From IMG/VR virus record IMGVR_UViG_3300036985_003683, positions 23,019 through 87,018 of that record: a DNA stretch of 64,000 bases; one strand, 5' to 3'. The notes under the pieces were generated by a model. It saw nothing but the letters and a program-made list of their open reading frames with translations, made no database searches and was not told the origin of the DNA. Positions 1-64,000 of the stretch are shown here, one piece after another. Source of the stretch: a virus. Positions within the stretch are counted from its first letter, which is position 1. Each line of letters starts with the position of its first letter. A program made the translations under genes and the position numbers.

Positions 1-159
1 GCGTCTAATGGCGTCTGCGATTTCTGTGCGGTGCACTGAAACGTCTCGTGGAGCTTCAATGCCCAAACGTACCTTGTCTCCTCGGATTTCGATAACAGTC
101 ACAGTGACGTTATCGCCGATGACGATGGACTCATTCTTCTTCCGTGATAACACTAGCAT
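1..159 (-). CDS. csrA: Carbon storage regulator CsrA (3' end cut by window edge)
   Basis: CsrA is a small dimeric RNA-binding protein that binds GGA motifs in mRNA leaders and controls translation and stability. The 53 codons present read as a classic CsrA: it opens MLVLSRKKNES, continues VIGDNVTVTVIEIRGDKVRLGIE, split here only by reading, and has the APRDVSVHRTEI segment that carries the RNA-contacting arginine. Only the variable C-terminal tail is missing. The ATG at 159 lies inside the end of the RecA-like gene in another frame (29-base overlap), with GGGGAG about 10 bases upstream. CsrA in a phage could retune host carbon metabolism or phage mRNAs. The family assignment is secure; the role is inferred. 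Confidence 0.93.
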   Translation of the reverse strand, partial: MLVLSRKKNESIVIGDNVTVTVIEIRGDKVRLGIEAPRDVSVHRTEIADAIRR

Positions 160-1210
160 TCTCAGTCACTCCCCTTAAGGCGTCATTGATCTGTGGATAC
201 TTCTCCAACAGCTCCTTCCAACACAACTGTGAGTTGGCTTGTGGTTCACGAGTGAACTTCACTACTCCCGTAGGTGCAGCGTATGTGAACCAACCTCCTC
301 CTAGTACACTAATTATACCGTTCTTCGTAGCCTGTTCAAGATCCATGCCTGAAATATCATATCCGGTGGAGAAGAGGCAATCGACAGTTGCTACTTTGAA
401 GGGAGGTCCCACCTTATTCTTCCTACACGACACCGACACACGGATACCTGTAGTAACCTCCCCTGACTTGACGTACCCAACCCGCTTACATTCAAACTGC
501 ACGTTCGAGTAGAAGTACCAGGGCTTCTCAGCTAGGTACGTGACGCCCGATCCCCAAGTGAGGTCGATCTTCTCCTTGGACTGGAGCACCACTACGAGGG
601 TCACGTTCTTACTCTCCATACGTCCCTGTAGCTTTCTCATCTGCTGGGACACAATACGAGCGTGGGCGCCGAGACCCTTACCCCCTAGGGAGACCTCGTC
701 AATCATCTCATCCTTCTTCTCTCGCTTCTTCCCCTCCTCACCAGTACCGTACACCTCCTCCAGGGTTGGGGTAGCACTGAAGGTGTCCCAGGCCACTAAC
801 GTGGGTACGTTCCCAGTAACGTTCTGACAGATATGTCCCAACATCTCGAAAGCCTCTTCACAGGTTCCGGGTTGAGAAACTGCCACCTTGTTGAGGTCCA
901 GACCAATTCGCACTGCCCTCTCAGGGTCGTACGAACATTCAGTGTTCCAATAGAAGACGTTACCACCACGTCTCTGCATCTGTGACATGATGTGAGTAAC
1001 GAATGTTGTCTTGGATGCGGATGGAGGACCTATGATGGAGGTGACTCTACCATCTGGTATGCCATCACGTCCTATCAGTGCGTTGATCTTTGGACACCCT
1101 GTTGAGGTCCAACCCGACACACCAGTTGCAGGTAACGTATCCATACGGAAGGCCGAACCCTGACCGAATTGTTTGGTCAGACTCTTTAGCATGTTATCTA
1201 GTTCAGACAT
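131..1210 (-). CDS. RecA/UvsX-like recombinase
   Basis: ATP-dependent strand-exchange protein for recombination-dependent replication and repair. The start at ATG 1210 (MSELDNMLK) is preceded by TGGAG five bases away; an in-frame start at 1363 would run into the gene upstream. The 359-residue protein has Walker A GPPSASKT (about residues 61-68), the catalytic Glu in WNTECS (about 91), Walker B TLVAWDTFSA (about 137-146) and a loop region rich in Gly and Lys (about 155-182). Length matches bacterial RecA and phage UvsX. It closes a recombination block with the SSB and the possible mediator upstream, and its 3' end overlaps csrA. Confidence 0.9.
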   Translation of the reverse strand: MSELDNMLKSLTKQFGQGSAFRMDTLPATGVSGWTSTGCPKINALIGRDGIPDGRVTSIIGPPSASKTTFVTHIMSQMQRRGGNVFYWNTECSYDPERAVRIGLDLNKVAVSQPGTCEEAFEMLGHICQNVTGNVPTLVAWDTFSATPTLEEVYGTGEEGKKREKKDEMIDEVSLGGKGLGAHARIVSQQMRKLQGRMESKNVTLVVVLQSKEKIDLTWGSGVTYLAEKPWYFYSNVQFECKRVGYVKSGEVTTGIRVSVSCRKNKVGPPFKVATVDCLFSTGYDISGMDLEQATKNGIISVLGGGWFTYAAPTGVVKFTREPQANSQLCWKELLEKYPQINDALRGVTENASVITEEE

Positions 1211-1287
1211 GGAAACTCCAAAAGGGAGATGGGCCGCAGTCGGAGGTGGGAGGCACTCGCGACGCAGCCACATCTCCCAGATGTTAA

Positions 1288-2223
1288 CTACTCCATTGAA
1301 CCACAGTGACTGCAGTGGTCGGAGTGTAGGAAGCTCACTGATGTTCCACCCGCGACCAACCACGACAGGTCGTTCTCGCGAAGGTGTTGGAATCCAGTGA
1401 TGAGATTGATGAGGTCGTACTCTGTAGCCTCATCCCCCAAACCCTGCAGGCTTTCCGTCACACGGGTTACCTGTTGGGAGTTGAGCAGTTTCATACGACT
1501 CAGACGTCCTACCATAGCTCCGCCCTGAGGAAGTGCCTTGGTAGCGAGATGTGTGAACTCAGACGTGAAGCTGGTCGCACGTTGTAGAAGCTGCGCTACT
1601 AGTGATTCGAAAGTGTTATCGCGAATCACAGTGGCAGTGTCCATCTTCATACTCAACATACCGTTGGTACAGGCCAAACGCATGTTGTAGGGTTGAGCCC
1701 TTACTTCGCCATTGAAGGAACAGTAGATGCCCTCATGAACGATGTCGTCCACTCGTGACGGAGGTGTTTGGTGCCTCTCGGTAACAAGACCAAACCCAAT
1801 TGTGTCACCCTTGATGGATACGTTGGAGATCCCTCGAGGTTTGACCCTGTCCACCAAGCGTCTCAACATAGTCCTGTAGTCTGGGTACTCCTTGGTATGA
1901 GGAGCAACCGCCAAGATGTTCCCATCGCGGATCTTCATAACCACCGGATCGGAAACGTTACCCAACAACTCATCGAAACAAGTCTGTCGAGTAATAGGCG
2001 TCAACCGCCCCATCATAGTAGCGTCAACTCCTGTAAGGGTTTTGAATGTGGCCCCCTCGGCCCATCCAAGTTTACACTGCCCTGATGGTAGGTTGAGTGT
2101 CATCACAGTCTTGTCCACGGCCTGAAGTTGGATGTCCTTGGCCTGCACCCTCACTACCTCGGGTAGCTGCTGCTCGATGAGTGAATAACCCTCTTCCACA
2201 CCAAAAATCTGATTGGGCTGCAT
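1288..2223 (-). CDS. DUF932-like phage protein
   Basis: A 311-residue protein of unknown function that resembles DUF932 (phage/plasmid-like) proteins, chiefly in the central segment around MRLACTNGML and the surrounding spacing. The start at ATG 2223 (MQPNQIFGVEEG) has a good GGAGGAG ribosome site; the longer frame from 2322 would begin inside the terminator hairpin and is less likely. DUF932 genes are often found near recombination and replication genes, which fits the SSB upstream and RecA-like gene downstream. The C-terminus ends with a Cys/His cluster (HSDHCSHCGS) that may bind metal. Family call moderate, function unknown. Confidence 0.5.
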   Translation of the reverse strand: MQPNQIFGVEEGYSLIEQQLPEVVRVQAKDIQLQAVDKTVMTLNLPSGQCKLGWAEGATFKTLTGVDATMMGRLTPITRQTCFDELLGNVSDPVVMKIRDGNILAVAPHTKEYPDYRTMLRRLVDRVKPRGISNVSIKGDTIGFGLVTERHQTPPSRVDDIVHEGIYCSFNGEVRAQPYNMRLACTNGMLSMKMDTATVIRDNTFESLVAQLLQRATSFTSEFTHLATKALPQGGAMVGRLSRMKLLNSQQVTRVTESLQGLGDEATEYDLINLITGFQHLRENDLSWLVAGGTSVSFLHSDHCSHCGSME

Positions 2224-2308
2224 ATGCTCCTCCACTTTGTTAAGGAAAACTCTGAACCACGAGTATTTTACCTCAACGGCAAGAACTGTAGGAAATAAAC
2301 GATGAAAA

Positions 2309-2337
2309 ATCGCACGCTCCATCCTAGAGCGTGCGAT
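2309..2337 (-). terminator. Rho-independent terminator after the SSB gene
   Basis: Inverted repeat of 11 bp (ATCGCACGCTC / GAGCGTGCGAT) with a 7-base loop, followed on the minus strand by a run of five T. It lies 26 bases after the SSB stop codon and before the DUF932-like gene. Confidence 0.85.
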
Positions 2338-2362
2338 GCTTGAGTGCCACAGGTCGAATCAA

Positions 2363-3310
2363 TTATGCTGATGGAGGAGCGTCAGCAAATGGGGGTGTTT
2401 CGACCTCAGCGACCTTAGGGTCCTCCCCTCCGGTCACAACCGTGGTACTGTTTGGAGACCCCGAAGCCGCAGGGTTAGGTGCGGTAGGTGGAGCCATAGG
2501 TGCAGCGACTGAGGAAGTCCCCAACATCGGAGGGGGAGCTGCCCCCACAGTTGGAACACTCAGTGGGGTGGGAGCTGACGGAAGTGCCATAGTTCCACCC
2601 ATCGGTGGTGGTGACACGTAGCCTCCGTAAGCAGGAGCTCCACCCATTCCTGGTACAGGTACCATTCCAGGAGCGCCACCGCCCACCTGTGAAGGATCCT
2701 GACCTGCGACGATCATCTGCTGCTCCTGGTAGGAGTAGAGTCGATAGTGCTCCTTGAGGTTCGGAAGGTTGGCAAGCCAATCTTCCTTCGCTGGCATGCG
2801 TTCCCTGCCTGGCTGGGTGGTGTACTTGGTTCCCAATCCCTGACCCGACTTGGTCACAGTGACAGGATAACCCTGAACAGCATCCGCTGGATCTCCCCAA
2901 CTTGGATCCATAGCCACTGTGAGAATCCCTTCCAGAATCTGAGGGCCCACTGCAGTCACCTTGGGTTCGGGCTTGGCTGAGTTCAGAGGAATGATTCCCA
3001 TCAGGAAACGGTTGGAAGCTGACAGTTGTGAAGCTGGTTGCTTGTGTCCCGCGGCCTCGAGTTGCTTCGCGTACTCACAAACGTAACATGGCTGTCCTTC
3101 TGCCCTCAGGCATCGGACGAGTCTCCTATTAGGGCCCACGTTCCAGTGTACGACAATAGTTTCCCAAAACTCGGTACGCTTGGTACCGTCGAGCTTCATG
3201 ACGGGCAGAATTCGAAGTGGGTTCGGCCCTGGCCCTAGTTGAAATTCTGGTCCCTCTTTCAAGGTAGCCAGAGCTGAAGCGAATACTGAAGCTTGATTTG
3301 GTTCGGACAT
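2363..3310 (-). CDS. Single-stranded DNA-binding protein, gp32-like
   Basis: Probable replication and recombination SSB of the T4 gp32 type. It has a zinc-binding pattern with C67, C75 and C78 (CLRAEGQPCYVC) and a nearby H55, in the order known from gp32. The central region (about 80-205) would be the OB-fold core. A Pro/Gly-rich linker follows (about 215-290) and the end is acidic, as expected for partner binding in SSBs. ATG 3310 (MSEPNQASVF) is preferred over the TTG at 3316; AGAGAA lies six bases upstream. Neighbours are a possible recombination mediator upstream and a hairpin terminator downstream. Confidence 0.8.
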   Translation of the reverse strand: MSEPNQASVFASALATLKEGPEFQLGPGPNPLRILPVMKLDGTKRTEFWETIVVHWNVGPNRRLVRCLRAEGQPCYVCEYAKQLEAAGHKQPASQLSASNRFLMGIIPLNSAKPEPKVTAVGPQILEGILTVAMDPSWGDPADAVQGYPVTVTKSGQGLGTKYTTQPGRERMPAKEDWLANLPNLKEHYRLYSYQEQQMIVAGQDPSQVGGGAPGMVPVPGMGGAPAYGGYVSPPPMGGTMALPSAPTPLSVPTVGAAPPPMLGTSSVAAPMAPPTAPNPAASGSPNSTTVVTGGEDPKVAEVETPPFADAPPSA

Positions 3311-3339
3311 GTGCAATTCTCTTTTGTGAAAGTGTAAAG

Positions 3340-3918
3340 TTACTGTGGGTACATTTGGCGAAACCGTTCTGAGAGCCCGCCCAGTCTCTCTCCTGGAAAT
3401 GGTTCAGACTCAGGAGTTGGAACGTTCGAAGTCCGCACGGGAGTTTGCACTGCCGGGGTGACGTCTTCCTCTTCCACCTCTGGTTCTGAATACCTCATAC
3501 GCTGAGGCTGCTTACTGACTCGTACCTGCCCTCCCATTTCACCGCGTAGATTTGCGGCAATGGTAACCAACAGGTCCTTACGTTGTGCAAACCCGTCCTT
3601 TGCAGCGAATAGGACATCGGCCTGATATTGCTGCTCGTTGTAATGCTCCCAAGCTGCAATCCTTCTTGGATCTCCTTTCATCATTGCCATCACCTTCCAC
3701 TCACTAGGCGACTCCCCCAGCTGCTCCAGCTGAGACTTGGCTTCCCTAGTGACCTGTGCTTCGACTACCTCAGCGTGCAGCTTGGCATTCCGCGCGTTGC
3801 GTGACGCTTCAGCTGAGAGAGATGCCCAATACGCATATCTGCCTGCTTGAGTCTCCAGATGCTCGTTGATCAACGGCGTCCGGACGACCAATTCTGTTTG
3901 AAATGCCTGTGACTCCAT
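3340..3918 (-). CDS. Helical protein, possible UvsY-like recombination mediator
   Basis: A 192-residue, mostly helical protein. The N-terminal half carries a Tyr/Trp-containing helix (GRYAYWASLSAEA) followed by long charged helices, and a second block (QRKDLLVTIAANLRGEM) comes near residue 120. This layout resembles phage UvsY-type mediators that load recombinase onto SSB-coated DNA, and the gene lies directly before SSB and RecA-like genes. The C-terminus is Pro/Glu-rich and probably disordered. ATG 3918 has GGGGAGAA just upstream. The mediator role rests on layout and context, since UvsY proteins diverge strongly. Confidence 0.45.
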   Translation of the reverse strand: MESQAFQTELVVRTPLINEHLETQAGRYAYWASLSAEASRNARNAKLHAEVVEAQVTREAKSQLEQLGESPSEWKVMAMMKGDPRRIAAWEHYNEQQYQADVLFAAKDGFAQRKDLLVTIAANLRGEMGGQVRVSKQPQRMRYSEPEVEEEDVTPAVQTPVRTSNVPTPESEPFPGERLGGLSERFRQMYPQ

Positions 3919-3933
3919 CTATTCTCCCCAGTT

Positions 3934-3939
3934 ATTATA
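3934..3939 (-). promoter_or_regulatory. GGTATAAT box overlapping a stop codon
   Basis: Minus-strand TATAAT preceded by CGG. Its TAA is the stop codon of the deoxyhypusine-synthase-like gene (3935-3937). It is 16 bases before the ATG at 3918, so any transcript would have a very short leader starting near the ribosome site. One of a family of similar boxes in this window. No good -35 seen. Confidence 0.45.
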
Positions 3940-4885
3940 CCGTAATAGAGGGTGCGGTATTTTGTAAAGCATTGAAAAGTGTTGGAATCGTAAGGTTGTG
4001 GGTACCCTCTACGTAGAAAGACTCCCCCCCGTCGTTTACTGTCCGTATCAGGATGGTCTTCCAAGGACGGAAATAGGCAAGTGGATCAGACCAAGATGGA
4101 ACACGAGTTCTCCAGTCCGACGGTAGGTTCACTATGTCGAAAACCGCAGTTGTGAACACCTTGGGAAGCCTATCGGGATCGACGTTCCTGGACATGGACA
4201 ATGCCTTCAGGTAGAGCTCAGGACCATGCACTGCACACCCTACATTGACGAACACTCCACCTTCAAGATGCGACACTGATTCCACAAAACCTAGAAAGTC
4301 ATGGTGAGATGCAGTTCCAGTATGCTTCCCTGAAAAGTTGGGACAGGCGTGTATGATGTCTGCACCTATGAGTGGATGAACACTGCATGGTACGTTCCAC
4401 CTATAAGCCTCTCCCAGAACACTATACCCATTACCGTGAGCGCAGTTGTGCATCCCCACTGAAGCAGCTATGCCCAACTCAGGTGTAGCGTTTATGATGT
4501 CGTTCAAGACACTCGTTTCGTGCCACAGTCCAAACTGCCCTGCAGAGATGTGTTTCTGGACGTCCTCGCTAGTCTCACCGACGCTGCTCAATTCGTAGTC
4601 ATGTATCATGACGGAACCGTTACACGCTAGGTGAGTTATCCATCCCTGGCCCAACATCTCCATGATGATCTTGGAGCAACCACTCTTGATAACGTGCCCA
4701 CCCAGAAAGAAGATCCTGGGACGCAGCTCCTTGCGAGCCTTTTTCAAGGCACTGACAAGTGGGGGTAGGTCGGGGTGACTCCAACCTGGGTCGTATCCAG
4801 GCTCAATCAAGTCCTTGAGGTGTAGGAACGAAGACCTACTCTCCAAGGACTTTAGATTGATGCGCGAAACGTCAAACAACTTCAT
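3935..4885 (-). CDS. Deoxyhypusine synthase-like protein
   Basis: A 316-residue protein resembling the deoxyhypusine synthase superfamily. The FFLGGHVIKSGCS segment and the following IMEMLGQGWITHLACNGSVMIHDYE-type stretch (read as IIMEML, then HLACNGS, then MIHDYELSSVGETSEDV) match the NAD-binding core of that fold. Bacterial homologues are poorly understood and need not act on eIF5A, which bacteria lack; some use putrescine to make homospermidine. The C-terminal VRTVNDGGESFYVEG motif seems typical of a distinct bacterial subgroup. It sits between SWIM-protein and recombination genes. The fold call is fairly good; substrate unknown. A link to the sugar genes is possible but not shown. Confidence 0.6.
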   Translation of the reverse strand: MKLFDVSRINLKSLESRSSFLHLKDLIEPGYDPGWSHPDLPPLVSALKKARKELRPRIFFLGGHVIKSGCSKIIMEMLGQGWITHLACNGSVMIHDYELSSVGETSEDVQKHISAGQFGLWHETSVLNDIINATPELGIAASVGMHNCAHGNGYSVLGEAYRWNVPCSVHPLIGADIIHACPNFSGKHTGTASHHDFLGFVESVSHLEGGVFVNVGCAVHGPELYLKALSMSRNVDPDRLPKVFTTAVFDIVNLPSDWRTRVPSWSDPLAYFRPWKTILIRTVNDGGESFYVEGTHNLTIPTLFNALQNTAPSITV

Positions 4886-4887
4886 GG

Positions 4888-5157
4888 TTAGGAATCCGCG
4901 AGCATTGGAAGACAGGCAGTGATGTGCTTGCAGTTACCTGCAGCTCCCTCTGCGTACATGCGCCGCATGACAAAGTCCTGACACGTGCAAGAGTAGGGAG
5001 TGATATTGGCGAGGGCAAGGCGCGCTGCAACTGGTGCAGAGTACCTCACCACATAGTACGCTTCCTTCTCGTTCTTGGCCAATTTCACCCCCTTGAGGAT
5101 GTCAGGGCTCTTGGATACTGTAAGTGTCGCTACGTACTCTGTTTCGCCAATTTTCAC
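4888..5157 (-). CDS. Small SWIM zinc-finger protein
   Basis: An 89-residue protein whose C-terminal half matches the SWIM zinc finger, CxCx(n)CxH: SCTCQDF, then a linker, then NCKHI. SWIM domains bind DNA or protein. The rest is a short basic N-terminal part. The gene lies 10 bases after the class II RNR and two bases before the deoxyhypusine-synthase-like gene, so it is cotranscribed with both. Function unknown. Confidence 0.7.
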   Translation of the reverse strand: MKIGETEYVATLTVSKSPDILKGVKLAKNEKEAYYVVRYSAPVAARLALANITPYSCTCQDFVMRRMYAEGAAGNCKHITACLPMLADS

Positions 5158-5167
5158 AACTCACTCC

Positions 5168-7735
5168 TCAAGAACATCCCGTGGTAGTTCCACACTGACC
5201 ACACTTGAAGCACGTACCACTACGTACCATCAGGGTTCCACAATCAGAACAAAATGGATTGTCTGAACTTGTAGATTCTACGGGAATCTTCAGATAAGTT
5301 ACCTCGAGCCAGTGTGCGATGCAGTCAAGGATGCTTGAGTAAAAGTGAGTACGTTCCAAACCGGGCAGCTTGACTGGGCCAGCGGGTTCGAACTTCTGAT
5401 GTCGGAGCAGCTCCACGTATGTGGATAGAGGCACTCCGTACTGTAGGCCCACCGAGATACCTATGGCGGTACTATTCAGTAGTCCCTGAAGTGTTGAACC
5501 CGACTTGGAAGCTGTGATGAACAGTTCTCCCAATGTACCATCTTCGAAACACCCCGTGTGGATGTACACCTCGATGCCCGCCAGTGCGAACTTCACCCTG
5601 TCGCCCTTGCATACTTGTGGAAGCTTCTTGCGCAGTGGTGTGCTGGTAGATGTAGTCGCCGTGGCCGTCTTGTCGGAAGTATTTACGGGCTGACTGCCCT
5701 TGGAACCATCTCTGTAGATAGCCATCGACTTCAGTCCCAGAGAGTGAGCTAGTTCGTAAGCTCCCTGGACGTCGTCCACTGTGGAAGAATTTGGCATGTT
5801 GATAGTCTTACTGATAGCGCCAGAGAGGAAGGGCTGCACTGCTGCCATCATCAGTACGTGACCCTTCCAGCTGATTGTCCTCTCAGCACCTAAGGCAGTA
5901 TCGAATACTGCTTTGTGACTCTCAGCGACAGCTTCGCACTTGGCAATGTTACCGTGCTGCAAGATGTACTCTTGGATCTCGTCAATCTCTCTCAGGGAGT
6001 AACCCAAGTGTATCAACGCAGGCTCCACGGACTGATTGACGATCTTCTCCACCGATCCCTTCGTACCGTGTATCTGTTTGTACTTGACCAAAGCCAGATC
6101 GGGTTCGACCCCGGTAGTATCACATCCCATAAAGAGACCAATGGTCCCAGTTGGTGCCAACACAGTCACCTGTGCATTTCTCACTGGTTTGTCGTATGTG
6201 GCGTTGAACAGTCGCTCAGCTTCCAACAGCATGAGTCCATATTCACCCGTGCGATTACCCACTTTGTCCAAAGCACTACAGTGCATGGCTATGACCTTAC
6301 GCACATGTTGAGCATTGGCAGCGTAGCGATCGAATGCTCCCATAGCAGCTGCCACCTCCGATGACTGATGGTAGGCAACAGCCTGCATGTACGCTGTGAT
6401 AGCAGCGGCTGTGTCACGTCCACTGTCGGAATCGTACGCTATTCCAGAACGCATCAACAGCGCTCCCAAATTAGCATATCCCAATCCCAGAGTTCTGAAC
6501 TTTCGAGTTTGAATCGTCAGACGCTCGTTAGGATAGTGAGCTTCATCGATTACGATGTCCATGGCAGTGATCATAATGCGGATCACGCGTTCGAACATCT
6601 TGTAGTCGAATACAAGCTTCTCCCCCTGCCTATGAAGCAGCGTTACGAGATTGATGCTGGACAGGTTGCAACTCGTATCGTCCAAAAACATGTATTCAGA
6701 GCACGGATTGGATCCACGAATTTCACCATCCTCTGGACACGTATGCCACTCGTTGATGATGTCATGGAACTGCACTCCCGGACAGCCGTTAGTCCAAGCA
6801 CTACCAGCCAAGCGTTTCATAAGTTCGCGTGCGTCCAGACGCATCACCTCCTGACCAGACTTACGTCCAATCAGTGCCCAATCCTCCCCATCAGCGACTG
6901 CGTCCATGAAGGCATCTGGGATGCGTACTGAGTTATTGGCGTTCTGCCATGGAACATCTTTGTAGATGCCTGTGTCCCAATCAGAACTGAAGCCTGCCTC
7001 GATGAGCGTGTGGGCAACCTTTTCAGCATGCTCCTTCAGCCCTATGAAGTCGATGATGTCTGGATGGTCGATATCCAGAATACGCATCAGTGCACCTCGA
7101 CGTGCCCTCCCGCCTGACTTCATAGCTCCACAGGCAAAGTCCAGAGCCTTCATGAATGGGATGGGTCCGGAAGCTTGTCCACCCTTTCCCAATTGCTCTG
7201 CTGAACCTCGTATGTGTGACATGTTCACACCATTACCAGATCCTCGACGGAACACTTCCATCTCGGTGGTGAAGAGACCCTCGATTGACTCCAGAGTATC
7301 TTCCACTGACGAAATGAAGCACGCTGAACACTGCTGTTCTGGGTCAGGCGTTCCCACATTGAACCATACTGGTGAGTTGAACGCTGCCTTCTGCGTGATC
7401 AGGATGTACGAGAGGTCGGAGTAGAAGTTCTCGCGCTCATCCACAGTGATGAAGTATCCCTGATGGAATCCCCAATCGGAGATACGTCGGGCGACACGTT
7501 CGATCAACTGACGGATGGACGTTTCACGTTCGGGTGTACCCAGATTCCCATAGAAGTACTTGTGTACTGCCACACGAACTGACAACTCATCCCAAAACTC
7601 AGGAACTTCCACTCCCAGCTGTTCAAACACCACCTGACCAGATGGATCGATGATACGTACATCGCGTCTGACCCATTTCACACTGTCTAGGGGATTCAGA
7701 CTGGGGGACACTGTTAGGCCACTGAATAACGACAT
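5168..7735 (-). CDS. nrdJ: Adenosylcobalamin-dependent (class II) ribonucleotide reductase
   Basis: Makes deoxyribonucleotides from ribonucleotides using a B12-derived radical and needs no small subunit or oxygen. Diagnostic motifs are a redox Cys in QQCSACF (about 136-139), the thiyl-radical site NPCSEY (N-x-C-x-E, about 343-348), a second Cys in DDTSCNL, and the nucleotide-binding APTGTIG segment. The C-terminal 25 residues hold CxxC pairs (CSDCG, CFKCGQC) typical of NrdJ. At about 855 residues it is full length. ATG 7735 (MSLFSGLT) is preferred because GGAG precedes it; ATG 7747 lacks a site. Phage NrdJ implies a host that makes or imports cobalamin. Confidence 0.93.
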   Translation of the reverse strand: MSLFSGLTVSPSLNPLDSVKWVRRDVRIIDPSGQVVFEQLGVEVPEFWDELSVRVAVHKYFYGNLGTPERETSIRQLIERVARRISDWGFHQGYFITVDERENFYSDLSYILITQKAAFNSPVWFNVGTPDPEQQCSACFISSVEDTLESIEGLFTTEMEVFRRGSGNGVNMSHIRGSAEQLGKGGQASGPIPFMKALDFACGAMKSGGRARRGALMRILDIDHPDIIDFIGLKEHAEKVAHTLIEAGFSSDWDTGIYKDVPWQNANNSVRIPDAFMDAVADGEDWALIGRKSGQEVMRLDARELMKRLAGSAWTNGCPGVQFHDIINEWHTCPEDGEIRGSNPCSEYMFLDDTSCNLSSINLVTLLHRQGEKLVFDYKMFERVIRIMITAMDIVIDEAHYPNERLTIQTRKFRTLGLGYANLGALLMRSGIAYDSDSGRDTAAAITAYMQAVAYHQSSEVAAAMGAFDRYAANAQHVRKVIAMHCSALDKVGNRTGEYGLMLLEAERLFNATYDKPVRNAQVTVLAPTGTIGLFMGCDTTGVEPDLALVKYKQIHGTKGSVEKIVNQSVEPALIHLGYSLREIDEIQEYILQHGNIAKCEAVAESHKAVFDTALGAERTISWKGHVLMMAAVQPFLSGAISKTINMPNSSTVDDVQGAYELAHSLGLKSMAIYRDGSKGSQPVNTSDKTATATTSTSTPLRKKLPQVCKGDRVKFALAGIEVYIHTGCFEDGTLGELFITASKSGSTLQGLLNSTAIGISVGLQYGVPLSTYVELLRHQKFEPAGPVKLPGLERTHFYSSILDCIAHWLEVTYLKIPVESTSSDNPFCSDCGTLMVRSGTCFKCGQCGTTTGCS

Positions 7736-7765
7736 TCCAAACTCCATATCAGATGTGAAAAGGTG

Positions 7766-8491
7766 CTACTTCTTACGTGCTGCGGGTTCCCAAATGATCT
7801 TGTGCAACTGGAGGGATAACTGTAGAGGGGCCAGTGAGGGGTCACTACTGAGTATCGCGCCCGCGAGTCCCTTAACTCCCAACTGACCTTCCCACACGGG
7901 ACTGAAGAGTGCAGTTGCTTCACAAGATATCAGACGCTGGGATGCCAAGTGTTCTACGGCTTGTTCCCAGTCTTCCATGTCTGACACTACATACTTGATA
8001 GTGTCACGTTTGCGCAAGAAGGTGAAAGCAGCTTGCTTCATCTTCTTGGTCATACCACTCTTGGTCAACTTGTAGTCCACACAAATGCTCACGCGCTCTC
8101 CAACCCCGTTGGCTCCGAGCTCATCAATGAGAGTGTACGTAGGCATGTGTCCGCCGGTCTCGATCACTATGTAGTAACTGGCTTCTACCAGCTTCAGAAT
8201 GAGGGCCAACATGTGTTCTGGATTCTGTTGGAGGGGATCTCCACCAGTGATGCACACGTCGTTATAGGTAGCCCCGAACCCCTTTACAGTGCTCACGACG
8301 TCGTCCACAGAGACGTATTCGCCCTCTTGGACTTCAGACGCAGCCTTGCCAAAGGGCAAACCGTAGGGGGTGTCGCACCAAACACATCTCAAGGAACATC
8401 CCTGAGTGCGAACAAAGATGGTGGGATATCCTGCACGGATACCCTCCCCTTGTAAAGATGGGTAAACCTCATTGATGTGTAACTCGTTCAT
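7766..8491 (-). CDS. queE: 7-carboxy-7-deazaguanine synthase (radical SAM)
   Basis: QueE turns 6-carboxy-tetrahydropterin into 7-carboxy-7-deazaguanine, the third step from GTP to preQ0. The protein opens with the QueE signature INEVYPSLQGEG and has the radical-SAM CxxxCxxC cluster CSLRCVWC (about 32-39) next to DTPYG, then the GGDPLQQ segment (TGGDPLQQ) for SAM binding. At 241 residues it has family length. Its start overlaps the nucleotidyltransferase stop by four bases. It is separated by over 6 kb from the other pathway genes in this region (folE, queD, dpdA). Confidence 0.93.
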   Translation of the reverse strand: MNELHINEVYPSLQGEGIRAGYPTIFVRTQGCSLRCVWCDTPYGLPFGKAASEVQEGEYVSVDDVVSTVKGFGATYNDVCITGGDPLQQNPEHMLALILKLVEASYYIVIETGGHMPTYTLIDELGANGVGERVSICVDYKLTKSGMTKKMKQAAFTFLRKRDTIKYVVSDMEDWEQAVEHLASQRLISCEATALFSPVWEGQLGVKGLAGAILSSDPSLAPLQLSLQLHKIIWEPAARKK

Positions 8492-9024
8492 GGTACCTCC
8501 TTATGAATGGGACGTTGGTGGGAAGCCTTGATAATATCGGTAGTGGACCATGTCCCCAGAAGATTCAGACGCACTATCTGAACTCCGTGTATCTGGTCTT
8601 CCTTGGAACACTTAAACGCTGGACGTTCTTCGCTATGTCCGTGTACCACTACCTGGGGCTGCAGTAGGTGTACCAGATGCTCGGGATGAGGCTCGTCAAA
8701 CTGTAGAATGTAGTCCACTTCAGAAACGTTAGCCACCATCAACTTACGTGCGTAGGTGTCCCAAATTGGTTCACGCTTCTTGTATGAGCGGATGGATACG
8801 TCTGAATTCACAGCCACGACGAGGAGGGCTCCCTCTGTATGAGCTGCCCTTCCTGCACGTGTTAGAAAGGACAGATGGCCTGGATGAAAGAGGTCAAAGC
8901 ACCCAGAAGTGAACCAGATGCTACCACCAGTACCCCTGTGTGGATTATCTCGACGCAATTTCAAAATGCGCGAGAACTCTTCCACTCCGATGAATTTGGT
9001 CTCCTGGGACACAAACTCCATCAT
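8488..9024 (-). CDS. Cytidylyltransferase-fold nucleotidyltransferase, RfaE domain II-like
   Basis: A 178-residue nucleotidyltransferase. It has the fold's signature TSGCFDLFHPGHLSFL (HxGH at about 47-50) and the later TTDIIK motif (WSTTDIIKA) equivalent to the family's STTxII segment. Closest by eye to HldE/RfaE domain II, which adenylylates heptose 1-phosphate; glycerol-3-phosphate cytidylyltransferase is an alternative. The phage also encodes an RfaE domain I-like kinase 42 kb away, so the two may act together to make an NDP-heptose or related sugar. ATG 9024 has GGGAG seven bases upstream. It overlaps the cupin gene by four bases. Confidence 0.8.
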   Translation of the reverse strand: MMEFVSQETKFIGVEEFSRILKLRRDNPHRGTGGSIWFTSGCFDLFHPGHLSFLTRAGRAAHTEGALLVVAVNSDVSIRSYKKREPIWDTYARKLMVANVSEVDYILQFDEPHPEHLVHLLQPQVVVHGHSEERPAFKCSKEDQIHGVQIVRLNLLGTWSTTDIIKASHQRPIHKEVP

Positions 9025-9365
9025 AGCTGATCTCCCACTTCCACTCGAATAGAGTCTGCCTCGAAGTGTTGAGTGCTCACTTCGAGAATGACATTGACTT
9101 CCTCAACTCCCGTAAACCTGTGCTTCTGGTATGGGAAAATATCCACGGTCATACCAGGGGTCATGAACCGTACCTCTCCCTCGAGCTCCATCTTGATCTG
9201 CCCCTTTAGGACGTGAAAGGTCTCGGTCTTCTGTTCATGGTAGTGGAGACTACACCTCTTGCTAGGAAGCACTGTGAGTAGTTTACCACAATACAGAGCG
9301 GAATTGGAGACCCACTCTTCGCGTCCCCATCCCTTAGGCACTACCTTTATGAATGAGCGAATCAT
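9021..9365 (-). CDS. Small cupin protein, mannose-6-phosphate isomerase II-like
   Basis: A 114-residue single cupin domain. It has the metal-binding pattern HYHEQKTETFHVLKG (two His, a Glu-rich spacer, then His) and the second cupin motif near FPYQKHRF. Similar small cupins are related to the C-terminal domain of type II phosphomannose isomerase/GDP-mannose pyrophosphorylase and to sugar isomerases. It is cotranscribed by 4-base overlaps with the polymerase gene upstream and the nucleotidyltransferase downstream, which favours a sugar-phosphate step. Substrate unknown. Confidence 0.65.
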   Translation of the reverse strand: MIRSFIKVVPKGWGREEWVSNSALYCGKLLTVLPSKRCSLHYHEQKTETFHVLKGQIKMELEGEVRFMTPGMTVDIFPYQKHRFTGVEEVNVILEVSTQHFEADSIRVEVGDQL

Positions 9366-12001
9366 CTCTCAGCTTTCTTCTTGGCGATATACTCGTACAC
9401 TGTGGCAGTCATAGTCTTGTCGACTTCTTCCCAACGCTTCCCGACTTTCAGATCTACTGGGAAGGAGACGTTACCCAATTGTGGATAAGCACGTTCCATA
9501 CAGCTATGCATGATCCACGCGGCTTCGAGAACTTCAGTCGCGGGAGTCTCAACGTACAGGGCGTCATGGTGTGTAATGACTAGTCCAGAGAGCATCTTCT
9601 GAGACTTGTACCGCTGGTGCACCTCTGCAGTGGCAGCGGATAGAAGGTCAGAACCGGAACTCTGAACGCCAAAGTTCACAGCCTGTCTCTCCATTTCTTC
9701 GCGTTGGAACTTACACTGCCATACGAAGCTATCATTCCCACCCGAGTAGCGCTTCATGCGTGAAGGGTCGAAGAACTGGTATCCGTACAAGCGTCTCTTC
9801 CGTCCGAAGTTGTTGCTGACTTCACCCTTCTCGCGTAAGTCTCCATGTTTAGCATCGAAGTAGCGCTTCAGTCCCTTAAAGCGTGCGAAGTACTTGTTGA
9901 TGAACTCCTGTGCCTGAGCCTGGGAGACCTGAATTTCTTCAGCGAGACCGTATGCACTGATACCGTACACGATACCGAAGTTGATCGCCTTAGCTGCCCT
10001 TCTCTGTTGATCCGAAACCTCGTCGTATCCCACTCCGAAGGCTTCACCAGCTACCAGCCTGTGAATGTCACGTCCCGTTCTGAACGCTTCAAGCATGACC
10101 TCTTCTTGACAGACTGAGGCCACCACGCGAAGTTCCAACTGGCTATAGTCCGCTTGAAGTAGCCACCAACCCTCTGGTACTGTGAAGAGGAGTCGCAGCT
10201 GTGCGTACTCGGGGTCCTTGTCAGGATCGGGAATGTTGTGAATCGCAGGTTCTGATGTGGACAACCTACCCGTAACAACAGTATGCTGCTTGTAGGATGG
10301 ATACACTCTCCCAGTACGTTCTACCCAGAACTTGATCATGCCACCCTCGCCATCTTTTCCAGCGAGGTACGTACTGATCTTCTTCTGGCTCTTTCGTATC
10401 TCCATCATAGCCCCCACCACTGGATGTGAGGTAGCTTTCCACAGAGCAGCGAGGACCTCCACGTCGGTCGAAGGTGCTCCAGATGCTGTACGCTTGTTCA
10501 CAGGTAGGCCCAAACCTGGGACGTAAGCCTTTCCATCGATCCCCTTGCCGTCCCATCCTGGAGTGGAAGGTGGCGTAGGCGGATTGAAGAACGCTTGAAC
10601 GAGTTGTGCTGGAGACTGTAGGTTGATCTCCCGTCCGACTAACCTCCATACCTCCTGAGTGTGGGTAGCCTCTCGAACGCGTTCAGTGGCTTGCAACTCC
10701 TCCAAGAGGGTAGCGTCCAACACTATACCCCGGTACTCCATATCCACCAGCGCCCTATTCAAGGGCATAACGATCTGTTCGAAGAACTGTCGTAGTGGGA
10801 TAGGTTCCCAGACTCCCTCGTGGAAGTGATCAGTATACTCGTAATCGAGCTGTGCTGATAGCGCGTCCCCTACGCGAATCAGTGCGTCGGCATCGGCTCC
10901 AGAATACGTCCACAACATCTCCTCTGGAAAGTCAGCGTACGTGGTGAGTTTGTTGTTTGCCTTCCACTCTTTCAGTGCGTGAGAGTAGAGAGGCATATTC
11001 GTGTACACGCCCAGTAGGAAGTCCAACCCATGGGGAGTATTTTCCTGGAGGGTGTGATGGCAGAGCATCGTGTCGAAGGTGAACGAGTCCAGATTGAACT
11101 CCCAACCGTTGGACCTGATGAAGTTGATGTCGAAGATGCCGTTCTGTGCCCACTTGGGTGTAACACTGTTCCAGAACTCTTGCAGGATGGCCTTGACCTG
11201 AACGAACTCTTCCTCGGTCCAAATTCTACGCGCTTTATGTCCCAAGAAGGGAACAACAAAGCCCGTACCTGGATACGCACTGAACGAAGCGCACAAGATG
11301 TTCCAATCTGGAACCAAATTGAAGTCCCAGAAGTTGTACGAGGTAGTTTCCAAGTCGAAACCCACTCGAGGTTGAGTGAGTAGGTAATCTACCATGGACC
11401 TCAGATCTGCCAGGTTAGTTATCACCCGGTAGTCGCCCAACTTCTCTTCTGACCAACCCTCGCGAATCATCCTTCCCAACTTGCGGAAGTCCTCTAGGAT
11501 GATGGGATAGTCCTCCCAACGTCGGAACACTGTAGAGGGAGAACTCATACAGTAGACTGTGACTGGTTGGGGAAGAACGTGACCGTCAATTTCAGTGATG
11601 GGGAAGAATCTTCCCCGCATGTCTGTGATGCCAGTGGTACTCATGACCCCCTGAAGAGCGTCAGCACCCATAACAACTATGATCTTGGGTCGGACCAGAA
11701 CGACTTCGTCAATCAGATGAGGCCTACACGCCTTGTGGTGTTTTACTCCGATCGTCTTATTGGGTAATGGTCGACATCGAATGGAGCTGGTAACACGAAC
11801 CTGAGCACGTGTCAACCCAGCTTCGGCCAATAGGTCATTGAAGAGAAAACCAGCTTCACCCGCTAAGGGGAATCCATGATTCTCCTCGGCAGCTCCAGGT
11901 GGTGGACCCACAAAGAGAATATCACATGGAGCAGGTCCAACGCCCTCCATGCAATTCAACAACATAGACGAAGTGTGAAATTCACACGCGGTACACGTCA
12001 T
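9362..12001 (-). CDS. Uracil-DNA glycosylase-like domain fused to DNA polymerase I
   Basis: Replicative family A polymerase of 879 residues with an N-terminal UDG domain. Residues 1-180 resemble family 4/5 UDG: four cysteines (C3, C6, C76, C92) suit an Fe-S cluster, and FVGPPPGAAEE aligns with the GEAPG motif, though the usual Glu is replaced. Exonuclease motifs follow: DLE at 216-218, NGIFD at 287-291 and YSGADAD. Polymerase motifs are LQADYSQLELR (A), RRAAKAINFGIVYG (B, Phe at the ddNTP-discriminating position) and HHDALYVE (C; the usual HDE is HDA). Such fusions are known in some phages. The UDG part may now serve binding instead of catalysis. Confidence 0.9.
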   Translation of the reverse strand: MTCTACEFHTSSMLLNCMEGVGPAPCDILFVGPPPGAAEENHGFPLAGEAGFLFNDLLAEAGLTRAQVRVTSSIRCRPLPNKTIGVKHHKACRPHLIDEVVLVRPKIIVVMGADALQGVMSTTGITDMRGRFFPITEIDGHVLPQPVTVYCMSSPSTVFRRWEDYPIILEDFRKLGRMIREGWSEEKLGDYRVITNLADLRSMVDYLLTQPRVGFDLETTSYNFWDFNLVPDWNILCASFSAYPGTGFVVPFLGHKARRIWTEEEFVQVKAILQEFWNSVTPKWAQNGIFDINFIRSNGWEFNLDSFTFDTMLCHHTLQENTPHGLDFLLGVYTNMPLYSHALKEWKANNKLTTYADFPEEMLWTYSGADADALIRVGDALSAQLDYEYTDHFHEGVWEPIPLRQFFEQIVMPLNRALVDMEYRGIVLDATLLEELQATERVREATHTQEVWRLVGREINLQSPAQLVQAFFNPPTPPSTPGWDGKGIDGKAYVPGLGLPVNKRTASGAPSTDVEVLAALWKATSHPVVGAMMEIRKSQKKISTYLAGKDGEGGMIKFWVERTGRVYPSYKQHTVVTGRLSTSEPAIHNIPDPDKDPEYAQLRLLFTVPEGWWLLQADYSQLELRVVASVCQEEVMLEAFRTGRDIHRLVAGEAFGVGYDEVSDQQRRAAKAINFGIVYGISAYGLAEEIQVSQAQAQEFINKYFARFKGLKRYFDAKHGDLREKGEVSNNFGRKRRLYGYQFFDPSRMKRYSGGNDSFVWQCKFQREEMERQAVNFGVQSSGSDLLSAATAEVHQRYKSQKMLSGLVITHHDALYVETPATEVLEAAWIMHSCMERAYPQLGNVSFPVDLKVGKRWEEVDKTMTATVYEYIAKKKAER

Positions 12002-12003
12002 AC

Positions 12004-12327
12004 CTAGACTCCCAAAATGACCTTCATTACACGTTGCAAGTCAGTGGACAACTCTACGTTAACGTTGTCATCACTAAACTTCTTGCCCGTGTATATTGTA
12101 CCGATTACAGCACCGCGATCTTTTGAGTACTTGACGTCACGAACGCTCCCACAACTCACACCGTACATGTCGAGTAGGGGAATTGATGATGGTGTACGTA
12201 ATGCCACCATGCCTAGTGCATCTTCCCCTAGGCCGTGTGTATTGAGTGGGATCAACACAGTAAGTGTAGCCACTTCTGCATCTTCTCCTGTATGCCAAAC
12301 TGTCACCGGATCCCATTCACTAGCCAT
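12004..12327 (-). CDS. Hypothetical protein, 107 residues
   Basis: I do not recognise this gene. It looks beta-rich and soluble, with no Cys pairs or membrane segment; there is one Cys (VSCGS). Its stop is two bases before the polymerase start, and its own start overlaps the end of the aminotransferase-like gene by eight bases, so it is translated as part of that operon. Position directly before the polymerase hints at a replication or nucleotide role, but nothing in the sequence shows it. Confidence 0.55.
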   Translation of the reverse strand: MASEWDPVTVWHTGEDAEVATLTVLIPLNTHGLGEDALGMVALRTPSSIPLLDMYGVSCGSVRDVKYSKDRGAVIGTIYTGKKFSDDNVNVELSTDLQRVMKVILGV

Positions 12328-13408
12328 CTAGTACCTCCAACATCTTAGTAAGGGTGTGCCCAAAGTCTACAAGGGACATGATCAAGTGTGGAGTGAGTAT
12401 GATCCAAGGACCAAAGTGATTCACAAGGATGCCCGCCTTGCGCAACTCCAGAGCTGCCCTGGTGGCATCTCCTACGTGGATGTGTATCATACTTCCAGTG
12501 ACGCGTACATTCCAATCCTTGAATGTCTCAATGACCAACATTCCCATATTGTAGGAGCGTTGAGCTAGGCACAACTCACTACCGTGCCCCTGCTTGATGG
12601 TTTCAATCACATTGAGACCTACCTGAGCTGCCCTTGGACTGATCGAAGGCCACCCGCGCGGTGGTTTGTAGCAGTCTTCATACCCTGACGCATGGCCTAG
12701 GGCACATAGTGGGAGGCCCTGGCCTAGTGACTCTGACGCTATCACGATATCCGCGTGGTGGTGGGCCCCTGAAATGAAGCCTGTGATCCCGCATCGTGCA
12801 AATGACGTGGCACTCTCATCTACGATGACAAATGCCCCGATCTGTTCCGACAGGGACTTGATACGTTCCATCACTTCGTAACCAAGGGCAAGTCCCGTGC
12901 GTCTCTGCACCGGCTCATAGATGATCGCATCGTACTCTCTGAGTAAGATGTCGGGTACTATATCCCCAGTTAATATATCCGGAGATAGGGGGCAGGTTTG
13001 GAATGGTGCTCTGAAATGGGCGTTTGGTTCTGAGAACTGCTCAGTAGTAATACTCCCCCCATGCTCCCCATCGTCCACATAGATCACGCGACGCGCTAGT
13101 GCTCCCACAAGTTGTTCGCGGAAAGCAAAAACGCACCGAAGAGCCATTTCGACTGCTTCGGTGCGTGAATGTGTGAAACGCCAAGTGTTCATCTGTGGAT
13201 ACAGATCACACATGGCTCCTTGTAAACGTTCGACATGCCTGTGTCCAAGTGGACCACAGTGAATGGGAGCTTCAGATACGAGAGCTCCAGGCCAGTTATG
13301 ACCTAGAGAAATCTCACCAGCGTTACCACCAGCCAGGTCGATGATAACAGTACCATCTTCCAGTCTATAACTCCAACCCCGGGCGGAGAAGGTATTTTGA
13401 GTAAGCAC
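12320..13408 (-). CDS. Class III aminotransferase-like protein lacking the PLP lysine
   Basis: A 362-residue fold-type I aminotransferase relative, closest by eye to glutamate-1-semialdehyde aminomutase and class III transaminases. Preserved features include FTHSRTEAVEMAL (cofactor phosphate region), IIYEPVQ, the Asp of VIVDES (D197), and ADIVIASESLGQGLPL. In the last motif the family reads S/T-K-x-L-G-G-G; here the lysine position is Glu (E226). Without that lysine the protein could not form the usual PLP Schiff base, so it is either a pseudoenzyme or uses another chemistry. GTG 13408 has AAGGAAG upstream and follows the DpdA-like gene by three bases. Confidence 0.75.
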   Translation of the reverse strand: MLTQNTFSARGWSYRLEDGTVIIDLAGGNAGEISLGHNWPGALVSEAPIHCGPLGHRHVERLQGAMCDLYPQMNTWRFTHSRTEAVEMALRCVFAFREQLVGALARRVIYVDDGEHGGSITTEQFSEPNAHFRAPFQTCPLSPDILTGDIVPDILLREYDAIIYEPVQRRTGLALGYEVMERIKSLSEQIGAFVIVDESATSFARCGITGFISGAHHHADIVIASESLGQGLPLCALGHASGYEDCYKPPRGWPSISPRAAQVGLNVIETIKQGHGSELCLAQRSYNMGMLVIETFKDWNVRVTGSMIHIHVGDATRAALELRKAGILVNHFGPWIILTPHLIMSLVDFGHTLTKMLEVLDG

Positions 13409-13411
13409 AGA

Positions 13412-14350
13412 TTACGCTTCCTTGAGAGATGACAGTCTGTCCAATGACTCCCATGACATGGAGTTCTCAACACCTCTGCACAGTTCCAAGAACCTACATA
13501 CGTTGTTAGCGATCAGGGCGCGTTCTGCCCTCACCAGTTCGCCTCCAAAGTTCATCTTGAAGTGAGGCTTGACAGAGCCCATATGCAGAGGCCTTCCCTC
13601 GACTCCCAATTGCACTGCGAAGGAGGTGTCGATGCTTCTGATCAGGGGATGGATTCTGTAGTGAGGGATGGCCTTGGGCGATCGCAGTCCCAGCAGGTGG
13701 ATAGGCTTCTTCAATGGCCCGCGGTGTATGAACTCGAAACGTGCGTCCCCTGTCAGACTGAGATCTGCTGAAACTCCCAATCCACCCGAGAGTAGATTGA
13801 TCAGAGCCAAACGGGCTGTCTCGGATTCATCACCAATTCCAAAGTCGGTCAACACGCCGCGCATGTCGTGTGGAATCTCACAATAGGAGACTCCGATGAC
13901 ATCCACTCGTGGATTCTCTTCCATCCACTGAAAGCAGTACAACCATTCGCGAAGGGACTTGCCCTGCACCACTCCTTGTATCGCAAATGGAAAGTCGTCA
14001 GACATTTCCAAGAAGGTTTCCATCCCGTGAATGGTGCGTTCCATGTCGTTCAGAAAGTCTGTTGGAATGACTTCGTCGGCGTCCAACGTGGTAGCGATGT
14101 CGAGCAACTTACGATTGGTAGGCGGATTCTGTGGGTCCTCGAAAATGCCCGAGTCCACTACGCGGTACCGGTGAGGAGGTCGCTCAGCTACGAACATTTC
14201 GCGATACTTAACATCGCGAATGGCAGTGAGTCCAATGAGGAAATCGAAATCAGTGAACTCGTTCACTACGCTGTGTACACACAGTGGGTACTCAGCAGCT
14301 ACCTTGAGTGTGCGCGAATCGCAAGGCATCACTCGGACTTTAGACGTCAT
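13412..14350 (-). CDS. dpdA: DpdA-like DNA 7-deazaguanine transglycosylase (TGT superfamily)
   Basis: DpdA exchanges guanine in DNA for preQ0 or a relative, using the tRNA-guanine transglycosylase fold. The 312-residue protein has the VVDSGIFEDP motif (Asp about 66, a TGT active-site position), ADEVIPTDFLND (second Asp region), the FAIQGVVQGKS segment matching the TGT glycine-rich strand, and IHLLGLRSPK. It is shorter than tRNA TGT and lacks the clear CxCxxC zinc site. The ATG at 14350 has GGGAG about eight bases upstream and overlaps the upstream gene by 11 bases. Cotranscription with folE and queD supports a DNA role. Confidence is good for superfamily and DpdA context. Confidence 0.83.
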   Translation of the reverse strand: MTSKVRVMPCDSRTLKVAAEYPLCVHSVVNEFTDFDFLIGLTAIRDVKYREMFVAERPPHRYRVVDSGIFEDPQNPPTNRKLLDIATTLDADEVIPTDFLNDMERTIHGMETFLEMSDDFPFAIQGVVQGKSLREWLYCFQWMEENPRVDVIGVSYCEIPHDMRGVLTDFGIGDESETARLALINLLSGGLGVSADLSLTGDARFEFIHRGPLKKPIHLLGLRSPKAIPHYRIHPLIRSIDTSFAVQLGVEGRPLHMGSVKPHFKMNFGGELVRAERALIANNVCRFLELCRGVENSMSWESLDRLSSLKEA

Positions 14351-14654
14351 TATCAGTTCTCTCCCTGTTCCAAATTTCTTGACCCAATAGGCCATACCCA
14401 GCCAAATCTGAATACGGATTCTCTTCGTCCACTCTACGGTTGGGGCTAGCGATCCTCACCATCTTGTCAAACATGCGAGCCAAGAGTAACGCGTGATTGT
14501 AATCGGCACCTGACATACCCTGGGGGTACAGCAAGCGTAGGAACTCCCCAGTAAGAGCAAAGGCTTCTCCATACTGGACGTTCTTGACATCTACCAATTG
14601 GCCAATTTCAACTGCAAGCTTTTCGAATGGACCTGGATCGCGCTCGTTGGTCAT
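14340..14654 (-). CDS. Possible nucleotide-modification-associated (DUF1599/MazG-like) protein
   Basis: A 104-residue helical protein. Two patterns, KNVQYGEAF near residue 28 and DLAGYGLLGQ near residue 88, with a basic DKMVRI helix between, resemble phage DUF1599/nucleotide modification associated domain 1 proteins and related MazG-type folds, which often accompany DNA-modification genes. It is flanked by folE and dpdA, overlapping the latter by 11 bases. If MazG-like, it could hydrolyse an unmodified nucleotide. ATG 14654 has GGGG upstream; TTG 14666 is the alternative. Confidence 0.45.
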   Translation of the reverse strand: MTNERDPGPFEKLAVEIGQLVDVKNVQYGEAFALTGEFLRLLYPQGMSGADYNHALLLARMFDKMVRIASPNRRVDEENPYSDLAGYGLLGQEIWNRERTDNDV

Positions 14655-14685
14655 ACCACACCCCAATAAGTTGGACGCTACCTAA

Positions 14686-14691
14686 ATTCTA
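14686..14691 (-). promoter_or_regulatory. GGTAGAAT box on the folE stop codon
   Basis: Minus-strand TAGAAT preceded by CGG; its TAG is the folE stop codon. It sits 32 bases before the start of the DUF1599-like gene. A variant of the GGTATAAT box seen elsewhere in this window. Confidence 0.35.
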
Positions 14692-15285
14692 CCGTGAAGT
14701 CAACTCAACAATCTTGAAGAATTCATCCTTCAAGGTGGTCTCAGACAGCATCTTACCCCGCATAGCGGACGTGGTGGTGTTGTGCCCTGGAGACTTAACT
14801 CCCCGCATAGACATACAGAGATGTTCACCACTCATCACAACGGCGACCGCTGCTGGGTTCAGCTTCTCCACAAGCAAGTCTGCGATCTCCTCAGTGAGGC
14901 GCTCTTGAACTTGCAATTTGGCAGAGAGGTGTTGCACTGTTCGAGCTAACTTGGACAGTCCACACAACTTATCACTGGGCAGGTATCCAATGTGACACTT
15001 CCCGAAGAAGGGCACCATGTGATGGGAACACAGCGAGTAGTATGTGATCCCCGTGGTCACAACAAGTGAAGGTTCTGCCCCCTCATCAAGTGGAAATGTG
15101 GTGAAGTTGAAATCGGGCTCCTTGTACCCCCGAAGCAGTTCGTGATACATCTTGGCGACACGTTTAGGCGTATCCACAAAATGTGAATCCTCTACGGGAG
15201 CTCCGCACCTCTGCATGAACTCTCGGAACAGAGCCTCGGTATCAACGTGTGCGAGTTCAGGATTCGAGCGGGATATGGCTGGCAT
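14689..15285 (-). CDS. folE: GTP cyclohydrolase I
   Basis: Opens the GTP ring to give dihydroneopterin triphosphate, the first step of both folate and 7-deazaguanine synthesis. The 198-residue protein has the zinc and active-site motifs SLCSHHMVPF and GEHLCMSMRGV plus GYLPSDKLCGLSKLAR, all family hallmarks. Length is normal. ATG 15285 (MPAISRS) has AAAGG seven bases upstream; GTG 15306 is less likely. It overlaps the methyltransferase gene upstream by 29 bases. With QueD, QueE and QueC present, its product is most likely channelled to preQ0. Confidence 0.95.
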   Translation of the reverse strand: MPAISRSNPELAHVDTEALFREFMQRCGAPVEDSHFVDTPKRVAKMYHELLRGYKEPDFNFTTFPLDEGAEPSLVVTTGITYYSLCSHHMVPFFGKCHIGYLPSDKLCGLSKLARTVQHLSAKLQVQERLTEEIADLLVEKLNPAAVAVVMSGEHLCMSMRGVKSPGHNTTTSAMRGKMLSETTLKDEFFKIVELTSR

Positions 15286-15832
15286 GTCTGGACCTTTTGT
15301 AAACACATACTGAGACGTGGGGTTCGAATTCCCAATCGCGTTTAGAGATCAACGTGACGTTATTCGCAGTTGCCCAAGACTCAAAGGAGTTGCGGAAATT
15401 GAAATTAGGAAAGTCACTTGGACTTTCCGACTCTAGGAGGAACAAGTATGCCCAATGTGACTCCTGTAGGAGTTGTAAGTGGGCTGGGAAGTTCTCAGGG
15501 GGAATGTGCTGCATTACGTAGCACGAGAGAACAGCGGTTACGTCGAAGGGAGTGCCGTAGGGAAGAACCTCCAATGGTGTTGTACACGCTTGTGGCATGT
15601 TGATGTTGCGGTCTATGGATATGACGTGAAAGCGCGTACTCAGGGGCTGTGATACCCGTCCCACGCCACACCCCAAATCTGCTACTCGTCTTCCCTCACT
15701 AACGTACACAGAAATCAGGTCCATGATGGCACGAGGTTCGTCATACCATTTGCGGAGGGTCATCAGTCCACCTGTGGAGGCAGCGTGGGCTTCTTCCCCT
15801 TCCAAGTTGGCCCAATCAGTGACGGTCTTCAT
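15257..15832 (-). CDS. SAM-dependent methyltransferase within the 7-deazaguanine cluster
   Basis: A 191-residue class I methyltransferase. It has SAM motif I VADLGCGVGRVS (about 51-62), an acidic residue ending strand 2 (ISIDRN), and the LSCYVMQHI post-motif. Its substrate is not evident. It lies between queD and folE, with an ATGA overlap to queD and a 29-base overlap to folE, so it is translated with them. It could methylate a 7-deazaguanine side chain, or act in the sugar pathways. ATG 15832 has GGAAG seven bases upstream. Confidence 0.72.
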   Translation of the reverse strand: MKTVTDWANLEGEEAHAASTGGLMTLRKWYDEPRAIMDLISVYVSEGRRVADLGCGVGRVSQPLSTRFHVISIDRNINMPQACTTPLEVLPYGTPFDVTAVLSCYVMQHIPPENFPAHLQLLQESHWAYLFLLESESPSDFPNFNFRNSFESWATANNVTLISKRDWEFEPHVSVCVYKRSRHASHIPLES

Positions 15833-16269
15833 AGAGAGACTTCCGCGAAGCAGTTTTCTGTCTCCCACAGTGTAACCTTCACTATGGTGATATCACAATC
15901 TGCGAATACGTGTGGACACACACTCGTCAGTAGGAACTTTGCCATGTTCTCGGCAGTGGGGTTGTCTGGGAGTACAAAGTACTTCTGATTAACTGCATCG
16001 CCATGTGTCCACACAGTCACCAGAGGATCGTTCTGGAAGAGGATCATTCCATGATCCCAATTGTCATCGATCCACCGACCGAGTTTCTCCTTGATTACAC
16101 CGAAATCGATGATTCTGCCCAGGGTGTCCAATTCTGGAGCGTATGCTTCCACGAGTAGGACATAGTTGTGTCCGTGTAGGTTGTTACACTTGCTTTCGTG
16201 CAGGTGTACACGATGCCCCGAACAGAACTGGAATCGACGTGTGCAGGAGATTCTAGGACTTTTTACCAC
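15829..16269 (-). CDS. queD: 6-carboxy-5,6,7,8-tetrahydropterin synthase
   Basis: QueD converts dihydroneopterin triphosphate to 6-carboxy-tetrahydropterin. It has the zinc-binding FCSGHRVHLHESKCNNLHGHNY region, read here in parts: FCSGHRV, then KCNNLHGHNY with the catalytic Cys and HGH zinc ligands. PTAENMAKFL and VTLWETENC match the family's C-terminal motifs. I start it at GTG 16269, which has GAGG five bases upstream; the frame stays open further but without a good start. That gives 146 residues, normal for QueD. A promoter-like box lies just upstream. It leads the queD-methyltransferase-folE-dpdA group. Confidence 0.9.
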   Translation of the reverse strand: MVKSPRISCTRRFQFCSGHRVHLHESKCNNLHGHNYVLLVEAYAPELDTLGRIIDFGVIKEKLGRWIDDNWDHGMILFQNDPLVTVWTHGDAVNQKYFVLPDNPTAENMAKFLLTSVCPHVFADCDITIVKVTLWETENCFAEVSL

Positions 16270-16290
16270 TGTGTCCTCACTTTTAAGCGT

Positions 16291-16349
16291 TTTATACCAA
16301 CGTATACAGTTGGTTGAAATTCGAGCAACATTAAATACCCGCCACGAGG
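16291..16349 (-). promoter_or_regulatory. Promoter region for the queD operon
   Basis: Minus-strand TGGTATAAA (-10-like box at 16291-16296, with a TG extension) lies 22 bases before the queD GTG. Directly upstream is an imperfect palindrome CCAACTGTATACGTTGG (16297-16313), which could be an operator. Further up, about 16325-16350 resembles the upstream part of the 73-bp element (shared core GCGGGTA). It follows the terminator at 16378-16408, so this is where a new transcript should begin. Confidence 0.5.
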
Positions 16350-16377
16350 CACCAAAGATCCTCGATAATGCAGACAA

Positions 16378-16408
16378 AAGGGCGACTGACACATAGTCAG
16401 TCGCCCTT
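16378..16408 (-). terminator. Rho-independent terminator after the sigma-like gene
   Basis: Perfect stem of about 13 bp (AAGGGCGACTGAC / GTCAGTCGCCCTT) with a 5-base loop, followed on the minus strand by TTTTGT. It separates the replication/transcription operon from the queD operon. Confidence 0.9.
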
Positions 16409-16448
16409 GATTGTGATTCAGATTAGAATCGCAGTCGCCGAGTAGGGA

Positions 16449-16988
16449 CTAAGCAGCTCGCAGAGCGAGGTGGTAGTGCTTCTTGCCTTCAACTTCAGTG
16501 CAGATGAGTTCGTTGCTGGCGATAAGCGCTTCAACAGCACCTTCCTTGAGCGAATGACGTCGGACTGAAACTTCCTTGGTCGCTTCGCCGTCAACAACAT
16601 TTTCCTTGACTGCAGAGTGATCTTCCAAGTGACCCTTGGCACGAAGTGCAACGATCAGATCGGCAGCGCGAGTACCCTTGTTGGCTGGAAACTCGTTCGC
16701 AATACTCTGTGCGAGTTCTTCGCGTGAATGTGGACCGGACATCAGCTTTTCGAAAGCGACGTCCATCATGGTTCGGCGTACCTTCTTCTCAGCTGGTACA
16801 GTTGGTGCGGCAGTTGCTGGCGCGTCAGACATGGCAGTATTCCTCAACATAAAACTTCTTGGAACTCCTGAAGGAACTGTTCCTCCAGTTTCTATGCGCA
16901 CTTTGGAGCACGCGTCAAAATCAACACAGGCATTACACTCTGAAGCAGCTCCGTTTGGATGTAACCCAAAGCAGTCGTTCTCAATCAC
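16449..16988 (-). CDS. Nested in-frame product of the sigma-like gene (Cys-cluster/HTH protein)
   Basis: Within the sigma-like reading frame, GTG 16988 has AAAGGAG eight bases upstream, and a CGGTATAAT box lies at 17013-17018. Together these would allow a separate 179-residue product starting with the Cys cluster (VIENDCFG). Stand-alone proteins with a short CFGxx-type Cys cluster followed by an HTH are familiar from phages, as best I recall. The frame has no stop between the two modules, so a fusion and a short form are both possible. A second in-frame ATG (MSDAPATA) with GAGGA is a further candidate. Confidence 0.4.
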   Translation of the reverse strand: MIENDCFGLHPNGAASECNACVDFDACSKVRIETGGTVPSGVPRSFMLRNTAMSDAPATAAPTVPAEKKVRRTMMDVAFEKLMSGPHSREELAQSIANEFPANKGTRAADLIVALRAKGHLEDHSAVKENVVDGEATKEVSVRRHSLKEGAVEALIASNELICTEVEGKKHYHLALRAA

Positions 16989-17594
16989 GCCTGTTTCTCC
17001 TTTGCTCGCATTATTATACCGCAAGCCTGAAAGTTTTTCCTGAATCTCTGCATTTGCAAGAAGTACTGTGTCGTACGGCACTGATAACAGTGGTGCGATC
17101 TTGGTCAATGGTACCCGCTGGGGATAGCTGCACCATCGTACGTCTAGAATGACGCGCGCTACTGGCGACAGTACCCTCCACAGCTCTGTGTACAGTATGT
17201 CAGCTGCCTGTTCATCTGCAAGTACTTCAGCAGCGTCACTGATTGGCTGATCTGGATACTCGGACACAAACGTAACGTGCCTGGCTTGCGTAGCACTAGC
17301 AGCGCCCATGTCCCTATACCAATTGAACAGTGACGTAATCAAGTACGTCTTGAAGGTAGCCTTCCCCCTAGGGCCTACTCGCGTAGGGTCGTACTTCCCT
17401 GGGGTGTCCAAAAAGCCTGCGCATGATAGTAAGCACATGAACCCTTCTTGAAGAAGGTCATCGTACTCGTAAGACGCACACCAAGAGGACTTAGCTCGAC
17501 TTGCTGAAATCCTGATGGTCTCTCCATATTCCTGATACAAACGCGTAGACTCCTGTGTCTGCTCGTCTGTCAACTTAACGGCGGTCTTCACCAC
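16449..17594 (-). CDS. Sigma-70-family-like factor with C-terminal Cys/winged-helix extension
   Basis: 381 residues. The N-terminal half resembles an ECF/sigma-70 factor: DDLLQEGFMCLL and KATFKTYLITSLFNWYRD match region 2, and LSPVARVILD with PLTKIAPLLSVPYDTVL matches region 4. From about residue 203 a different module follows: a Cys cluster (DCFGLHPNGAASECNACVDFDAC), a Pro/Ala linker and two helix-turn-helix-like segments (HSREELAQSI; RRHSLKEGAVEAL). GTG 17594 or 17591 has AGGAG. A clean TTGAAA-17-TATAAT promoter precedes the gene and a terminator follows. It may direct RNA polymerase to phage promoters. The C-terminal part could also be made alone. Confidence 0.62.
   Translation of the reverse strand: MVKTAVKLTDEQTQESTRLYQEYGETIRISASRAKSSWCASYEYDDLLQEGFMCLLSCAGFLDTPGKYDPTRVGPRGKATFKTYLITSLFNWYRDMGAASATQARHVTFVSEYPDQPISDAAEVLADEQAADILYTELWRVLSPVARVILDVRWCSYPQRVPLTKIAPLLSVPYDTVLLANAEIQEKLSGLRYNNASKGETGVIENDCFGLHPNGAASECNACVDFDACSKVRIETGGTVPSGVPRSFMLRNTAMSDAPATAAPTVPAEKKVRRTMMDVAFEKLMSGPHSREELAQSIANEFPANKGTRAADLIVALRAKGHLEDHSAVKENVVDGEATKEVSVRRHSLKEGAVEALIASNELICTEVEGKKHYHLALRAA
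17013..17018 (-). promoter_or_regulatory. Internal GGTATAAT box in the sigma-like gene
   Basis: Minus-strand CGGTATAAT read through as Arg/Tyr-Asn codons (RYNN). It lies 25 bases before the nested GTG start at 16988. Same motif as the intergenic boxes. Confidence 0.4.
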
Positions 17595-17638
17595 TTTCTC
17601 CTACTTTCGAGTTTGAAAATTACCTTCCACGACATTCT

Positions 17639-17667
17639 ATTATAATGAACTTTACCTCCGATTTCAA
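17639..17667 (-). promoter_or_regulatory. Sigma-70-type promoter for the sigma-like gene
   Basis: TTGAAA (17662-17667), a 17-base spacer, and TATAAT (17639-17644) on the minus strand, the best host-type promoter in the window. It sits in the gap between the primase-helicase stop and the GTG at 17594. Confidence 0.75.
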
Positions 17668-17693
17668 GGGTTTAACCTCTAAAAAATGAATTT

Positions 17694-19475
17694 CTAGGAA
17701 CTTTCCTCAGAACGTATCCGTACGGGTGCTAACGCGTGAGATTCATCCATCTCAGTGAACGTAGCTCGGTCACCGTCAAAATACAGAACAGCTTGCCCAC
17801 CTGCACGATAGCGTGAAGCTGGACACCTGATGAGAACTTCTGGTGAGAAAGACTCACGTTCTTCCGTCACAATGTCTTCCTCGGTGATAGTCTCGTCCGA
17901 GCTATGTGAGGGCTTACGCCAAAGCGATAGCATGCCGTCAGCGTCTGCGATGATGGAGCCTGACCCACTAGGATCATACATACCTGGAGATGAACGTGGA
18001 TCCATCTTTCTAGGTTGGACTACTAGCAGAATAGCTATGTCCAAGTCCATAGCCAATTCCTTGAAGCCCCTGGAGACGTGTGCTTGCTCCTGGAAGGTGT
18101 TTTCAACACTTCGACACAGCAGCTGCAGGTTGTCGAAACACACTAGTTTCACACCGTGACGTTTAGCACTGTATACGATCACTTCCTTTATGTGCTCGAA
18201 CGTCCACTCCTTAGGTACTGCACCGTAGAAGAAGGGCACTTCTCGAAACTTCAGTTTGGTCATCTTCACTTCGAGTGAAGTGATATCGGACCTACTGGAG
18301 AGTGTTGCACCCGCGACTAGTGACTGTGCCAAACGCCACAGGGGCATTTCCAGACAGTACATCATAGTTGGAACGCGGTGGACCTGTGCTAACCATGCCA
18401 GCCACTGCTGAGCTAGGGTGGTCTTACCAGTTTTGGGAATGGCTTGGAGCAGCATCACTTCCCCTGGAGATATCATGCCGATCACGTGATTGACAGACGC
18501 CCAAGGAGAAGCGTATCCAGTCTCTACAGATCCGAAACTGGTAATGTGGTTCTCCAGTTCCGTCAGCGCAGTCATCACGGAGGCTACTTCACCCTTGCCA
18601 CACTGTTTTGCTTCAGAGATGCAGGCGTCGAGTTTCTTCTTGGCGTCTTCATATCCGAACTTGACTAGGAGCTCATTGATGTCCATTCCGTTAGGAATGC
18701 GCACATCGTAACAGCGCTCTTCTCCCAAACGCGTGGAGATCTTCTTCACTCCAGCTCGACCTGCGGCATCGGGGTCCAATATGAAGTACACGCGTTCGAA
18801 GCCAATTAGGTCATCCCAGTGCTCTGGCGAGAAGTTGTCTGCCCCTTGAGGTAGACTGACCATGTTGGGATAGCCCATCATCACGCCCGAGATGCAGTCT
18901 ATCTCGCCCTCGACCACTATGACTGACTTCAGTCCGGGAGCTTTCAGAGCATCCCTATTGAAGAGAGGCTTCTCGTGTTTGGCCTTTATCTGGAAGGCCT
19001 TCTCAGCAGGTGGGAGGGACCTGTACTTGATGTTGACGCATACGCCGTCACTGAAATAGGGAAGGGTAAGGAATCTTCCTTCCTCCTTATACGCCACTCC
19101 CAATCTGAATGCACTAATGGCATCCTCGCCTAACATTCGGGCATATAGCCACTGCTTGGCGGATATGTCATTCGACAGTTGGATAGCGTTTAGTTGCAGT
19201 TCCTCGGGAGACACCACATCGTATGAGATGTCGTCGCCCCAAGCCTCAGCAACTGCTGAAGGTGGTTCTATGTCACCACAATGGCGCTTAAGTGTGAGAA
19301 CATTGCCTCTCTCACCGCACTTGAAGCATTGCCATAGGCCCATTCTACGATTGATGCTGAATCGTGACTTAGCATCGCTACACAGGGGACAGATCCTTAC
19401 CACTATCTCGTCGTTCTCGATGTGGTAGTCCCATCCCTTGGAGTCTACATACGCCTGAGCGTCTTCCGTCGACAT
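17694..19475 (-). CDS. Bifunctional primase-helicase, T7 gp4-like
   Basis: Primes lagging-strand synthesis and unwinds the fork. The N-terminus has a CHC2-type zinc finger (CPLC about 30; CFKCGERG about 51). A TOPRIM domain follows, with VVEGEIDCISG and FILDPDAAG. The C-terminal half is a DnaB/gp4 helicase with Walker A AIPKTGKTTL and Walker B VKLVCFDNLQ. Length (about 593 residues) fits the family. ATG 19475 (MSTEDAQAY) has GAAGGG about nine bases upstream; GTG 19517, overlapping the NusG-like stop as GTGA, is a real alternative. It belongs to the replication group with the helicase and polymerase. Confidence 0.92.
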   Translation of the reverse strand: MSTEDAQAYVDSKGWDYHIENDEIVVRICPLCSDAKSRFSINRRMGLWQCFKCGERGNVLTLKRHCGDIEPPSAVAEAWGDDISYDVVSPEELQLNAIQLSNDISAKQWLYARMLGEDAISAFRLGVAYKEEGRFLTLPYFSDGVCVNIKYRSLPPAEKAFQIKAKHEKPLFNRDALKAPGLKSVIVVEGEIDCISGVMMGYPNMVSLPQGADNFSPEHWDDLIGFERVYFILDPDAAGRAGVKKISTRLGEERCYDVRIPNGMDINELLVKFGYEDAKKKLDACISEAKQCGKGEVASVMTALTELENHITSFGSVETGYASPWASVNHVIGMISPGEVMLLQAIPKTGKTTLAQQWLAWLAQVHRVPTMMYCLEMPLWRLAQSLVAGATLSSRSDITSLEVKMTKLKFREVPFFYGAVPKEWTFEHIKEVIVYSAKRHGVKLVCFDNLQLLCRSVENTFQEQAHVSRGFKELAMDLDIAILLVVQPRKMDPRSSPGMYDPSGSGSIIADADGMLSLWRKPSHSSDETITEEDIVTEERESFSPEVLIRCPASRYRAGGQAVLYFDGDRATFTEMDESHALAPVRIRSEESS

Positions 19476-19513
19476 TACAGCTGACCCTTCTTTGTGATTC
19501 CACCTAAGTGACT

Positions 19514-20050
19514 TCACTTCAGTGACTTCACCTCAACTGGAGAGAATGCCATATCAACGAGCCTGCCTAGGATACTCACAGAGACTGTTATGACGTCTGT
19601 AGTGATTTCGGCCACTCGTCCTGTATGATGCATCAATGGACCAGATACAATTTCAACCTCGTCGTCTACCCTTAGTGTGACGACATTATCCACTGAACGA
19701 TTGTGCATGTTCAACATGCGTGTGACATCCGCTTGAGGGATGCCGTCTAGAGCACTACTCACATCGGGAGATAGGAACCCTCCCACTCCCTTCACTTCGC
19801 GAACTGCCTCGACTAGATCAAAGTCAGCGTTTGCCACTCGTAAGAAGATGTAGCCCTGTGCTGCGGGTTCTGAGGCAACCACCGTCTTCTTGTTCACCAC
19901 CTTCCGCACACTGACCAGTGGGAGGAAGACTTCCAACAAACACTGATGCTCACTCATTAACTCGCGCAACTTAGCAGCAACCTGCACGTCATTCCCAGAA
20001 TGCGTCCAAACTACTAACCACTTACGCGGAAATCTCTTGACTTGCACCAT
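19514..20050 (-). CDS. NusG-like transcription factor
   Basis: About 178 residues with a NusG N-terminal domain (KWLVVWTHSGNDV at the start; AAQGYIFLRV; REVKGVGGFLS) and a C-terminal KOW domain (DEVEIVSGPLMHHTGRV). NusG/RfaH proteins ride on RNA polymerase and reduce pausing or termination. A phage copy may act as an antiterminator for the long minus-strand operons, or bind the phage's modified transcription complex. ATG 20050 with AGGGGG upstream is preferred; ATG 20086 overlaps the gene before. It is next to the primase-helicase gene. Confidence 0.82.
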   Translation of the reverse strand: MVQVKRFPRKWLVVWTHSGNDVQVAAKLRELMSEHQCLLEVFLPLVSVRKVVNKKTVVASEPAAQGYIFLRVANADFDLVEAVREVKGVGGFLSPDVSSALDGIPQADVTRMLNMHNRSVDNVVTLRVDDEVEIVSGPLMHHTGRVAEITTDVITVSVSILGRLVDMAFSPVEVKSLK

Positions 20051-20063
20051 AAACCTGTTCCCC

Positions 20064-20765
20064 CTAGTCAGTTCGCGACTTGTCATATTCTTCCTCTAGC
20101 GAGATAATATACGCTTCTTGCTGATTAGAATTCATCGCTGAATACTTGACGTGGTCGATCGCTGATTTCACCCAAGTGGAGCGAGCTAGTGCCTGTGTGT
20201 GTACCTGTGTGGGTCTTCTCTCCACTTTCACTGTCGCCGCCTTGGGCTGTGTTGTAGCTGGAGAGTGAGAGCGTGCAGAGTCATTCCTAATGATACCCCT
20301 AGCGTACGCTTCACCATACTGACTAGCTTCAGAAAGTCCATGGTAAGTTCTCAATCCCCGAATTACCACTTCTCGTTCGAATGTGTTGTAATACTCCAAT
20401 TCGTCTAGCTTCTGGAGTGGAGTCAAATCGGGCTTGCCACGTTTGCCTGCGAATAGTACAAAAGTGGACCCTATGATCCTCCGCTCCAAATCCGTGTATC
20501 TGCCTAGTAGTACTTCTATCACATCTGTGGGTGTAGACTGGTGACCCCAAAGGGTCTCACATAGTACAGTCTGTCCTAGCACAAATCTACCTAGACGCTG
20601 ATGTCCCTTAATCCAATGTGAATTCCTCAACTCGGTGGTCTCAGTCTTGTAGCCCTCGTGGTTGGGCAAATCGCATATGACCATTCCCTCATCATGGGAG
20701 CGTATGTTACACATGAATAGGTAGAGTTCCTGAGCCCTGCTGCTAACCGCGCGTGGTTGTGGCAT
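20064..20765 (-). CDS. Hypothetical protein between helicase and NusG-like genes
   Basis: I do not recognise this protein of about 233 residues (from ATG 20765; ATG 20801 is a fair alternative). The first two thirds look globular, with aromatic and charged segments (HWIKGHQRLGRF; LGRYTDLERRIIG). A basic, Ser/Thr/Gln-rich linker follows, then a short helical end. It overlaps the helicase gene upstream by 23 bases and ends 13 bases before the NusG-like gene, so it is probably a replication or transcription accessory. Confidence 0.6.
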   Translation of the reverse strand: MPQPRAVSSRAQELYLFMCNIRSHDEGMVICDLPNHEGYKTETTELRNSHWIKGHQRLGRFVLGQTVLCETLWGHQSTPTDVIEVLLGRYTDLERRIIGSTFVLFAGKRGKPDLTPLQKLDELEYYNTFEREVVIRGLRTYHGLSEASQYGEAYARGIIRNDSARSHSPATTQPKAATVKVERRPTQVHTQALARSTWVKSAIDHVKYSAMNSNQQEAYIISLEEEYDKSRTD

Positions 20766-22191
20766 CGTAATTCTCTGTGATGATAGCACTAACGGCTGCA
20801 TAGTGACCCCTACGTTGGTCACTGTGTTGCAGCAGTTTGGGATGGTGATTATCTACAAAGTCGTGAATGTGTACTTCACCTCCCCATCCATCCTCGTGTT
20901 GACCAATGTCTGTAGGGCGCATTCCACGACCTATACGCTGTTTCACTATGATAGCTGCCTTTAGCCCTCCACCGATGACAACTCTTCTCACCGCTGGAAT
21001 ATCCTGCCCTTCTCCTGCAACTCCATCCGTAGCTATCAGGATCAGGAGATCCCCACTCCGCAAACGTGCGTAATACGTGTCTCGCACTGACTGTGGAGTA
21101 TCTCCATTCATGAATTCGTGAAAGCCATTGACCCCAATGCTCTCAGACAGTGCGTCGTAGATCTTCCTACCGTGATCGATACTGGATACGAAAACGATAC
21201 ACGCAGTCTTCTCCGTCACACTACGCATGGAGCGTTCAACTATGTGAACGTTCCGGACTGCGTTCTCGACTATTCCCAATCTGTAAACGTCAGGCCAAGC
21301 AGAAGCTATGATAGGTTTCCGAGGTGTATGAATCATCTCTACATGGGGTCTGGAGAGGAATCCTCGAACCTCCTCAGCTTCCCTCTCGTAGATAACATCC
21401 CCACAACATCCCATCAACTCCAGTGTGGACTTGTCTGAACGTTCGAAGGGGGTTGCAGATGCCCCAAATCTGTAGGCAGCTGGTATGGCCATAGCTGTCT
21501 CATACCAGGTATCAGCAGCTCCGTGGTGACACTCATCTAGCACCAGTACCTGGATCTGTTTGAACCACCAGGCTAGCTGATCTCTACGCCTGTGTAGTGA
21601 CTGGACCAATCCCACAGTCCAACGCTTGATAGTCTTCTCCTCCCCGCTGAACATGCCCACTTCGCGGTTGGGTGACACTCCCATCTCGATGTTCTTCCGA
21701 GTCTGTCTTGCGAGTGCTCCTTCATGGGTTATCCACAGAGTTGGCAAATCCAAAGCAGCCAATATACCAATCAGCGTCTTGGTCTTACCTGCGCCTGTGG
21801 GCAGTCTCAATACTCCTCGTCGACTCGCGAGTGCTATACCTGAGCCCTCCACTTGATACTCGCGCATCTCAAAAGATACAGAGGTGGGGTCCACTTCCAT
21901 AGGTCGGTTGGGATATACGCGAGTGTCCTCTATGTGTACACGTTGAAAGTTCTGTGCCTGGAGTCGGGTTACCACGTGCTGCAGTATACCTGCTGGGAAT
22001 CTGCCCTCGTGAGCATTTCGCGTCTTCTTAAGAAGGCACTTCTTCCCGTCCCAGAAGCCTTGTTGAAAGAGCTCGGACATCCAAGCGTCTGCAGTGGCGT
22101 AACTGCACGCTTCTGTGAGTGCTAAATGCTCCTCGGGATCAAACTCCCAAGTGGCAACACACCAATCATGACCTATGCGTATGGTTATCAA
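20743..22191 (-). CDS. SF2 DNA helicase, UvsW-like
   Basis: A 482-residue superfamily 2 helicase. Motifs are LPTGAGKT (I), VLVLDECHHG (II, DECH), GASATP (III), and QRIGRGMRP (VI). The N-terminal 100 residues are extra. Layout and length resemble T4 UvsW and bacterial UvrB/RAD3-like DEAD helicases that process branched DNA. The start is TTG 22191 with AAAGGG seven bases upstream, overlapping the small zinc-ribbon gene by 26 bases. It heads the helicase-NusG-primase-sigma block. Confidence 0.88.
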   Translation of the reverse strand: MITIRIGHDWCVATWEFDPEEHLALTEACSYATADAWMSELFQQGFWDGKKCLLKKTRNAHEGRFPAGILQHVVTRLQAQNFQRVHIEDTRVYPNRPMEVDPTSVSFEMREYQVEGSGIALASRRGVLRLPTGAGKTKTLIGILAALDLPTLWITHEGALARQTRKNIEMGVSPNREVGMFSGEEKTIKRWTVGLVQSLHRRRDQLAWWFKQIQVLVLDECHHGAADTWYETAMAIPAAYRFGASATPFERSDKSTLELMGCCGDVIYEREAEEVRGFLSRPHVEMIHTPRKPIIASAWPDVYRLGIVENAVRNVHIVERSMRSVTEKTACIVFVSSIDHGRKIYDALSESIGVNGFHEFMNGDTPQSVRDTYYARLRSGDLLILIATDGVAGEGQDIPAVRRVVIGGGLKAAIIVKQRIGRGMRPTDIGQHEDGWGGEVHIHDFVDNHHPKLLQHSDQRRGHYAAVSAIITENYDATTTRG

Positions 22192-22426
22192 AAATCAACC
22201 CTTTCGCACAATGCTTGCATACAGACTTGCCTAGAAGGCGTACAAGTGTGTCGTCGGAATTTTCGTAAATGACGCAAGTGCCTGGTATGACCTTGTCGTC
22301 GTGAATGAGCCTCCTGCCACATTGAGAGCATCCACATAGTAGGTGAATGCGCTGGATTGCTCCTAGGGTAGCTAGTCTGAGCGTATCCTCGGAGTCTATA
22401 TCATTCCAGAAATCTGAGACAGTCAT
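22166..22426 (-). CDS. Small zinc-ribbon protein
   Basis: About 86 residues with two CxxC-type knuckles (CGCSQCG and CKHC) about 40 residues apart, the pattern of a zinc ribbon. ATG 22426 has GGAGG five bases upstream and forms an ATGA overlap with the RmlD-like gene. Short zinc ribbons of this kind are common in phages and may bind DNA or RNA polymerase. The longer frame starting at 22477 is rejected because the upstream gene reads through it. Confidence 0.7.
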   Translation of the reverse strand: MTVSDFWNDIDSEDTLRLATLGAIQRIHLLCGCSQCGRRLIHDDKVIPGTCVIYENSDDTLVRLLGKSVCKHCAKGLIFDNHTHRS

Positions 22427-23250
22427 CGGACCTCCAAATACTCCCTGATAGAATTGGTTATTAAAGGTAGAGACCAATTATACCTCGTCGACAAATTAAA
22501 TACGTTGTGTTCAAGTGTTCCCACTGATGTCCCCGTTACCTCACGCGAAGACCCATACTCCTTAACTATGTCGCGTGCGAAACTGTACCAAGAGTAGTCA
22601 CGCAGATGTGGTGGAGCTATATGTACTATGCGTGGGACGTAATCCGTCACCACCAATTCCGCGAATACGTCAGCGATGTGGGGACAGTATCCTGGGCTGC
22701 ATCCCATATTGGATGGAAACTCCAGGGGCTCGCCACTCTCCACCTTACGAAGTACCTGTTCAACGAAATTGGGACGTGACTTACCTCTACAGGGGGAGGG
22801 TCCATACAGGGCCGAAACACGGACGACTGTGTTTTGGTGCCTCAACAGCGTTTCGCTAGCTCTCTTGCTGTCAGAGTACACTGACTTGTGACTGATACTG
22901 GTCTCAGTGTCCTCGTAGCAAACCCCCGGAGAGGAAAATACCATATCCGTACTGACGTGAAACAGCTTGGCGGATACCTTCCGTGCAGTGTGATCCATCA
23001 CTGCCACTGCTAGGGTGTTCACTGCACGAGTGGTGGTGGGCTGCAGTTCACACTTGGCTATATCATGCATAGCTGCGCAATTGATGATTACGTTGGGGTT
23101 CTCTGCTATGATGTACTCTTGCAGTCCGAACAGATCGGTCACATCGCATTCCGAATGAGTGGGAGTGATCAGATAGTGACCCCTCTCCAGCAATCGGCTA
23201 GATATGGCGCTTCCCAATTGACCTTGCGCACCCAGTACTAGAATCCTCAT
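22423..23250 (-). CDS. dTDP-4-dehydrorhamnose reductase-like SDR
   Basis: Extended short-chain dehydrogenase of about 275 residues. The N-terminus MRILVLGAQGQLGSAI has the GxxGxxG cofactor motif; VSTDMVFS and YSDSK supply the Ser/Tyr/Lys active site. By eye this is the RmlD type, which reduces a 4-keto-6-deoxysugar nucleotide to dTDP-L-rhamnose or a relative. It is cotranscribed with an RmlC-like epimerase and a sugar epimerase/dehydratase. ATG 23250 is preferred; GTG 23262 is possible. No clear strong ribosome site. Confidence 0.8.
   Translation of the reverse strand: MRILVLGAQGQLGSAISSRLLERGHYLITPTHSECDVTDLFGLQEYIIAENPNVIINCAAMHDIAKCELQPTTTRAVNTLAVAVMDHTARKVSAKLFHVSTDMVFSSPGVCYEDTETSISHKSVYSDSKRASETLLRHQNTVVRVSALYGPSPCRGKSRPNFVEQVLRKVESGEPLEFPSNMGCSPGYCPHIADVFAELVVTDYVPRIVHIAPPHLRDYSWYSFARDIVKEYGSSREVTGTSVGTLEHNVFNLSTRYNWSLPLITNSIREYLEVR
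22477..22482 (-). promoter_or_regulatory. GGTATAAT box inside the RmlD-like gene
   Basis: Minus-strand GGTATAAT read as Arg-Tyr-Asn, 51 bases before the zinc-ribbon start at 22426. May be a promoter for the helicase operon or chance. Confidence 0.3.
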
Positions 23251-23383
23251 GTTGTGACTCACTTCTACGATACACCTTGAGAGTGGACATAATTACCACA
23301 AACGCGAAAAGGAACGAAGCCCCCATAAGGAAGAAGCCTCCGTGCACATATAGACTTCCATTTTCGTACGAAAACACATGCAT
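23198..23383 (-). CDS. Small membrane protein between sugar genes
   Basis: A 61-residue protein with one hydrophobic segment (about residues 15-34, GGFFLMGASFLFAFVVIMS) followed by Tyr-Arg-Arg and a polar tail, consistent with a single membrane span. ATG 23383 has GGAG seven bases upstream and follows the epimerase stop by one base. Its end overlaps the RmlD-like gene by about 50 bases. It may anchor a sugar enzyme or act in superinfection exclusion; nothing shows which. Confidence 0.5.
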   Translation of the reverse strand: MHVFSYENGSLYVHGGFFLMGASFLFAFVVIMSTLKVYRRSESQHEDSSTGCARSIGKRHI

Positions 23384-23384
23384 A

Positions 23385-24353
23385 TCATACTCCAGGTGGT
23401 AGATAGAGGTCGCGAATCCAATGGCGCATTCGTACGACTTCATGCATCCAAGGAACATTGCGACTGGTTGGTTCGTTGAAGTTAAATCGGGAGTGCAGCA
23501 ACTCCTTCACGGCATAATCAATAGTGAGTTGTGCTTGCAGACCTAGGGAAGTAGCTCTCTCACATGTCATGTGATACGAACGAGCACTTCCAGAATCGTT
23601 CCCCTCCATGATTTCAATCGCAGGTGCACCAGTGTGTAGTCCCACCAATCGAGCGATATCCAACATGGTGTAGTTATGCTTGCACAAGTTGATGGTAGTG
23701 GGTACCTTCATCCTGTCTAGCAGCATCATCATGAGTGTTGCGTAGGCGTTCACAGCGTCTGTGACATGTAGGAGAGGTCGCTCAGTGTTGGGTCCCCAAA
23801 CACGTATCTTACTCTCATTGGCCGCAGAGGCCGTCATAGCATTTACTACCAAATCCATACGTGTACGCTCAGACCCCAATCCCATAAGTGTCCCCTTTCG
23901 AAGACAGGTATAGTCATGGGGTCTCAGCTTTCTCGCGATGTATTGCTCAGCTGCCCACTTGAGTTTGCCATAGTCACAGATAGGTGTTGGATCAGTCTCA
24001 TCTCCCACTACGTCTTGAGAAAAACCATACACGCTTGCGGTAGATGCAAAGACCAGTGGAATACGCTTACCAGTCTCAAGAATCATATCCACTAGATGTC
24101 TGGTTTCCGAGAGTGAGAACTTCTGCAGGTTCTGAAAGTCACTCCCTGCGGATGAGAACCACGCCAGATGGAAGATGCCGTCGTACTCTTTCAACTCCCA
24201 GGATTCCAGTGTGCCCACAGTGCGATTGGATATCCTTGCAGGGTACGTAAACCACCCCGCGTCCAAACAGTCCACCTCCATGCCACTCGCAATGAGGAGC
24301 TTCACTAGACCCGCCCCAACGTATCCACTCGACCCTGTGACTAGGAACTTCAT
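23385..24353 (-). CDS. NAD-dependent sugar epimerase/dehydratase
   Basis: A 322-residue extended SDR. MKFLVTGSSGYVGAGL has the GxxGxxG motif, FASTASVYG gives the active-site Ser, and DYGKLKWAAE carries YxxxK. The sequence resembles UDP-glucose 4-epimerase-type proteins, but the exact sugar cannot be told. ATG 24353 forms an ATGA overlap with the RmlC-like gene. It probably acts with the RmlC/RmlD-like enzymes in making a deoxysugar nucleotide. Confidence 0.85.
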   Translation of the reverse strand: MKFLVTGSSGYVGAGLVKLLIASGMEVDCLDAGWFTYPARISNRTVGTLESWELKEYDGIFHLAWFSSAGSDFQNLQKFSLSETRHLVDMILETGKRIPLVFASTASVYGFSQDVVGDETDPTPICDYGKLKWAAEQYIARKLRPHDYTCLRKGTLMGLGSERTRMDLVVNAMTASAANESKIRVWGPNTERPLLHVTDAVNAYATLMMMLLDRMKVPTTINLCKHNYTMLDIARLVGLHTGAPAIEIMEGNDSGSARSYHMTCERATSLGLQAQLTIDYAVKELLHSRFNFNEPTSRNVPWMHEVVRMRHWIRDLYLPPGV

Positions 24354-24898
24354 TTTGGTCTCACTTCCCAATAGACTCCAGATGTCTTGAACGCATCATA
24401 CGAAATGCGTTCCTCATCTGGCTTGTTACGGTCGTACACTTCTGAACCAGTGCACACCATGATTGTGTTAGGTGTCAGGGACTGCCAGCCGTGCCAGAAC
24501 CCCGGCGGAATGGTCAACCTCTGCATAGGCGCTGCCGACAGGATGAACTGACGTGCTTCACCCTCTGGAGATACGACCCACACACGGGCCTTACCGTTCA
24601 CTATTGTGAAGAAGTCCCACAGTTTCTCGTGTCGATGGAACGCCCGGATGGTCATGGCCTGTTCATTGCGTACAATGTACGTTTGGCCAAAGTTACCAAC
24701 CTGAAGTGGAACTTCCACCCGAGCAGGCGTACCCTCAATCGGAAGGAGTACTGGTCCCTCCTTACGGTGTACGACTGACTCTGCCCTGAAGTATTCCACC
24801 GTGGGTAGATCGTAGTTGTGTACAATCTCAGTCAGATCTCCCCGATCGTCGTGCAATGTTGTCAAAGCCTCAAGGAGAGGCCCGTTCTGCTTAATCAT
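24350..24898 (-). CDS. dTDP-4-dehydrorhamnose 3,5-epimerase-like cupin (RmlC-like)
   Basis: About 182 residues. TIRAFHRHEKLWDFFTIVNG and IPPGFWHGWQSL match the RmlC/sugar 3,5-epimerase core, with the active-site His in the first motif, and the end (YDRNKPDEERISYD) matches the family's C-terminus. The canonical RmlC GLHxQ motif is changed (AFHRHE), so a related ketoisomerase or 3-epimerase is possible. ATG 24898 has GGAG six bases upstream. It starts the RmlC-epimerase-RmlD group. Confidence 0.75.
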   Translation of the reverse strand: MIKQNGPLLEALTTLHDDRGDLTEIVHNYDLPTVEYFRAESVVHRKEGPVLLPIEGTPARVEVPLQVGNFGQTYIVRNEQAMTIRAFHRHEKLWDFFTIVNGKARVWVVSPEGEARQFILSAAPMQRLTIPPGFWHGWQSLTPNTIMVCTGSEVYDRNKPDEERISYDAFKTSGVYWEVRPK

Positions 24899-24928
24899 CC
24901 CAATCTCCATTAGTAGGTCGTACCAAAA

Positions 24929-24934
24929 ATTATA
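24929..24934 (-). promoter_or_regulatory. GGTATAAT box on the stop codon of the glycosyltransferase gene
   Basis: Minus-strand TATAAT preceded by GGG, its TAA being the stop of the 24930-27002 gene. It is about 30 bases before the RmlC-like start, leaving a short leader with the GGAG site. Confidence 0.45.
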
Positions 24935-27002
24935 CCCGTGACACCAGTTCAATTAGAGGCTGAACTACGCGAGGAGTTACTTGTTCCCTCAATACGTCAT
25001 TCAACCTCTTCCATCCATCCATCTCGCGTTGCTTGCTATCGCGCATCAGTTCTTCCAGTCTTTCTGCCCAGTTGGTTCCTTCCTTCAGGGTAACTATGGG
25101 CATCCCAAGTGACGCAGCCTTGGCAGCTTTGTTACTGCCCTTGTTGCGGTAGGAACTCCATTCCAATTTGGGATCTAGGAAGATGTCACACTCCATAATC
25201 AGGGCGTTCTCTGTAGCCAGTGTCCAACGTTTCCACTCCCACGGAAATGGGATCCGAAGATCGCACCCTTCAGAGATGATCCGCACGGTCTGTGAGTACT
25301 TTTCACATAGCGCTGCGAGTTGGTTGGTGTATGCTAGTAGAGAGGTAATGTTCCCATGGTAGCCAGTCCACACGAGGCGTTTCGTAGCCGAGTAGGACGA
25401 CTTAACTGAGGGTGGAGAGGATATAGAGTCGGGTATGACGTATATGTCGGATTTAGGAGCCACCTGTTTTAACTCTAAAGATAGGGGGTGGGAAGGCACA
25501 AGGAAGGTTACCCCCCTGGCTCCCAAGCGTCTAATCACTTGCAAGTAGTCGTGTGAGGACATTCCACCAAGGAGATAGTCGGGAGACCAGTAGGTAACAC
25601 AGATATCCAACAACACCTTCTTGCCACCATTCAGAAGGTGGTTAATCCAACCTTCGGCGGAGGGCGTAGGAGCACACACAAAGATGAACACGTCATACGA
25701 CCTCCACTCACGTCTCAACGTATCCAAATCGCCTATGTCACAAAGTGGAATGTGAGGAGCAACCTGGTATCCCCTAATGCGCGGACCCGCTAGGTTATTG
25801 TCCAACACTCCACCGGAGTTGAGTGGTAGGAGTAGAGAGCGTGGCATGGGTGGGAACGCCCTGTGACTCTTGTATATGGTCTCCTTGGTGGATGTGGACT
25901 CGGCATGTGTAACCGAGTTGGTTATTCCTGCTGCCCTGTTACGTATGTAGGGAGGTGAGAAGAACCCTACGCCCCTGTGACCCCTGTCTATCAAAGTCAG
26001 GTACAGGTCCCAGTCTTGCAACCTAGGGAGGAGGCTGTTGTATCGGGGCATAACACTCGCGCGGAACACTGAACAGATAATGATGCACGATCCCATAAGC
26101 GTTGCTGAGGGATCGCTACTGTTCATGTGTAGACTGGACCTTCCGTGGGTACACACTAACCCCCTCCATGCGGGATCGAAATGTGACTCTGCCCTGAGTT
26201 CCAAAGAGTGAGCTTCTTGGAGTGCTATCATCTCTTCAGTGAAGTGATCCTCGGGTATGGACCACCACTGTCGGGGGTACACATAATCGATTCCCTCATC
26301 AAAGGCGTCTAACGCTGTAGCCAAGTAGCGTGGAGGCATCACATCGTCACTATCGAAGCATATCAGGTAGTCTCCCACAGCGTGCTCTAAGCCAACGTTA
26401 CGAGCATAGGCAGCTCCACGTCTACGTCCGAGTTTGTGATATGAGTGAATACGTGGATCTGCCCTCCGTGTGACCTCCACCACTTCCTGAGACTGATCTT
26501 GAGAACAGTCGTCAACCACAATCACCTCTAGGCAGGTATGTGATTGTCCCAGTATTGAAGTAAGGCACTCAACTAGAAACTCTTCACAGTTGTGTGTAGG
26601 CACTACCACGGATACTAGTTTGTGTGAGCGCTCTCGTACACGTCTCAATACCTTACAACCCCACTGCAGCGTCTGTACCAGGTCCATCATTTCGGGTACT
26701 AGATCGTATCCCCACTTGTGAAGAAGACGCGAGTTCCATTCGGTGTGGAAGCCGTCTACGCAGTTCAATACCACGTACTCATGGTGAGAAAGGAACTGAG
26801 CCTGTTCCTCAGTCAACTTGGGACATGCATCCCACAATAGGAAGCACTGAGCACCCTCAAAGAAGGGCAACTGGTGCACACTGAGGTGCTTTTCCCAAAA
26901 GGGATTGCCTAGTGAGAAGAAGCCATCTACATCTAGACTGCCCAGTAGTTGTGAAGCTACGTGGCCGAATATGTCGGCGTCTGATGTTACGGTCGCAAAC
27001 AA
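24930..27002 (-). CDS. Two-domain glycosyltransferase (GT2 plus GT-B-like C-terminus)
   Basis: 690 residues. A GT2 (GT-A fold) domain starts near residue 129 with SVVVPTHNCEEFL and has the metal-binding FDSDD at 216-220; it probably runs to about 370. The C-terminal part (about 420-690) resembles a GT-B/GT4-type transferase, with EGCDLRIPF and a DIFLDPKLE segment, then a KAAKAASLGMPIV motif typical of nucleotide-sugar binding. The first 120 residues are unknown. It starts at TTG 27002, overlapping the gene upstream by 16 bases. It may add two sugars in turn. Confidence 0.8.
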   Translation of the reverse strand: MFATVTSDADIFGHVASQLLGSLDVDGFFSLGNPFWEKHLSVHQLPFFEGAQCFLLWDACPKLTEEQAQFLSHHEYVVLNCVDGFHTEWNSRLLHKWGYDLVPEMMDLVQTLQWGCKVLRRVRERSHKLVSVVVPTHNCEEFLVECLTSILGQSHTCLEVIVVDDCSQDQSQEVVEVTRRADPRIHSYHKLGRRRGAAYARNVGLEHAVGDYLICFDSDDVMPPRYLATALDAFDEGIDYVYPRQWWSIPEDHFTEEMIALQEAHSLELRAESHFDPAWRGLVCTHGRSSLHMNSSDPSATLMGSCIIICSVFRASVMPRYNSLLPRLQDWDLYLTLIDRGHRGVGFFSPPYIRNRAAGITNSVTHAESTSTKETIYKSHRAFPPMPRSLLLPLNSGGVLDNNLAGPRIRGYQVAPHIPLCDIGDLDTLRREWRSYDVFIFVCAPTPSAEGWINHLLNGGKKVLLDICVTYWSPDYLLGGMSSHDYLQVIRRLGARGVTFLVPSHPLSLELKQVAPKSDIYVIPDSISSPPSVKSSYSATKRLVWTGYHGNITSLLAYTNQLAALCEKYSQTVRIISEGCDLRIPFPWEWKRWTLATENALIMECDIFLDPKLEWSSYRNKGSNKAAKAASLGMPIVTLKEGTNWAERLEELMRDSKQREMDGWKRLNDVLREQVTPRVVQPLIELVSRV

Positions 27003-28816
27003 GTCTCACCACTCCGTTCGTAATGAAGTGCGATAACTCCCCAATGGATCTTTATGGAGAGACCTAGGAGCTGGAAGTCTCGTCCCATCACTAAGTCGGG
27101 TCCGCGGAGATCGCGTGGGTCGTTAGCTAGTGCACTGAACTTGAACTTCTTCAGACAATGTGCGTTCATTAGAAGCATGCCATGTGGGACAGCATCTACA
27201 ACTTGCACTCCCACTCCTGGAGTGATCCATTCGAAGTCCAATGGTATGTTCGTAGTCAGTTTCCACGCTAGGGACTTCTTCTCACGCCTGCATACATAGT
27301 GACCGCTGATAGCACCACCCACAGGACTCAATTCGTCGTTCAACCTAGTCAGGAAGTTACTCTCAACTGGAATGGTGTCGAATTCCCATATCAATACCCT
27401 ATCAGTGAGAATTGCACGTTTTGCCCTGTTGTACACGCACGACACAAGTGCACTGATGGGATACTTCACGCCATCCCATCTGTAGTACCTAGGTTCTTCC
27501 ATCTCCAACCAGTGCGCTTCTGTCTTACTCTGCCGTAGGCAGAACGTCTCAAACTTGTGTGCGTGATGGCATATGAACTCGCTCAGTATGACTTGCAACT
27601 CAGGTCGTGAGATGTCACTCCACAGATGAACGTGTAATAGTTCTTTGGGATAGTCCACATTCAACAGCGCGTCCAGATAGCGATTCAACAACAGTGGTTC
27701 ACAATCGTCCAGAGCTGTTACGATCGTCACACTCTCACGTTCGTCTAGATCGCGATCTTCCTGTGGGTGTGCAGAGATGGGTTGCTTTATGACAGCCAAC
27801 TTCCACCCCACATCTTCAAACTTACGTTTCTGCCCTTGTGACTGTTGGTACGCGAGTGTTCTGAACATCATGGGGAAACGTTTCCAACAGTCGTCCCCTG
27901 GAGCCTCCTCGTGGCTGAGTTCTCCAGACCAACATACAGGACTGACCACAGCACCTACGCTTGGATCTCTGAACTGTGCTAATGCAGCGTGCAGCCACCG
28001 TGTTGAAATACGCGCGGTATCGTCTGACACAAATACGTAGTCGCCACTCCCACGTAGTATCCCCAACCTCTCTCGTTCAACACGTGTCCCGCTTTCAGGA
28101 ACAAGATGAGGAGTCATCCACATATCACTGTGATAGTCAATGAACGATGCAGTTTCCACCTCACTTGTTGTCAGTGTGCACGACATGACATTGGTGTTAT
28201 CGTGGTGCACCAACCACGGGTCGCTCAACACAGTTGTAGGATAATTGTCCACATTCAGATGGGTCTTGGCATTGGACATCACAATCAACTCCTTGTCGAA
28301 AGTGTTCCTCATAAACCTGTCCATGTTGGAGATCTGCCATCCGTAGTCCATTAGCAGTTTGCGATACCATGCCTGGGTACGGGATAGTGCAAACTCACTC
28401 TGGGGTTGGTGTATCTTGTCCAGGACGAAGATGGTCTTAGTGCAGTGTATCTTGAGTTGCTCCAGGGCCCTGATCAACTCTTCCAACTCTAGACACTGTA
28501 GGACGTCGTGTAGAACGATGTAATCGAACTTCACAGGGTATGTTGCTTGAATATCCAACACATCTCCCTTCTGACAGTACTGGGGTGCCACTGAATGCTG
28601 AATAGCATACTGGGAAACGTCCAATCCCCAGGCGTCGAACCCCCTCATTCGGAGATGTTTCACGAGCCATCCCAGGCCACATCCCACATCTAACACGCGT
28701 CCCGTGATAGACTCGTGCAATACTCGTGATAGATCAAAGTACTTACTGGAGTCAAGTTCGCACCCAGTATTGGCGTAGTACTGTGCTCTGTTAAAATCTG
28801 GTAGGTTTATACTCAC
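26987..28816 (-). CDS. Methyltransferase-glycosyltransferase chimera
   Basis: 609 residues in two parts. Residues 1-180 are a class I SAM methyltransferase: VLDVGCGLGWLVKHL with WGLDVS after it. From about 200 to the end there are glycosyltransferase-like segments: GSGDYVFVSDDTARIS (nearly a DxD site) and, from about 345, SVTIVTALDDCEPLL, with VLIWEFDTIP and DLVMGRDFQLLG later. It starts at GTG 28816 with GAGG seven bases upstream and follows the 73-bp element. It may methylate and extend the same glycan. Confidence 0.75.
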   Translation of the reverse strand: MSINLPDFNRAQYYANTGCELDSSKYFDLSRVLHESITGRVLDVGCGLGWLVKHLRMRGFDAWGLDVSQYAIQHSVAPQYCQKGDVLDIQATYPVKFDYIVLHDVLQCLELEELIRALEQLKIHCTKTIFVLDKIHQPQSEFALSRTQAWYRKLLMDYGWQISNMDRFMRNTFDKELIVMSNAKTHLNVDNYPTTVLSDPWLVHHDNTNVMSCTLTTSEVETASFIDYHSDMWMTPHLVPESGTRVERERLGILRGSGDYVFVSDDTARISTRWLHAALAQFRDPSVGAVVSPVCWSGELSHEEAPGDDCWKRFPMMFRTLAYQQSQGQKRKFEDVGWKLAVIKQPISAHPQEDRDLDERESVTIVTALDDCEPLLLNRYLDALLNVDYPKELLHVHLWSDISRPELQVILSEFICHHAHKFETFCLRQSKTEAHWLEMEEPRYYRWDGVKYPISALVSCVYNRAKRAILTDRVLIWEFDTIPVESNFLTRLNDELSPVGGAISGHYVCRREKKSLAWKLTTNIPLDFEWITPGVGVQVVDAVPHGMLLMNAHCLKKFKFSALANDPRDLRGPDLVMGRDFQLLGLSIKIHWGVIALHYERSGETCLRP

Positions 28817-28838
28817 CGTTTCACCTCTATAGACATCG

Positions 28839-28911
28839 ATTTAACCACAGTTATCAGCGTTAAAGGCAATAAAGTACCGGCCCCGCTACATAAAGTACCC
28901 GCTACGTAGCC
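28839..28911 (-). promoter_or_regulatory. 73-bp conserved element, copy 1 (putative phage promoter)
   Basis: Minus-strand element beginning GGCTACGTAGCG and ending TTAAAT. It includes TTGCCT (28864-28869), a 19-base spacer and TTAAAT (28839-28844). Another copy at 48679-48751 has exactly the same length, and the plus-strand copy is at 61165-61237. It precedes the methyltransferase-glycosyltransferase gene by 22 bases. An 18-mer core (GCTACATAAAGTACCCGC, plus strand 28885-28902) is identical, inverted, at 61174-61191. Confidence 0.65.
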
Positions 28912-30257
28912 TATGTTCTCCGTGAGCGATCCAGTAGTCTCTGCCCCAGCTCGTTTAGTTCGTCTGTGGAGAACCTCGAATTCTCGGAATACGACAGTGA
29001 ACACATCTTAGTGCTGGAGCTCCCCAACCTAGACTTGTAGACGAGACTGAAGAGCAGGTCCAACTCTGGAAATGCAAGTTGACCACTGTCCAGGTGGACG
29101 TCCAATACGTCTTCGGTTCTGACAAGGAACACCCTAGGTAATGCGTCTAGTGTGTATAAACTGGCGAGCTCCATGGGTGGAGTCTTGTTCAGAGTTATGC
29201 CGTCATAGGGTAACGGTATGTGCAACTCTTCCCACATGTGAGACAGGTCGTCACTGGAGAGATTGAAAGAGTCCAACCAACCCAAGCGGTACATCTTGCT
29301 GGAGACTGATACACTAGGTACTACGAACGAGTCATTGGGGTGGTCGAGTAGGTGACGTAATCCATGTACTAGGAACGACCTGTTGACCTGATCAGAAACG
29401 CGCATCAACATCACTGTGGACCCGGAAGACATACGCATCCCTTCCGTGAACACTGTAGTGGCAGAGCGCGTTCCACCTTCGGACAGTACTACTGGGATCT
29501 GTGTACCTGTCAAGTAGTAGGTGGCTAGCGATGCACCCCCAAACTCCATTTTGGGAGTCAAGTAGGAAAGAACGTTAGGACACTGGGATGTGTTGACTAA
29601 TACCAACTCCACACTTCGTATAAACAACGTCCGTACATGGTCTAGGAACTTACGTAAATAGTCTGGTCCCATCCAACAGTCTACCACTATCGAAGTGGAG
29701 ACAGAATCACGTGTCAGGACTGGCTTCCGCACTATCCTCTCAGGATTGCAGGTGAGAACCAAGCAGTCCCACCCAGTGGTGGATTGAAGCCTCCGCTGCT
29801 GCAACTCGTCACATACCCACCCACCATTTTCGAAAATGCCCTTGTAGAAGGAGGTAGTGCGAGTGATCTCACCACCTACGCCTGGTGAATTGAGTATCAC
29901 TAGCCACTTCTTACAATGTACGCGTGACCACCTTACGAACTCGTTAAGTTCGTCCTCGTCAAAACACCCCAACAGCTTAGACGCTAGTAACACGTCGTAA
30001 GTATCCTCTTCACTGAGGAAGCTACGGAGATGTACGTTTTCTACAACTCGACTGTCCACGGCGAATGGATTCACATCGATACCGTTAGCAACCACAGAGT
30101 GGTCCTCACGAAGATGCTTCACCACCCAACCTAGTCCACACCCAACGTCCAAAACTGAACCTGGGAATAACTCTGCGATCTTGGTTGCGATCATGAACAG
30201 ATGTCCATCGCCTACCAACATTCCCCGAGATTCGCAGTACTCACGATCGTATATCAT
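28911..30257 (-). CDS. Methyltransferase-glycosyltransferase-like chimera
   Basis: 448 residues. Residues 1-172 form a SAM methyltransferase (SVLDVGCGLGWVVKHL at about 34-49) close in style to that of the next gene. The junction at 179-188 (PVLTRDSVST) is followed by a domain of about 260 residues that resembles a degenerate GT2 (SIVVDCWMGPDYLRKFLDH; VELVLVNTS). The junction decapeptide is encoded by a 26-bp sequence also found in the 57258-58430 gene. ATG 30257 forms an ATGA overlap with the giant transferase upstream. Confidence 0.7.
   Translation of the reverse strand: MIYDREYCESRGMLVGDGHLFMIATKIAELFPGSVLDVGCGLGWVVKHLREDHSVVANGIDVNPFAVDSRVVENVHLRSFLSEEDTYDVLLASKLLGCFDEDELNEFVRWSRVHCKKWLVILNSPGVGGEITRTTSFYKGIFENGGWVCDELQQRRLQSTTGWDCLVLTCNPERIVRKPVLTRDSVSTSIVVDCWMGPDYLRKFLDHVRTLFIRSVELVLVNTSQCPNVLSYLTPKMEFGGASLATYYLTGTQIPVVLSEGGTRSATTVFTEGMRMSSGSTVMLMRVSDQVNRSFLVHGLRHLLDHPNDSFVVPSVSVSSKMYRLGWLDSFNLSSDDLSHMWEELHIPLPYDGITLNKTPPMELASLYTLDALPRVFLVRTEDVLDVHLDSGQLAFPELDLLFSLVYKSRLGSSSTKMCSLSYSENSRFSTDELNELGQRLLDRSRRT
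29695..29720 (-). repeat. 26-bp direct repeat, copy 1 (domain-junction linker)
   Basis: The 26 bases are identical to 58189-58214 and read in the same frame, giving PVLTRDSVST in both proteins. In each it lies at a domain boundary. Confidence 0.85.
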
Positions 30258-33200
30258 TGTGTACACACCTTATCTATTCCCATAACCCGCATCACTTCGT
30301 CGTACACTCTGCAGACAGTTAGTCCAATTTGACAGTACAATTGGGGCTGACTACAAGTGCTGTACTCCTTAGGAAAAGGAGGTTTGTGATGACAACCCAG
30401 ACACTCCAGATCTATGGGAACGGAGACTGGGAACAAGAATTCAGAGTCTGCCACTAGTTTTGGATCAGTGGGTCCGAAGATGCATATGGTAGGTACCTTG
30501 ACCCCCACTCCAATATGTAGCCCCACACTATCACTACAAACTACTCCCCGACTGATAGCAGTCAATGCAGCTACCTCGTCCCAAGATCTTCCGAAGAAGG
30601 GTATGCCCATGTCCACACGCTCATCAGCGAGCGAACCCACTTCAACGATTTGGAAGTCCTTACTCAACTTCTGGGTCAACTCTTTCCACCGAGAGAGTGG
30701 CCAACGTCGATTAGCCCAACTAGCTCTCCAATGCACTACCAGCAGATTTGGATGGGCAGAAAACTCGTCACGTATCTTATCCAGAGTTGACTGCTTGGTC
30801 CAATATCCAGGACGCACATAGGGCACACCCGCAAGGCGTGCAACTTGTCTAGGCCTATTCTGCCCTAGGTCCACTTCATATGCGGAATCCAGGTTGATCA
30901 CCAGGTGGTACTCTACTCCAGGTTCTGCGCTGTCTAGTATGTCATCCACCCATGGACAATTCTCCATAATGGCCCCGCATTTTGTCATAAGCACTATGCG
31001 AGAGAGAGGGAATTTCCATCTGAGTGCCTTCAGGGCACCTTCACATGAAAGTAAGTCACCATTGGCACCTCCCCTAACCACCAGAATGCAGTGTCGAACG
31101 AAAGTGCGGGTCGTCAGATAATTGCGCCACCTGTGTAGCATGTACTTGACGTTCTGAGCTTCAGTCTGGTCCATTAACGACCTGATAGGGGCGTTGTTTA
31201 CCCTAGTGATGGACCTCAAATGGTCGATCTTAGCTTCGGGCACTGCCAGTATCTTGTAACCCATCTCACGCAGTCTGAGTGATAGATCTGCGTCTTCACA
31301 TGTAGCGAACTTCAAATGCGCTTCGTCAAAAACTGGATACCTATCCATCACCCAGTGAGGTAGCATGAAGAAGTATCCCTCCAGGTAGTCTAGAGGCCCT
31401 TCACCAGGCCCACCTAACATGGCCTCGTTGAGGTATCCATACTCGGGTACTGGACCTGTCTGAGCCACTAGTGGATCTTTGAAGGGCTCAGACAGAGCTT
31501 CGAACCACCCAGGATGGACAATGATGTCATTATTGGACACCACATAGAACTTGCCCCGAGCGCGCTTGCCCATGGTGTTCATGGGGTAGATGTACCCCCG
31601 GTTGGTCTGTGACTTGAAGATCTTCACTACTGGATGGTTAACGTACTTATCATACAGCAGATGCATATCGGGATCGGTAGATGCGTTGTCCCACACAAAT
31701 ATCTCGCGCAGTATCCCCTCTGTAGTTGAAAGCATGGACTCGATAGCGTTGATAGTCATCTGGGGGTGGTCTACTGCAGTCACAGCGATTGTGAGGTCCA
31801 ACTCGCGAGGTTCAGCTTCTTTCACTGAATCTCCATAGTACACGACCTCTGGAAGATCCACTCGTGGTGCAAAGTCCACGTTGTATCCACTACTGATCCA
31901 GGTCTGTGTACTAGCAACCCAACGTGAAGAGTCCACAGAAATCTTGCGCGATTCCTTGTGGAACACACCACCTACCAACTCTCCGTAGGAGTTGAACATC
32001 TTTGGGACCTGTGCAGAATCACACGCCCACACGTCGGATATCCCAGCGGGAACATCACCCAGTGGCACATCTGTGGAAACTGCCCCTGTACCCTTGCGTA
32101 GGAGTGTTAGCACGTCACTTGGCTTAACTATGACGCGAGTGTCCCACCACACTAGCCTACTAGTGTTAAGTATCACACTGGAGAGCACATTCCAATCGTC
32201 TATGAACTGCACGTTGTGACTCAACCAATCTACTGGATCGGTAAAGCCATACACCACCACTACCACACCTTCGGGGAGGGTCAGGTTCGACAGATTAGTG
32301 TGGAACTGCTTGGGTGTATCCCTCCGCACGGTCAGTACAAGGAGTGTGTCCAATCGCTTCTTGGTAAGTGGACTACGGAACAGGTTCGAAAAGAAGCTTG
32401 CTGAGGGTGCTGGAGCTGGTAGGTTCAAACGTGAGGCGATAGCTCTACAGGCATCTTCGCGTGTAGATGATTTCCTTACTTGCTTCTCATATCGTGGGTC
32501 GTGATCCAGGGGGACGAGCTGTGTGAAGGGCTCTACGTGTGCACATTTTACTCCCCAGTTTATCAGACATGGGTAACCCATTTCCCACAGGTCAGCACAC
32601 AGTGTAATGTCCGTGGCGTAGAAAGACGAAGTGTCATCGCGTTGGGGTCTAACTGCCACCATCTTCAGCAGTCGAGTGCGCCAGAGGGTGCAGGAGAACG
32701 ATACGCCATCCACACGTTGGATCTCTTCTCGCTTAGACACGTACCGGATAGTGGGAGTTCTGCCTTCGAACTTCCAACACATCGTGTTGTAGTCGTGACG
32801 TTCTATCACGTTCCCGGCAGCTGCAGCGGATCCTTCGGATCTGTGGAGAGTCTCATATAAACGCACTAGACAGTCACGGTCAAGCATGACCACGTCGTCT
32901 TCTAGCGTTAATACATACTCAGTATCCACTAAGTGAGTCATTCGACCATAGATTCTGGCTACTGCCTGCACAGTAGAGTATCTATCGGGAGTGGGTGGGG
33001 TGGAGTCTTTGATGTACGCAATAGAAGCATACCCCCCTTGCCCCGCCATAAACCATCGACACAGCGCTGCGAAGGAGTCGTCATTCGAGTTGTCGTACAA
33101 CATCAGATTGACTGGTACTGGGGGCATCTCCAGAGTGGAGAGTGCCGTGAAGAATTCTGCTGCACAATGCCAACGTGCTTGGAGAGGTGCGAAGATCGTG

Positions 33201-33568
33201 ATGCCAGGTTGGAGTTTGATGTACTCGGGATTGGCAGCTGCTGGAGTCACGTACTTGACTCTGAGACCGCTAGGAATGCGCGGTTTCTCATTCGCGATGT
33301 CGCCGATGAACTCCAATAGGGGCTCTAACCAGCGAAGGTTTGCTTCACTACGTCGCACTATGCCTACCCCAGTGGAGCTGGCCTGGACTACGTGTGAGTT
33401 GGGGTTGATCTGATCGTCTACGAAGATATGTCGCAGATGTAGATCGGAAGCGTTCTCGAGTAAACGCTGAATCTGTGGCGGAAAATTTCCCGCAGTATGG
33501 TTTACATTGACTCTGGACGAATGTATGATCTGTCCAGTGTCTTCTTGGTAAATCACTAACAAGGGCAA
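30254..33568 (-). CDS. Triple glycosyltransferase: GT2, GT2, GT9
   Basis: About 1,104 residues with three transferase modules. The first (about 120-350) is GT2-like, with TLEDDVVMLDRD as the metal site. The second (about 600-830) opens LDLTIAVTAVDHPQ and has VSNNDIIVHPGW and CEDADLSLRLREMGY. The third (about 840-1,100) is a GT9 heptosyltransferase: VVRGGANGDLL, VVCSDSVGLHIG and TICIFGPTDP. I start it at TTG 33568, where a perfect AGGAGG lies nine bases upstream; the longer frame would overlap the tail gene by 59 bases. GT9 enzymes usually transfer heptose from ADP-heptose. Confidence 0.82.
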   Translation of the reverse strand: MPLLVIYQEDTGQIIHSSRVNVNHTAGNFPPQIQRLLENASDLHLRHIFVDDQINPNSHVVQASSTGVGIVRRSEANLRWLEPLLEFIGDIANEKPRIPSGLRVKYVTPAAANPEYIKLQPGITIFAPLQARWHCAAEFFTALSTLEMPPVPVNLMLYDNSNDDSFAALCRWFMAGQGGYASIAYIKDSTPPTPDRYSTVQAVARIYGRMTHLVDTEYVLTLEDDVVMLDRDCLVRLYETLHRSEGSAAAAGNVIERHDYNTMCWKFEGRTPTIRYVSKREEIQRVDGVSFSCTLWRTRLLKMVAVRPQRDDTSSFYATDITLCADLWEMGYPCLINWGVKCAHVEPFTQLVPLDHDPRYEKQVRKSSTREDACRAIASRLNLPAPAPSASFFSNLFRSPLTKKRLDTLLVLTVRRDTPKQFHTNLSNLTLPEGVVVVVYGFTDPVDWLSHNVQFIDDWNVLSSVILNTSRLVWWDTRVIVKPSDVLTLLRKGTGAVSTDVPLGDVPAGISDVWACDSAQVPKMFNSYGELVGGVFHKESRKISVDSSRWVASTQTWISSGYNVDFAPRVDLPEVVYYGDSVKEAEPRELDLTIAVTAVDHPQMTINAIESMLSTTEGILREIFVWDNASTDPDMHLLYDKYVNHPVVKIFKSQTNRGYIYPMNTMGKRARGKFYVVSNNDIIVHPGWFEALSEPFKDPLVAQTGPVPEYGYLNEAMLGGPGEGPLDYLEGYFFMLPHWVMDRYPVFDEAHLKFATCEDADLSLRLREMGYKILAVPEAKIDHLRSITRVNNAPIRSLMDQTEAQNVKYMLHRWRNYLTTRTFVRHCILVVRGGANGDLLSCEGALKALRWKFPLSRIVLMTKCGAIMENCPWVDDILDSAEPGVEYHLVINLDSAYEVDLGQNRPRQVARLAGVPYVRPGYWTKQSTLDKIRDEFSAHPNLLVVHWRASWANRRWPLSRWKELTQKLSKDFQIVEVGSLADERVDMGIPFFGRSWDEVAALTAISRGVVCSDSVGLHIGVGVKVPTICIFGPTDPKLVADSEFLFPVSVPIDLECLGCHHKPPFPKEYSTCSQPQLYCQIGLTVCRVYDEVMRVMGIDKVCTQ

Positions 33569-33581
33569 GGGGGCAGTCCTC

Positions 33582-35321
33582 CTAGCGTCGCGCGAATCTC
33601 GATGATCCTCCAACAAGGGGCGGATGGCGTAATTGATCAACGACTCGCGACAACACTAACTGATCGTGTCTTAACATGTATCTACGCTTAAACTCTGCGT
33701 AGGAGGCCACTCGATAGATGTCGTTGGTTAACTGACATTTCATAGTGTCCTCATTGGGGAAAATCTCAATCTGCATCAGTTGGCAATTGATTGCAGACCA
33801 CTTGTTCAAATTGGCCATGTTACCCATCATCAACAGTGAGTAAGTGGTCAAATCGATAGTGTCCAGAGATATGGTAGCTTCGATACGTTCGTCTCCCATA
33901 CGTGCTAGCATAGCGTTGGCTATGGCTTGCATCATCCCAGTATCATCTCTGGGGGGCATGGGCATACTGTACTCTTCACCGCTGTTCTCTTGGTAAGTAG
34001 GATCAACCGAACAATCATAGGCTCCCCCATAATTATACGTACTAATCAGATTATACGTGCTGCTAATTGGATGTGAAGAGTGAATGAGCTTATCGTCGTA
34101 CACCCCTTCTTCACGTATGAGTTGGTAGTTGTCGTAGGCGGTTCCACCCGGACCAGCTATTACTTGGAAGGGAGCTAGATACAGGGTCCACACCTCGATT
34201 ACGTGTCCAGTGAGATCTTGTGAGGTAGTAGCTACTCCAGTGTCCAGATTCCAATCAGCGAAGTCCGCGTGACAGGGTACGCCATCTACAACTAAGATGG
34301 GTCCTAGAAGTCCGTTAGTTAGAGTCCCTTCCCAGAAGGGAGTATACGATTGAGGGTCGTACACAATCCAACTCATGCCAGGACTACCCTCGCCGTCGGC
34401 CCAGTGCGGAACCATGGTGGCGGGTGTCAATGAACCCTGAGACACTGGTATCAATTCAACGATCTTGCCTCTGCCCTCCACTATGATCCTAGTCTTGGCG
34501 CTGGATATGTTCAATTTCATACTGCTATCTGTGCACAGCGCATCTTGACCAGAGGCAGTGGCAGTAGTAGTGATATGCTCGGCGGGTTTCCCAAAGTAGA
34601 AGTTCACTGCAGTGCTTGCTGTGAAATCGTGCACTACCAATGTGGGATTATTGGGGTCTGCGGGGTCGATGTATATGCCGTGGTGACCCATCTGTTCTAC
34701 CAGATTCTGCATGTACGTCCAGAATCTCTGACCCACTACACGGGTCTCACTCAATTGGAGTGATAGTCCTAGAAGAGACGCAGCATCGTAAGACTTCAAC
34801 ACAGAAACGGGCATCCATGGATTCTGCACTGATGATGAAGAGGGATGGTGCAATGGTATAGCACTTCCAGCAGCCGGAATCCCAATAGCGTGTTCCAGGA
34901 TGTCAACCATAATCTGCCCCACCGTCCACAGTGCCCCCAGAGAGCTAGGGGAGGTGTAATCGGGTAGATTGTCGATGTTGTACTTGTGCTCTATGGAGCT
35001 ATTCCACTTGATCAGATGGCGGTCAGCCATCGCTTCCAACCCCAACGCATCATACGTGATACCCTCGGTACGTACTCCTCTCGGAGTGTTCACCTCGAGA
35101 GCGCCTCGGAACACTAGAGTTGCAAAATTGTCCCGAGAAATCCATATCTCGTTGTTGTTGGTGAGGAGATCTAATCCGACGTCGTGCTTACCTGGAAAGA
35201 ACAACTGGCACTTACGTGGAAAGGCATAACCCCAAGAGATGGACTTGATATCCACACCTTCCACTATAGTGCCAGCAGCACCCCCTACCTTAACTAGCCA
35301 TTCTCCAGTTGTCAGTCCCAT
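33582..35321 (-). CDS. Probable tail hub/minor tail protein
   Basis: 579 residues, third gene after the tape measure protein in transcription order, so likely part of the tail tip or hub. The N-terminus (SWGYAFPRKCQLFFPG; RDNFATLVFRGAL) has the beta-rich look of phage tail hub proteins that begin with an assembly domain. There are no transmembrane segments. The ATG at 35321 has no ribosome site; TATAAT is only five bases upstream. The C-terminus is basic (SSRFARR) and its stop lies in the next gene's AGGAGG site. Confidence 0.6.
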   Translation of the reverse strand: MGLTTGEWLVKVGGAAGTIVEGVDIKSISWGYAFPRKCQLFFPGKHDVGLDLLTNNNEIWISRDNFATLVFRGALEVNTPRGVRTEGITYDALGLEAMADRHLIKWNSSIEHKYNIDNLPDYTSPSSLGALWTVGQIMVDILEHAIGIPAAGSAIPLHHPSSSSVQNPWMPVSVLKSYDAASLLGLSLQLSETRVVGQRFWTYMQNLVEQMGHHGIYIDPADPNNPTLVVHDFTASTAVNFYFGKPAEHITTTATASGQDALCTDSSMKLNISSAKTRIIVEGRGKIVELIPVSQGSLTPATMVPHWADGEGSPGMSWIVYDPQSYTPFWEGTLTNGLLGPILVVDGVPCHADFADWNLDTGVATTSQDLTGHVIEVWTLYLAPFQVIAGPGGTAYDNYQLIREEGVYDDKLIHSSHPISSTYNLISTYNYGGAYDCSVDPTYQENSGEEYSMPMPPRDDTGMMQAIANAMLARMGDERIEATISLDTIDLTTYSLLMMGNMANLNKWSAINCQLMQIEIFPNEDTMKCQLTNDIYRVASYAEFKRRYMLRHDQLVLSRVVDQLRHPPLVGGSSRFARR

Positions 35322-35325
35322 AGTA

Positions 35326-35331
35326 ATTATA
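35326..35331 (-). promoter_or_regulatory. GGTATAAT box close to a start codon
   Basis: Minus-strand TGGTATAAT, four bases before ATG 35321. A transcript from it would begin at or inside the gene, so either it makes a leaderless mRNA or it is a chance match. Confidence 0.35.
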
Positions 35332-35334
35332 CCA

Positions 35335-36204
35335 TCACACGGTAGGTTCTAACTCGTGTTCGAAAGAAAGAGATACGGGAGCTGTCCACAGATTGTCACC
35401 ACTATCGGGTGAAAAGTCAGTGAGGTAGCAATTCTGGAATGTGTTACCCTGGCCCACTAAGTCACCCTTCTGACTTGACAATTCGTGAAAGGAGTCGTGC
35501 AATAGCTTCTCCAAAGGAGGCCTACTGTAGGTGACGCCATCGGGTACAACCCTGTACCATGATGAAACGTTCAAACTCAACCTACGTGCTCCACGCCTAC
35601 TCTTCACACGTACGCCCAACCCCCTAGGCACAGTCTCAACTATGGATGGACGACTCACAGACATGGAATCTATAAAAGCGTGAGTTCCCAATGCCTTAGT
35701 GGCGAAGGTGTAGGAACCCGCACTGGTCCTAGCGCCAGCCTCAGCTGGTTCGACTGGGTCGGGGGTCAACTTAGCAGCTAGCCCCGCGTCCTTGGGTAGA
35801 GACCTTATGAAGGTCAACTCATAGCAGATGTACGAAGAATTGGCAGCGTTCCGGATAGAGCACTTGCCCCCAGTGAAGAGTGTGTCAATCCAAACTTGAT
35901 CTGCTATCTGGAGCTTGCCGATACCCGTCTTACCCAAGTCCCTCAAAAACTCATAGCAGAACCACTCTGCAGCGCCCGAGGTAGTTCTCTCAAAATATGA
36001 CGTCACGGAGAGTTGGAACAGGCCCCCACCAAGAGCATGATAATTCACACCCATAGGGAGAGGGACGGTAGCTGCTTGCACTGCGGGGTAACTAGAGAGA
36101 ATGGCTACGTCAAAACCCGACTGGAGATTGAGAAGGGGACTGCGTGGGAGGAATACTGTTATCGCGTTAGTCTCGTCTACGAATTGTCCAGCTGTGGGGA
36201 TCAT
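35335..36204 (-). CDS. Probable distal tail protein
   Basis: 289 residues directly after the tape measure gene, the place of the distal tail protein in siphoviruses. Only faint family features can be seen: beta-rich, with a Thr/Ser-rich middle. ATG 36204 follows the tape measure stop by one base, with AGG upstream. Assignment is by position. Confidence 0.5.
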   Translation of the reverse strand: MIPTAGQFVDETNAITVFLPRSPLLNLQSGFDVAILSSYPAVQAATVPLPMGVNYHALGGGLFQLSVTSYFERTTSGAAEWFCYEFLRDLGKTGIGKLQIADQVWIDTLFTGGKCSIRNAANSSYICYELTFIRSLPKDAGLAAKLTPDPVEPAEAGARTSAGSYTFATKALGTHAFIDSMSVSRPSIVETVPRGLGVRVKSRRGARRLSLNVSSWYRVVPDGVTYSRPPLEKLLHDSFHELSSQKGDLVGQGNTFQNCYLTDFSPDSGDNLWTAPVSLSFEHELEPTV

Positions 36205-36205
36205 C

Positions 36206-38851
36206 TTAACCTGTCATCATAGCTTGGAGCTGTTCAATAGAAGTCTGCTGTGCTGCTAACCTCGCCGTGTGATTAGCTAGAGCAGCAGCTGCGGATTGTA
36301 GTGCGGCAATGCTGCGGTTGTGTAGCGCTTCACTCTGCGTGGAGGAAGCTATCACCTGAGTGCTAATCTGCTCCTGGAGTGCAATCTCGGCCTCTTTGTT
36401 CGCACGTGCGGTTTCGTCTGCTGCCACTTGTCCCGCGTGTAGTTGTGCCAGAATCTCAACACTACGAGCCTGACCTACACCCAGCTGCTGCTGAGCTAGT
36501 AACTGATTTTCCGCAGATTGTGGATCTGGTACGTTAGTTGGCAGGTCCTGGATGGTATTGAGAGCTTCCGCAGCGCGAGCTTGCACTTCTGCCTGGTTGG
36601 CCTGGAAATCTGCAGAGCGTGTATCCAGAAAATCCAGAAACTGATTCACACCCAGAGCAGGATCGTCAACACCACTCTCAATGTGAGTCTGCATTGCAGC
36701 GAGAGCGTCTATCATAGGCTGGGTACGATTTACCGAGCTACCATCTATGGCCTTCATGAGCTCTTCGTTTGACTTAGCGTTGTCGCCTGAAGCAGCATTC
36801 ATCAAATTGGTGATGTGATCCATGCGGGCTACGGCAGAGTCGTGTGTACCATCCTTCATAGTGGCTAGGAAGTCTTCGGCAGTGGCGAGTGCGTCGTCCA
36901 TACCTTCAAACATGGAACCACCCAGCGCATTGGGTAACTTCTCACCGAGCTTTGTAAGCGTCCTGACCAATTTGACCAACAACTCACCTATGGCAGTTAT
37001 CACCTTGGTAACACCCTCACCCATAAGGGCAATGCTGTTGAAGAAGGCAGATATGTGATTACCCAGTGCAGAAAATGCGAATCCCACGGAACGCACTAAC
37101 GCTACGAGTATCTCCCAGTTGTCGATTATCGGAGACAGTGCTGACAGTATGCCCTGGGCCATTGACACTGCGAGTGCTACTACGAACTTGAACGCTCCCT
37201 GAAAAGACCTAATCCAACCAGCTAGTAATCCAGCAACGTCCACGGCCTCCAGAGCTGATAGGAACTTAGGTATGACGTCTATTATGATGTGTAGAAACCA
37301 CTCACCGATCATCTGGACAGCTTTGGATATGATGGCTAGCGAGTCCCCTCCCTGAGCCCCCAATTTACCTAGGGCAGTAGCCCACGCCGTGACAGCTTCA
37401 AGGATGATGGCTATCGTAGAGTTCCAAACTTCCCCCACAGTATTGAAGAAGGAGAGAGCCTGACCACTCTCAACAACTTTCCAAATACCATCTACCCATC
37501 CGGGGATGGCCTCTATGATGTACATAATGCCCTGACGAATATCTGCCAGGATCTGTTGGTAGAAGGCGGATCCTCTCATCTGTTCTACGAGTCGCTGTAA
37601 GTAGTTCAACAACACTTCGAACACTCCGGACGTAGCAAGTCCGTCAAGGGCCATACCAGTCTCTTCCAGGATTATGATGATGTCATCAAAGACGGGTCGG
37701 AATGCCCCCTGGAGCAACTCGAATACTACAATTCCCAGATTCTTGAAACGTGTTTCCCACAACTCGAGCTGATACGAAATGGTTGCCAAGGTAGCTTCGA
37801 CTGCCGCGTTGAAGTCGTCCATGGATTTAGCACCATTTCGCATATTGTCGAAAATGGTGTTGAACGCTTCCTCGGATATGTTAGTCAGAGCACCAATACC
37901 GCGAACCGCTGCCTGGTTGCTGAACATTTCACCGATAACGTCGTCGCCGAACTGCGCTCTGATCGCTCTCAGATCCTCGAGAGTCTTACGCAAGTCGATA
38001 GTGCCGTCTGCCGCCTTCGTGACTTGGAACCCGTACTTAGCCCAAGCACCAATCATCATCTTAGTAGGTTTGACGAGCTGATTCAAGGACGAAGTGATGG
38101 AGAACATCACGTGACCCTGTGCACCCATAACCTGCGTGACCCCTGCTGTGGCAGCAGATGCGTCTTCCATTGTGATACCCAAAGCGGAAGCAATTGGAAG
38201 AACTCCACCCATCAATCGGGCGAGTTCCTTCATATTACCGCGACCTTGAATCTGTGTTTGGAAGAGCATGGCGGAAACGCGCTCTGCGTCCGCTGCGGCT
38301 AGGCCGTAGGAATTGAGTGTGGAGATCATGACGTTCATAACGTCATCCATCTCAATCCACCCTGTCTGGGCAAGTTTGCCCGCGGACATCATGATGGTCC
38401 CAGCGTCTTCCACATCACGGAAACCGCCCGAGATCACTTCGTACAGTCCCTCCATAACGCCCTCGATATCCTTACCGAGAGCGTTGGAGACTTGTAAACC
38501 AATGTCCTTAACCTCATTGAGGGAGGAACCCGCTTCGTTGGCAATGTTGCCAAAGATACGTCCAGCATCTTTCTCAAACTGGAGCCAATCGTCCCTCATG
38601 ACGGCAAAGGCATTGGAGAGATTAGTCAAGACGAATTCGGCGATTGACTCCAAACCCGACATGATACTCATGAACACTGTCGTAGCAACGTCGAATGTGG
38701 CCCCCAATATGGAAGAAACAGCGCTACCTACTCGACCCACTATCTCCAGACCAGCATTCAAAGCCTCTACGGCTGAGAGCGCTGTAGTAGCTGTTGCATT
38801 GATGATCAAAAGCAGTTCTGCCACTGTTTCCCCTACATCAAGAATTCCCAC
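36206..38851 (-). CDS. Tail tape measure protein
   Basis: 881 residues of mostly helical sequence with hydrophobic stretches, the classic tape measure pattern. The segment SSLNEVKDIGLQVSNALGKD to about residue 330 (ALGITMEDASAATAGVTQVMG) resembles the TP901-type tape measure domain. It follows the frameshifted chaperone genes, as in lambda. By the rule of about 0.15 nm per residue, the tail would be near 130 nm (inference). GTG 38851 overlaps the chaperone end by 19 bases. Ala/Gln-rich C-terminus. Confidence 0.93.
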   Translation of the reverse strand: MGILDVGETVAELLLIINATATTALSAVEALNAGLEIVGRVGSAVSSILGATFDVATTVFMSIMSGLESIAEFVLTNLSNAFAVMRDDWLQFEKDAGRIFGNIANEAGSSLNEVKDIGLQVSNALGKDIEGVMEGLYEVISGGFRDVEDAGTIMMSAGKLAQTGWIEMDDVMNVMISTLNSYGLAAADAERVSAMLFQTQIQGRGNMKELARLMGGVLPIASALGITMEDASAATAGVTQVMGAQGHVMFSITSSLNQLVKPTKMMIGAWAKYGFQVTKAADGTIDLRKTLEDLRAIRAQFGDDVIGEMFSNQAAVRGIGALTNISEEAFNTIFDNMRNGAKSMDDFNAAVEATLATISYQLELWETRFKNLGIVVFELLQGAFRPVFDDIIIILEETGMALDGLATSGVFEVLLNYLQRLVEQMRGSAFYQQILADIRQGIMYIIEAIPGWVDGIWKVVESGQALSFFNTVGEVWNSTIAIILEAVTAWATALGKLGAQGGDSLAIISKAVQMIGEWFLHIIIDVIPKFLSALEAVDVAGLLAGWIRSFQGAFKFVVALAVSMAQGILSALSPIIDNWEILVALVRSVGFAFSALGNHISAFFNSIALMGEGVTKVITAIGELLVKLVRTLTKLGEKLPNALGGSMFEGMDDALATAEDFLATMKDGTHDSAVARMDHITNLMNAASGDNAKSNEELMKAIDGSSVNRTQPMIDALAAMQTHIESGVDDPALGVNQFLDFLDTRSADFQANQAEVQARAAEALNTIQDLPTNVPDPQSAENQLLAQQQLGVGQARSVEILAQLHAGQVAADETARANKEAEIALQEQISTQVIASSTQSEALHNRSIAALQSAAAALANHTARLAAQQTSIEQLQAMMTG

Positions 38852-39099
38852 TCGGAATTGAGTACAGCAACTTCGGCTGACAGCGCCTCGGCCTGTTTCT
38901 TGGCACCGCTCATTGCTTGTAGACGACGTAGATAGTGTTGGCTCCTAGCCTCTTCAATCGCCATCATCACTTCCACTTCTACAGCATCCATACTGTGCAG
39001 TGTTCCCAGAGATATACCAGTATGGCGCGTGATACGGTACAACAGCATCAACTCGAGTGCCATACGATCATCGTCTGACACGGGTTCGTCAGTTTTCAC
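38833..39099 (-). CDS. Tail assembly chaperone, T-like extension
   Basis: Reading frame for the C-terminal part of a lambda gpGT-type chaperone. The 88-residue count from GTG 39099 probably understates it, because the frame is entered from the upstream gene by a -1 frameshift at 39135-39141 and continues with LTEAFSRIYGGEV before that GTG. Helical, charged, about 100 residues from the shift to the stop. It lies just before the tape measure gene, as expected. Confidence 0.75.
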   Translation of the reverse strand: MKTDEPVSDDDRMALELMLLYRITRHTGISLGTLHSMDAVEVEVMMAIEEARSQHYLRRLQAMSGAKKQAEALSAEVAVLNSEWEFLM

Positions 39100-39131
39100 C
39101 TCCCCACCGTAGATTCGTGAGAAGGCCTCTG

Positions 39132-39617
39132 TCAGTTTTTTGGCTTACCCAGCGAGGCTGAATCAGTGAAGGAGTTCTCAGCGTCAATGGCGGCTACCAA
39201 GTCCGCTTCGAGAATTCCGAACTGGTTTTCGTCCAGGTCAGCGTTGACTGCCAGCAGTTCAGTCATCTTCTCCCACGAGTACTTGATGGGATTGCCCTTA
39301 TCGTCAAGGACGTTTTCCCAACCCACAATGGACTCGCGCAAACGCATGTCCTTTACCGTACCGATGGAGTACTGCAGTGATACGTCCTCGGCAGTCACCT
39401 TGTTGGATTTCGGTGCAGTCTTGTTACGTTGAAACTGTGTCCCCTTCACAGTGATCATGGAATTTTCGATCTGACGCTTGGTTCCGTGTTCGAGTCTCGT
39501 CATCTTGATGACGATCTTCTCTTCGTCCGGAATGAGCTCGACACCAGAGTCAGGATCGGGATTACGCAGGGGCCACTTGACTTCAAAATTCCGTGACCTG
39601 AACAGATTAACACGCAT
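39132..39617 (-). CDS. Tail assembly chaperone, G-like
   Basis: About 161 residues located between tail tube and tape measure genes. Shape and position match the lambda gpG family; ends in LGKPKN at the slippery site. ATG 39617 has GGAG six bases upstream; GTG 39629 is the other choice. Works with the frameshifted form to coat the tape measure protein during tail assembly. Confidence 0.8.
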   Translation of the reverse strand: MRVNLFRSRNFEVKWPLRNPDPDSGVELIPDEEKIVIKMTRLEHGTKRQIENSMITVKGTQFQRNKTAPKSNKVTAEDVSLQYSIGTVKDMRLRESIVGWENVLDDKGNPIKYSWEKMTELLAVNADLDENQFGILEADLVAAIDAENSFTDSASLGKPKN

Positions 39618-39647
39618 AGCAGTCTCCACACGACAGTCAGGAAAAAA

Positions 39648-39707
39648 GAGTGGGGCCGCACATCAAACTGGGACTGCCACCAGCCGACGCCGCCCACGGC
39701 CCCACTC
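39648..39707 (-). terminator. Terminator after the tail tube gene
   Basis: Stem of 11 bp (GAGTGGGGCCG / CGGCCCCACTC) around a loop of about 38 bases, followed on the minus strand by TTTTTT. A long-loop hairpin; some read-through must feed the chaperone genes. Confidence 0.75.
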
Positions 39708-39711
39708 AATA

Positions 39712-40608
39712 CTACGTAGTCGCAGCAACGATTGCGTCAGTGGCTGCTGGTTTTCGTGCAACGGCAGTGCACACCAGCGTCTGGATATCCCCCACTGATC
39801 CTGTCCTTACCACGGACTTCAGAACCAACTTACTCATCGTCAACGTCAGAGTGTCCACAGGTGATCCTGTGCCCGGATAGTTGAAGACGACTACGAAGGC
39901 CAAATCGCGGTCGCGACTTCGAACAAGACTTCGATAATGTGCTGCCATGGTTGCGTCAGTTCTCACAGTGAACGTGACTTCAATCTGGCGGCGACCAGCG
40001 TCGATCCACTTGATATTGCGATTGGTATCCTTTGGCTCACTCGGAGAGAGGTTGTTGGATATCGCAATAGAGAACTCTGTGATGTTCGATTCAGAGACAG
40101 TGTTCACTGTGAAGGTAGCATCACTGAACTCGAACGCTGCCTGTGCAGGGAGGGATGGCTTGACGAAAGACGCTACCGTCGTCTCAGTACAGCCGATCAT
40201 GTCAAAGCTGAATTTGACCTTAGGATCGGATCCTGAAGCAGCGATGGTAACACTGTCAGCCTTGAGCCCTGTATGCTGCAGGTATTCGTTCTTGGCCTTG
40301 TCGAAACACTGCACTGTGTAAGACTTAAGGTCGTAGGACGCTGTACGTGGAAGTCCTGCGATGTCGAGCAATCGCGCAATGTTATCTGGCCACACCTGTG
40401 AAACGTACGCACCCGCGAGGAGTTGTGCAACTACGTCAACGTATACAGTGTCGATCTCGCCTGTGAACTTTTCCTGTTCGAGGGGCTCGTTCTCCAATTC
40501 CACTGAATACTCATCGGGGGCGATGCCCACAAATGCAGCAGCGGCAGTGCCCCAAGCAACTGCCTCTTCTCCCATACGGTAATACTCAAGCTGCCTAACT
40601 GTACCCAT
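39712..40608 (-). CDS. Major tail tube protein
   Basis: 298 residues placed before the chaperone pair, as in siphoviruses. The sequence is beta-rich with few charged clusters (QVEVTFTV-type strands such as RRQIEVTFTV and VDTLTLTMSKLV near the end), as in tail tube proteins. Ends soon before a strong terminator, which would support high expression. ATG 40608. Assigned by position and style. Confidence 0.7.
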   Translation of the reverse strand: MGTVRQLEYYRMGEEAVAWGTAAAAFVGIAPDEYSVELENEPLEQEKFTGEIDTVYVDVVAQLLAGAYVSQVWPDNIARLLDIAGLPRTASYDLKSYTVQCFDKAKNEYLQHTGLKADSVTIAASGSDPKVKFSFDMIGCTETTVASFVKPSLPAQAAFEFSDATFTVNTVSESNITEFSIAISNNLSPSEPKDTNRNIKWIDAGRRQIEVTFTVRTDATMAAHYRSLVRSRDRDLAFVVVFNYPGTGSPVDTLTLTMSKLVLKSVVRTGSVGDIQTLVCTAVARKPAATDAIVAATT

Positions 40609-40885
40609 TCGTCACCTCTCCTACAAAATGAGCTCTCAATGAGAACTCAGACTGATGAAACTCACAGTATAATCCTTCGGACACCCTAAGACGTTCGCAC
40701 AATTTTCCACCCATGTGGATGAACCTACATACGTCTGTCACACTACGCCACTCTTCAGGTGGTAACAATATCACCTGTTCGGGAGCAACAGACACTACTT
40801 GCAGGTAGAATACTTCCCCTACTGGAGTGCGCGCCCTGTGGTGTCCCCTACCGTAAGGTCCCACATACTGGTACTGAAGTTCCAC
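40595..40885 (-). CDS. Hypothetical tail-region protein, 96 residues
   Basis: Between the LamG-containing gene and the tail tube gene. Three Cys/His-containing segments (VCRFIHMGGKLCERL; YCEFHQ) might bind metal. GTG 40885 has GAAGG upstream and follows the previous stop closely. It overlaps the tube gene start by 14 bases. Function unknown, perhaps a tail adaptor. Confidence 0.55.
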   Translation of the reverse strand: MELQYQYVGPYGRGHHRARTPVGEVFYLQVVSVAPEQVILLPPEEWRSVTDVCRFIHMGGKLCERLRVSEGLYCEFHQSEFSLRAHFVGEVTNGYS

Positions 40886-40886
40886 G

Positions 40887-42035
40887 TTATCCCTTCAGAA
40901 AGTCATGCCGAACTTCAAAGATCAAAGTATCGGTGAAACTGCTGAACAGAGATTCGTCTCTCTGTTCCTCAACTTCGAAAGACGGTCCACGTGACTTCAT
41001 GTTCTGAATGCGTATAAAGTTGAATCTGCCAGCCGTAGTGGTCAGATTGTACATGTTGTATATCGCGGCCAGTGTGACCCACCAGAAGATCTCAATCTCA
41101 CGGACATCCTTGTGATGCATGCGCCCCTGGATTTCAATTGGAACGCGCACTGTGTGAAACGCAGACGTCTCAGGATTGATGTCTGGCAACGTGGCGGGTG
41201 TAATAGTGATGGCCGGAGTATTGGAAGCAGTGAAATTGGCAGGAATCATGTCCCCGGAACGGAACCTGTACTTCTTACCAGTCCGAGCTGCTAGGAAAGT
41301 AGTGAGGGATGAAAACGCGTCGAGAGCTAGCCAAGTATGCTCTCTCACGATGGAGATCACACAAGCTAAATATGGTCCCTCGGTGGGAGTAGGGCTACCC
41401 ACTAGGGTGAGATGTGCCTTGCTATGTGGAAGATTCTGATCGCCAGTACTCAGATCGTAAGCGAATCCAGCTGTAGCTGTGCCCTCATTGAAGTGGTAGA
41501 GAGCTTGAGTCCAGTTGTCGTCTCCAAACTGAATGACGTCAGAAGTGTAGGGAGCTGTGTGCCGTATACGGTTACTCAACCTCACCTCTGATACAGCCCC
41601 TGCCCACCATAGCGAACTACTTGCGTTCCCCAATTCCAGAGCTGCTGCATTGCTGACCGTGCCCTGGTTGGCAATAGCCAGAGTCCCGTCAAGTGCCCCG
41701 TCTATGTAGACGTACATCAGACTGAATTGACGATCCACTGAAACGTGTAGGCGGTGCCAGGCAGCGTCATCTACGTCAGTCGCTAGCGTATACGTCAGGT
41801 CGTTAAAGCGTACCTGCAGTAGGCGAGTGGCACTGAGTTGAATACGCCATCCCACATTGCTCACAAATTTGGATAGCAGTACCTTGATACCACTGCCGCC
41901 AGCAGATACAGTGAACGACACATCGATAGCGAAATTGGTGATGCCCAAATTGATGTGCGAAGCGCTCGCAACAGATCCACCCTGAGTAGCACCATCCAAA
42001 AGGAGTGCACCATAATCATTAGCCAAGGTGACCAC
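40887..42035 (-). CDS. LamG-domain tail protein
   Basis: 382 residues. Residues about 20-190 match a LamG/concanavalin-like lectin domain: NFAIDVSFTVS, AAWHRLHVSVDR, YVYIDGALDG and GAVSEVRLSNRIR. The C-terminal third (about 250-382, EIEIFWWVTLAAIYN and FIRIQNMKSRGPSF) may be a tail-terminator-like domain, since the gene sits at that place between a gpG/virion morphogenesis gene and the tube gene. The lectin part could bind glycans on the host or on the virion. GTG 42035, overlapping the upstream gene by 17 bases. Confidence 0.65.
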   Translation of the reverse strand: MVTLANDYGALLLDGATQGGSVASASHINLGITNFAIDVSFTVSAGGSGIKVLLSKFVSNVGWRIQLSATRLLQVRFNDLTYTLATDVDDAAWHRLHVSVDRQFSLMYVYIDGALDGTLAIANQGTVSNAAALELGNASSSLWWAGAVSEVRLSNRIRHTAPYTSDVIQFGDDNWTQALYHFNEGTATAGFAYDLSTGDQNLPHSKAHLTLVGSPTPTEGPYLACVISIVREHTWLALDAFSSLTTFLAARTGKKYRFRSGDMIPANFTASNTPAITITPATLPDINPETSAFHTVRVPIEIQGRMHHKDVREIEIFWWVTLAAIYNMYNLTTTAGRFNFIRIQNMKSRGPSFEVEEQRDESLFSSFTDTLIFEVRHDFLKG

Positions 42036-42648
42036 CCCAGATAGCGACGGTGCGATTACCGATTCGCTCTTTCATTGCGAACATGGGGCCCCGAACGAGT
42101 TGGGCCTCAGTGTAAAGAGGACGTGCAGGGATGGTGATAGCAGCTGGTCCCACTCCCTGGGCGAATACTACTGATCCACTGGAGGAGATGAAAGTCAATC
42201 CACCTGCACCCTTGGAGATCGCAGGACGTTGATGTGAAGAGCCACTGTGGTGCAGACTCGCTAGGGGATTGTTAGTCCCCTTAACCATCTCTGTGACTCC
42301 CTTACCACGCTGTCTGATGCGTAGTACCGAACGTCTTCCCTTGCCAGTGATGTCCCTGCGTAACTGCCCCGTCCACACCAGCTTAGAAGTGGGACTGGAA
42401 CCAGAGCGACCGGGTGTGGAATAGTATCCTACACCTGCAGAGCGCATACCCCGAGTAGCCTTGCTCAAACTAGGCCATCGTGAGCGACCAGAGGCACCTG
42501 CTTCGAAGTTGCCATCGATCATCTCATCGATGTCTCTCGAAGTCTCTTCCATCTCCTGGCGCAAATTGCCAAGATACTCAGAGACGTTCTTGAGACGTTT
42601 CTTGACTTCGACCATCCCCTGAAGGGAAATGTGAAAGGAGTTACCCAT
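42019..42648 (-). CDS. Phage virion morphogenesis protein (Mu gpG/tail completion-like)
   Basis: 209 residues. RWPSLSKATRGMR, LVWTGQLRRDI and ARPLYTEAQ match the phage virion morphogenesis/tail completion family, which includes Mu gpG and P2 gpS. In siphovirus order it comes between head-tail connector genes and the tail. The ribosome site is weak (GGAAGG about 14 bases upstream of ATG 42648) and a TATACT box lies at 42677-42682. Confidence 0.75.
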   Translation of the reverse strand: MGNSFHISLQGMVEVKKRLKNVSEYLGNLRQEMEETSRDIDEMIDGNFEAGASGRSRWPSLSKATRGMRSAGVGYYSTPGRSGSSPTSKLVWTGQLRRDITGKGRRSVLRIRQRGKGVTEMVKGTNNPLASLHHSGSSHQRPAISKGAGGLTFISSSGSVVFAQGVGPAAITIPARPLYTEAQLVRGPMFAMKERIGNRTVAIWGGHLG

Positions 42649-42676
42649 GGCTACACTCGAACCTTCCTGTTAGAAT

Positions 42677-42682
42677 AGTATA
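42677..42682 (-). promoter_or_regulatory. GGTATACT box before the tail module
   Basis: Minus-strand GGGGTATACT, 29 bases before ATG 42648, in a 70-base gap after the glycosyltransferase gene. Possible start of tail-module transcription. Weak match to the GGTATAAT motif. Confidence 0.3.
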
Positions 42683-42718
42683 CCCCACAGGTAGGCACTC
42701 CGATCGAATTTTCACATA

Positions 42719-43582
42719 TTAGTCGAGGTAGTACAGGAGGCGCTCGGGATGGGCTTCTATGAGGGCTAGGAGTTCTGCTTGGAACTTCCCTTCGTCACTT
42801 CGACGTGCGTTTAGCCGCGAGTCGGATCGAGCACCATCAGGACGACTCCCTCCGGATGTGGATTCAAAGTGCCACAAACGCGAAGTTGATCGAACTGCTA
42901 GGTTCCAACCCGCCAGGTACATGCGCGTATAGAACAGAGTCTCTTCGCGATGCCCCGTAGGTGAAAAGTGTGTGCAGAAACCTCCCACAGCCTCTGCAGC
43001 TGCTCGCCTGTATAGTGATCCACCGTGTAGAGTGCACACCAGCCAGATGTGATCCTCTTTCACTACCAATTCCTGTGAGTCATTTGGTTCCCATATCCAA
43101 GGTAGTGTGGGGGCGGTTGCAGCCTCAAACACTTTCTTGAACCCATTACGCAAGACCGCGGGTGGTTCAACATAGTGACCTTTCCATGCGAAATTGGGAG
43201 TCATGAAGCCCACTGCCCCTACCTTCTCACCACCTGGACGACATAGAACGTCGTGAGCGCGTTCGATCATCTCGGGCTCCATCCAGATGTCGTCCTCTTG
43301 CCTGATTACCAACTCAGTAGTAGCAATTTCGAGCATTCGCTGATACGATCCAGGAATGCCTATGGATGAGTCTGTTTCGTACACCACACTGTGCCCGTAC
43401 TTCTTCATAACCACGAGTAGCCGTGTCACGCGTTCATCGTTGATCACAGGTTCGCGAGAAGCGTCCATGATGATGAGGTCCCAAGCCTGGTAAGTCTGGG
43501 ACAAGAGCGATGACAGAGTAATCAGTAGATACTCGAGTCGATCCTTGGTATTGATGCACACTGTAATACGTGACTGGGTCAT
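42719..43582 (-). CDS. GT2 family glycosyltransferase
   Basis: 287 residues. ITVCINTKDRLEYLLITLSS opens the nucleotide-binding half; VIRQEDDIWMEPEM supplies the DxD-like metal site; GGSLYRRAAAEAVGG is a further GT2 pattern. One transferase domain only. ATG 43582 overlaps the methyltransferase stop as ATGA. It is part of the sugar island and directly precedes the tail genes. Confidence 0.85.
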   Translation of the reverse strand: MTQSRITVCINTKDRLEYLLITLSSLLSQTYQAWDLIIMDASREPVINDERVTRLLVVMKKYGHSVVYETDSSIGIPGSYQRMLEIATTELVIRQEDDIWMEPEMIERAHDVLCRPGGEKVGAVGFMTPNFAWKGHYVEPPAVLRNGFKKVFEAATAPTLPWIWEPNDSQELVVKEDHIWLVCTLHGGSLYRRAAAEAVGGFCTHFSPTGHREETLFYTRMYLAGWNLAVRSTSRLWHFESTSGGSRPDGARSDSRLNARRSDEGKFQAELLALIEAHPERLLYYLD

Positions 43583-44115
43583 GTGAGCTGTTCCTTGGGA
43601 ATCATGAGAAACCACCCACGTTCAAATGTGAATGGAGCTAACTGTAATGGAGTGTGATTTACGAACAAATCGTAAAGGGAGTCTATGGTGTGTACGAAAG
43701 CTGTGTCGAACTGCGTTTGAGAAGATGCGGTCGTGGGACGTACCACTCCGCGGTAGGGGCCATATCGATGGCTCAAATGTGTAAAGTGGGTATCCAATAA
43801 GACCACCTTACCCCTCATACGTTCGACCATAGGAATCTGAACAGTCAATGGCAGGTGGTAGAGAATGCCCGCACATATTACCACATCTCCAGGAAAAGAG
43901 ATCATAGCAGTGACGTCGGCGAGTTCGAAGACTTCCTCACAATCCTCGGGAACACGTGCTCGGGTATTATCAAAGGCTAGGACTTTCAAACCCTCTCCCA
44001 GAAGTATCCTCGTATAGTGACAGCCTCCGCAGGCGAGATCTACGAAACTCGACTGTGGAAGCAATTTCACTAGTTGACGAAACTGGTAGTACTTTATCTC
44101 TTCTGCATCTGTCAT
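43579..44115 (-). CDS. SAM-dependent methyltransferase
   Basis: 178 residues with FVDLACGGCHYTRIL (SAM motif I, about 24-38) and a LAFDNT strand end. ICAGILYHLPL is the post-motif. It ends ATGA-coupled to the GT2 gene and starts overlapping the ThyX stop, so it likely methylates a sugar or a base in the same pathway. Substrate not evident. Confidence 0.7.
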   Translation of the reverse strand: MTDAEEIKYYQFRQLVKLLPQSSFVDLACGGCHYTRILLGEGLKVLAFDNTRARVPEDCEEVFELADVTAMISFPGDVVICAGILYHLPLTVQIPMVERMRGKVVLLDTHFTHLSHRYGPYRGVVRPTTASSQTQFDTAFVHTIDSLYDLFVNHTPLQLAPFTFERGWFLMIPKEQLT

Positions 44116-44843
44116 GGAGCAACTCTACCATTCTCACAGAAGGCGCGATACGTCAGGGGCCATCCCTGTGCGAAGATTTCTTCAGTAGCTCGCGCGGCTA
44201 CTTCAATCTCCCACAATGGATAGCTCACAAAGAGAGCTTCGGGTTCGTGGGTTCTCAGTGAGAGGAAGGCCATTAACGATCGCGGATTGCATGAAACCCA
44301 ACACCCAGAGAAGATGCCTACTGGAAGGCAATCACGCGCCAAACCAGGATCGAATCCATCTGCGAGATTCTCCTCGTACGCGTCGTAGGCCACCTGGTAG
44401 CTGTGTGTCAATCGCGAAATGAGCCCGTTGTACTTAGCCCCGTCCTCACACGGAAGGAACTTAGGTCTGCCAGGTTTCCAGTTGTCCACCTTCATCATCA
44501 AACGGTCGCGTTCTGGGATGTAGAACACAGGATCGAGCTGCTTGTAGCGACCACTCTCTTCGTTGTAGCTGAACCCAATGCGATGTCGATGCCATTCCCG
44601 CCAAACACAGATAGGTGCTTGAACGTAGAAGGTCATGAAGGAATGTTCAAATGGTGTCCCATGTCGGTGCTTGACTAGATACTTGATGAGACCCCAGTTG
44701 TCACCTGCCAATGCTGGATCAGCGTATTGCAGACACTCATCCCCATTAGTACTTACTCGCGCTGCAGCGACAACCATGTGGTCACCTCCACACGATTGAA
44801 TGAGTTGGGTGGATATGTTGGACTTGGTAGTGATAGTCACCAT
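44112..44843 (-). CDS. thyX: Flavin-dependent thymidylate synthase
   Basis: Makes dTMP from dUMP with FAD and methylene-THF. The hallmark RHRxxSxNEESGRY pattern is present as RHRIGFSYNEESGRY (about 82-96). HGTPFEHSFMTFYV and the C-terminal LRTHEPEALFVSYPL also fit. At 243 residues it is full length. ThyX in a phage with class II RNR suggests independence from host folate reduction. It is inside the sugar/modification island. Confidence 0.95.
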   Translation of the reverse strand: MVTITTKSNISTQLIQSCGGDHMVVAAARVSTNGDECLQYADPALAGDNWGLIKYLVKHRHGTPFEHSFMTFYVQAPICVWREWHRHRIGFSYNEESGRYKQLDPVFYIPERDRLMMKVDNWKPGRPKFLPCEDGAKYNGLISRLTHSYQVAYDAYEENLADGFDPGLARDCLPVGIFSGCWVSCNPRSLMAFLSLRTHEPEALFVSYPLWEIEVAARATEEIFAQGWPLTYRAFCENGRVAP

Positions 44844-44846
44844 AGA

Positions 44847-45410
44847 CTACATTCTCTTCAGCACTAAGAGACCATTGTTGTTCTGATCATCTCGAATGAG
44901 ATGCCAGTGTAAATTCTCAGTCATGAATTCGTAAATGGCCTTGAGTAGACCCACGCGTCCATCATCTCCGATAGTACCAAAGGTGACTGTATCGTGGAAG
45001 ACTAAATAACGTGTAGCACAATTACCATACAGAGCCAATTCCGCACTCAGTTGTTCATATGAGTGTTTGGTATCAATGAACAACATATCGCATGTTGGAA
45101 ACAGATTAGGCCACGTGGTGCTCGCTTCTGTGAAGAGGAACTTGTTCCCCGCATGCTGTTCAAACTCAGCAATACTCACCTTAATGGAATCACAATTCCA
45201 CAGAAGGTGATCGAAAGATACTACGTACCCTGGAGTACCTAACACTAGAGCTGTTGTAGAGTGGCAATGCCAAGTACCAAACTCAACGACCACTAAACAC
45301 TCTGACGCTAGTGACCTGAGTAATGGTAAATGTTCGTTAATGGCAGATGGTGTCGCGCACAGCTGCGTGTACCTATCTTCTAACCACGGTAGGTTCGGAT
45401 CGGGCTTCAT
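44847..45410 (-). CDS. Methyltransferase-like protein (class I, CmcI/TylF style)
   Basis: About 187 residues. CLVVVEFGTWHCHSTTALVL resembles the SAM motif of Methyltransf_24/CmcI-type enzymes, and MLFIDTKHSYEQL plus YLVFHDTVTFG match their metal-binding strands (acidic/His residues). These enzymes often methylate sugar hydroxyls. ATG 45410 (MKPDPNL) has AAGGA eight bases upstream; the long frame to 45518 is less likely. It overlaps the gene upstream by 38 bases. Confidence 0.6.
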   Translation of the reverse strand: MKPDPNLPWLEDRYTQLCATPSAINEHLPLLRSLASECLVVVEFGTWHCHSTTALVLGTPGYVVSFDHLLWNCDSIKVSIAEFEQHAGNKFLFTEASTTWPNLFPTCDMLFIDTKHSYEQLSAELALYGNCATRYLVFHDTVTFGTIGDDGRVGLLKAIYEFMTENLHWHLIRDDQNNNGLLVLKRM

Positions 45411-45771
45411 TTTGGACGTCCTTGGTAATTGCTTCAGTAGCACAGACGAGGAAGATCGCGCCCCAAGCCATTGCAGAGGCATCGTCGTCAGAGAGTAGTG
45501 CTGGAACATCTTGCGCATTTAGCTTGTCTCGCAACTTGAGTGCGTGATGGATGATGTGAGAAATGCGCTCAATCACAAAATCCTTGTCGAGAAGACAGGC
45601 CTGATTGGTGGATAGGGCATTCCACGCCTTGTCGCCCTTACGTATGATCCCCAATTGAAATCGCTCCGCGATACGCTCGAGGGCAACGGTAGGGATAAGG
45701 TGAAAGGCTGGGCCCGGAGTACTGGCAGCGATACCTCCGGCCATTAACACTTGTTCAGGTTGAGTACTCAT
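45373..45771 (-). CDS. Possible dATP/dGTP pyrophosphohydrolase-like (DUF5664/MazG-like) protein
   Basis: 132 residues, helical. PGPAFHLIPTVALERIAE and RKGDKAWN, with FVIERISHIIHHALKLRD later, resemble the short phage family annotated as DUF5664/dATP-dGTP diphosphohydrolase N-terminal. If so it would trim nucleotide pools, as MazG-like proteins do in phages with modified bases. It overlaps Gat-QueC, which fits. Confidence modest because the motif match is by memory. Confidence 0.45.
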   Translation of the reverse strand: MSTQPEQVLMAGGIAASTPGPAFHLIPTVALERIAERFQLGIIRKGDKAWNALSTNQACLLDKDFVIERISHIIHHALKLRDKLNAQDVPALLSDDDASAMAWGAIFLVCATEAITKDVQNEARSEPTVVRR

Positions 45772-47122
45772 ACGGATCAGCAGCTCCGTTCATCTCAAAG
45801 GCTCTTTGTCGCATAACACATGGACCACATTTACCACAGGGACTACCGTCGGGTAGTGCTTGGTAGCAGGACCAAGTCAACTCATACGGGCACCTCAACC
45901 TCAGTCCCATGGCTACAATCTCGTGTTTAACCATGTTACCACACGGATTGGAAAACGTCAGACGATGGTAGGGCTTCACAGCGTAGGGCGCTAGGGCGTT
46001 CCAGCGATTGATGAACTCGTACTCATTGTCGGGAAAGGCTCCAGCCTCTTCCATGTTGTTCCCCAGAGCAACTACCTGGAAGTTGTGTGCCTCCGCATAT
46101 GCAGTAGCTAGTGCCAACATGACAGTGTTACGAGCTGGTACCCACTCACTAGCGAATTCTGCCCCTTGGTCACCCTGTTTGACAATTTCTCGATTCGACT
46201 CTGTGAGAGAGGAAGGTGCCGCCTGTGTGAAGAAGTCCGTCTTGACCCAGTGCACCTTGCACCCAATAGCTGCAGCGAGTTTCTTCACACACTCTACCTC
46301 GGGTCCCTCAGCCTTACATCCATACAGGATGTGGAAGAGTTCTACGTGATCTCCATCCTTGTGATGCTTCCACGCTACAGTCGAAGAGTCCAATCCACCC
46401 GAACACACAACCAGTGTACGAGTCTTCCCCGACGTCTGAGGGAGAAGGTTCTCGTCTACAACTATGCCCTTCCTCCCCAGGAAGCCCATAGTGTATGGAG
46501 GTACCTCAACTGGACTTGGATTCAGTAGGGGGTTGTCAGTGACCAGGTAGTCACGCTGAGAAGACATCAGGATCAGACGTCCGTCGTGATATCCACAGTA
46601 GTACAGTGGCTTGTAGTTAGTAGCGTAGTACACTCGGTGTGTCACGTGTACATTGATCGCCACTATCGCAAAGCTGCCCTTCAGCTTCTTGATAGCTTCA
46701 CCAAACCCCCAACGTTCGATTGCAGCACCTATGACCCAAGAGTCAATCGGAGTGGGTGGATTGGAGATCCCCATCTCCACGAGTAGTTCCTTGTCGTTGG
46801 CGATGGTTCCGTTGTGGGATATGAACCATGTTCCTGAGGGACTCTTGAAAGGTTGGCGATGCTCTTCGCTCTTGTTCAAGACCCACTCAGTGGTAGGTTC
46901 TCCACGACAATTACCCACCGCGACGAAGTTAGCAGTGATTGGCAGGCTGTTAACTGATACTGGACCCACTCCCGACGCATGTGCTGCCCCTCCCTCTGAA
47001 TTGGAATGAGCGAGTCCCCAAGAGTCATGACCCCTCGCGGTCGTTCTCTGGAACACTTCCAACATCCTATAGTGAAAGGATGGTTCGGCGTCTGTGGCTA
47101 ATACTCCAAATACTCCGCACAT
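45755..47122 (-). CDS. queC: Gat-QueC: glutamine amidotransferase fused to 7-cyano-7-deazaguanine synthase
   Basis: 455 residues. Residues 1-215 are a class II glutamine amidotransferase: catalytic C2 in MCGVFGVLAT, RGHDSWG and ISHNGTI. Residues 230-455 are QueC: ATP-binding SGGLDSST (about 241-248) and the zinc site CxxCGKCGPC (SPCGKCGPCVMR). QueC makes preQ0. Fusion to Gat is known from phages and archaea, and may supply ammonia to turn preQ0 into a formamidino (archaeosine-type) base. ATG 47122 has AAGG. It is the only pathway gene in this island. Confidence 0.93.
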   Translation of the reverse strand: MCGVFGVLATDAEPSFHYRMLEVFQRTTARGHDSWGLAHSNSEGGAAHASGVGPVSVNSLPITANFVAVGNCRGEPTTEWVLNKSEEHRQPFKSPSGTWFISHNGTIANDKELLVEMGISNPPTPIDSWVIGAAIERWGFGEAIKKLKGSFAIVAINVHVTHRVYYATNYKPLYYCGYHDGRLILMSSQRDYLVTDNPLLNPSPVEVPPYTMGFLGRKGIVVDENLLPQTSGKTRTLVVCSGGLDSSTVAWKHHKDGDHVELFHILYGCKAEGPEVECVKKLAAAIGCKVHWVKTDFFTQAAPSSLTESNREIVKQGDQGAEFASEWVPARNTVMLALATAYAEAHNFQVVALGNNMEEAGAFPDNEYEFINRWNALAPYAVKPYHRLTFSNPCGNMVKHEIVAMGLRLRCPYELTWSCYQALPDGSPCGKCGPCVMRQRAFEMNGAADPYEYST

Positions 47123-47123
47123 A

Positions 47124-48677
47124 TTAGGCCTTCGGGGTACATTCGATTAAAGCAAAGTCTTCAAGAAATTCTACGGCAACGCACCACGCTTCCTCCAGGC
47201 ATTTCAAAAATTCCTGAACCTCAGTCGGGTGTGACTCCCACACATGATCCACATTCGGGATAGTCTGAGCGCTGATGGGCAGTGTGATGATCAAGGTAGA
47301 GGCCGCGCAGCGGGCGAGGTCTACCAGGAGGCGTTGAGCAGCCTTGCGAGGGACGTGTTCTAGACAATCGGCACAGACTACAGCGTCAAACGCCTTGTCA
47401 GCGAAAGGTAGTCCGTACGTAGCGTCCAAGACGTAGAATTGCCCCAGAGGATGAGATCTTTTAGCCTCATCAATACGTACTCTGTCCAAATCTGCCCCAG
47501 TGTATTTACCTATAAATGGGGTGGGGTTGTTGTTGCTGAGGAAGTTTACTAACCCCCCTGTCGCACAGCCTACATCTAGGACGCTTTCTCCTCGTGCGCA
47601 AACTCGTGCTGCGATCCACGACATCCGCTGTTGCTGACGTGCGTCTTCCCAGTGTATGGGTCCGAGATTGATGTCGCCGAGAGTGTTGTAAGTTATGTTG
47701 ATGGGAAACTTCAACGTCTGGGTGTGGATGAAGCGTGAATTCTTCAACATAGTGACTGCGCGGTCTTGCTTGACTTGATAACGCTTCTGCACTTCGTCGA
47801 AACTGTCTCCACCCCAATACTGTTGGAATCGCTTGAGAGCACTCTCACTCCACAACCTGTGAGGCTCCAATTGTTCCAACGTTAGAAGTGGCAACTCGCT
47901 AGTGGCAACTCCTCGTGCGTGGAGTACTGGTGGTGAAGGTACCTGCACGCACACGTATCCAGCGTCCCAACATTTCCACCCCAACATGGCCTCATAGTTG
48001 CCTAGGTAGAGACAGTTGGTGAATCCCTTCACTTCCAAAAACGCCTCAGCTGATATGGTGAAGCATGGCCCCATTCCACCCTGTAGGGGTATGGGGTGTG
48101 TCAGCTCATATTTACCAGACTCATTGATGGGACCCATTGGCTCGTATGATGTCAACTGCACCTTGCCGTTCGCACGCGCTTCATCATAGAGAGCCTCGTT
48201 AAAAGTGAGGTGCTCTCTCAGGAGGGTTCCATCCCCCTTATAGTCGTAGAAGAGGTAGTCAGCGGCAATGATACCATTCATTGCCATCTCCCAGGCTTCG
48301 ATCATGGTACCAGATACCATGCCCACCTTGAGAGCCTCGTTCCACTCATAATAATGTGCTATGGGAGTGAGCCACCCCTTACTCACAATACAATCGTCTG
48401 AGAGAAAAACGATGTGAGTAAAGTCATCCATGCAGGCGCTCACTCCCAATTCATGTAGGTTTCCGGACGCAGCTAGCCACTCGGATCCCCTTGTAAAAGT
48501 ACCATAGCCCCTGGTCGCGTATTCTGCCCTGGCTACGAACTCCATATTGGGAGTACCGTCATCCCGGACGAAGATCGCGTACTCCACCCCGTGAGTGTGC
48601 TCCTTAATGGAAGCTAGAAGACGGGACAGTCTACTGGCGCTGTCACCGAATACGGGAATACAAATAGCGAATCTCAT
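47124..48677 (-). CDS. Glycosyltransferase-methyltransferase fusion
   Basis: 517 residues. The first 320 are GT2-like: ICIPVFGDSASRLSRLL, FLSDDCIVSKGW (metal site) and GPCFTISAEAFLEVKGF. Residues about 350-517 are a SAM methyltransferase: ESVLDVGCATGGLVNFL, VVCADCLEHVP. ATG 48677 lies two bases from the end of the 73-bp element; the AAGG site is within that element. Product might be a methylated sugar attached to a virion or cell glycan. Confidence 0.82.
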   Translation of the reverse strand: MRFAICIPVFGDSASRLSRLLASIKEHTHGVEYAIFVRDDGTPNMEFVARAEYATRGYGTFTRGSEWLAASGNLHELGVSACMDDFTHIVFLSDDCIVSKGWLTPIAHYYEWNEALKVGMVSGTMIEAWEMAMNGIIAADYLFYDYKGDGTLLREHLTFNEALYDEARANGKVQLTSYEPMGPINESGKYELTHPIPLQGGMGPCFTISAEAFLEVKGFTNCLYLGNYEAMLGWKCWDAGYVCVQVPSPPVLHARGVATSELPLLTLEQLEPHRLWSESALKRFQQYWGGDSFDEVQKRYQVKQDRAVTMLKNSRFIHTQTLKFPINITYNTLGDINLGPIHWEDARQQQRMSWIAARVCARGESVLDVGCATGGLVNFLSNNNPTPFIGKYTGADLDRVRIDEAKRSHPLGQFYVLDATYGLPFADKAFDAVVCADCLEHVPRKAAQRLLVDLARCAASTLIITLPISAQTIPNVDHVWESHPTEVQEFLKCLEEAWCVAVEFLEDFALIECTPKA

Positions 48678-48678
48678 C

Positions 48679-48751
48679 TTTTAACCTTAGATAACACCAT
48701 TAAATGCAATAGAGTGACTACCCAGCGGCAACAATTGTACGCTACGTAGCC
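48679..48751 (-). promoter_or_regulatory. 73-bp conserved element, copy 2
   Basis: Starts GGCTACGTAGCG (same as copy 1) and ends TTAAAA, with TTGCAT 19 bases upstream (48704-48709). Length is identical to copy 1. The AAGG ribosome site of the next gene lies within its last bases, and ATG follows two bases later. If TTAAAA were a -10 box, the transcript would start inside the gene. So the element may be a different type of promoter or a regulatory site. Confidence 0.6.
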
Positions 48752-50001
48752 CCAATAATCTCAAATTCTGGGAGAGGGAAGACCAACTTGCCGCCGTTCT
48801 CCAAGTAATCGCGCTCTCGCGTTACAAACTCGTCACGGAAGTGCCAGGGTAGAACTAGCATGTAATCTGGATTGTCCTTACGCGCTTGTTCCTCACTGAT
48901 GATCTTGATACCAGTCCCCACCATCTTCCTCCCCACCTTAGATGGGTTACGCTCTACTGCTCGAGAGATGAGTGGAAAGCCTACCTGGGCCCACTGTAGC
49001 AGTATGGATCCCTTAGTAGATGCTCCGTAAGCGTATACAGGCTTACCAGCTTCGAGACACTCGTTCAGAAACACGCGTAAACGTTCCCGAATGGCATAGC
49101 CCCTTGAAGCGAACTCCTTGTAGATATCCACTTCATCGAGACCTAGGTATTCTTCATACGCGCGTAGTCCCTCCAGGTATGCTCTGGAGAAAATGTCGAA
49201 CTTAACTACAGGAGCCTTCTTGATCACACACAGGAGTGTCCCTGCGTTGCTGGATCCCATCTCCACATGCGTGATCTCGAGGCCCGCCCGTCCCAGCATC
49301 CTCTCAAACGACATGAGAGAAAGATGTGTGAGGTGTTCGTGTCCGATGGAGTCAAACGCGTTGTTCTTCATCATAGAGGGGAGGTACGTGAACTCGCACA
49401 CAAACACGCCATCGTCAGCTAAACACTCCGCCACGTCCTGTAGGAACTTGATGGGGTATGGCATGTGGTACACCACAGCGCATGCTGTGATGATCTTCGC
49501 GGGTCGCTGTACGTACGTGTGATAGTGTTCAGCGTCGAAGCAACAAGCGAAATGTTCACTCACTCCCCTTCGAGCCTCATCTTGCAGATTGAGAGCGGGA
49601 TCGTACCCCACAGTAACTACGTGCTGATGCCCCAACGCTGGATACTGGCGGAGTAACGTACCATCGTTACTCGCAATATCCAACACCACATCGTGAGGGG
49701 AAACTCCACCGGCATGCTTAACTGCCAGGTTGGCTACGTATTTGAGATGTTCGCACATTGTGGAATTGATACCAGAGACGTACCAATACTTGGAGTACAG
49801 CGAACTCCTATCCACAGTTTGAAGGTTCTGCAGTAGTTTGGAATCAGCGTTCCACACTACCGTAATAGGTGCCTTGGGAAAGTCTACGTCCGACTCATCT
49901 GGATCTGGATAATCATTGAGAAAGATGTCCCCCAAATCCATAATGGGGATCAGTTCTCCCTCACCACCAGCACGGTCACTTCGAATGACATCACATCGCA
50001 T
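48742..50001 (-). CDS. Sugar C-methyltransferase-like protein
   Basis: 419 residues resembling the three-part family of NDP-hexose C-methyltransferases. SAM motif is VVLDIASNDGTLLRQYP (about 105-121), AYGASTKGSILLQWA matches the later domain, and the C-terminus reads DYMLVLPWHFRDEFV and FPLPEFEI. The N-terminal zinc domain of that family is present only in a changed form without clear Cys pairs. It overlaps the dehydratase-like gene and fits a route to a branched or deoxy sugar. Its stop lies in the 73-bp element. Confidence 0.78.
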   Translation of the reverse strand: MRCDVIRSDRAGGEGELIPIMDLGDIFLNDYPDPDESDVDFPKAPITVVWNADSKLLQNLQTVDRSSLYSKYWYVSGINSTMCEHLKYVANLAVKHAGGVSPHDVVLDIASNDGTLLRQYPALGHQHVVTVGYDPALNLQDEARRGVSEHFACCFDAEHYHTYVQRPAKIITACAVVYHMPYPIKFLQDVAECLADDGVFVCEFTYLPSMMKNNAFDSIGHEHLTHLSLMSFERMLGRAGLEITHVEMGSSNAGTLLCVIKKAPVVKFDIFSRAYLEGLRAYEEYLGLDEVDIYKEFASRGYAIRERLRVFLNECLEAGKPVYAYGASTKGSILLQWAQVGFPLISRAVERNPSKVGRKMVGTGIKIISEEQARKDNPDYMLVLPWHFRDEFVTRERDYLENGGKLVFPLPEFEIIGAT

Positions 50002-50962
50002 GGGAATTCCTCAACCTGTTCAACCAGAAATCGTACACCTTACGAGCAGCTTCGAAAGGCGTGTGAAGGGGTTTCCACTTTGTAGCTGTTTCGAACTTGT
50101 CACCCAATCCCGCCTGGAGAGTTATGTCCCCTGGTGTGGGGGTACTCTTTATCTCGAATGACACTTCCGCATAGAGGGATAGGTCACTGATAACTGCCCT
50201 CAGGGAGACTGCGTCATTGCCAGTTATGTTGAAGATAGTGTCTTCGAAGTTGTCACCACGTGGGACATCTGGTAGGCGACTGTAAGCTACCACTACGTCA
50301 TCGATGTCCAAGAGTGTCCGGAAATTGTCTATGTTCCTACACTTCAACACCGTGTCTTGTACGCCCAACTTCATACGTGCGATTTGCCATGCGAATTGTG
50401 AGATGGCAGCGTCAGTGTATTGACGCTCTCCAGTGGTGGTGAACAGTCTAGTAACTGGTACTCTCATACCCTTGTTCCAGTAGATCCTGCCCACTCCTTC
50501 CATCGCCGTCTTGGAAACAGCATAAGGGTTGTTACCCCTCAACTCGTGAGTTTCACTGATCTGTGGTACAGACGTGGGGCCATAGACGTCTGAGCTGGAA
50601 GCCAGGTGTACCCCAGGGACCTCAAACTGATGTGCAGCGGCCAGGACGTTATGGGAACCGATCACGTTGATGTTATAGGTCGATGCTGGATTGGCAATTG
50701 AGTGACCTATGTGTGCCTGTGCAGCGAGGTGGAAAACGAACTGGGGCTCAATCCAACCCATATGTGCGAAGACTGAGTTACCGTCAGTGATATCCACTTC
50801 ACCCAGGCGCAGTTCCTTGAAGATGCTCTCTCCCAGAGTTTCTCGCACTTCATCACTGGATCTGTGGAATCCCCACCCATGTACCTCATGTCCCAATTCT
50901 ACCAAACACTGTGCGAGGTGCTTCCCCACAAAACCCGTAATACCTGTGACAAGAACCTTCAC
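49991..50962 (-). CDS. Sugar-nucleotide dehydratase/epimerase, GDP-mannose 4,6-dehydratase-like
   Basis: 323-residue extended SDR: KVLVTGITGFVGKHL (GxxGxxG), LASSSDVYGP and NPYAVSKTAME (YxxxK). Pattern resembles GDP-mannose 4,6-dehydratase and relatives; the substrate cannot be told. GTG 50962 has GGAGGAA six bases upstream and overlaps the kinase gene as GTGA. It may feed a keto sugar to the C-methyltransferase next to it. Confidence 0.85.
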   Translation of the reverse strand: MKVLVTGITGFVGKHLAQCLVELGHEVHGWGFHRSSDEVRETLGESIFKELRLGEVDITDGNSVFAHMGWIEPQFVFHLAAQAHIGHSIANPASTYNINVIGSHNVLAAAHQFEVPGVHLASSSDVYGPTSVPQISETHELRGNNPYAVSKTAMEGVGRIYWNKGMRVPVTRLFTTTGERQYTDAAISQFAWQIARMKLGVQDTVLKCRNIDNFRTLLDIDDVVVAYSRLPDVPRGDNFEDTIFNITGNDAVSLRAVISDLSLYAEVSFEIKSTPTPGDITLQAGLGDKFETATKWKPLHTPFEAARKVYDFWLNRLRNSHAM

Positions 50963-51906
50963 GAAACTTCCTCCAAAGTGTCTAACAACTCCAAAACGTT
51001 AGTACGCGTGACCCCCTGATGAGTGCCCTGCATGGTGACACTACAAGCACCCACAGCATTACCCAGACTAGCCGCTGTGACTACTCTGAGGGGAGTAGGT
51101 AGACTCTTGACAAGGCTGCTACACAGGCCCATAGCTATTCCTGCCACTGTGGCGTCTCCAGCTCCCACAGCATCCACACACTTAACAGGCCAACCTGGGA
51201 TAGTGATACGTTGATTGTCTATCCAGACTTGCACTCCCTTACCACCCAACGTAACTATGAGGGGTGCAACGTCTGCCCAGGTGTCTAGTGAACTCACTTC
51301 AGCTACGTTGGGCTTTATCACATTGCACTGTACGTATTTGAGGGGCTCATCGCCCTTAGGGTCTACGAGTACTTCCCCCAACTCACACAGAGTAGCTACC
51401 ACCTTGGGAGAGATCACTCCCTTCAAGTAGTCTGATATGATCCAGTAGTCTATGGAGGGGGCGTGGTGTTTCAGCAGTTTGAGGAAACGTCTGCGGACCC
51501 CTCGTAAGAGGGGCTCGCGCGATTCACGATCAAAACGCGTATACGAGTCATTGTACAACACTCGAGTCTTGACAGTAGTCCTCCGTGTCGAATCCTCCAG
51601 CAACCTAGTGTGTACCCTCTTCTCCCTACAGGATGCCTGCAGAGCCCTACCGTAGTGATCGCGTCCCACTACGCCGAAAAGGTACGCATTAGCTCCTAGG
51701 GAGGCCAGGTGGTTAGCCACATTAGCTGCACCTCCCGCTGAGACTTCTTCCCTAGTCACATCACATATATCCATGGGGGTACCAAATTCCATAGTGGACC
51801 GGTACTTCTCTCCATGGAACCACTCATCCAACATAACGTCTCCCACGACACCAATGTTAGGTGTGCCAAGGGAGTTCACTATGTCCTTCAGTGTGTGAGT
51901 CAGCAT
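50959..51906 (-). CDS. PfkB-family sugar kinase, HldE/RfaE domain I-like
   Basis: 315 residues. GVVGDVMLDEWFHGE, VSAGGAANVANHLASLGA and CVDAVGAGDATVAGIAMG (anion-hole Asp) show a ribokinase-fold kinase; the match is best to the heptose 7-phosphate kinase half of HldE. The other half (domain II-like) is encoded at 8488-9024. No isomerase or phosphatase for the pathway was seen, so host enzymes would be needed. ATG 51906 overlaps the GT9 gene stop. Confidence 0.82.
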   Translation of the reverse strand: MLTHTLKDIVNSLGTPNIGVVGDVMLDEWFHGEKYRSTMEFGTPMDICDVTREEVSAGGAANVANHLASLGANAYLFGVVGRDHYGRALQASCREKRVHTRLLEDSTRRTTVKTRVLYNDSYTRFDRESREPLLRGVRRRFLKLLKHHAPSIDYWIISDYLKGVISPKVVATLCELGEVLVDPKGDEPLKYVQCNVIKPNVAEVSSLDTWADVAPLIVTLGGKGVQVWIDNQRITIPGWPVKCVDAVGAGDATVAGIAMGLCSSLVKSLPTPLRVVTAASLGNAVGACSVTMQGTHQGVTRTNVLELLDTLEEVS

Positions 51907-52994
51907 ATACGCTCCACTGAATCAGACTTCCTGAAGTCGCCAACACTCCCAGATTTCTGTACCTTCTCGAGGTTGGGGAGGTCCACCCGAGGGTCAGTGA
52001 AGTAGAAGAGGGAACTGCTCCCTGATGAGAGTGCTCGTGCCTTATCCACGTATAGATCCCTCTTCACGAAGGTCTGGTAGTGTGTCATCACCACCTTAGC
52101 CACCTCCTCGGGAGGGACACTAGCTAGGCACCACGGATGACCCTGTGGTTCACGTCGGCACCAATGCTTTCGTAGGGATATTCCAAAACACGGGAAAGTG
52201 TGTTCGCACTCTTTTCCCTGAACGTGAGTATTCCACACGTACGTAGACAGCGGGTAGTGTTTGAGATACAGACGTGGGTCAGTGGGTCCAAACAGCCCCA
52301 CAGAGGGAGTCTTGACAGCTGCGGATAAGTGTTGCAAACTACTATCTGGACCAACAACAACTCCAGCGAGTTGCAATAGGATGGCCAATTCGCGTAATGG
52401 CCAATTGATCGCTGCAAATGTTCCCATGGTAGGTATCTCTCCGTGGTGCACCACTACTACGGGAATACTCCGCTGGAGTTCTGTCACTAGGGCAGCTGTG
52501 TGAGCGTAGTCCTTCTTGGACTCTGCTGATTGGTACTGCACCACACAGAACTTGAAGGGAGATAGACCTGCTGAGGCTAGCCAACCTATCACAGTTTCGC
52601 GTTCTCGTGACGTGGAGTGCCAACGTGGACTCATGTCGGTAGGCATGAAGTCCACGTACTTACACCAAGTCTCGATTCTACTCTCAGTCAGTGCGTAATC
52701 CGTCTCCAACTGATGAGCCATCTCGGGGCCATCCAATTTGAGATGGATGTCGTTATCTCGTTCGAGATATCCGATCATCTCGTCCCACGGATCTGGCCAC
52801 AGGACCTCATCCGCAGCTGCATCTGGGAACTTACTACGTGTTTGGTCGTAGAGCAGCGTGAAGTAGGGATCATCCGTAGCCCATGTGATATGTGCATCCG
52901 GATACCGATGACGTACAGCTCTTACTGCAACTTCGCAGCAGATCTGATCGCCCAAACCACCCCTATGACGCGAGACGAGAATTCGGCGTTGCAT
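51900..52994 (-). CDS. GT9 family heptosyltransferase-like protein
   Basis: 364 residues. RILVSRHRGGLGDQIC begins the GT9 fold, and VVGPDSSLQHLSAAV with SVGLFGPTDPRLY gives the nucleotide-sugar site. A Cys-rich segment (CEHTFPCFG, CRREP, HPWCLA) might bind metal and is not typical of the family. GT9 members transfer heptose or similar sugars. Next to the kinase gene, matching an NDP-heptose route. ATG 52994. Confidence 0.82.
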   Translation of the reverse strand: MQRRILVSRHRGGLGDQICCEVAVRAVRHRYPDAHITWATDDPYFTLLYDQTRSKFPDAAADEVLWPDPWDEMIGYLERDNDIHLKLDGPEMAHQLETDYALTESRIETWCKYVDFMPTDMSPRWHSTSRERETVIGWLASAGLSPFKFCVVQYQSAESKKDYAHTAALVTELQRSIPVVVVHHGEIPTMGTFAAINWPLRELAILLQLAGVVVGPDSSLQHLSAAVKTPSVGLFGPTDPRLYLKHYPLSTYVWNTHVQGKECEHTFPCFGISLRKHWCRREPQGHPWCLASVPPEEVAKVVMTHYQTFVKRDLYVDKARALSSGSSSLFYFTDPRVDLPNLEKVQKSGSVGDFRKSDSVERIC

Positions 52995-53002
52995 GGTAGG
53001 GC

Positions 53003-53440
53003 CTACTTAGCGCTGACGGCGTTGTGTTCCCCGTCGGTGTCTGGAAACACCAATGCGGGCTGTGACTTGCCTCGGAGTAGTACCATTTCGGCATTGACTG
53101 GGCAAGAATACGCTTCACCTTCCATGAATAGTGGTCGGGAAGGATCAAAGCCCAAACACGTTGGGTGTGTAGCGATCTGACGTGTAGGCCTTCGGAGTGC
53201 CTCCATGAGGAGTTCTCCCAATTCCTTGTTGACCTGCTTCATGGTAGGATTGCCCGTAGCTGGGTCAATCTTCACACCCGATCGTGAAATGGCAGTGGCG
53301 AGACGTTCAATAGCGTCTCCCAATGGAATGCTGTCCGTGAGAGCGATGCCCGAGCACGTAATCTTGTTCAGATAGAAGTGAAGGGACTGTTGCTGTTCAG
53401 GCTCAACAGCGGGAGTAGGCGAAGGCGTTGTGGCAGTCAT
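53003..53440 (-). CDS. Hypothetical protein after the capsid gene
   Basis: 145 residues, unrecognised. Starts MTATTPSPTP and has a Pro/Gln-rich N-terminal stretch, then a helical part and two Cys-containing segments (HPTCLGF; AYSCPVN). It begins 109 bases downstream of the capsid stop and behind a promoter box and hairpin. GGAG is 11 bases before ATG 53440, a long spacing. Could be a head completion or capsid accessory protein. Confidence 0.5.
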   Translation of the reverse strand: MTATTPSPTPAVEPEQQQSLHFYLNKITCSGIALTDSIPLGDAIERLATAISRSGVKIDPATGNPTMKQVNKELGELLMEALRRPTRQIATHPTCLGFDPSRPLFMEGEAYSCPVNAEMVLLRGKSQPALVFPDTDGEHNAVSAK

Positions 53441-53479
53441 AAAGGGCGAAACTCCAAAAAGACGTAGAGAACCAAGAAA

Positions 53480-53511
53480 GATGATCGGTGACCTAATGAC
53501 CACCGATCATC
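53480..53511 (-). terminator. Hairpin after the major capsid gene (terminator or leader hairpin)
   Basis: 11-bp stem (GATGATCGGTG / CACCGATCATC) with a 10-base loop, followed on the minus strand by TTTCTTGG, a poor T run. It lies between the capsid stop and the next gene, and 14 bases downstream of a TATAAT box. Confidence 0.65.
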
Positions 53512-53524
53512 GTTCTCACAAGAG

Positions 53525-53530
53525 ATTATA
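53525..53530 (-). promoter_or_regulatory. GGTATAAT box after the capsid gene
   Basis: Minus-strand CGGTATAAT, 19 bases after the capsid stop codon, just before the hairpin. Transcripts from here would start with the hairpin, so it may act as an attenuator or stabiliser. Confidence 0.4.
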
Positions 53531-53548
53531 CCGCTGTCTCAAAAAAGA

Positions 53549-54559
53549 TTACGGTGTGACGTCTGCGTAAATGACTGCGCCTGGGATAGGCATCACTGGC
53601 AAACGTGCGTTCTTGTAGTACAGTGTCACACCCGTTGGGCTGTCCTGTACTCGGCTCCACATCACTGGTCCCTGAAGGTCCATAACGTCCGAGCGATCGG
53701 AGTTTGGAACTACAACAGTACCACGCTGCATACGAATCCATTCAGGACTGAAGTCCGGAAGGATGAACAGCTTGTCGTTTCCGATAAACGGAGTGTCGAA
53801 GCGTTCAGTAGCACCTTCCTGTGCGTAGTGATGATCCAGAACAATCCAGTTCAGGCCGTGGAAGCGTGAGAGGTTGCCCGTCTCAGCAATCTGAATACCT
53901 ACAGCTGTCTGACCGATCAGATTCTGGATGTAGGTGTTGCGGATCAGGTAGTTCATCACGCCCTGATTACAAACTGCCCACTTAGGCTCCATGCCCGTAT
54001 CCTTGCGGATAATGCGCTTCCATTCAGTCAAGTCATCCAACACATTCGTACTGGTCGTCGCCCATGAGACTGACGCGGTTGGCTTGTGACTTGCAGGAAT
54101 ACCGTAATCGATCACAACGGCCTGACCGTTGATCTTGATCGAAAGCGAACCTGTAAGAGCCATCGCCACCAGGTACTCGTCCAGATACGCACCGAAGCGT
54201 CTCTGAATGGATGCCTGTTCGCGAACGATATACTCGCGCCCTGCAACGGCTCGGCGGGTTCCACCCACTTGACGCAGCTGAGCAAGGATTCCCGGATCAA
54301 GCGAACTGAACTTGAACGTGACAGGCATCTTCTGCGAACGGGTCCCGTATGTCCCCATCCGAACAGGCTGAGCCTCTCCAGAATTCGTCGTGAAGTCAGT
54401 ATCGATTTCGATGGCTGGCTTCTCAATATCCCACTGTGCGATGTTGCCCTCGATTGGCTCATCAGTGACCTGATTGGCAAACCAGAAATTCGGAAATCGA
54501 ATGGTTTGAACAGTTCGAGTCAGTTGCTGATAACCGAGGACCGATTGCAAATCGGCCAT
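53549..54559 (-). CDS. Major capsid protein, lambda gpE-like
   Basis: 336 residues. Segments RRFGAYLDEYLVAMALTG and VVIDYGIPASH fit the HK97-fold capsid proteins of the lambda gpE family. It follows the protease and decoration genes and precedes a hairpin, as usual for highly expressed capsid genes. Ends in a TxP-rich tail. ATG 54559. Confidence 0.88.
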   Translation of the reverse strand: MADLQSVLGYQQLTRTVQTIRFPNFWFANQVTDEPIEGNIAQWDIEKPAIEIDTDFTTNSGEAQPVRMGTYGTRSQKMPVTFKFSSLDPGILAQLRQVGGTRRAVAGREYIVREQASIQRRFGAYLDEYLVAMALTGSLSIKINGQAVVIDYGIPASHKPTASVSWATTSTNVLDDLTEWKRIIRKDTGMEPKWAVCNQGVMNYLIRNTYIQNLIGQTAVGIQIAETGNLSRFHGLNWIVLDHHYAQEGATERFDTPFIGNDKLFILPDFSPEWIRMQRGTVVVPNSDRSDVMDLQGPVMWSRVQDSPTGVTLYYKNARLPVMPIPGAVIYADVTP

Positions 54560-54641
54560 TATTGTTTGCTCCTGGTAAAGTCTGAGAAAGGAACCTGAAA
54601 AGCGGATTAACTGACAGACCCCACAATAGGATCGATACTAA

Positions 54642-55046
54642 TCAATCCCAGATGAAGAAACACCCATTGGCGCCCAGTGAGGCGTCAGTTTTAGCCTGCG
54701 CTGTGACCCCTACCGTGTTGGTTTCCTTAACACGGCCGAAGACAACCATCTGAGCTGCACAATCCTGTGCAACTCCATTGTCGTCGCGTAGGTCCACTTC
54801 GTTGTCCAGAAAGCCTCTGAACACGTTAGTACCAGCTGGAGAGTTAGCGACTCCAAACGCTGAATACTTGCCGGAAGCTGTTACCTTGCCAAGTGCAAGT
54901 CCCTTTCGGAGTGTCGACTGCTGATCGGTCGCGGCACTGCTCAAGATCACCGTCTTCTTCATGACGTGACCCGCCTCTCGGCTGTGCAGATACTCGCGAC
55001 CGGATGTCAGGTACTCCTGAGATGGTCCGATCGAAACGTTAGCCAT
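54642..55046 (-). CDS. Head decoration protein
   Basis: 134 residues between protease and major capsid genes, the place of lambda gpD. Beta-rich, Gly/Ser/Thr-rich (ASGKYSAFGVANSP) with FRGFLDNEVDLRD in the middle; resembles the capsid decoration family. It would cement the capsid lattice from the outside. ATG 55046. Confidence 0.72.
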   Translation of the reverse strand: MANVSIGPSQEYLTSGREYLHSREAGHVMKKTVILSSAATDQQSTLRKGLALGKVTASGKYSAFGVANSPAGTNVFRGFLDNEVDLRDDNGVAQDCAAQMVVFGRVKETNTVGVTAQAKTDASLGANGCFFIWD

Positions 55047-55125
55047 TCCCCTTAAACTCCTTGAACAAATTTCGGATAGTTACCACTGATGCCGAATGTG
55101 CGCGGCCTGCGAGTGGACTCACAGA

Positions 55126-56736
55126 TTACTGAGGGCGCGAAACGAACAGTCCAGTACGTGGATCCTGAACAACTGAATCCATGTGGAACTGAGGAACGGC
55201 CTTCTTGATGATGGAATCGAGTTCGTCGAATTCCTTCTTCTGGTCGTCGTTGTTCTGCTGATCGAGAACAACATGGTTGTGATCATTGGTCTGGCGAGTC
55301 GTTGAGACAGTGTGTCCCTCAGGCAAGCTTTCAATGATGGACAACTGATGTTCAACGCGATCTGCCCAAGAGTCCCACTCCTGGCCAACTGAAGTCTCAT
55401 TCGAGAACTGCAGTGCTTCCGTCTTTGGCAACATCTTGTCGTATGCCGCCTTGTTCATTCGTCCAGACTTCATCGCTGCCTCAGTGCGCTGAGCGATGTT
55501 GCTCAGACGGCTGCGGTTGCGATCCAGAAGCAGTCCGTGATTCTGCGCACGGAGTGCAACGAACTCTGGAGACGAAGTAATGTCAAAGGCTGGGAAGGTT
55601 GACTTGCCCTTACCTTTGCCCTTACCTTCGCCTTCGTCGTCTTCTTCTTCGCCGTCCTTGGTCGGCATAGGCTTGGCGAATTCAATTGCCTGCACCTTGT
55701 CGAACCAATTTTCAGTAGTCAGCGAACCTGTTTCGAGACTGAACTTCGCTTCCAATGAACGAAGTTGTGGACCCGTCAATAACATATCAGACCCCTTCTC
55801 CCGTAAGAGTAATTGACCCCTGTCAAAAGCCTTGCCAGTCAACTCAGTCAAAGCAGGATCGTTATCTGACTGATGTGCCATACCAAAATGGAGAACGCGA
55901 AATGCTCCCTCCAAAGTGTCATTAGCCAGCCAATACTCCTCCACTGATGAAATTGACCGCTGTCTTTCCTCGGGAGTCCCGAATGAAAGAGCGGCACAAA
56001 CATCGACCCACGCTGGATCGTTCAAAATCGTCCGTGCAGCACCAATTTCCAATCCCTTGGAAAGTTTATCTTCAGAACGTGGAGCGGTCTGCATCAGGTC
56101 TTGGACCAGATCCAACAACTGCTTACGATCCAAGACATATCCATTGTAGTCAGTACCCTCAGTAGGGACGTCCGCGACCATATCCAGATAAACAGCTGCG
56201 ACTGCCTCACCCGCTTGATCGAAAGCAACAAAGTCACTCTGTCCTGGGATCACTGCGTAGTTGGTGAGTGCTACGTGTTCAACGCATTCTCCAAATTCCG
56301 CCACCGTACCATCAGGCATAGAGTGTTTTACATTCGGGTGAATGGAAACTGACACTCCCTTGATTGTAGTGTTGATCCTTGAAGAGTCTTCCCCTCGGGG
56401 AATAGCCTGCAATGTGAACAACGCATACTTACCGTCGGGCTTTTGTCGAACTTCCATCTCCTGAACGAATCCCGCGTTCTGTTCTGGTGTGTAAGTGTGA
56501 CCGTAAGGTACTGGAACGTTGATGTTGTGAGGCTTCTGCTTGTTGTAGAAGTTGTCAACCCAACCCTGCATTCTGTCTTTGGTCACATTCAGAGTGAAGC
56601 CCCTGACAGGATGCTTCCACACTCCCTGTGGAATGGATTCTTTCCAAAACAGGTCGAAAGCCTTAGCCTCCCCTTCGGGGGGAGCCTCTATGTCAAAGGT
56701 AGACTGGACCGTGTTGAAAATAAGAGCCTGACGCAT
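55126..56736 (-). CDS. Capsid maturation protease with scaffold region (Mu gpI-like)
   Basis: 536 residues. The first half resembles Mu gpI/prohead protease: VPYGHTYTPEQNAGFV, IKGVSVSIHPNVK and EHVALTNYAVIPG (residues near the active site). A hinge DGEEEDDEGEGKGKGKGK separates it from a helical second half that may be the scaffolding part. The order protease, decoration, capsid is that of many siphoviruses. A TAGAAT box and GGAGG precede ATG 56736. No terminase or portal is seen upstream. Confidence 0.8.
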   Translation of the reverse strand: MRQALIFNTVQSTFDIEAPPEGEAKAFDLFWKESIPQGVWKHPVRGFTLNVTKDRMQGWVDNFYNKQKPHNINVPVPYGHTYTPEQNAGFVQEMEVRQKPDGKYALFTLQAIPRGEDSSRINTTIKGVSVSIHPNVKHSMPDGTVAEFGECVEHVALTNYAVIPGQSDFVAFDQAGEAVAAVYLDMVADVPTEGTDYNGYVLDRKQLLDLVQDLMQTAPRSEDKLSKGLEIGAARTILNDPAWVDVCAALSFGTPEERQRSISSVEEYWLANDTLEGAFRVLHFGMAHQSDNDPALTELTGKAFDRGQLLLREKGSDMLLTGPQLRSLEAKFSLETGSLTTENWFDKVQAIEFAKPMPTKDGEEEDDEGEGKGKGKGKSTFPAFDITSSPEFVALRAQNHGLLLDRNRSRLSNIAQRTEAAMKSGRMNKAAYDKMLPKTEALQFSNETSVGQEWDSWADRVEHQLSIIESLPEGHTVSTTRQTNDHNHVVLDQQNNDDQKKEFDELDSIIKKAVPQFHMDSVVQDPRTGLFVSRPQ

Positions 56737-56752
56737 TCTGATTCCTCCAATT

Positions 56753-56758
56753 ATTCTA
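56753..56758 (-). promoter_or_regulatory. GGTAGAAT box before the capsid operon
   Basis: Minus-strand CGGTAGAAT 17 bases before ATG 56736, followed at once by GGAGG. Fits the phage box family; no clear -35. Confidence 0.35.
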
Positions 56759-56808
56759 CCGAGGGGAAAGACTTCTTGTGTTTGGAATAGTAAAAAACAA
56801 AGTGTGAG

Positions 56809-57258
56809 TTAAGAGGGGGATTCCACTGTGATAACACTACTGGCGTGATTGACCTTAATGTCCTGAAACCCCGTCTGAGTCAACTCGCACACTTCGTTCA
56901 CTACCTGCTTACGCTTCAGGTTGGTGTTACGAATGTTGATAGCTTGCAGACCCACAGCTGCCAGTTGTAGGAGCTGATCCTGAGGCATACCCGCGAGTGA
57001 CGATGTGTCGTATTCTCCCATCTTCCCTTGACGCAGCGCTGATTCGTAACCCCAGATTTCTGCGTTGATGGCTTGGAGGGAAGCGAAGTATCCCATCAAG
57101 TCAACTCCCTTGGGTCCCCAATACGACAAGAGACCCCTATACACTCGCTCCAACTCAGTAGCTTCACGAGCGGCTTCTGGGTAGTGCTTAGCTTTGAGTT
57201 GGGCAATGGAAAGTCGATCCAGTAGATCAGCAACAGCGACGAGCATGGCAGTACTCAC
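56809..57258 (-). CDS. Hypothetical helical protein before the protease
   Basis: 149 residues, mainly helices. DLLDRLSIAQLKAKH and INAEIWGYESALRQG form two patterns that faintly recall short LPS-linked or phage families of the DUF6165 type; not conclusive. It ends 52 bases before the promoter box of the protease gene and its start touches the previous stop. Role unknown. Confidence 0.5.
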   Translation of the reverse strand: MSTAMLVAVADLLDRLSIAQLKAKHYPEAAREATELERVYRGLLSYWGPKGVDLMGYFASLQAINAEIWGYESALRQGKMGEYDTSSLAGMPQDQLLQLAAVGLQAINIRNTNLKRKQVVNEVCELTQTGFQDIKVNHASSVITVESPS

Positions 57259-58430
57259 TATGTACGAGTGTAGAGGTAAACGTCACCAAAGGAAGTCGTA
57301 GGTAATCCGGGCAGGGAGTGGAAGGGGGAAGCAACTCTGGGAATACGTTTCAACTTGGGAGCTAACTTCTCCAACAGAGGTGGATACAGGTATACAGTGG
57401 CGGCTGTGATACCATAGTCGTAAGGTTCGAATTCTAACACGTCTCCGGTAATGATCTGGATCTTATGTTGCAGTCCAGCCTCCTTTACGCGTTGTCGTGC
57501 CTTGGTAGCGATCGCAGGATCAATCTCGACACCCACAGCAGTGCACCCATAAGTCTCAACAGCTTGGATCAATATGCGAGCGTCGCCACAACCCAAATCC
57601 GCCAGCACGTCATTCTCGTCCAACTTGAGGACGCTCAACATGGCAGTGATAACTTCTGGAGGTGTAGGAGCTACTGCCCTGGAGACATCCTCTACCTTGG
57701 GCGCAACAACTGGAGCGGCTATGGGCTGAGCCTTGATCAAACTAACCTGTCTACGCCACTCAGCTTGGTCTGCCCTGATCGTTGCACACATGTCACATCT
57801 ACGACTAGAGCAACCCCCGTACGTCTCCAGATTTATAGTCCCATATTGTGGATAGTGTCTTATGGGCGAAGGAAGTGCTGGAGCAGCTACAACTACCTGC
57901 GCTACTGGCCGTGGTGTGAAGGCAGTTATCAATGTGGAAGCACTAGTGTATCCCACCCACTCGTGCAATGTCTTTCCTGTCTCGTCTTTTATTCTGAAAG
58001 TGGGAACCTTTAGAACGGTAGGGTCGCGGTGGACAGTCCTGTCTACCTTGGAATAACCTATCCCCGCAGCTTGTACCTTGGGCAACTCACTGTTCTCCCA
58101 ATTCACACATACTCCACAATAGGGAGTCGTACTCATTTCGAGATAGGTGAACGACTTGGGACTTGTGGAGAGAGTCGGTGGGGGCAGTGTGGAGACAGAA
58201 TCACGTGTCAGGACGGGCTCTACCTCGCGGAACTCACTTTCAGACGACTTGAGTGACTCTTTCAACTTCTCCAGGTCTGCCCTCAGCTTCTCGATCTCTT
58301 CGCGAGAATCAGGGAGGAGCGCCTTCGAACTTGAAAAGGTCACAGACCCCGGAGTGCTCGTAGTGGTAATGCTCTGTGCATACAGGGCTGTATGCATGAG
58401 TAACAAACAAAAGGCAGTCGCGTATCTCAA
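57258..58430 (-). CDS. Exported thioredoxin-methyltransferase chimera
   Basis: 390 residues. Residues 1-19 are a likely signal peptide (AFCLLLMHTALYAQS). A coiled coil (about 42-70) leads to a linker at 72-81 (PVLTRDSVST), a thioredoxin-like domain (96-175) with CxxC at 105-108 (YCGVC), a Cys-rich insert (GGCSSRRCDMC) and a DOT1-like SAM methyltransferase (about 255-390, LADLGCGDARI at 276-286). Methyltransferases need cytoplasmic SAM, so export is puzzling. Starts at TTG 58430 with GGGGA eight bases upstream. Host envelope modification or virion protein are possible. Confidence 0.6.
   Translation of the reverse strand: MRYATAFCLLLMHTALYAQSITTTSTPGSVTFSSSKALLPDSREEIEKLRADLEKLKESLKSSESEFREVEPVLTRDSVSTLPPPTLSTSPKSFTYLEMSTTPYCGVCVNWENSELPKVQAAGIGYSKVDRTVHRDPTVLKVPTFRIKDETGKTLHEWVGYTSASTLITAFTPRPVAQVVVAAPALPSPIRHYPQYGTINLETYGGCSSRRCDMCATIRADQAEWRRQVSLIKAQPIAAPVVAPKVEDVSRAVAPTPPEVITAMLSVLKLDENDVLADLGCGDARILIQAVETYGCTAVGVEIDPAIATKARQRVKEAGLQHKIQIITGDVLEFEPYDYGITAATVYLYPPLLEKLAPKLKRIPRVASPFHSLPGLPTTSFGDVYLYTRT
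58189..58214 (-). repeat. 26-bp direct repeat, copy 2 (domain-junction linker)
   Basis: Same 26 bases as 29695-29720, same frame, at the junction of the coiled coil and the thioredoxin-like domain. Confidence 0.85.
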
Positions 58431-58432
58431 GA

Positions 58433-59509
58433 CTATGTCCCCTTCAACTTACGAATTTCACTCACACACCACTGCATGGTGACTTCGTTGACGATGTTTC
58501 GAACTTCCAAATCGCGTACGCGTTTTTCCAACGTATCTGGGACAGGGTTGGGGTTAGGGTTAGGTGTCCCACCACCTGGAATGGGTACAGGTACTCCGCT
58601 GTAGAGACTTCGCAGTCTAGGTCTCGAAGGATCGTTAGGTGGCCATTGGCCAACTGGATTCCCCTGAGTCATTGAGGGATTCATGATTCCCCCGTTCGTG
58701 TGCATGAGGCCCATATTGTGACCGCCCTCGTGCAACAACAGTGCTGAGATCTGCTGCTCCATGACTGGGTCAGTATTGCCCCCAGTGTAGGTAGCTAGGA
58801 GTTTCAGCCAGATCTTACTGCCACAGCTCTCGCTCTGTCCAACGATGGCTAGCCCAATCCATCCAGACGAAGACTGGACGAAGGTGAGCTCACTATTGAT
58901 GTTGCTGGTCCACGTTTCACCAGTAAGAAGGTCTTTCCCATCCATACCAATGAAGCGCATCAACAACCCGATCTCGCAGTTCGCCTTTTGGACGTTCTGC
59001 ATGATCTTCTTCCACAAGTGTGCGTACTTGGGATTCATCCCTGCTGGGTTGACCCGAATTGCCATACAGTGGTAATTAACCGCTCCATGACAATTTGGCC
59101 ATCCGCCGGACGCGATAGCCTCCTCGGTACCCTTCTGCATCTTTTCGACCACAGCCTGGACGTTGGGATCCTCGAACGCACACTCCGTTCCTGGAGGAGG
59201 CAAGTAGTCTGGGATAGGGCAACGGTCTGATTCAACCATTGCTGCCATTGCAGGATCTTCAGCGTCGCCATCAAAGGAAGGTGGACGACCGTGGTGAACC
59301 AAACTCAACTTGGTGTACGCAGTTGAGTCCATCTTGGCCAAAGAGATCATAGCCTGCACGACTACTGGATCACTCGGCTTCAGATTGGCCAGATCATTGA
59401 ATGAAATGTTGGATCCCTCTGGATTGTCGGGAGACCAAAAATGACCATACTCCCACGCAACACGAATTGCAAATTGGGAGAGGGTCTCGTTTGGCTTACG
59501 TGATGGCAC
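58433..59509 (-). CDS. Metzincin-type zinc metallopeptidase
   Basis: 358 residues. The zinc site is HEGGHNMGLMH (H260, E261, H264, H270), followed by a Met-turn in GGIMNPSM (M276), the metzincin pattern. The N-terminal 200 residues are unknown. No signal peptide is seen, so it is cytoplasmic or part of the virion. A Pro-rich linker with PNPNPNP and a helical tail end the protein. It could cut host envelope or phage proteins. GTG 59509 has GGGAG upstream. Confidence 0.75.
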   Translation of the reverse strand: MPSRKPNETLSQFAIRVAWEYGHFWSPDNPEGSNISFNDLANLKPSDPVVVQAMISLAKMDSTAYTKLSLVHHGRPPSFDGDAEDPAMAAMVESDRCPIPDYLPPPGTECAFEDPNVQAVVEKMQKGTEEAIASGGWPNCHGAVNYHCMAIRVNPAGMNPKYAHLWKKIMQNVQKANCEIGLLMRFIGMDGKDLLTGETWTSNINSELTFVQSSSGWIGLAIVGQSESCGSKIWLKLLATYTGGNTDPVMEQQISALLLHEGGHNMGLMHTNGGIMNPSMTQGNPVGQWPPNDPSRPRLRSLYSGVPVPIPGGGTPNPNPNPVPDTLEKRVRDLEVRNIVNEVTMQWCVSEIRKLKGT

Positions 59510-59519
59510 AGCAGTCTCC

Positions 59520-60155
59520 CTAGATGATTCCCAGATTTTTCAGAAGCTGAATGATCAGTTGAACAATCTCAATGATCTTGGCAAAATCGACAGCTTCCTC
59601 AGGAAGTGCCGCCCCCGCTTCACGCACGGCCGCTTCGTGGATGGTGTCCAACGTTGCAGACTGGATATCAAAGGCGGATTGTAGACCCGCACGCAATACG
59701 GAGGGTGACTTGGAGATCCCCGAAGTAGCTTTGACCCATTTGGATAGGACTCCGTCCAACTCCAACGACGTCTCGGCAATGGGTACTGCCATCGTGAGGG
59801 CTTCGTAGAAAGCAGTGTCGTCCAACTTCAACTTGATCAGAGCGTCGATGACAGCAGACAGGGCCAGCGCACTATCCTTAGTCAAGAGTGTCTTGCTCAT
59901 AGCAGCTATCTGAGCTACAGTCGGATCACTAGCTGGCGGGTTCTTTGATGGATCCTTGGGGGGTACGGGAACGCCCGGAATGAACCCCTGTACGATGACG
60001 TCGGCCTCGATAGAGGACCACGTACCAGGTACACCATTCACAACGACTGCGCGGAATACTCCGTTGGGTGTGACCAACAGGATATCACGATCTGCCATGC
60101 ATTGTGAACCGTAGACAGCCACCAACGCTAATACGAACACCTTCAACCAGTTCAT
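59520..60155 (-). CDS. Exported or membrane-anchored structural-region protein
   Basis: About 211 residues. Starts with a hydrophobic segment (LKVFVLALVAVYGSQC) that looks like a signal peptide, followed by a short beta part and then long helical repeats; the end (IIEIVQLIIQLLKNLGII) is hydrophobic. The Cys near residue 20 is not in a perfect lipobox. ATG 60155 has GGAG six bases upstream. May sit in the host membrane or be a virion protein injected with DNA. Confidence 0.5.
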   Translation of the reverse strand: MNWLKVFVLALVAVYGSQCMADRDILLVTPNGVFRAVVVNGVPGTWSSIEADVIVQGFIPGVPVPPKDPSKNPPASDPTVAQIAAMSKTLLTKDSALALSAVIDALIKLKLDDTAFYEALTMAVPIAETSLELDGVLSKWVKATSGISKSPSVLRAGLQSAFDIQSATLDTIHEAAVREAGAALPEEAVDFAKIIEIVQLIIQLLKNLGII

Positions 60156-60201
60156 AACAATCTCCAGTAAACGGGCGGGACGGGTCAAATACCGAGTAGA
60201 C

Positions 60202-60567
60202 TTACTCGTCTTCTAATTCCGGAGCTTCACTCATGCATGAAGCAACTACGGCGTCGGAGGCCTTCAGCGCGTGAGCGATGGCCTTCTCTGTGAAGAGCAT
60301 TCCCTGCTCAAGTGTCATTGGGTGACTACTCTGTCCACGAATGCGTCGAAGAGTAATGCGTCGCAAACGCTTAGGTCTCCTCTCGTTCATGCGTGCAACT
60401 TCAGAGCGCGCCTCCGCTGGATCAGACTCAATGTTCTTCTTGAAACACCCAACTAGGCGTGGCAAGAAGTCCATCGCAATGTCCAGAATAACTCCACCGG
60501 CGAGCCCCATCTCCTGGGGATCGATATCGTTGGCTAACGTTTCCGCCTGCTCTCTTAACGTACTCAT
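60202..60567 (-). CDS. Hypothetical protein, 121 residues
   Basis: Short helical protein with a basic central part (RRPKRLRRITLRRIRGQ) that may bind nucleic acid, and an acidic end. ATG 60567 (MSTLREQAET) with GAGGA about 10 bases upstream is preferred. A GTATAAT box lies 43 bases before it. Unrecognised. Confidence 0.5.
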   Translation of the reverse strand: MSTLREQAETLANDIDPQEMGLAGGVILDIAMDFLPRLVGCFKKNIESDPAEARSEVARMNERRPKRLRRITLRRIRGQSSHPMTLEQGMLFTEKAIAHALKASDAVVASCMSEAPELEDE

Positions 60568-60609
60568 TGGGGGATGTCCTCGTAGAGAAAATACACTCTG
60601 TTCCAATGA

Positions 60610-60615
60610 ATTATA
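60610..60615 (-). promoter_or_regulatory. GTATAAT box on a stop codon
   Basis: TATAAT on the minus strand; its TAA is the stop codon of the 60611-61042 gene. About 43 bases before the start at 60567. No good -35. Confidence 0.35.
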
Positions 60616-61042
60616 CGAACAGGGAGGGGAGGTCTGCTAAAGAATCCCCAGGTTGCTGATTACCTGTGAGAAGCTCTATGATGTGTTCTCCGTGGGCCTC
60701 GCTCACCACCTCTACGTAGACCAGATTGGAGAACCAACCGCAGAGAGGACCTGCCCCACTCGTATCCCCGACTATGCGAATGGAGACTACCCCGTCGAGA
60801 TCCCTCTCAACGATCTTCAAATGTGATTGAGTGACGGGCCCAGGTACAGGTGCGACTGGCCAATCTTCGAACGCTGATACTGCCCCCTTGGGAGAACAGT
60901 ATACTCGAAGGTCGAGTGGACAGTTGGGATCCGTCAAACATCCCTCTCTGAACAAGAGGGAATCCGGGTGGGTGGTTGTTTTGTCAAAGTCTACTATGAC
61001 CTCGAATGTGCCACTACTAGCATATACCTTTGCTGGGAACAT
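60611..61042 (-). CDS. Hypothetical structural-region protein, 143 residues
   Basis: Beta-rich protein with several Cys (GCLTDPNCPLD; YCSPKG; PLCGWFSN). Its place in the late region suggests a virion protein. ATG 61042. No match recognised. Confidence 0.5.
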   Translation of the reverse strand: MFPAKVYASSGTFEVIVDFDKTTTHPDSLLFREGCLTDPNCPLDLRVYCSPKGAVSAFEDWPVAPVPGPVTQSHLKIVERDLDGVVSIRIVGDTSGAGPLCGWFSNLVYVEVVSEAHGEHIIELLTGNQQPGDSLADLPSLFV

Positions 61043-61164
61043 AACGACTCCTAATTAGGGGGCCTATATAACTATCCTACCTCACAGCGTAGAATGAATA
61101 TACGAAGATCTACAAAAAAGTTACCCCGGTGGAGGTGTCTCCAAGTTCTCGAGGGGTTATTGAG

Positions 61165-61237
61165 GTCCTCGTTGCGGGTACTTTATGTAGCCCCCTGTAA
61201 ACTTTATTGACTTTAACCGGGATAGCTATGGTAAAAT
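61165..61237 (+). promoter_or_regulatory. 73-bp conserved element, copy 3 (plus strand)
   Basis: Plus-strand copy of the element. The first 12 bases match copies 1 and 2 at eight of 12 positions. It has TTGACT (61207-61212), a 19-base spacer and TAAAAT (61232-61237). Shares the 18-base core (inverted sequence at 28885-28902). It drives toward the acetyltransferase gene, about 100 bases downstream. Confidence 0.65.
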
Positions 61238-61299
61238 CGATGTCAATACCCAGGGGGCGAGGAAAATTCCCCCGCGGGGATGCTGAAAAAGCTTGGTGG

Positions 61300-61305
61300 T
61301 ATAAT
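61300..61305 (+). promoter_or_regulatory. Extended -10 box before the acetyltransferase gene
   Basis: TGGTATAAT on the plus strand, 29 bases before ATG 61335. With a TG extension it could work without a -35. A nearby GGAG (61324-61327) is the ribosome site. Confidence 0.55.
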
Positions 61306-61334
61306 CATCAGGACTACTAGCATGGAGCTGAACT

Positions 61335-61667
61335 ATGGTGAAAACGGTTGAAGAACTGCAGGAGTTTGTGGATAGGCGCTGGAGCTTGATCCGAGAGGAG
61401 AAATGGATCTCCCTAGATGTGGAGGTTCTCGAGGCGCAGAACTCCATCTGGATCTCCAGGATCTTTACTCCCAGGGGAATACGGAGTAGGGGGTATGGGC
61501 GCGAGGCCCTAGAGCGACTCTGCGAGGCTGCAGATGAGGATGACGTGAGACTGGTGTTAGGTGTCAACCCCTACGGGGAGCTCACTCATGAACAGCTAGT
61601 GTGCTTTTACGAGTCTGTAGGATTTGAATGGGATGGCGAACTGATGGTCCGGGAACCTAACCCATGA
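61335..61667 (+). CDS. GNAT-like acetyltransferase
   Basis: 110 residues, the only clear plus-strand gene. RGIRSRGYGREALERLCEAA looks like the acetyl-CoA-binding loop and helix of the GNAT fold, and FYESVGFEWDGELMVRE matches its C-terminal strand. Short for the fold and the N-terminus is reduced. GGAG is seven bases before ATG 61335. It is flanked by its own promoter signals and a hairpin, so it is a separate unit. Target unknown. Confidence 0.7.
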   Translation: MVKTVEELQEFVDRRWSLIREEKWISLDVEVLEAQNSIWISRIFTPRGIRSRGYGREALERLCEAADEDDVRLVLGVNPYGELTHEQLVCFYESVGFEWDGELMVREPNP

Positions 61668-61696
61668 AAAAAGTCGTGATTCCCTTCACGACTTTT
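61667..61696. terminator. Bidirectional terminator between convergent genes
   Basis: Stem AAAAGTCGTGA / TCACGACTTTT with a 6-base loop and A/T runs on both sides. It ends the plus-strand acetyltransferase gene (stop at 61665-61667) and the minus-strand gene at 61734. Confidence 0.85.
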
Positions 61697-61733
61697 ACTC
61701 GAAATGGATCGCCGCCGAAAGCTCTCCACTATA

Positions 61734-62303
61734 TTATACGGGGACAATTTTGTGTTCTACTAAAGTATCCCTGATGGCTGCATAATGGTCCCCTGTCATA
61801 ACACACTCTGGAACTAGTGACAGAGCATAGTTCCTTTTGTCTGATAGGTCGGAATACCAGAAGAGTATGGGTATGCCGTGTCGCTGATAGAAGTCTCGCA
61901 TATCTGACATCAACAATTGGGCAGAATCACAGATGCGCCTATACTCGACATCGTTAGGTGGTACTGCCCACCTCTCCCACGTTTGCAAAGTGTACTCATG
62001 CCGTACACGTGGATCCCAGGGGCATCTCCCCACCGAGGGCATTTCGACTACCACGAGTAGCGGAAACACTCTGTCCCGAATCGAAGTGTTCCAGAGGGCA
62101 CCAATCTGCCATGCGCCGTAGCCAGGACAGCCCAGGTTGACTACCTTCAACTTAGTAGACGCTTCGAGAGCTGCTGGAACGTCACTATTCAGAGTGTGCT
62201 CTGAACCCATGAACATTACTTCTGCCCCATTGAGGTCTGTCGGCGCGCGCTTCCACTTTAGAATGGGATCAAGCGAAACTTCTACTCCCATCAATTGAAC
62301 CAT
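61734..62303 (-). CDS. SGNH hydrolase-like protein (uncertain)
   Basis: 189 residues. VVNLGCPGYGAWQIGALWN followed by a strand and loop, with PVLFWYSD-type segment (IPILFWYSDLSD) later, recall SGNH/GDSL-like esterases, but the catalytic Ser/His are not clear. ATG 62303 overlaps the previous stop (TAATG). Could be a virion or tail-tip enzyme. The TAA stop lies in a GTATAAT box (61733-61738). Confidence 0.4.
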   Translation of the reverse strand: MVQLMGVEVSLDPILKWKRAPTDLNGAEVMFMGSEHTLNSDVPAALEASTKLKVVNLGCPGYGAWQIGALWNTSIRDRVFPLLVVVEMPSVGRCPWDPRVRHEYTLQTWERWAVPPNDVEYRRICDSAQLLMSDMRDFYQRHGIPILFWYSDLSDKRNYALSLVPECVMTGDHYAAIRDTLVEHKIVPV

Positions 62304-63169
62304 TATCGCCTCACGATGAGTGAATGTGTGTCAATAAACTCTTCGACTGATCCACGTAGAGCGTGTCCCCACGTTGTGTTGTTGTTGTTGTGCGTTGGGA
62401 AGAATTGAACACCCCGCACGTTGACCACCATGGGAATTGATCCCCTAGACCGCTTATGAACGATGTTCCCGGTAGCAGGGTTGATCAACTGCATACGTTC
62501 GCCTTCACGAACGGGGTCAGTCAAGTTCTGCATCATTCGATCGGCTGCTGCCAACCACTTATCCTGAGTGGCAGTGGCCTGCGTGTCCTCCACGTTCTTA
62601 CGTTGAGCAACCACCGCGTGGATGTATGCAGAAGCGAGTAAGTCCCAAATCTGCTGCAACGGGATGGGTGTGTTAGATCCGAAGGTGGAAACGTCGTACC
62701 ACGTGGACAAGCGCGCGAGTAGGATGTCCCAAGCGTAGTCTTCTGCAGATGTCAGGTCTAGCTGTGTTACACCCAGAGTCTCATCACCATCGGGAGCGAG
62801 GGTTGCGACTACGCCTTTGATATACCTGTGTCCTGCCACGAGTGTGAAGCTCGCTGGTTTGATCGGTAAGCCTGTTCGCGAAGGTGCTGCTACGACATTC
62901 ACGACAAGCTGAACAGTGTCCGTAGTAGAGTCTGAGAGAGTGACGGCAAACGAGATCGTGTAGGCAACCCCGTCTGTGCCAGCGGCTATAGTCAGAGAGA
63001 TGGCAGTACCACTGTTGACGACTACCTCTCCGCTGACCGTGAGGGCTGCGTCACTTACTGAGGTATCAGTGATAGCTGAGATAGTGACGCCCGTACCCAA
63101 TCTCACAGCGCAGCTGAGGACTACACTCTTGATCTGCCCTGGTTCTTTGTAGATAGTGGGGGTTGACAT
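62303..63169 (-). CDS. Probable virion protein with N-terminal Ig-like part
   Basis: 288 residues. First 90 residues are Thr/Ser/Val-rich strands (ISLTIAAGTDGVAYTISF) like an Ig-like or cadherin-like domain; the rest (about 105-288) is globular and ends in VEEFIDTHSLIVRR. Placed between the repetitive protein and the SGNH-like protein, all late-region genes. Function unknown; could be a head fibre or tail protein. Confidence 0.5.
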   Translation of the reverse strand: MSTPTIYKEPGQIKSVVLSCAVRLGTGVTISAITDTSVSDAALTVSGEVVVNSGTAISLTIAAGTDGVAYTISFAVTLSDSTTDTVQLVVNVVAAPSRTGLPIKPASFTLVAGHRYIKGVVATLAPDGDETLGVTQLDLTSAEDYAWDILLARLSTWYDVSTFGSNTPIPLQQIWDLLASAYIHAVVAQRKNVEDTQATATQDKWLAAADRMMQNLTDPVREGERMQLINPATGNIVHKRSRGSIPMVVNVRGVQFFPTHNNNNTTWGHALRGSVEEFIDTHSLIVRR

Positions 63170-63171
63170 GT

Positions 63172-64000
63172 TTATCGCCTATTGGAGGAAATGACTGTAA
63201 CGGACGTTTCTGCTGCTGACACTCTAGTTGTAACGCGATTTGCTGCACTGGCACTCGTTAGACTATTGATGGGTGCTGATACTCTAGTTGTAACGCGATT
63301 TGCTGCACTGACACTCGTTAGACTATTGATGGGTGCTGATACGTAGATCGGTGGCACCATGGGGATGATCACGGACGGAGCAAAAGTGGCAAATACCAAC
63401 TCCACAGTAGTTGGAGTAGCTATCGCATCTAAACGAATTGTCGGAGCAAATTGGGAAAGGGTTAAACTGAGTGTGGAAGGAATGACTGTTAGAGAAACAG
63501 CGACAGTAGGGGCAAGTGTTGATAACGAGAGAGGGAGCGTTACAGGCGTTACTGTCTGGTTGAGAGTTACAGTAGCTACAGGAGCAAACGTCGTAAGCGT
63601 CAGAGTGAGAGTAGTTGGAGTGCAAAGTCTTGGAGCACTGACTACTGGGGCAAAGGTCGTAAGCGTCAGAGTAAGAGTAGTTGGAGTACAAAGTCGTGGG
63701 GCACTGACTACTGGAGCGAATGTAGTTAACGTCAAAGTATGTGTAGTTGGCGTTGCAATTAACGCAGACGTAACTACGGGAGCCAATGTCGAGAGAGTGA
63801 GGTTTACTGTTGACGGTGTACAAAGTCGCGGAGTACTAACTACTGGAGCAAAGGTAGTGAGTGTTAGAGGGAGAGTAGTTGGAGTAGCTATCGCATCTAA
63901 ACGAATTGTCGGAGCAAATTGGGAAAGGGTTAAACTGAGTGTGGAAGGAATGACTGTTAGAGAAACAGCGACAGTAGGGGCAAGTGTTGATAACGAGAGA
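63172..64000 (-). CDS. Repetitive virion-type protein (5' end beyond the window)
   Basis: Open frame running from the stop at 63172 to the window edge, at least 275 residues. Built of about 22-residue units of the kind TPTTLTLTLTTFAPVVSAP, rich in Thr, Leu, Pro and Phe, one per 66 bases, followed near the C-terminus by two 20-residue units (SAPINSLTSxSAANRVTTRV). Likely beta-structured stalk or adhesin-like virion protein. The start is not in the window; the TTG at 63786 is only an internal start candidate. Confidence 0.6.
   Translation of the reverse strand, partial: LSLSTLAPTVAVSLTVIPSTLSLTLSQFAPTIRLDAIATPTTLPLTLTTFAPVVSTPRLCTPSTVNLTLSTLAPVVTSALIATPTTHTLTLTTFAPVVSAPRLCTPTTLTLTLTTFAPVVSAPRLCTPTTLTLTLTTFAPVATVTLNQTVTPVTLPLSLSTLAPTVAVSLTVIPSTLSLTLSQFAPTIRLDAIATPTTVELVFATFAPSVIIPMVPPIYVSAPINSLTSVSAANRVTTRVSAPINSLTSASAANRVTTRVSAAETSVTVISSNRR
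63221..63340 (-). repeat. Tandem 60-bp duplication
   Basis: Two adjacent 60-bp copies (63221-63280, 63281-63340) differing at one base (g/a at 63251/63311). Encodes two 20-residue units in the repetitive protein. Confidence 0.9.
63406..63532 (-). repeat. 127-bp perfect direct repeat, copy A
   Basis: Identical to 63874-64000 at every base; the offset of 468 bases is 156 codons, so frame is kept. Copy B touches the window edge and may be longer. Confidence 0.9.
63874..64000 (-). repeat. 127-bp perfect direct repeat, copy B
   Basis: Copy of 63406-63532, reaching the window end. Confidence 0.9.

Follow-up and report, generated by a model that had tools for sequence, protein, structure and literature searches.

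Results

A phage-encoded, predicted exported protein with thioredoxin-like and methyltransferase modules

We found that a viral genome encodes, in one chain, an N-terminal signal peptide, a short coiled coil, a thioredoxin-like domain, a conserved cysteine motif and a class I SAM methyltransferase (Table 1). The gene lies in a stretch of 64,000 nucleotides (the window), which covers 23019-87018 in a virus record of 87,018 bases and includes genes for the capsid, a tape-measure protein, DNA polymerase and RNR. A first-pass annotation of the window had proposed this combination of modules in a single chain, and our analysis confirmed it. The architecture, the export signal, the family relationship of the methyltransferase and the presence of the gene in a cassette with a protease were all established computationally. 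The combination of thioredoxin-like, cysteine and methyltransferase modules is real and conserved and, as far as we searched, undescribed in phages; a literature search for planctomycete phages that encode exported methyltransferases or thioredoxins returned nothing relevant.

Table 1. Features of the exported protein and its neighbours (window coordinates)
Feature	Position	Strand	Details and basis
Exported thioredoxin-like/CxMC/methyltransferase protein	57258..58430	-	390 aa, TTG start
Ribosome-binding site AAGGGG for the TTG start	58439..58444	-	Sequence reading
Predicted signal peptide, residues 1-18 (MRYATAFCLLLMHTALYA)	58377..58430	-	Hydropathy rule; signal peptides in relatives
Short coiled coil, residues ~43-70 (EEIEKLRADLEKLKESLKSSESEFREVE)	58221..58304	-	By eye; helix in low-confidence single-sequence model
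Thioredoxin-like domain, residues ~92-171 (CGVC 105-108, likely cis-Pro in VPTF)	57918..58157	-	Alignment-based model; domains of L110 and L101
Conserved Cys motif region, residues ~195-228 (GTINLETYGGCSSRRCDMCATIRADQAEWRR)	57747..57848	-	Alignments A5 and A6; CxMC in most viral relatives
Class I SAM methyltransferase domain, residues 255-390 (DLGCGDARI, VGVEIDP)	57261..57668	-	Pfam, PDB, model
Metzincin-type metalloprotease (HEGGHNMGLMH), directly upstream	58433..59509	-	Reprolysin_2 2.7e-4, below cut-off; homologues
Second signal-peptide protein of the cassette, 222 aa	59520..60188	-	Signal-peptide rule; genes in counterpart position
Small cassette protein, 134 aa	60202..60606	-	Gene order; no family match
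Next gene, 149 aa	56809..57258	-	No family above cut-off
Head-region gene	55126..56736	-	Like L093 10464-11471 (32% over 152 aa, 2e-12)
Major capsid protein (Phage_cap_E)	53549..54559	-	Family match

The TTG start lies 2 nt past the stop of the upstream gene and is preceded, 9-14 nt upstream, by AAGGGG, while the later in-frame starts (TTG 58406, ATG 58397 and GTG 58343) do not have a comparable ribosome site. A later start that removes the hydrophobic N-terminus, the objection raised in the first-pass annotation, was considered and rejected on the position of the ribosome site, found at the TTG only, and on the signal peptides kept by homologues. The N-terminus, MRYATAFCLLLMHTALYA followed by QS, has Arg2, a hydrophobic core and, where cleavage is likely, a small residue; by rule, it shows the positive n-region, hydrophobic core and small residues before the cleavage site that characterize Sec signals. 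The protein therefore probably carries a Sec-type signal peptide that is cleaved and does not act as a membrane anchor, and the predicted mature form is ~40.5 kDa. A membrane-anchored enzyme, as had earlier been suggested, is thus not indicated for the window protein, though its relative in L086 looks like a lipoprotein.

The N-terminus could instead be an uncleaved anchor, or translation could begin later, leaving the methyltransferase in the cytoplasm. SAM itself is cytoplasmic, and FAM173B, a distant homologue of the archaeal lysine methyltransferase aKMT, is membrane-anchored (PMC9006661). Nevertheless, of the possible starts only the TTG, which keeps the signal peptide in the product, has a good ribosome site. 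Signal peptides (lipoprotein types among them) are conserved, and for such an N-terminus an anchored form whose soluble part stays inside would be an unexpected topology, so that we consider a cytoplasmic enzyme quite improbable.

Domain structure and nearest characterized proteins

The coiled coil is a brief heptad-like run, judged by eye only. No significant Pfam or PDB match was obtained with the thioredoxin-like segment of the window protein itself. AlphaFold with a 33-row alignment (mean pLDDT 84.7) predicted strands and helices in the thioredoxin-type order (strand-helix-strand, two strands, helix), with CGVC where the first helix starts, and a predicted cis-Pro; a fold search with the model did not list the thioredoxin-like domain separately. 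A full-length AlphaFold model from the sequence alone was unusable (pLDDT 34), and an alignment that included the C-terminal thioredoxin of L110 was discarded because the L110 row was misplaced. In a pairwise alignment, however, the segment matched the L110 thioredoxin with 29% identity over 78 aa, and this L110 copy matched Pfam Thioredoxin (1.7e-11) and many PDB thioredoxins, while the L101 copy also matched thioredoxins. Residues ~92-171 are modelled as a thioredoxin-like fold, which differs from thioredoxin in being short and divergent (~80 aa), fused to a methyltransferase, and N-terminal in the window protein but C-terminal in L110.

What had been described as a Cys-rich insert proved to be a conserved motif, (W/Y)GxI(D/N)LETY...CxMCxxIR; the window version, GTINLETY..CSSRRCDMC, is kept in L086, L101 and L103 in the alignments. 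A different cysteine cluster, CxC(G/N)G(T/S)..GDG....CxCxxxCxC, is found near the N-terminus of two relatives (L086 ORF 6900-8567 and L110 ORF 5581-6711) and is a possible metal site.

The methyltransferase part matched Pfam Methyltransf_25 (9.8e-8, above the family cut-off), and Pfam, PDB and the model concur on a Rossmann-type fold with motif I (DxGxGD). The best PDB match was a Salinibacter ruber methyltransferase (5bxy; 1.7e-21, TM by target 0.80), which is a 158-residue chain without fused domains and is an RNA methyltransferase by its depositors' label. The nearest characterized enzymes were aKMT (8e-14 by sequence), an archaeal broad-specificity protein-lysine methyltransferase (PDB 5fa8, 5fad, 5jwj), and the FAM173/ATPSc-KMT family. 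In its fold, too, the protein resembles aKMT (TM by target 0.75, 31% identity), and SAM motif I and the acidic post-I residue are present in the window protein. Since the window protein scored 57.9 bits against NCBIfam NF041081, below the equivalog cut-off of 200, its methyltransferase may at most work like aKMT, from which it also differs in being exported and fused to thioredoxin-like and cysteine modules.

The modules are combined and rearranged in other viruses

Viral relatives were found by alignment-based scans of viral contigs. Single-protein scans of the viral contigs with the whole protein, its N-terminal half or the capsid protein gave no matches, and no relative was present among INPHARED phages at 1e-5 (whole protein) or E=1 (N-terminal half). 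The module set of the window protein was also detected in four viral contigs (L086, L101, L103 and L110), at 33-42% identity. L101 shows 37% identity over residues 72-387 and has SWCGPC in its thioredoxin copy, and L103 has SWCRNC in a weak thioredoxin portion. In L086 the order is lipoprotein signal, extra CxC cluster, coiled coil, thioredoxin-like domain, CxMC and methyltransferase; in L110 it is signal, CxC cluster, CxMC, methyltransferase and a C-terminal thioredoxin.

About 10 further viral loci encode a signal peptide and a methyltransferase without a thioredoxin, most of them with the CxMC motif. Signal peptide, CxMC and methyltransferase occur together in L111, L087, L088, L090, L092, L095 and L097, and L091, L093 and L094 have the signal peptide and methyltransferase; in L091 and L093 a separate gene for an exported CGMC protein directly precedes the methyltransferase gene. 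No signal peptide was visible in L099, and L100 is truncated. Since orders and fusions differ between viral loci, the modules have been shuffled, fused and split among viruses.

The window was taken from a metagenome-derived virus record, and this is the one point that would suggest a chance or assembly artefact behind the fusion. Because four other viral contigs combine the same modules at 33-42% identity, the fusion is not a chance join, and we regard an artefact as scarcely credible.

Export signals are a property of the methyltransferase family

SAM is thought to be restricted to the cytoplasm, and the signal peptide on a SAM enzyme had been flagged as unexpected. The paradox is real, but the window protein is no anomaly within its family. 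Among the 80 nearest chromosomal relatives, which span >10 phyla, 73 had export-type N-termini by a rule-based classification (51 Sec, 14 lipoprotein and 8 Tat); the other seven fit no class by rule, and some of these look exported by eye. With a stricter signal rule, signal peptides were assigned to 46/53 methyltransferase ORFs and to 88/318 other ORFs of the same loci (p=2e-16). Signal peptides are also conserved in viral relatives. On this sequence evidence, the methyltransferase belongs to a widespread exported bacterial family, and export is inherited by its viral members.

The bacterial proteins (for example, Leptolyngbya WP_017292073) share with the viral ones a signal peptide or lipobox followed by PTPxxVVxxML..DLGxGDGRI, but differ in being chromosomal or plasmid-borne, mostly single-domain, and without thioredoxin or CxMC. 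They are annotated merely as 'class I SAM-dependent methyltransferase', and we found no paper describing bacterial exported class I methyltransferases as a family. Tat-like signals (MHRRDFLAGL, MNRRTFIKLG) are seen in the Pseudomonadota relatives L013, L017, L029, L044, L066 and L072, and less clearly in L055 and L067. In Tat-type relatives, a folded SAM-bound enzyme could be exported.

The earlier suggestion of a host-derived envelope protein holds in part. The protein is an exported chimera whose methyltransferase half comes from a bacterial, probably planctomycete, exported family. The N-terminal half had no match in 294 Planctomycetota genomes, so the thioredoxin and CxMC part is without a detected chromosomal source; a search of 294 Planctomycetota genomes with the fusion alignment recovered methyltransferase regions only, and its weaker matches, most of them probably unrelated methyltransferases, were left aside.

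Phylogeny and likely hosts

In a tree built on 157 columns, the window protein formed a clade with L101, L103, L086, L110 and L111 (support 97), and the viral methyltransferases fell into a set (support 96) that also holds seven bacterial rows, five from Planctomycetota and one each from Acidobacteriota and Verrucomicrobiota. Of 392 Planctomycetota genomes sampled, one contained the metzincin family of the window. It lies there on a 34.9-kb contig (L145) that also has a signal-peptide gene in the same position and terminase-like genes, and is probably a provirus. The tree and this one contig suggest that the hosts are likely Planctomycetota.

Elsewhere in the window, 9362-12001 (minus strand) encodes a DNA polymerase A whose N-terminal domain is of the uracil-DNA-glycosylase superfamily. 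Many sugar-nucleotide epimerases, glycosyltransferases and methyltransferases are encoded at 22423-24371, 24930-33640 and 48742-52994 (minus strand), an extensive glycan-modification set for a phage.

A cassette of predicted exported proteins with differing proteases

A protease lies zero to two genes upstream of the exported methyltransferase in 8 of the 13 viral loci with legible upstream DNA (L092 and L101 are at contig ends). Metzincins accompany the methyltransferase in the window, L091, L093 and L111; the window enzyme is related to those of L093 (39%, 1e-46) and L091 (31%, 2e-31), and L111 has another metzincin. Papain-like proteases precede the methyltransferase in L103 (Pfam C1, 2.3e-5), L086 and L110, the last two being related to each other (2e-28) and having Cys/His/NSWG motifs, and a subtilase (3e-29) is found two genes upstream in L088. 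These three types have unrelated folds. No recognized protease was seen near the methyltransferase in L087, L090, L094, L095 and L097.

A signal-peptide gene at the place of the second cassette protein of the window is also present in L093, L103, L088 and L145, and the small cassette protein is possibly, by gene order, the counterpart of L103 6701-7045 and L093 5159-5425. Small TM genes occur in or next to the cassettes, with weak, non-significant PHROG matches to holin (0.034, in L110 only) and Rz-spanin (0.031). No lysozyme or amidase family was found among the window proteins scanned, a subset of the genes, with the left 23 kb taken as ORFs. Only three genes of the contig encode convincing signal peptides, two in the cassette and one at the left contig end. 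At that end, L084 3-281 (minus strand) encodes a small Cys-rich signal-peptide protein (CSSGSC...CETGCC), which, in a circularly permuted genome, would possibly belong to the same set of exported genes.

The cassette of L093 is contiguous and lies between portal and capsid genes, and L093 10464-11471, the counterpart of the window head-region gene, likewise follows its cassette. L093 8497-10236 encodes a Mu F-like head protein, whose C-terminal stretch matches the ATLF domain (9e-6, just under cut-off). The left end of the window's record carries terminase-like genes and a portal-like gene, so named for its similarity to phage portals. Since the contig ends do not overlap, a position between portal and capsid genes is only inferred for the window, whereas it is seen directly in L093.

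This position, which the window protein would share if its genome were circularly permuted, could indicate a virion component delivered to the periplasm at entry, as the first-pass annotation had suggested, with a signal peptide that is vestigial or serves export or anchoring during assembly; protease and thiol enzymes might then open the envelope at entry. However, the cassette lies beside non-head genes in L103, L086, L088 and L110, and a virion protein of a tailed phage would not be expected to carry a Sec signal peptide. We therefore consider a virion component improbable, and favour an envelope-acting cassette because of the recurrent protease neighbours and the small TM genes in relatives.

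Alternatively, the protein may be accessory (a moron), an exported enzyme of host origin that is made during infection to alter the host surface and has no part in lysis, with receptor masking, superinfection exclusion or periplasmic protein repair as proposed roles. The clear origin of the methyltransferase half in a bacterial exported family, the several exported proteins in the cassette and the related protease cassette on the provirus-like planctomycete contig fit such a role. On the other hand, recurring proteases of three unrelated folds exceed the needs of a surface-modification enzyme, and its location among late structural genes, seen in the window, L093 and L111, also argues against it. 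This explanation is possible but rather unlikely.

Discussion

Taken together, we tentatively favour, at somewhat less than an even chance, a late exported cassette that acts on the host envelope through a protease and a thiol-redox/methyltransferase protein, possibly with a role in lysis. We infer the compartment of action, the disulfide target, the late timing, the lysis role, the source of SAM and the host. The Sec-exported protein would act in the host envelope alongside the co-made protease and the other exported proteins. Its thioredoxin-like module may reduce or rearrange disulfides of Cys-rich envelope proteins, allowing the co-encoded protease to cut, and the resulting breakdown or remodelling of the envelope would help planctomycete hosts to release particles. 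Drawn from the exported aKMT-like family of bacteria, the methyltransferase might methylate envelope proteins, with SAM reaching the periplasm once the inner membrane is permeabilized. The full form of this proposal, a reductive-proteolytic release system in which the thioredoxin-like module unlocks a disulfide-stabilized envelope, an exchangeable protease cuts it and the methyltransferase uses SAM that is freed or exported in bound form, is speculative and, as a whole, doubtful.

In several relatives, the order of small TM gene(s), signal-peptide protein, hydrolase and exported protein resembles that of phage lysis cassettes (holin/endolysin/spanin), but the hydrolase here is a protease and not a muralytic enzyme. 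Planctomycetes have lysozyme-sensitive peptidoglycan (PMC4432640); the notion of a protein-only wall therefore no longer holds, and proteolysis by itself may be insufficient for their lysis. Leakage through a holin is also no general answer to the SAM paradox, since chromosomal relatives are exported without phage lysis.

A SAM methyltransferase family with export signals occurs in many bacterial phyla in spite of the presumed confinement of SAM, and phages have captured it, fused it to thiol-redox modules and set it beside proteases. The small size of this gene set makes the role of an exported SAM enzyme, and the source of its SAM, testable. The cassette suggests how planctomycete phages may handle an unusual envelope, and reductive-proteolytic release, if true, would for the first time give access to the function of a widespread exported SAM methyltransferase family.
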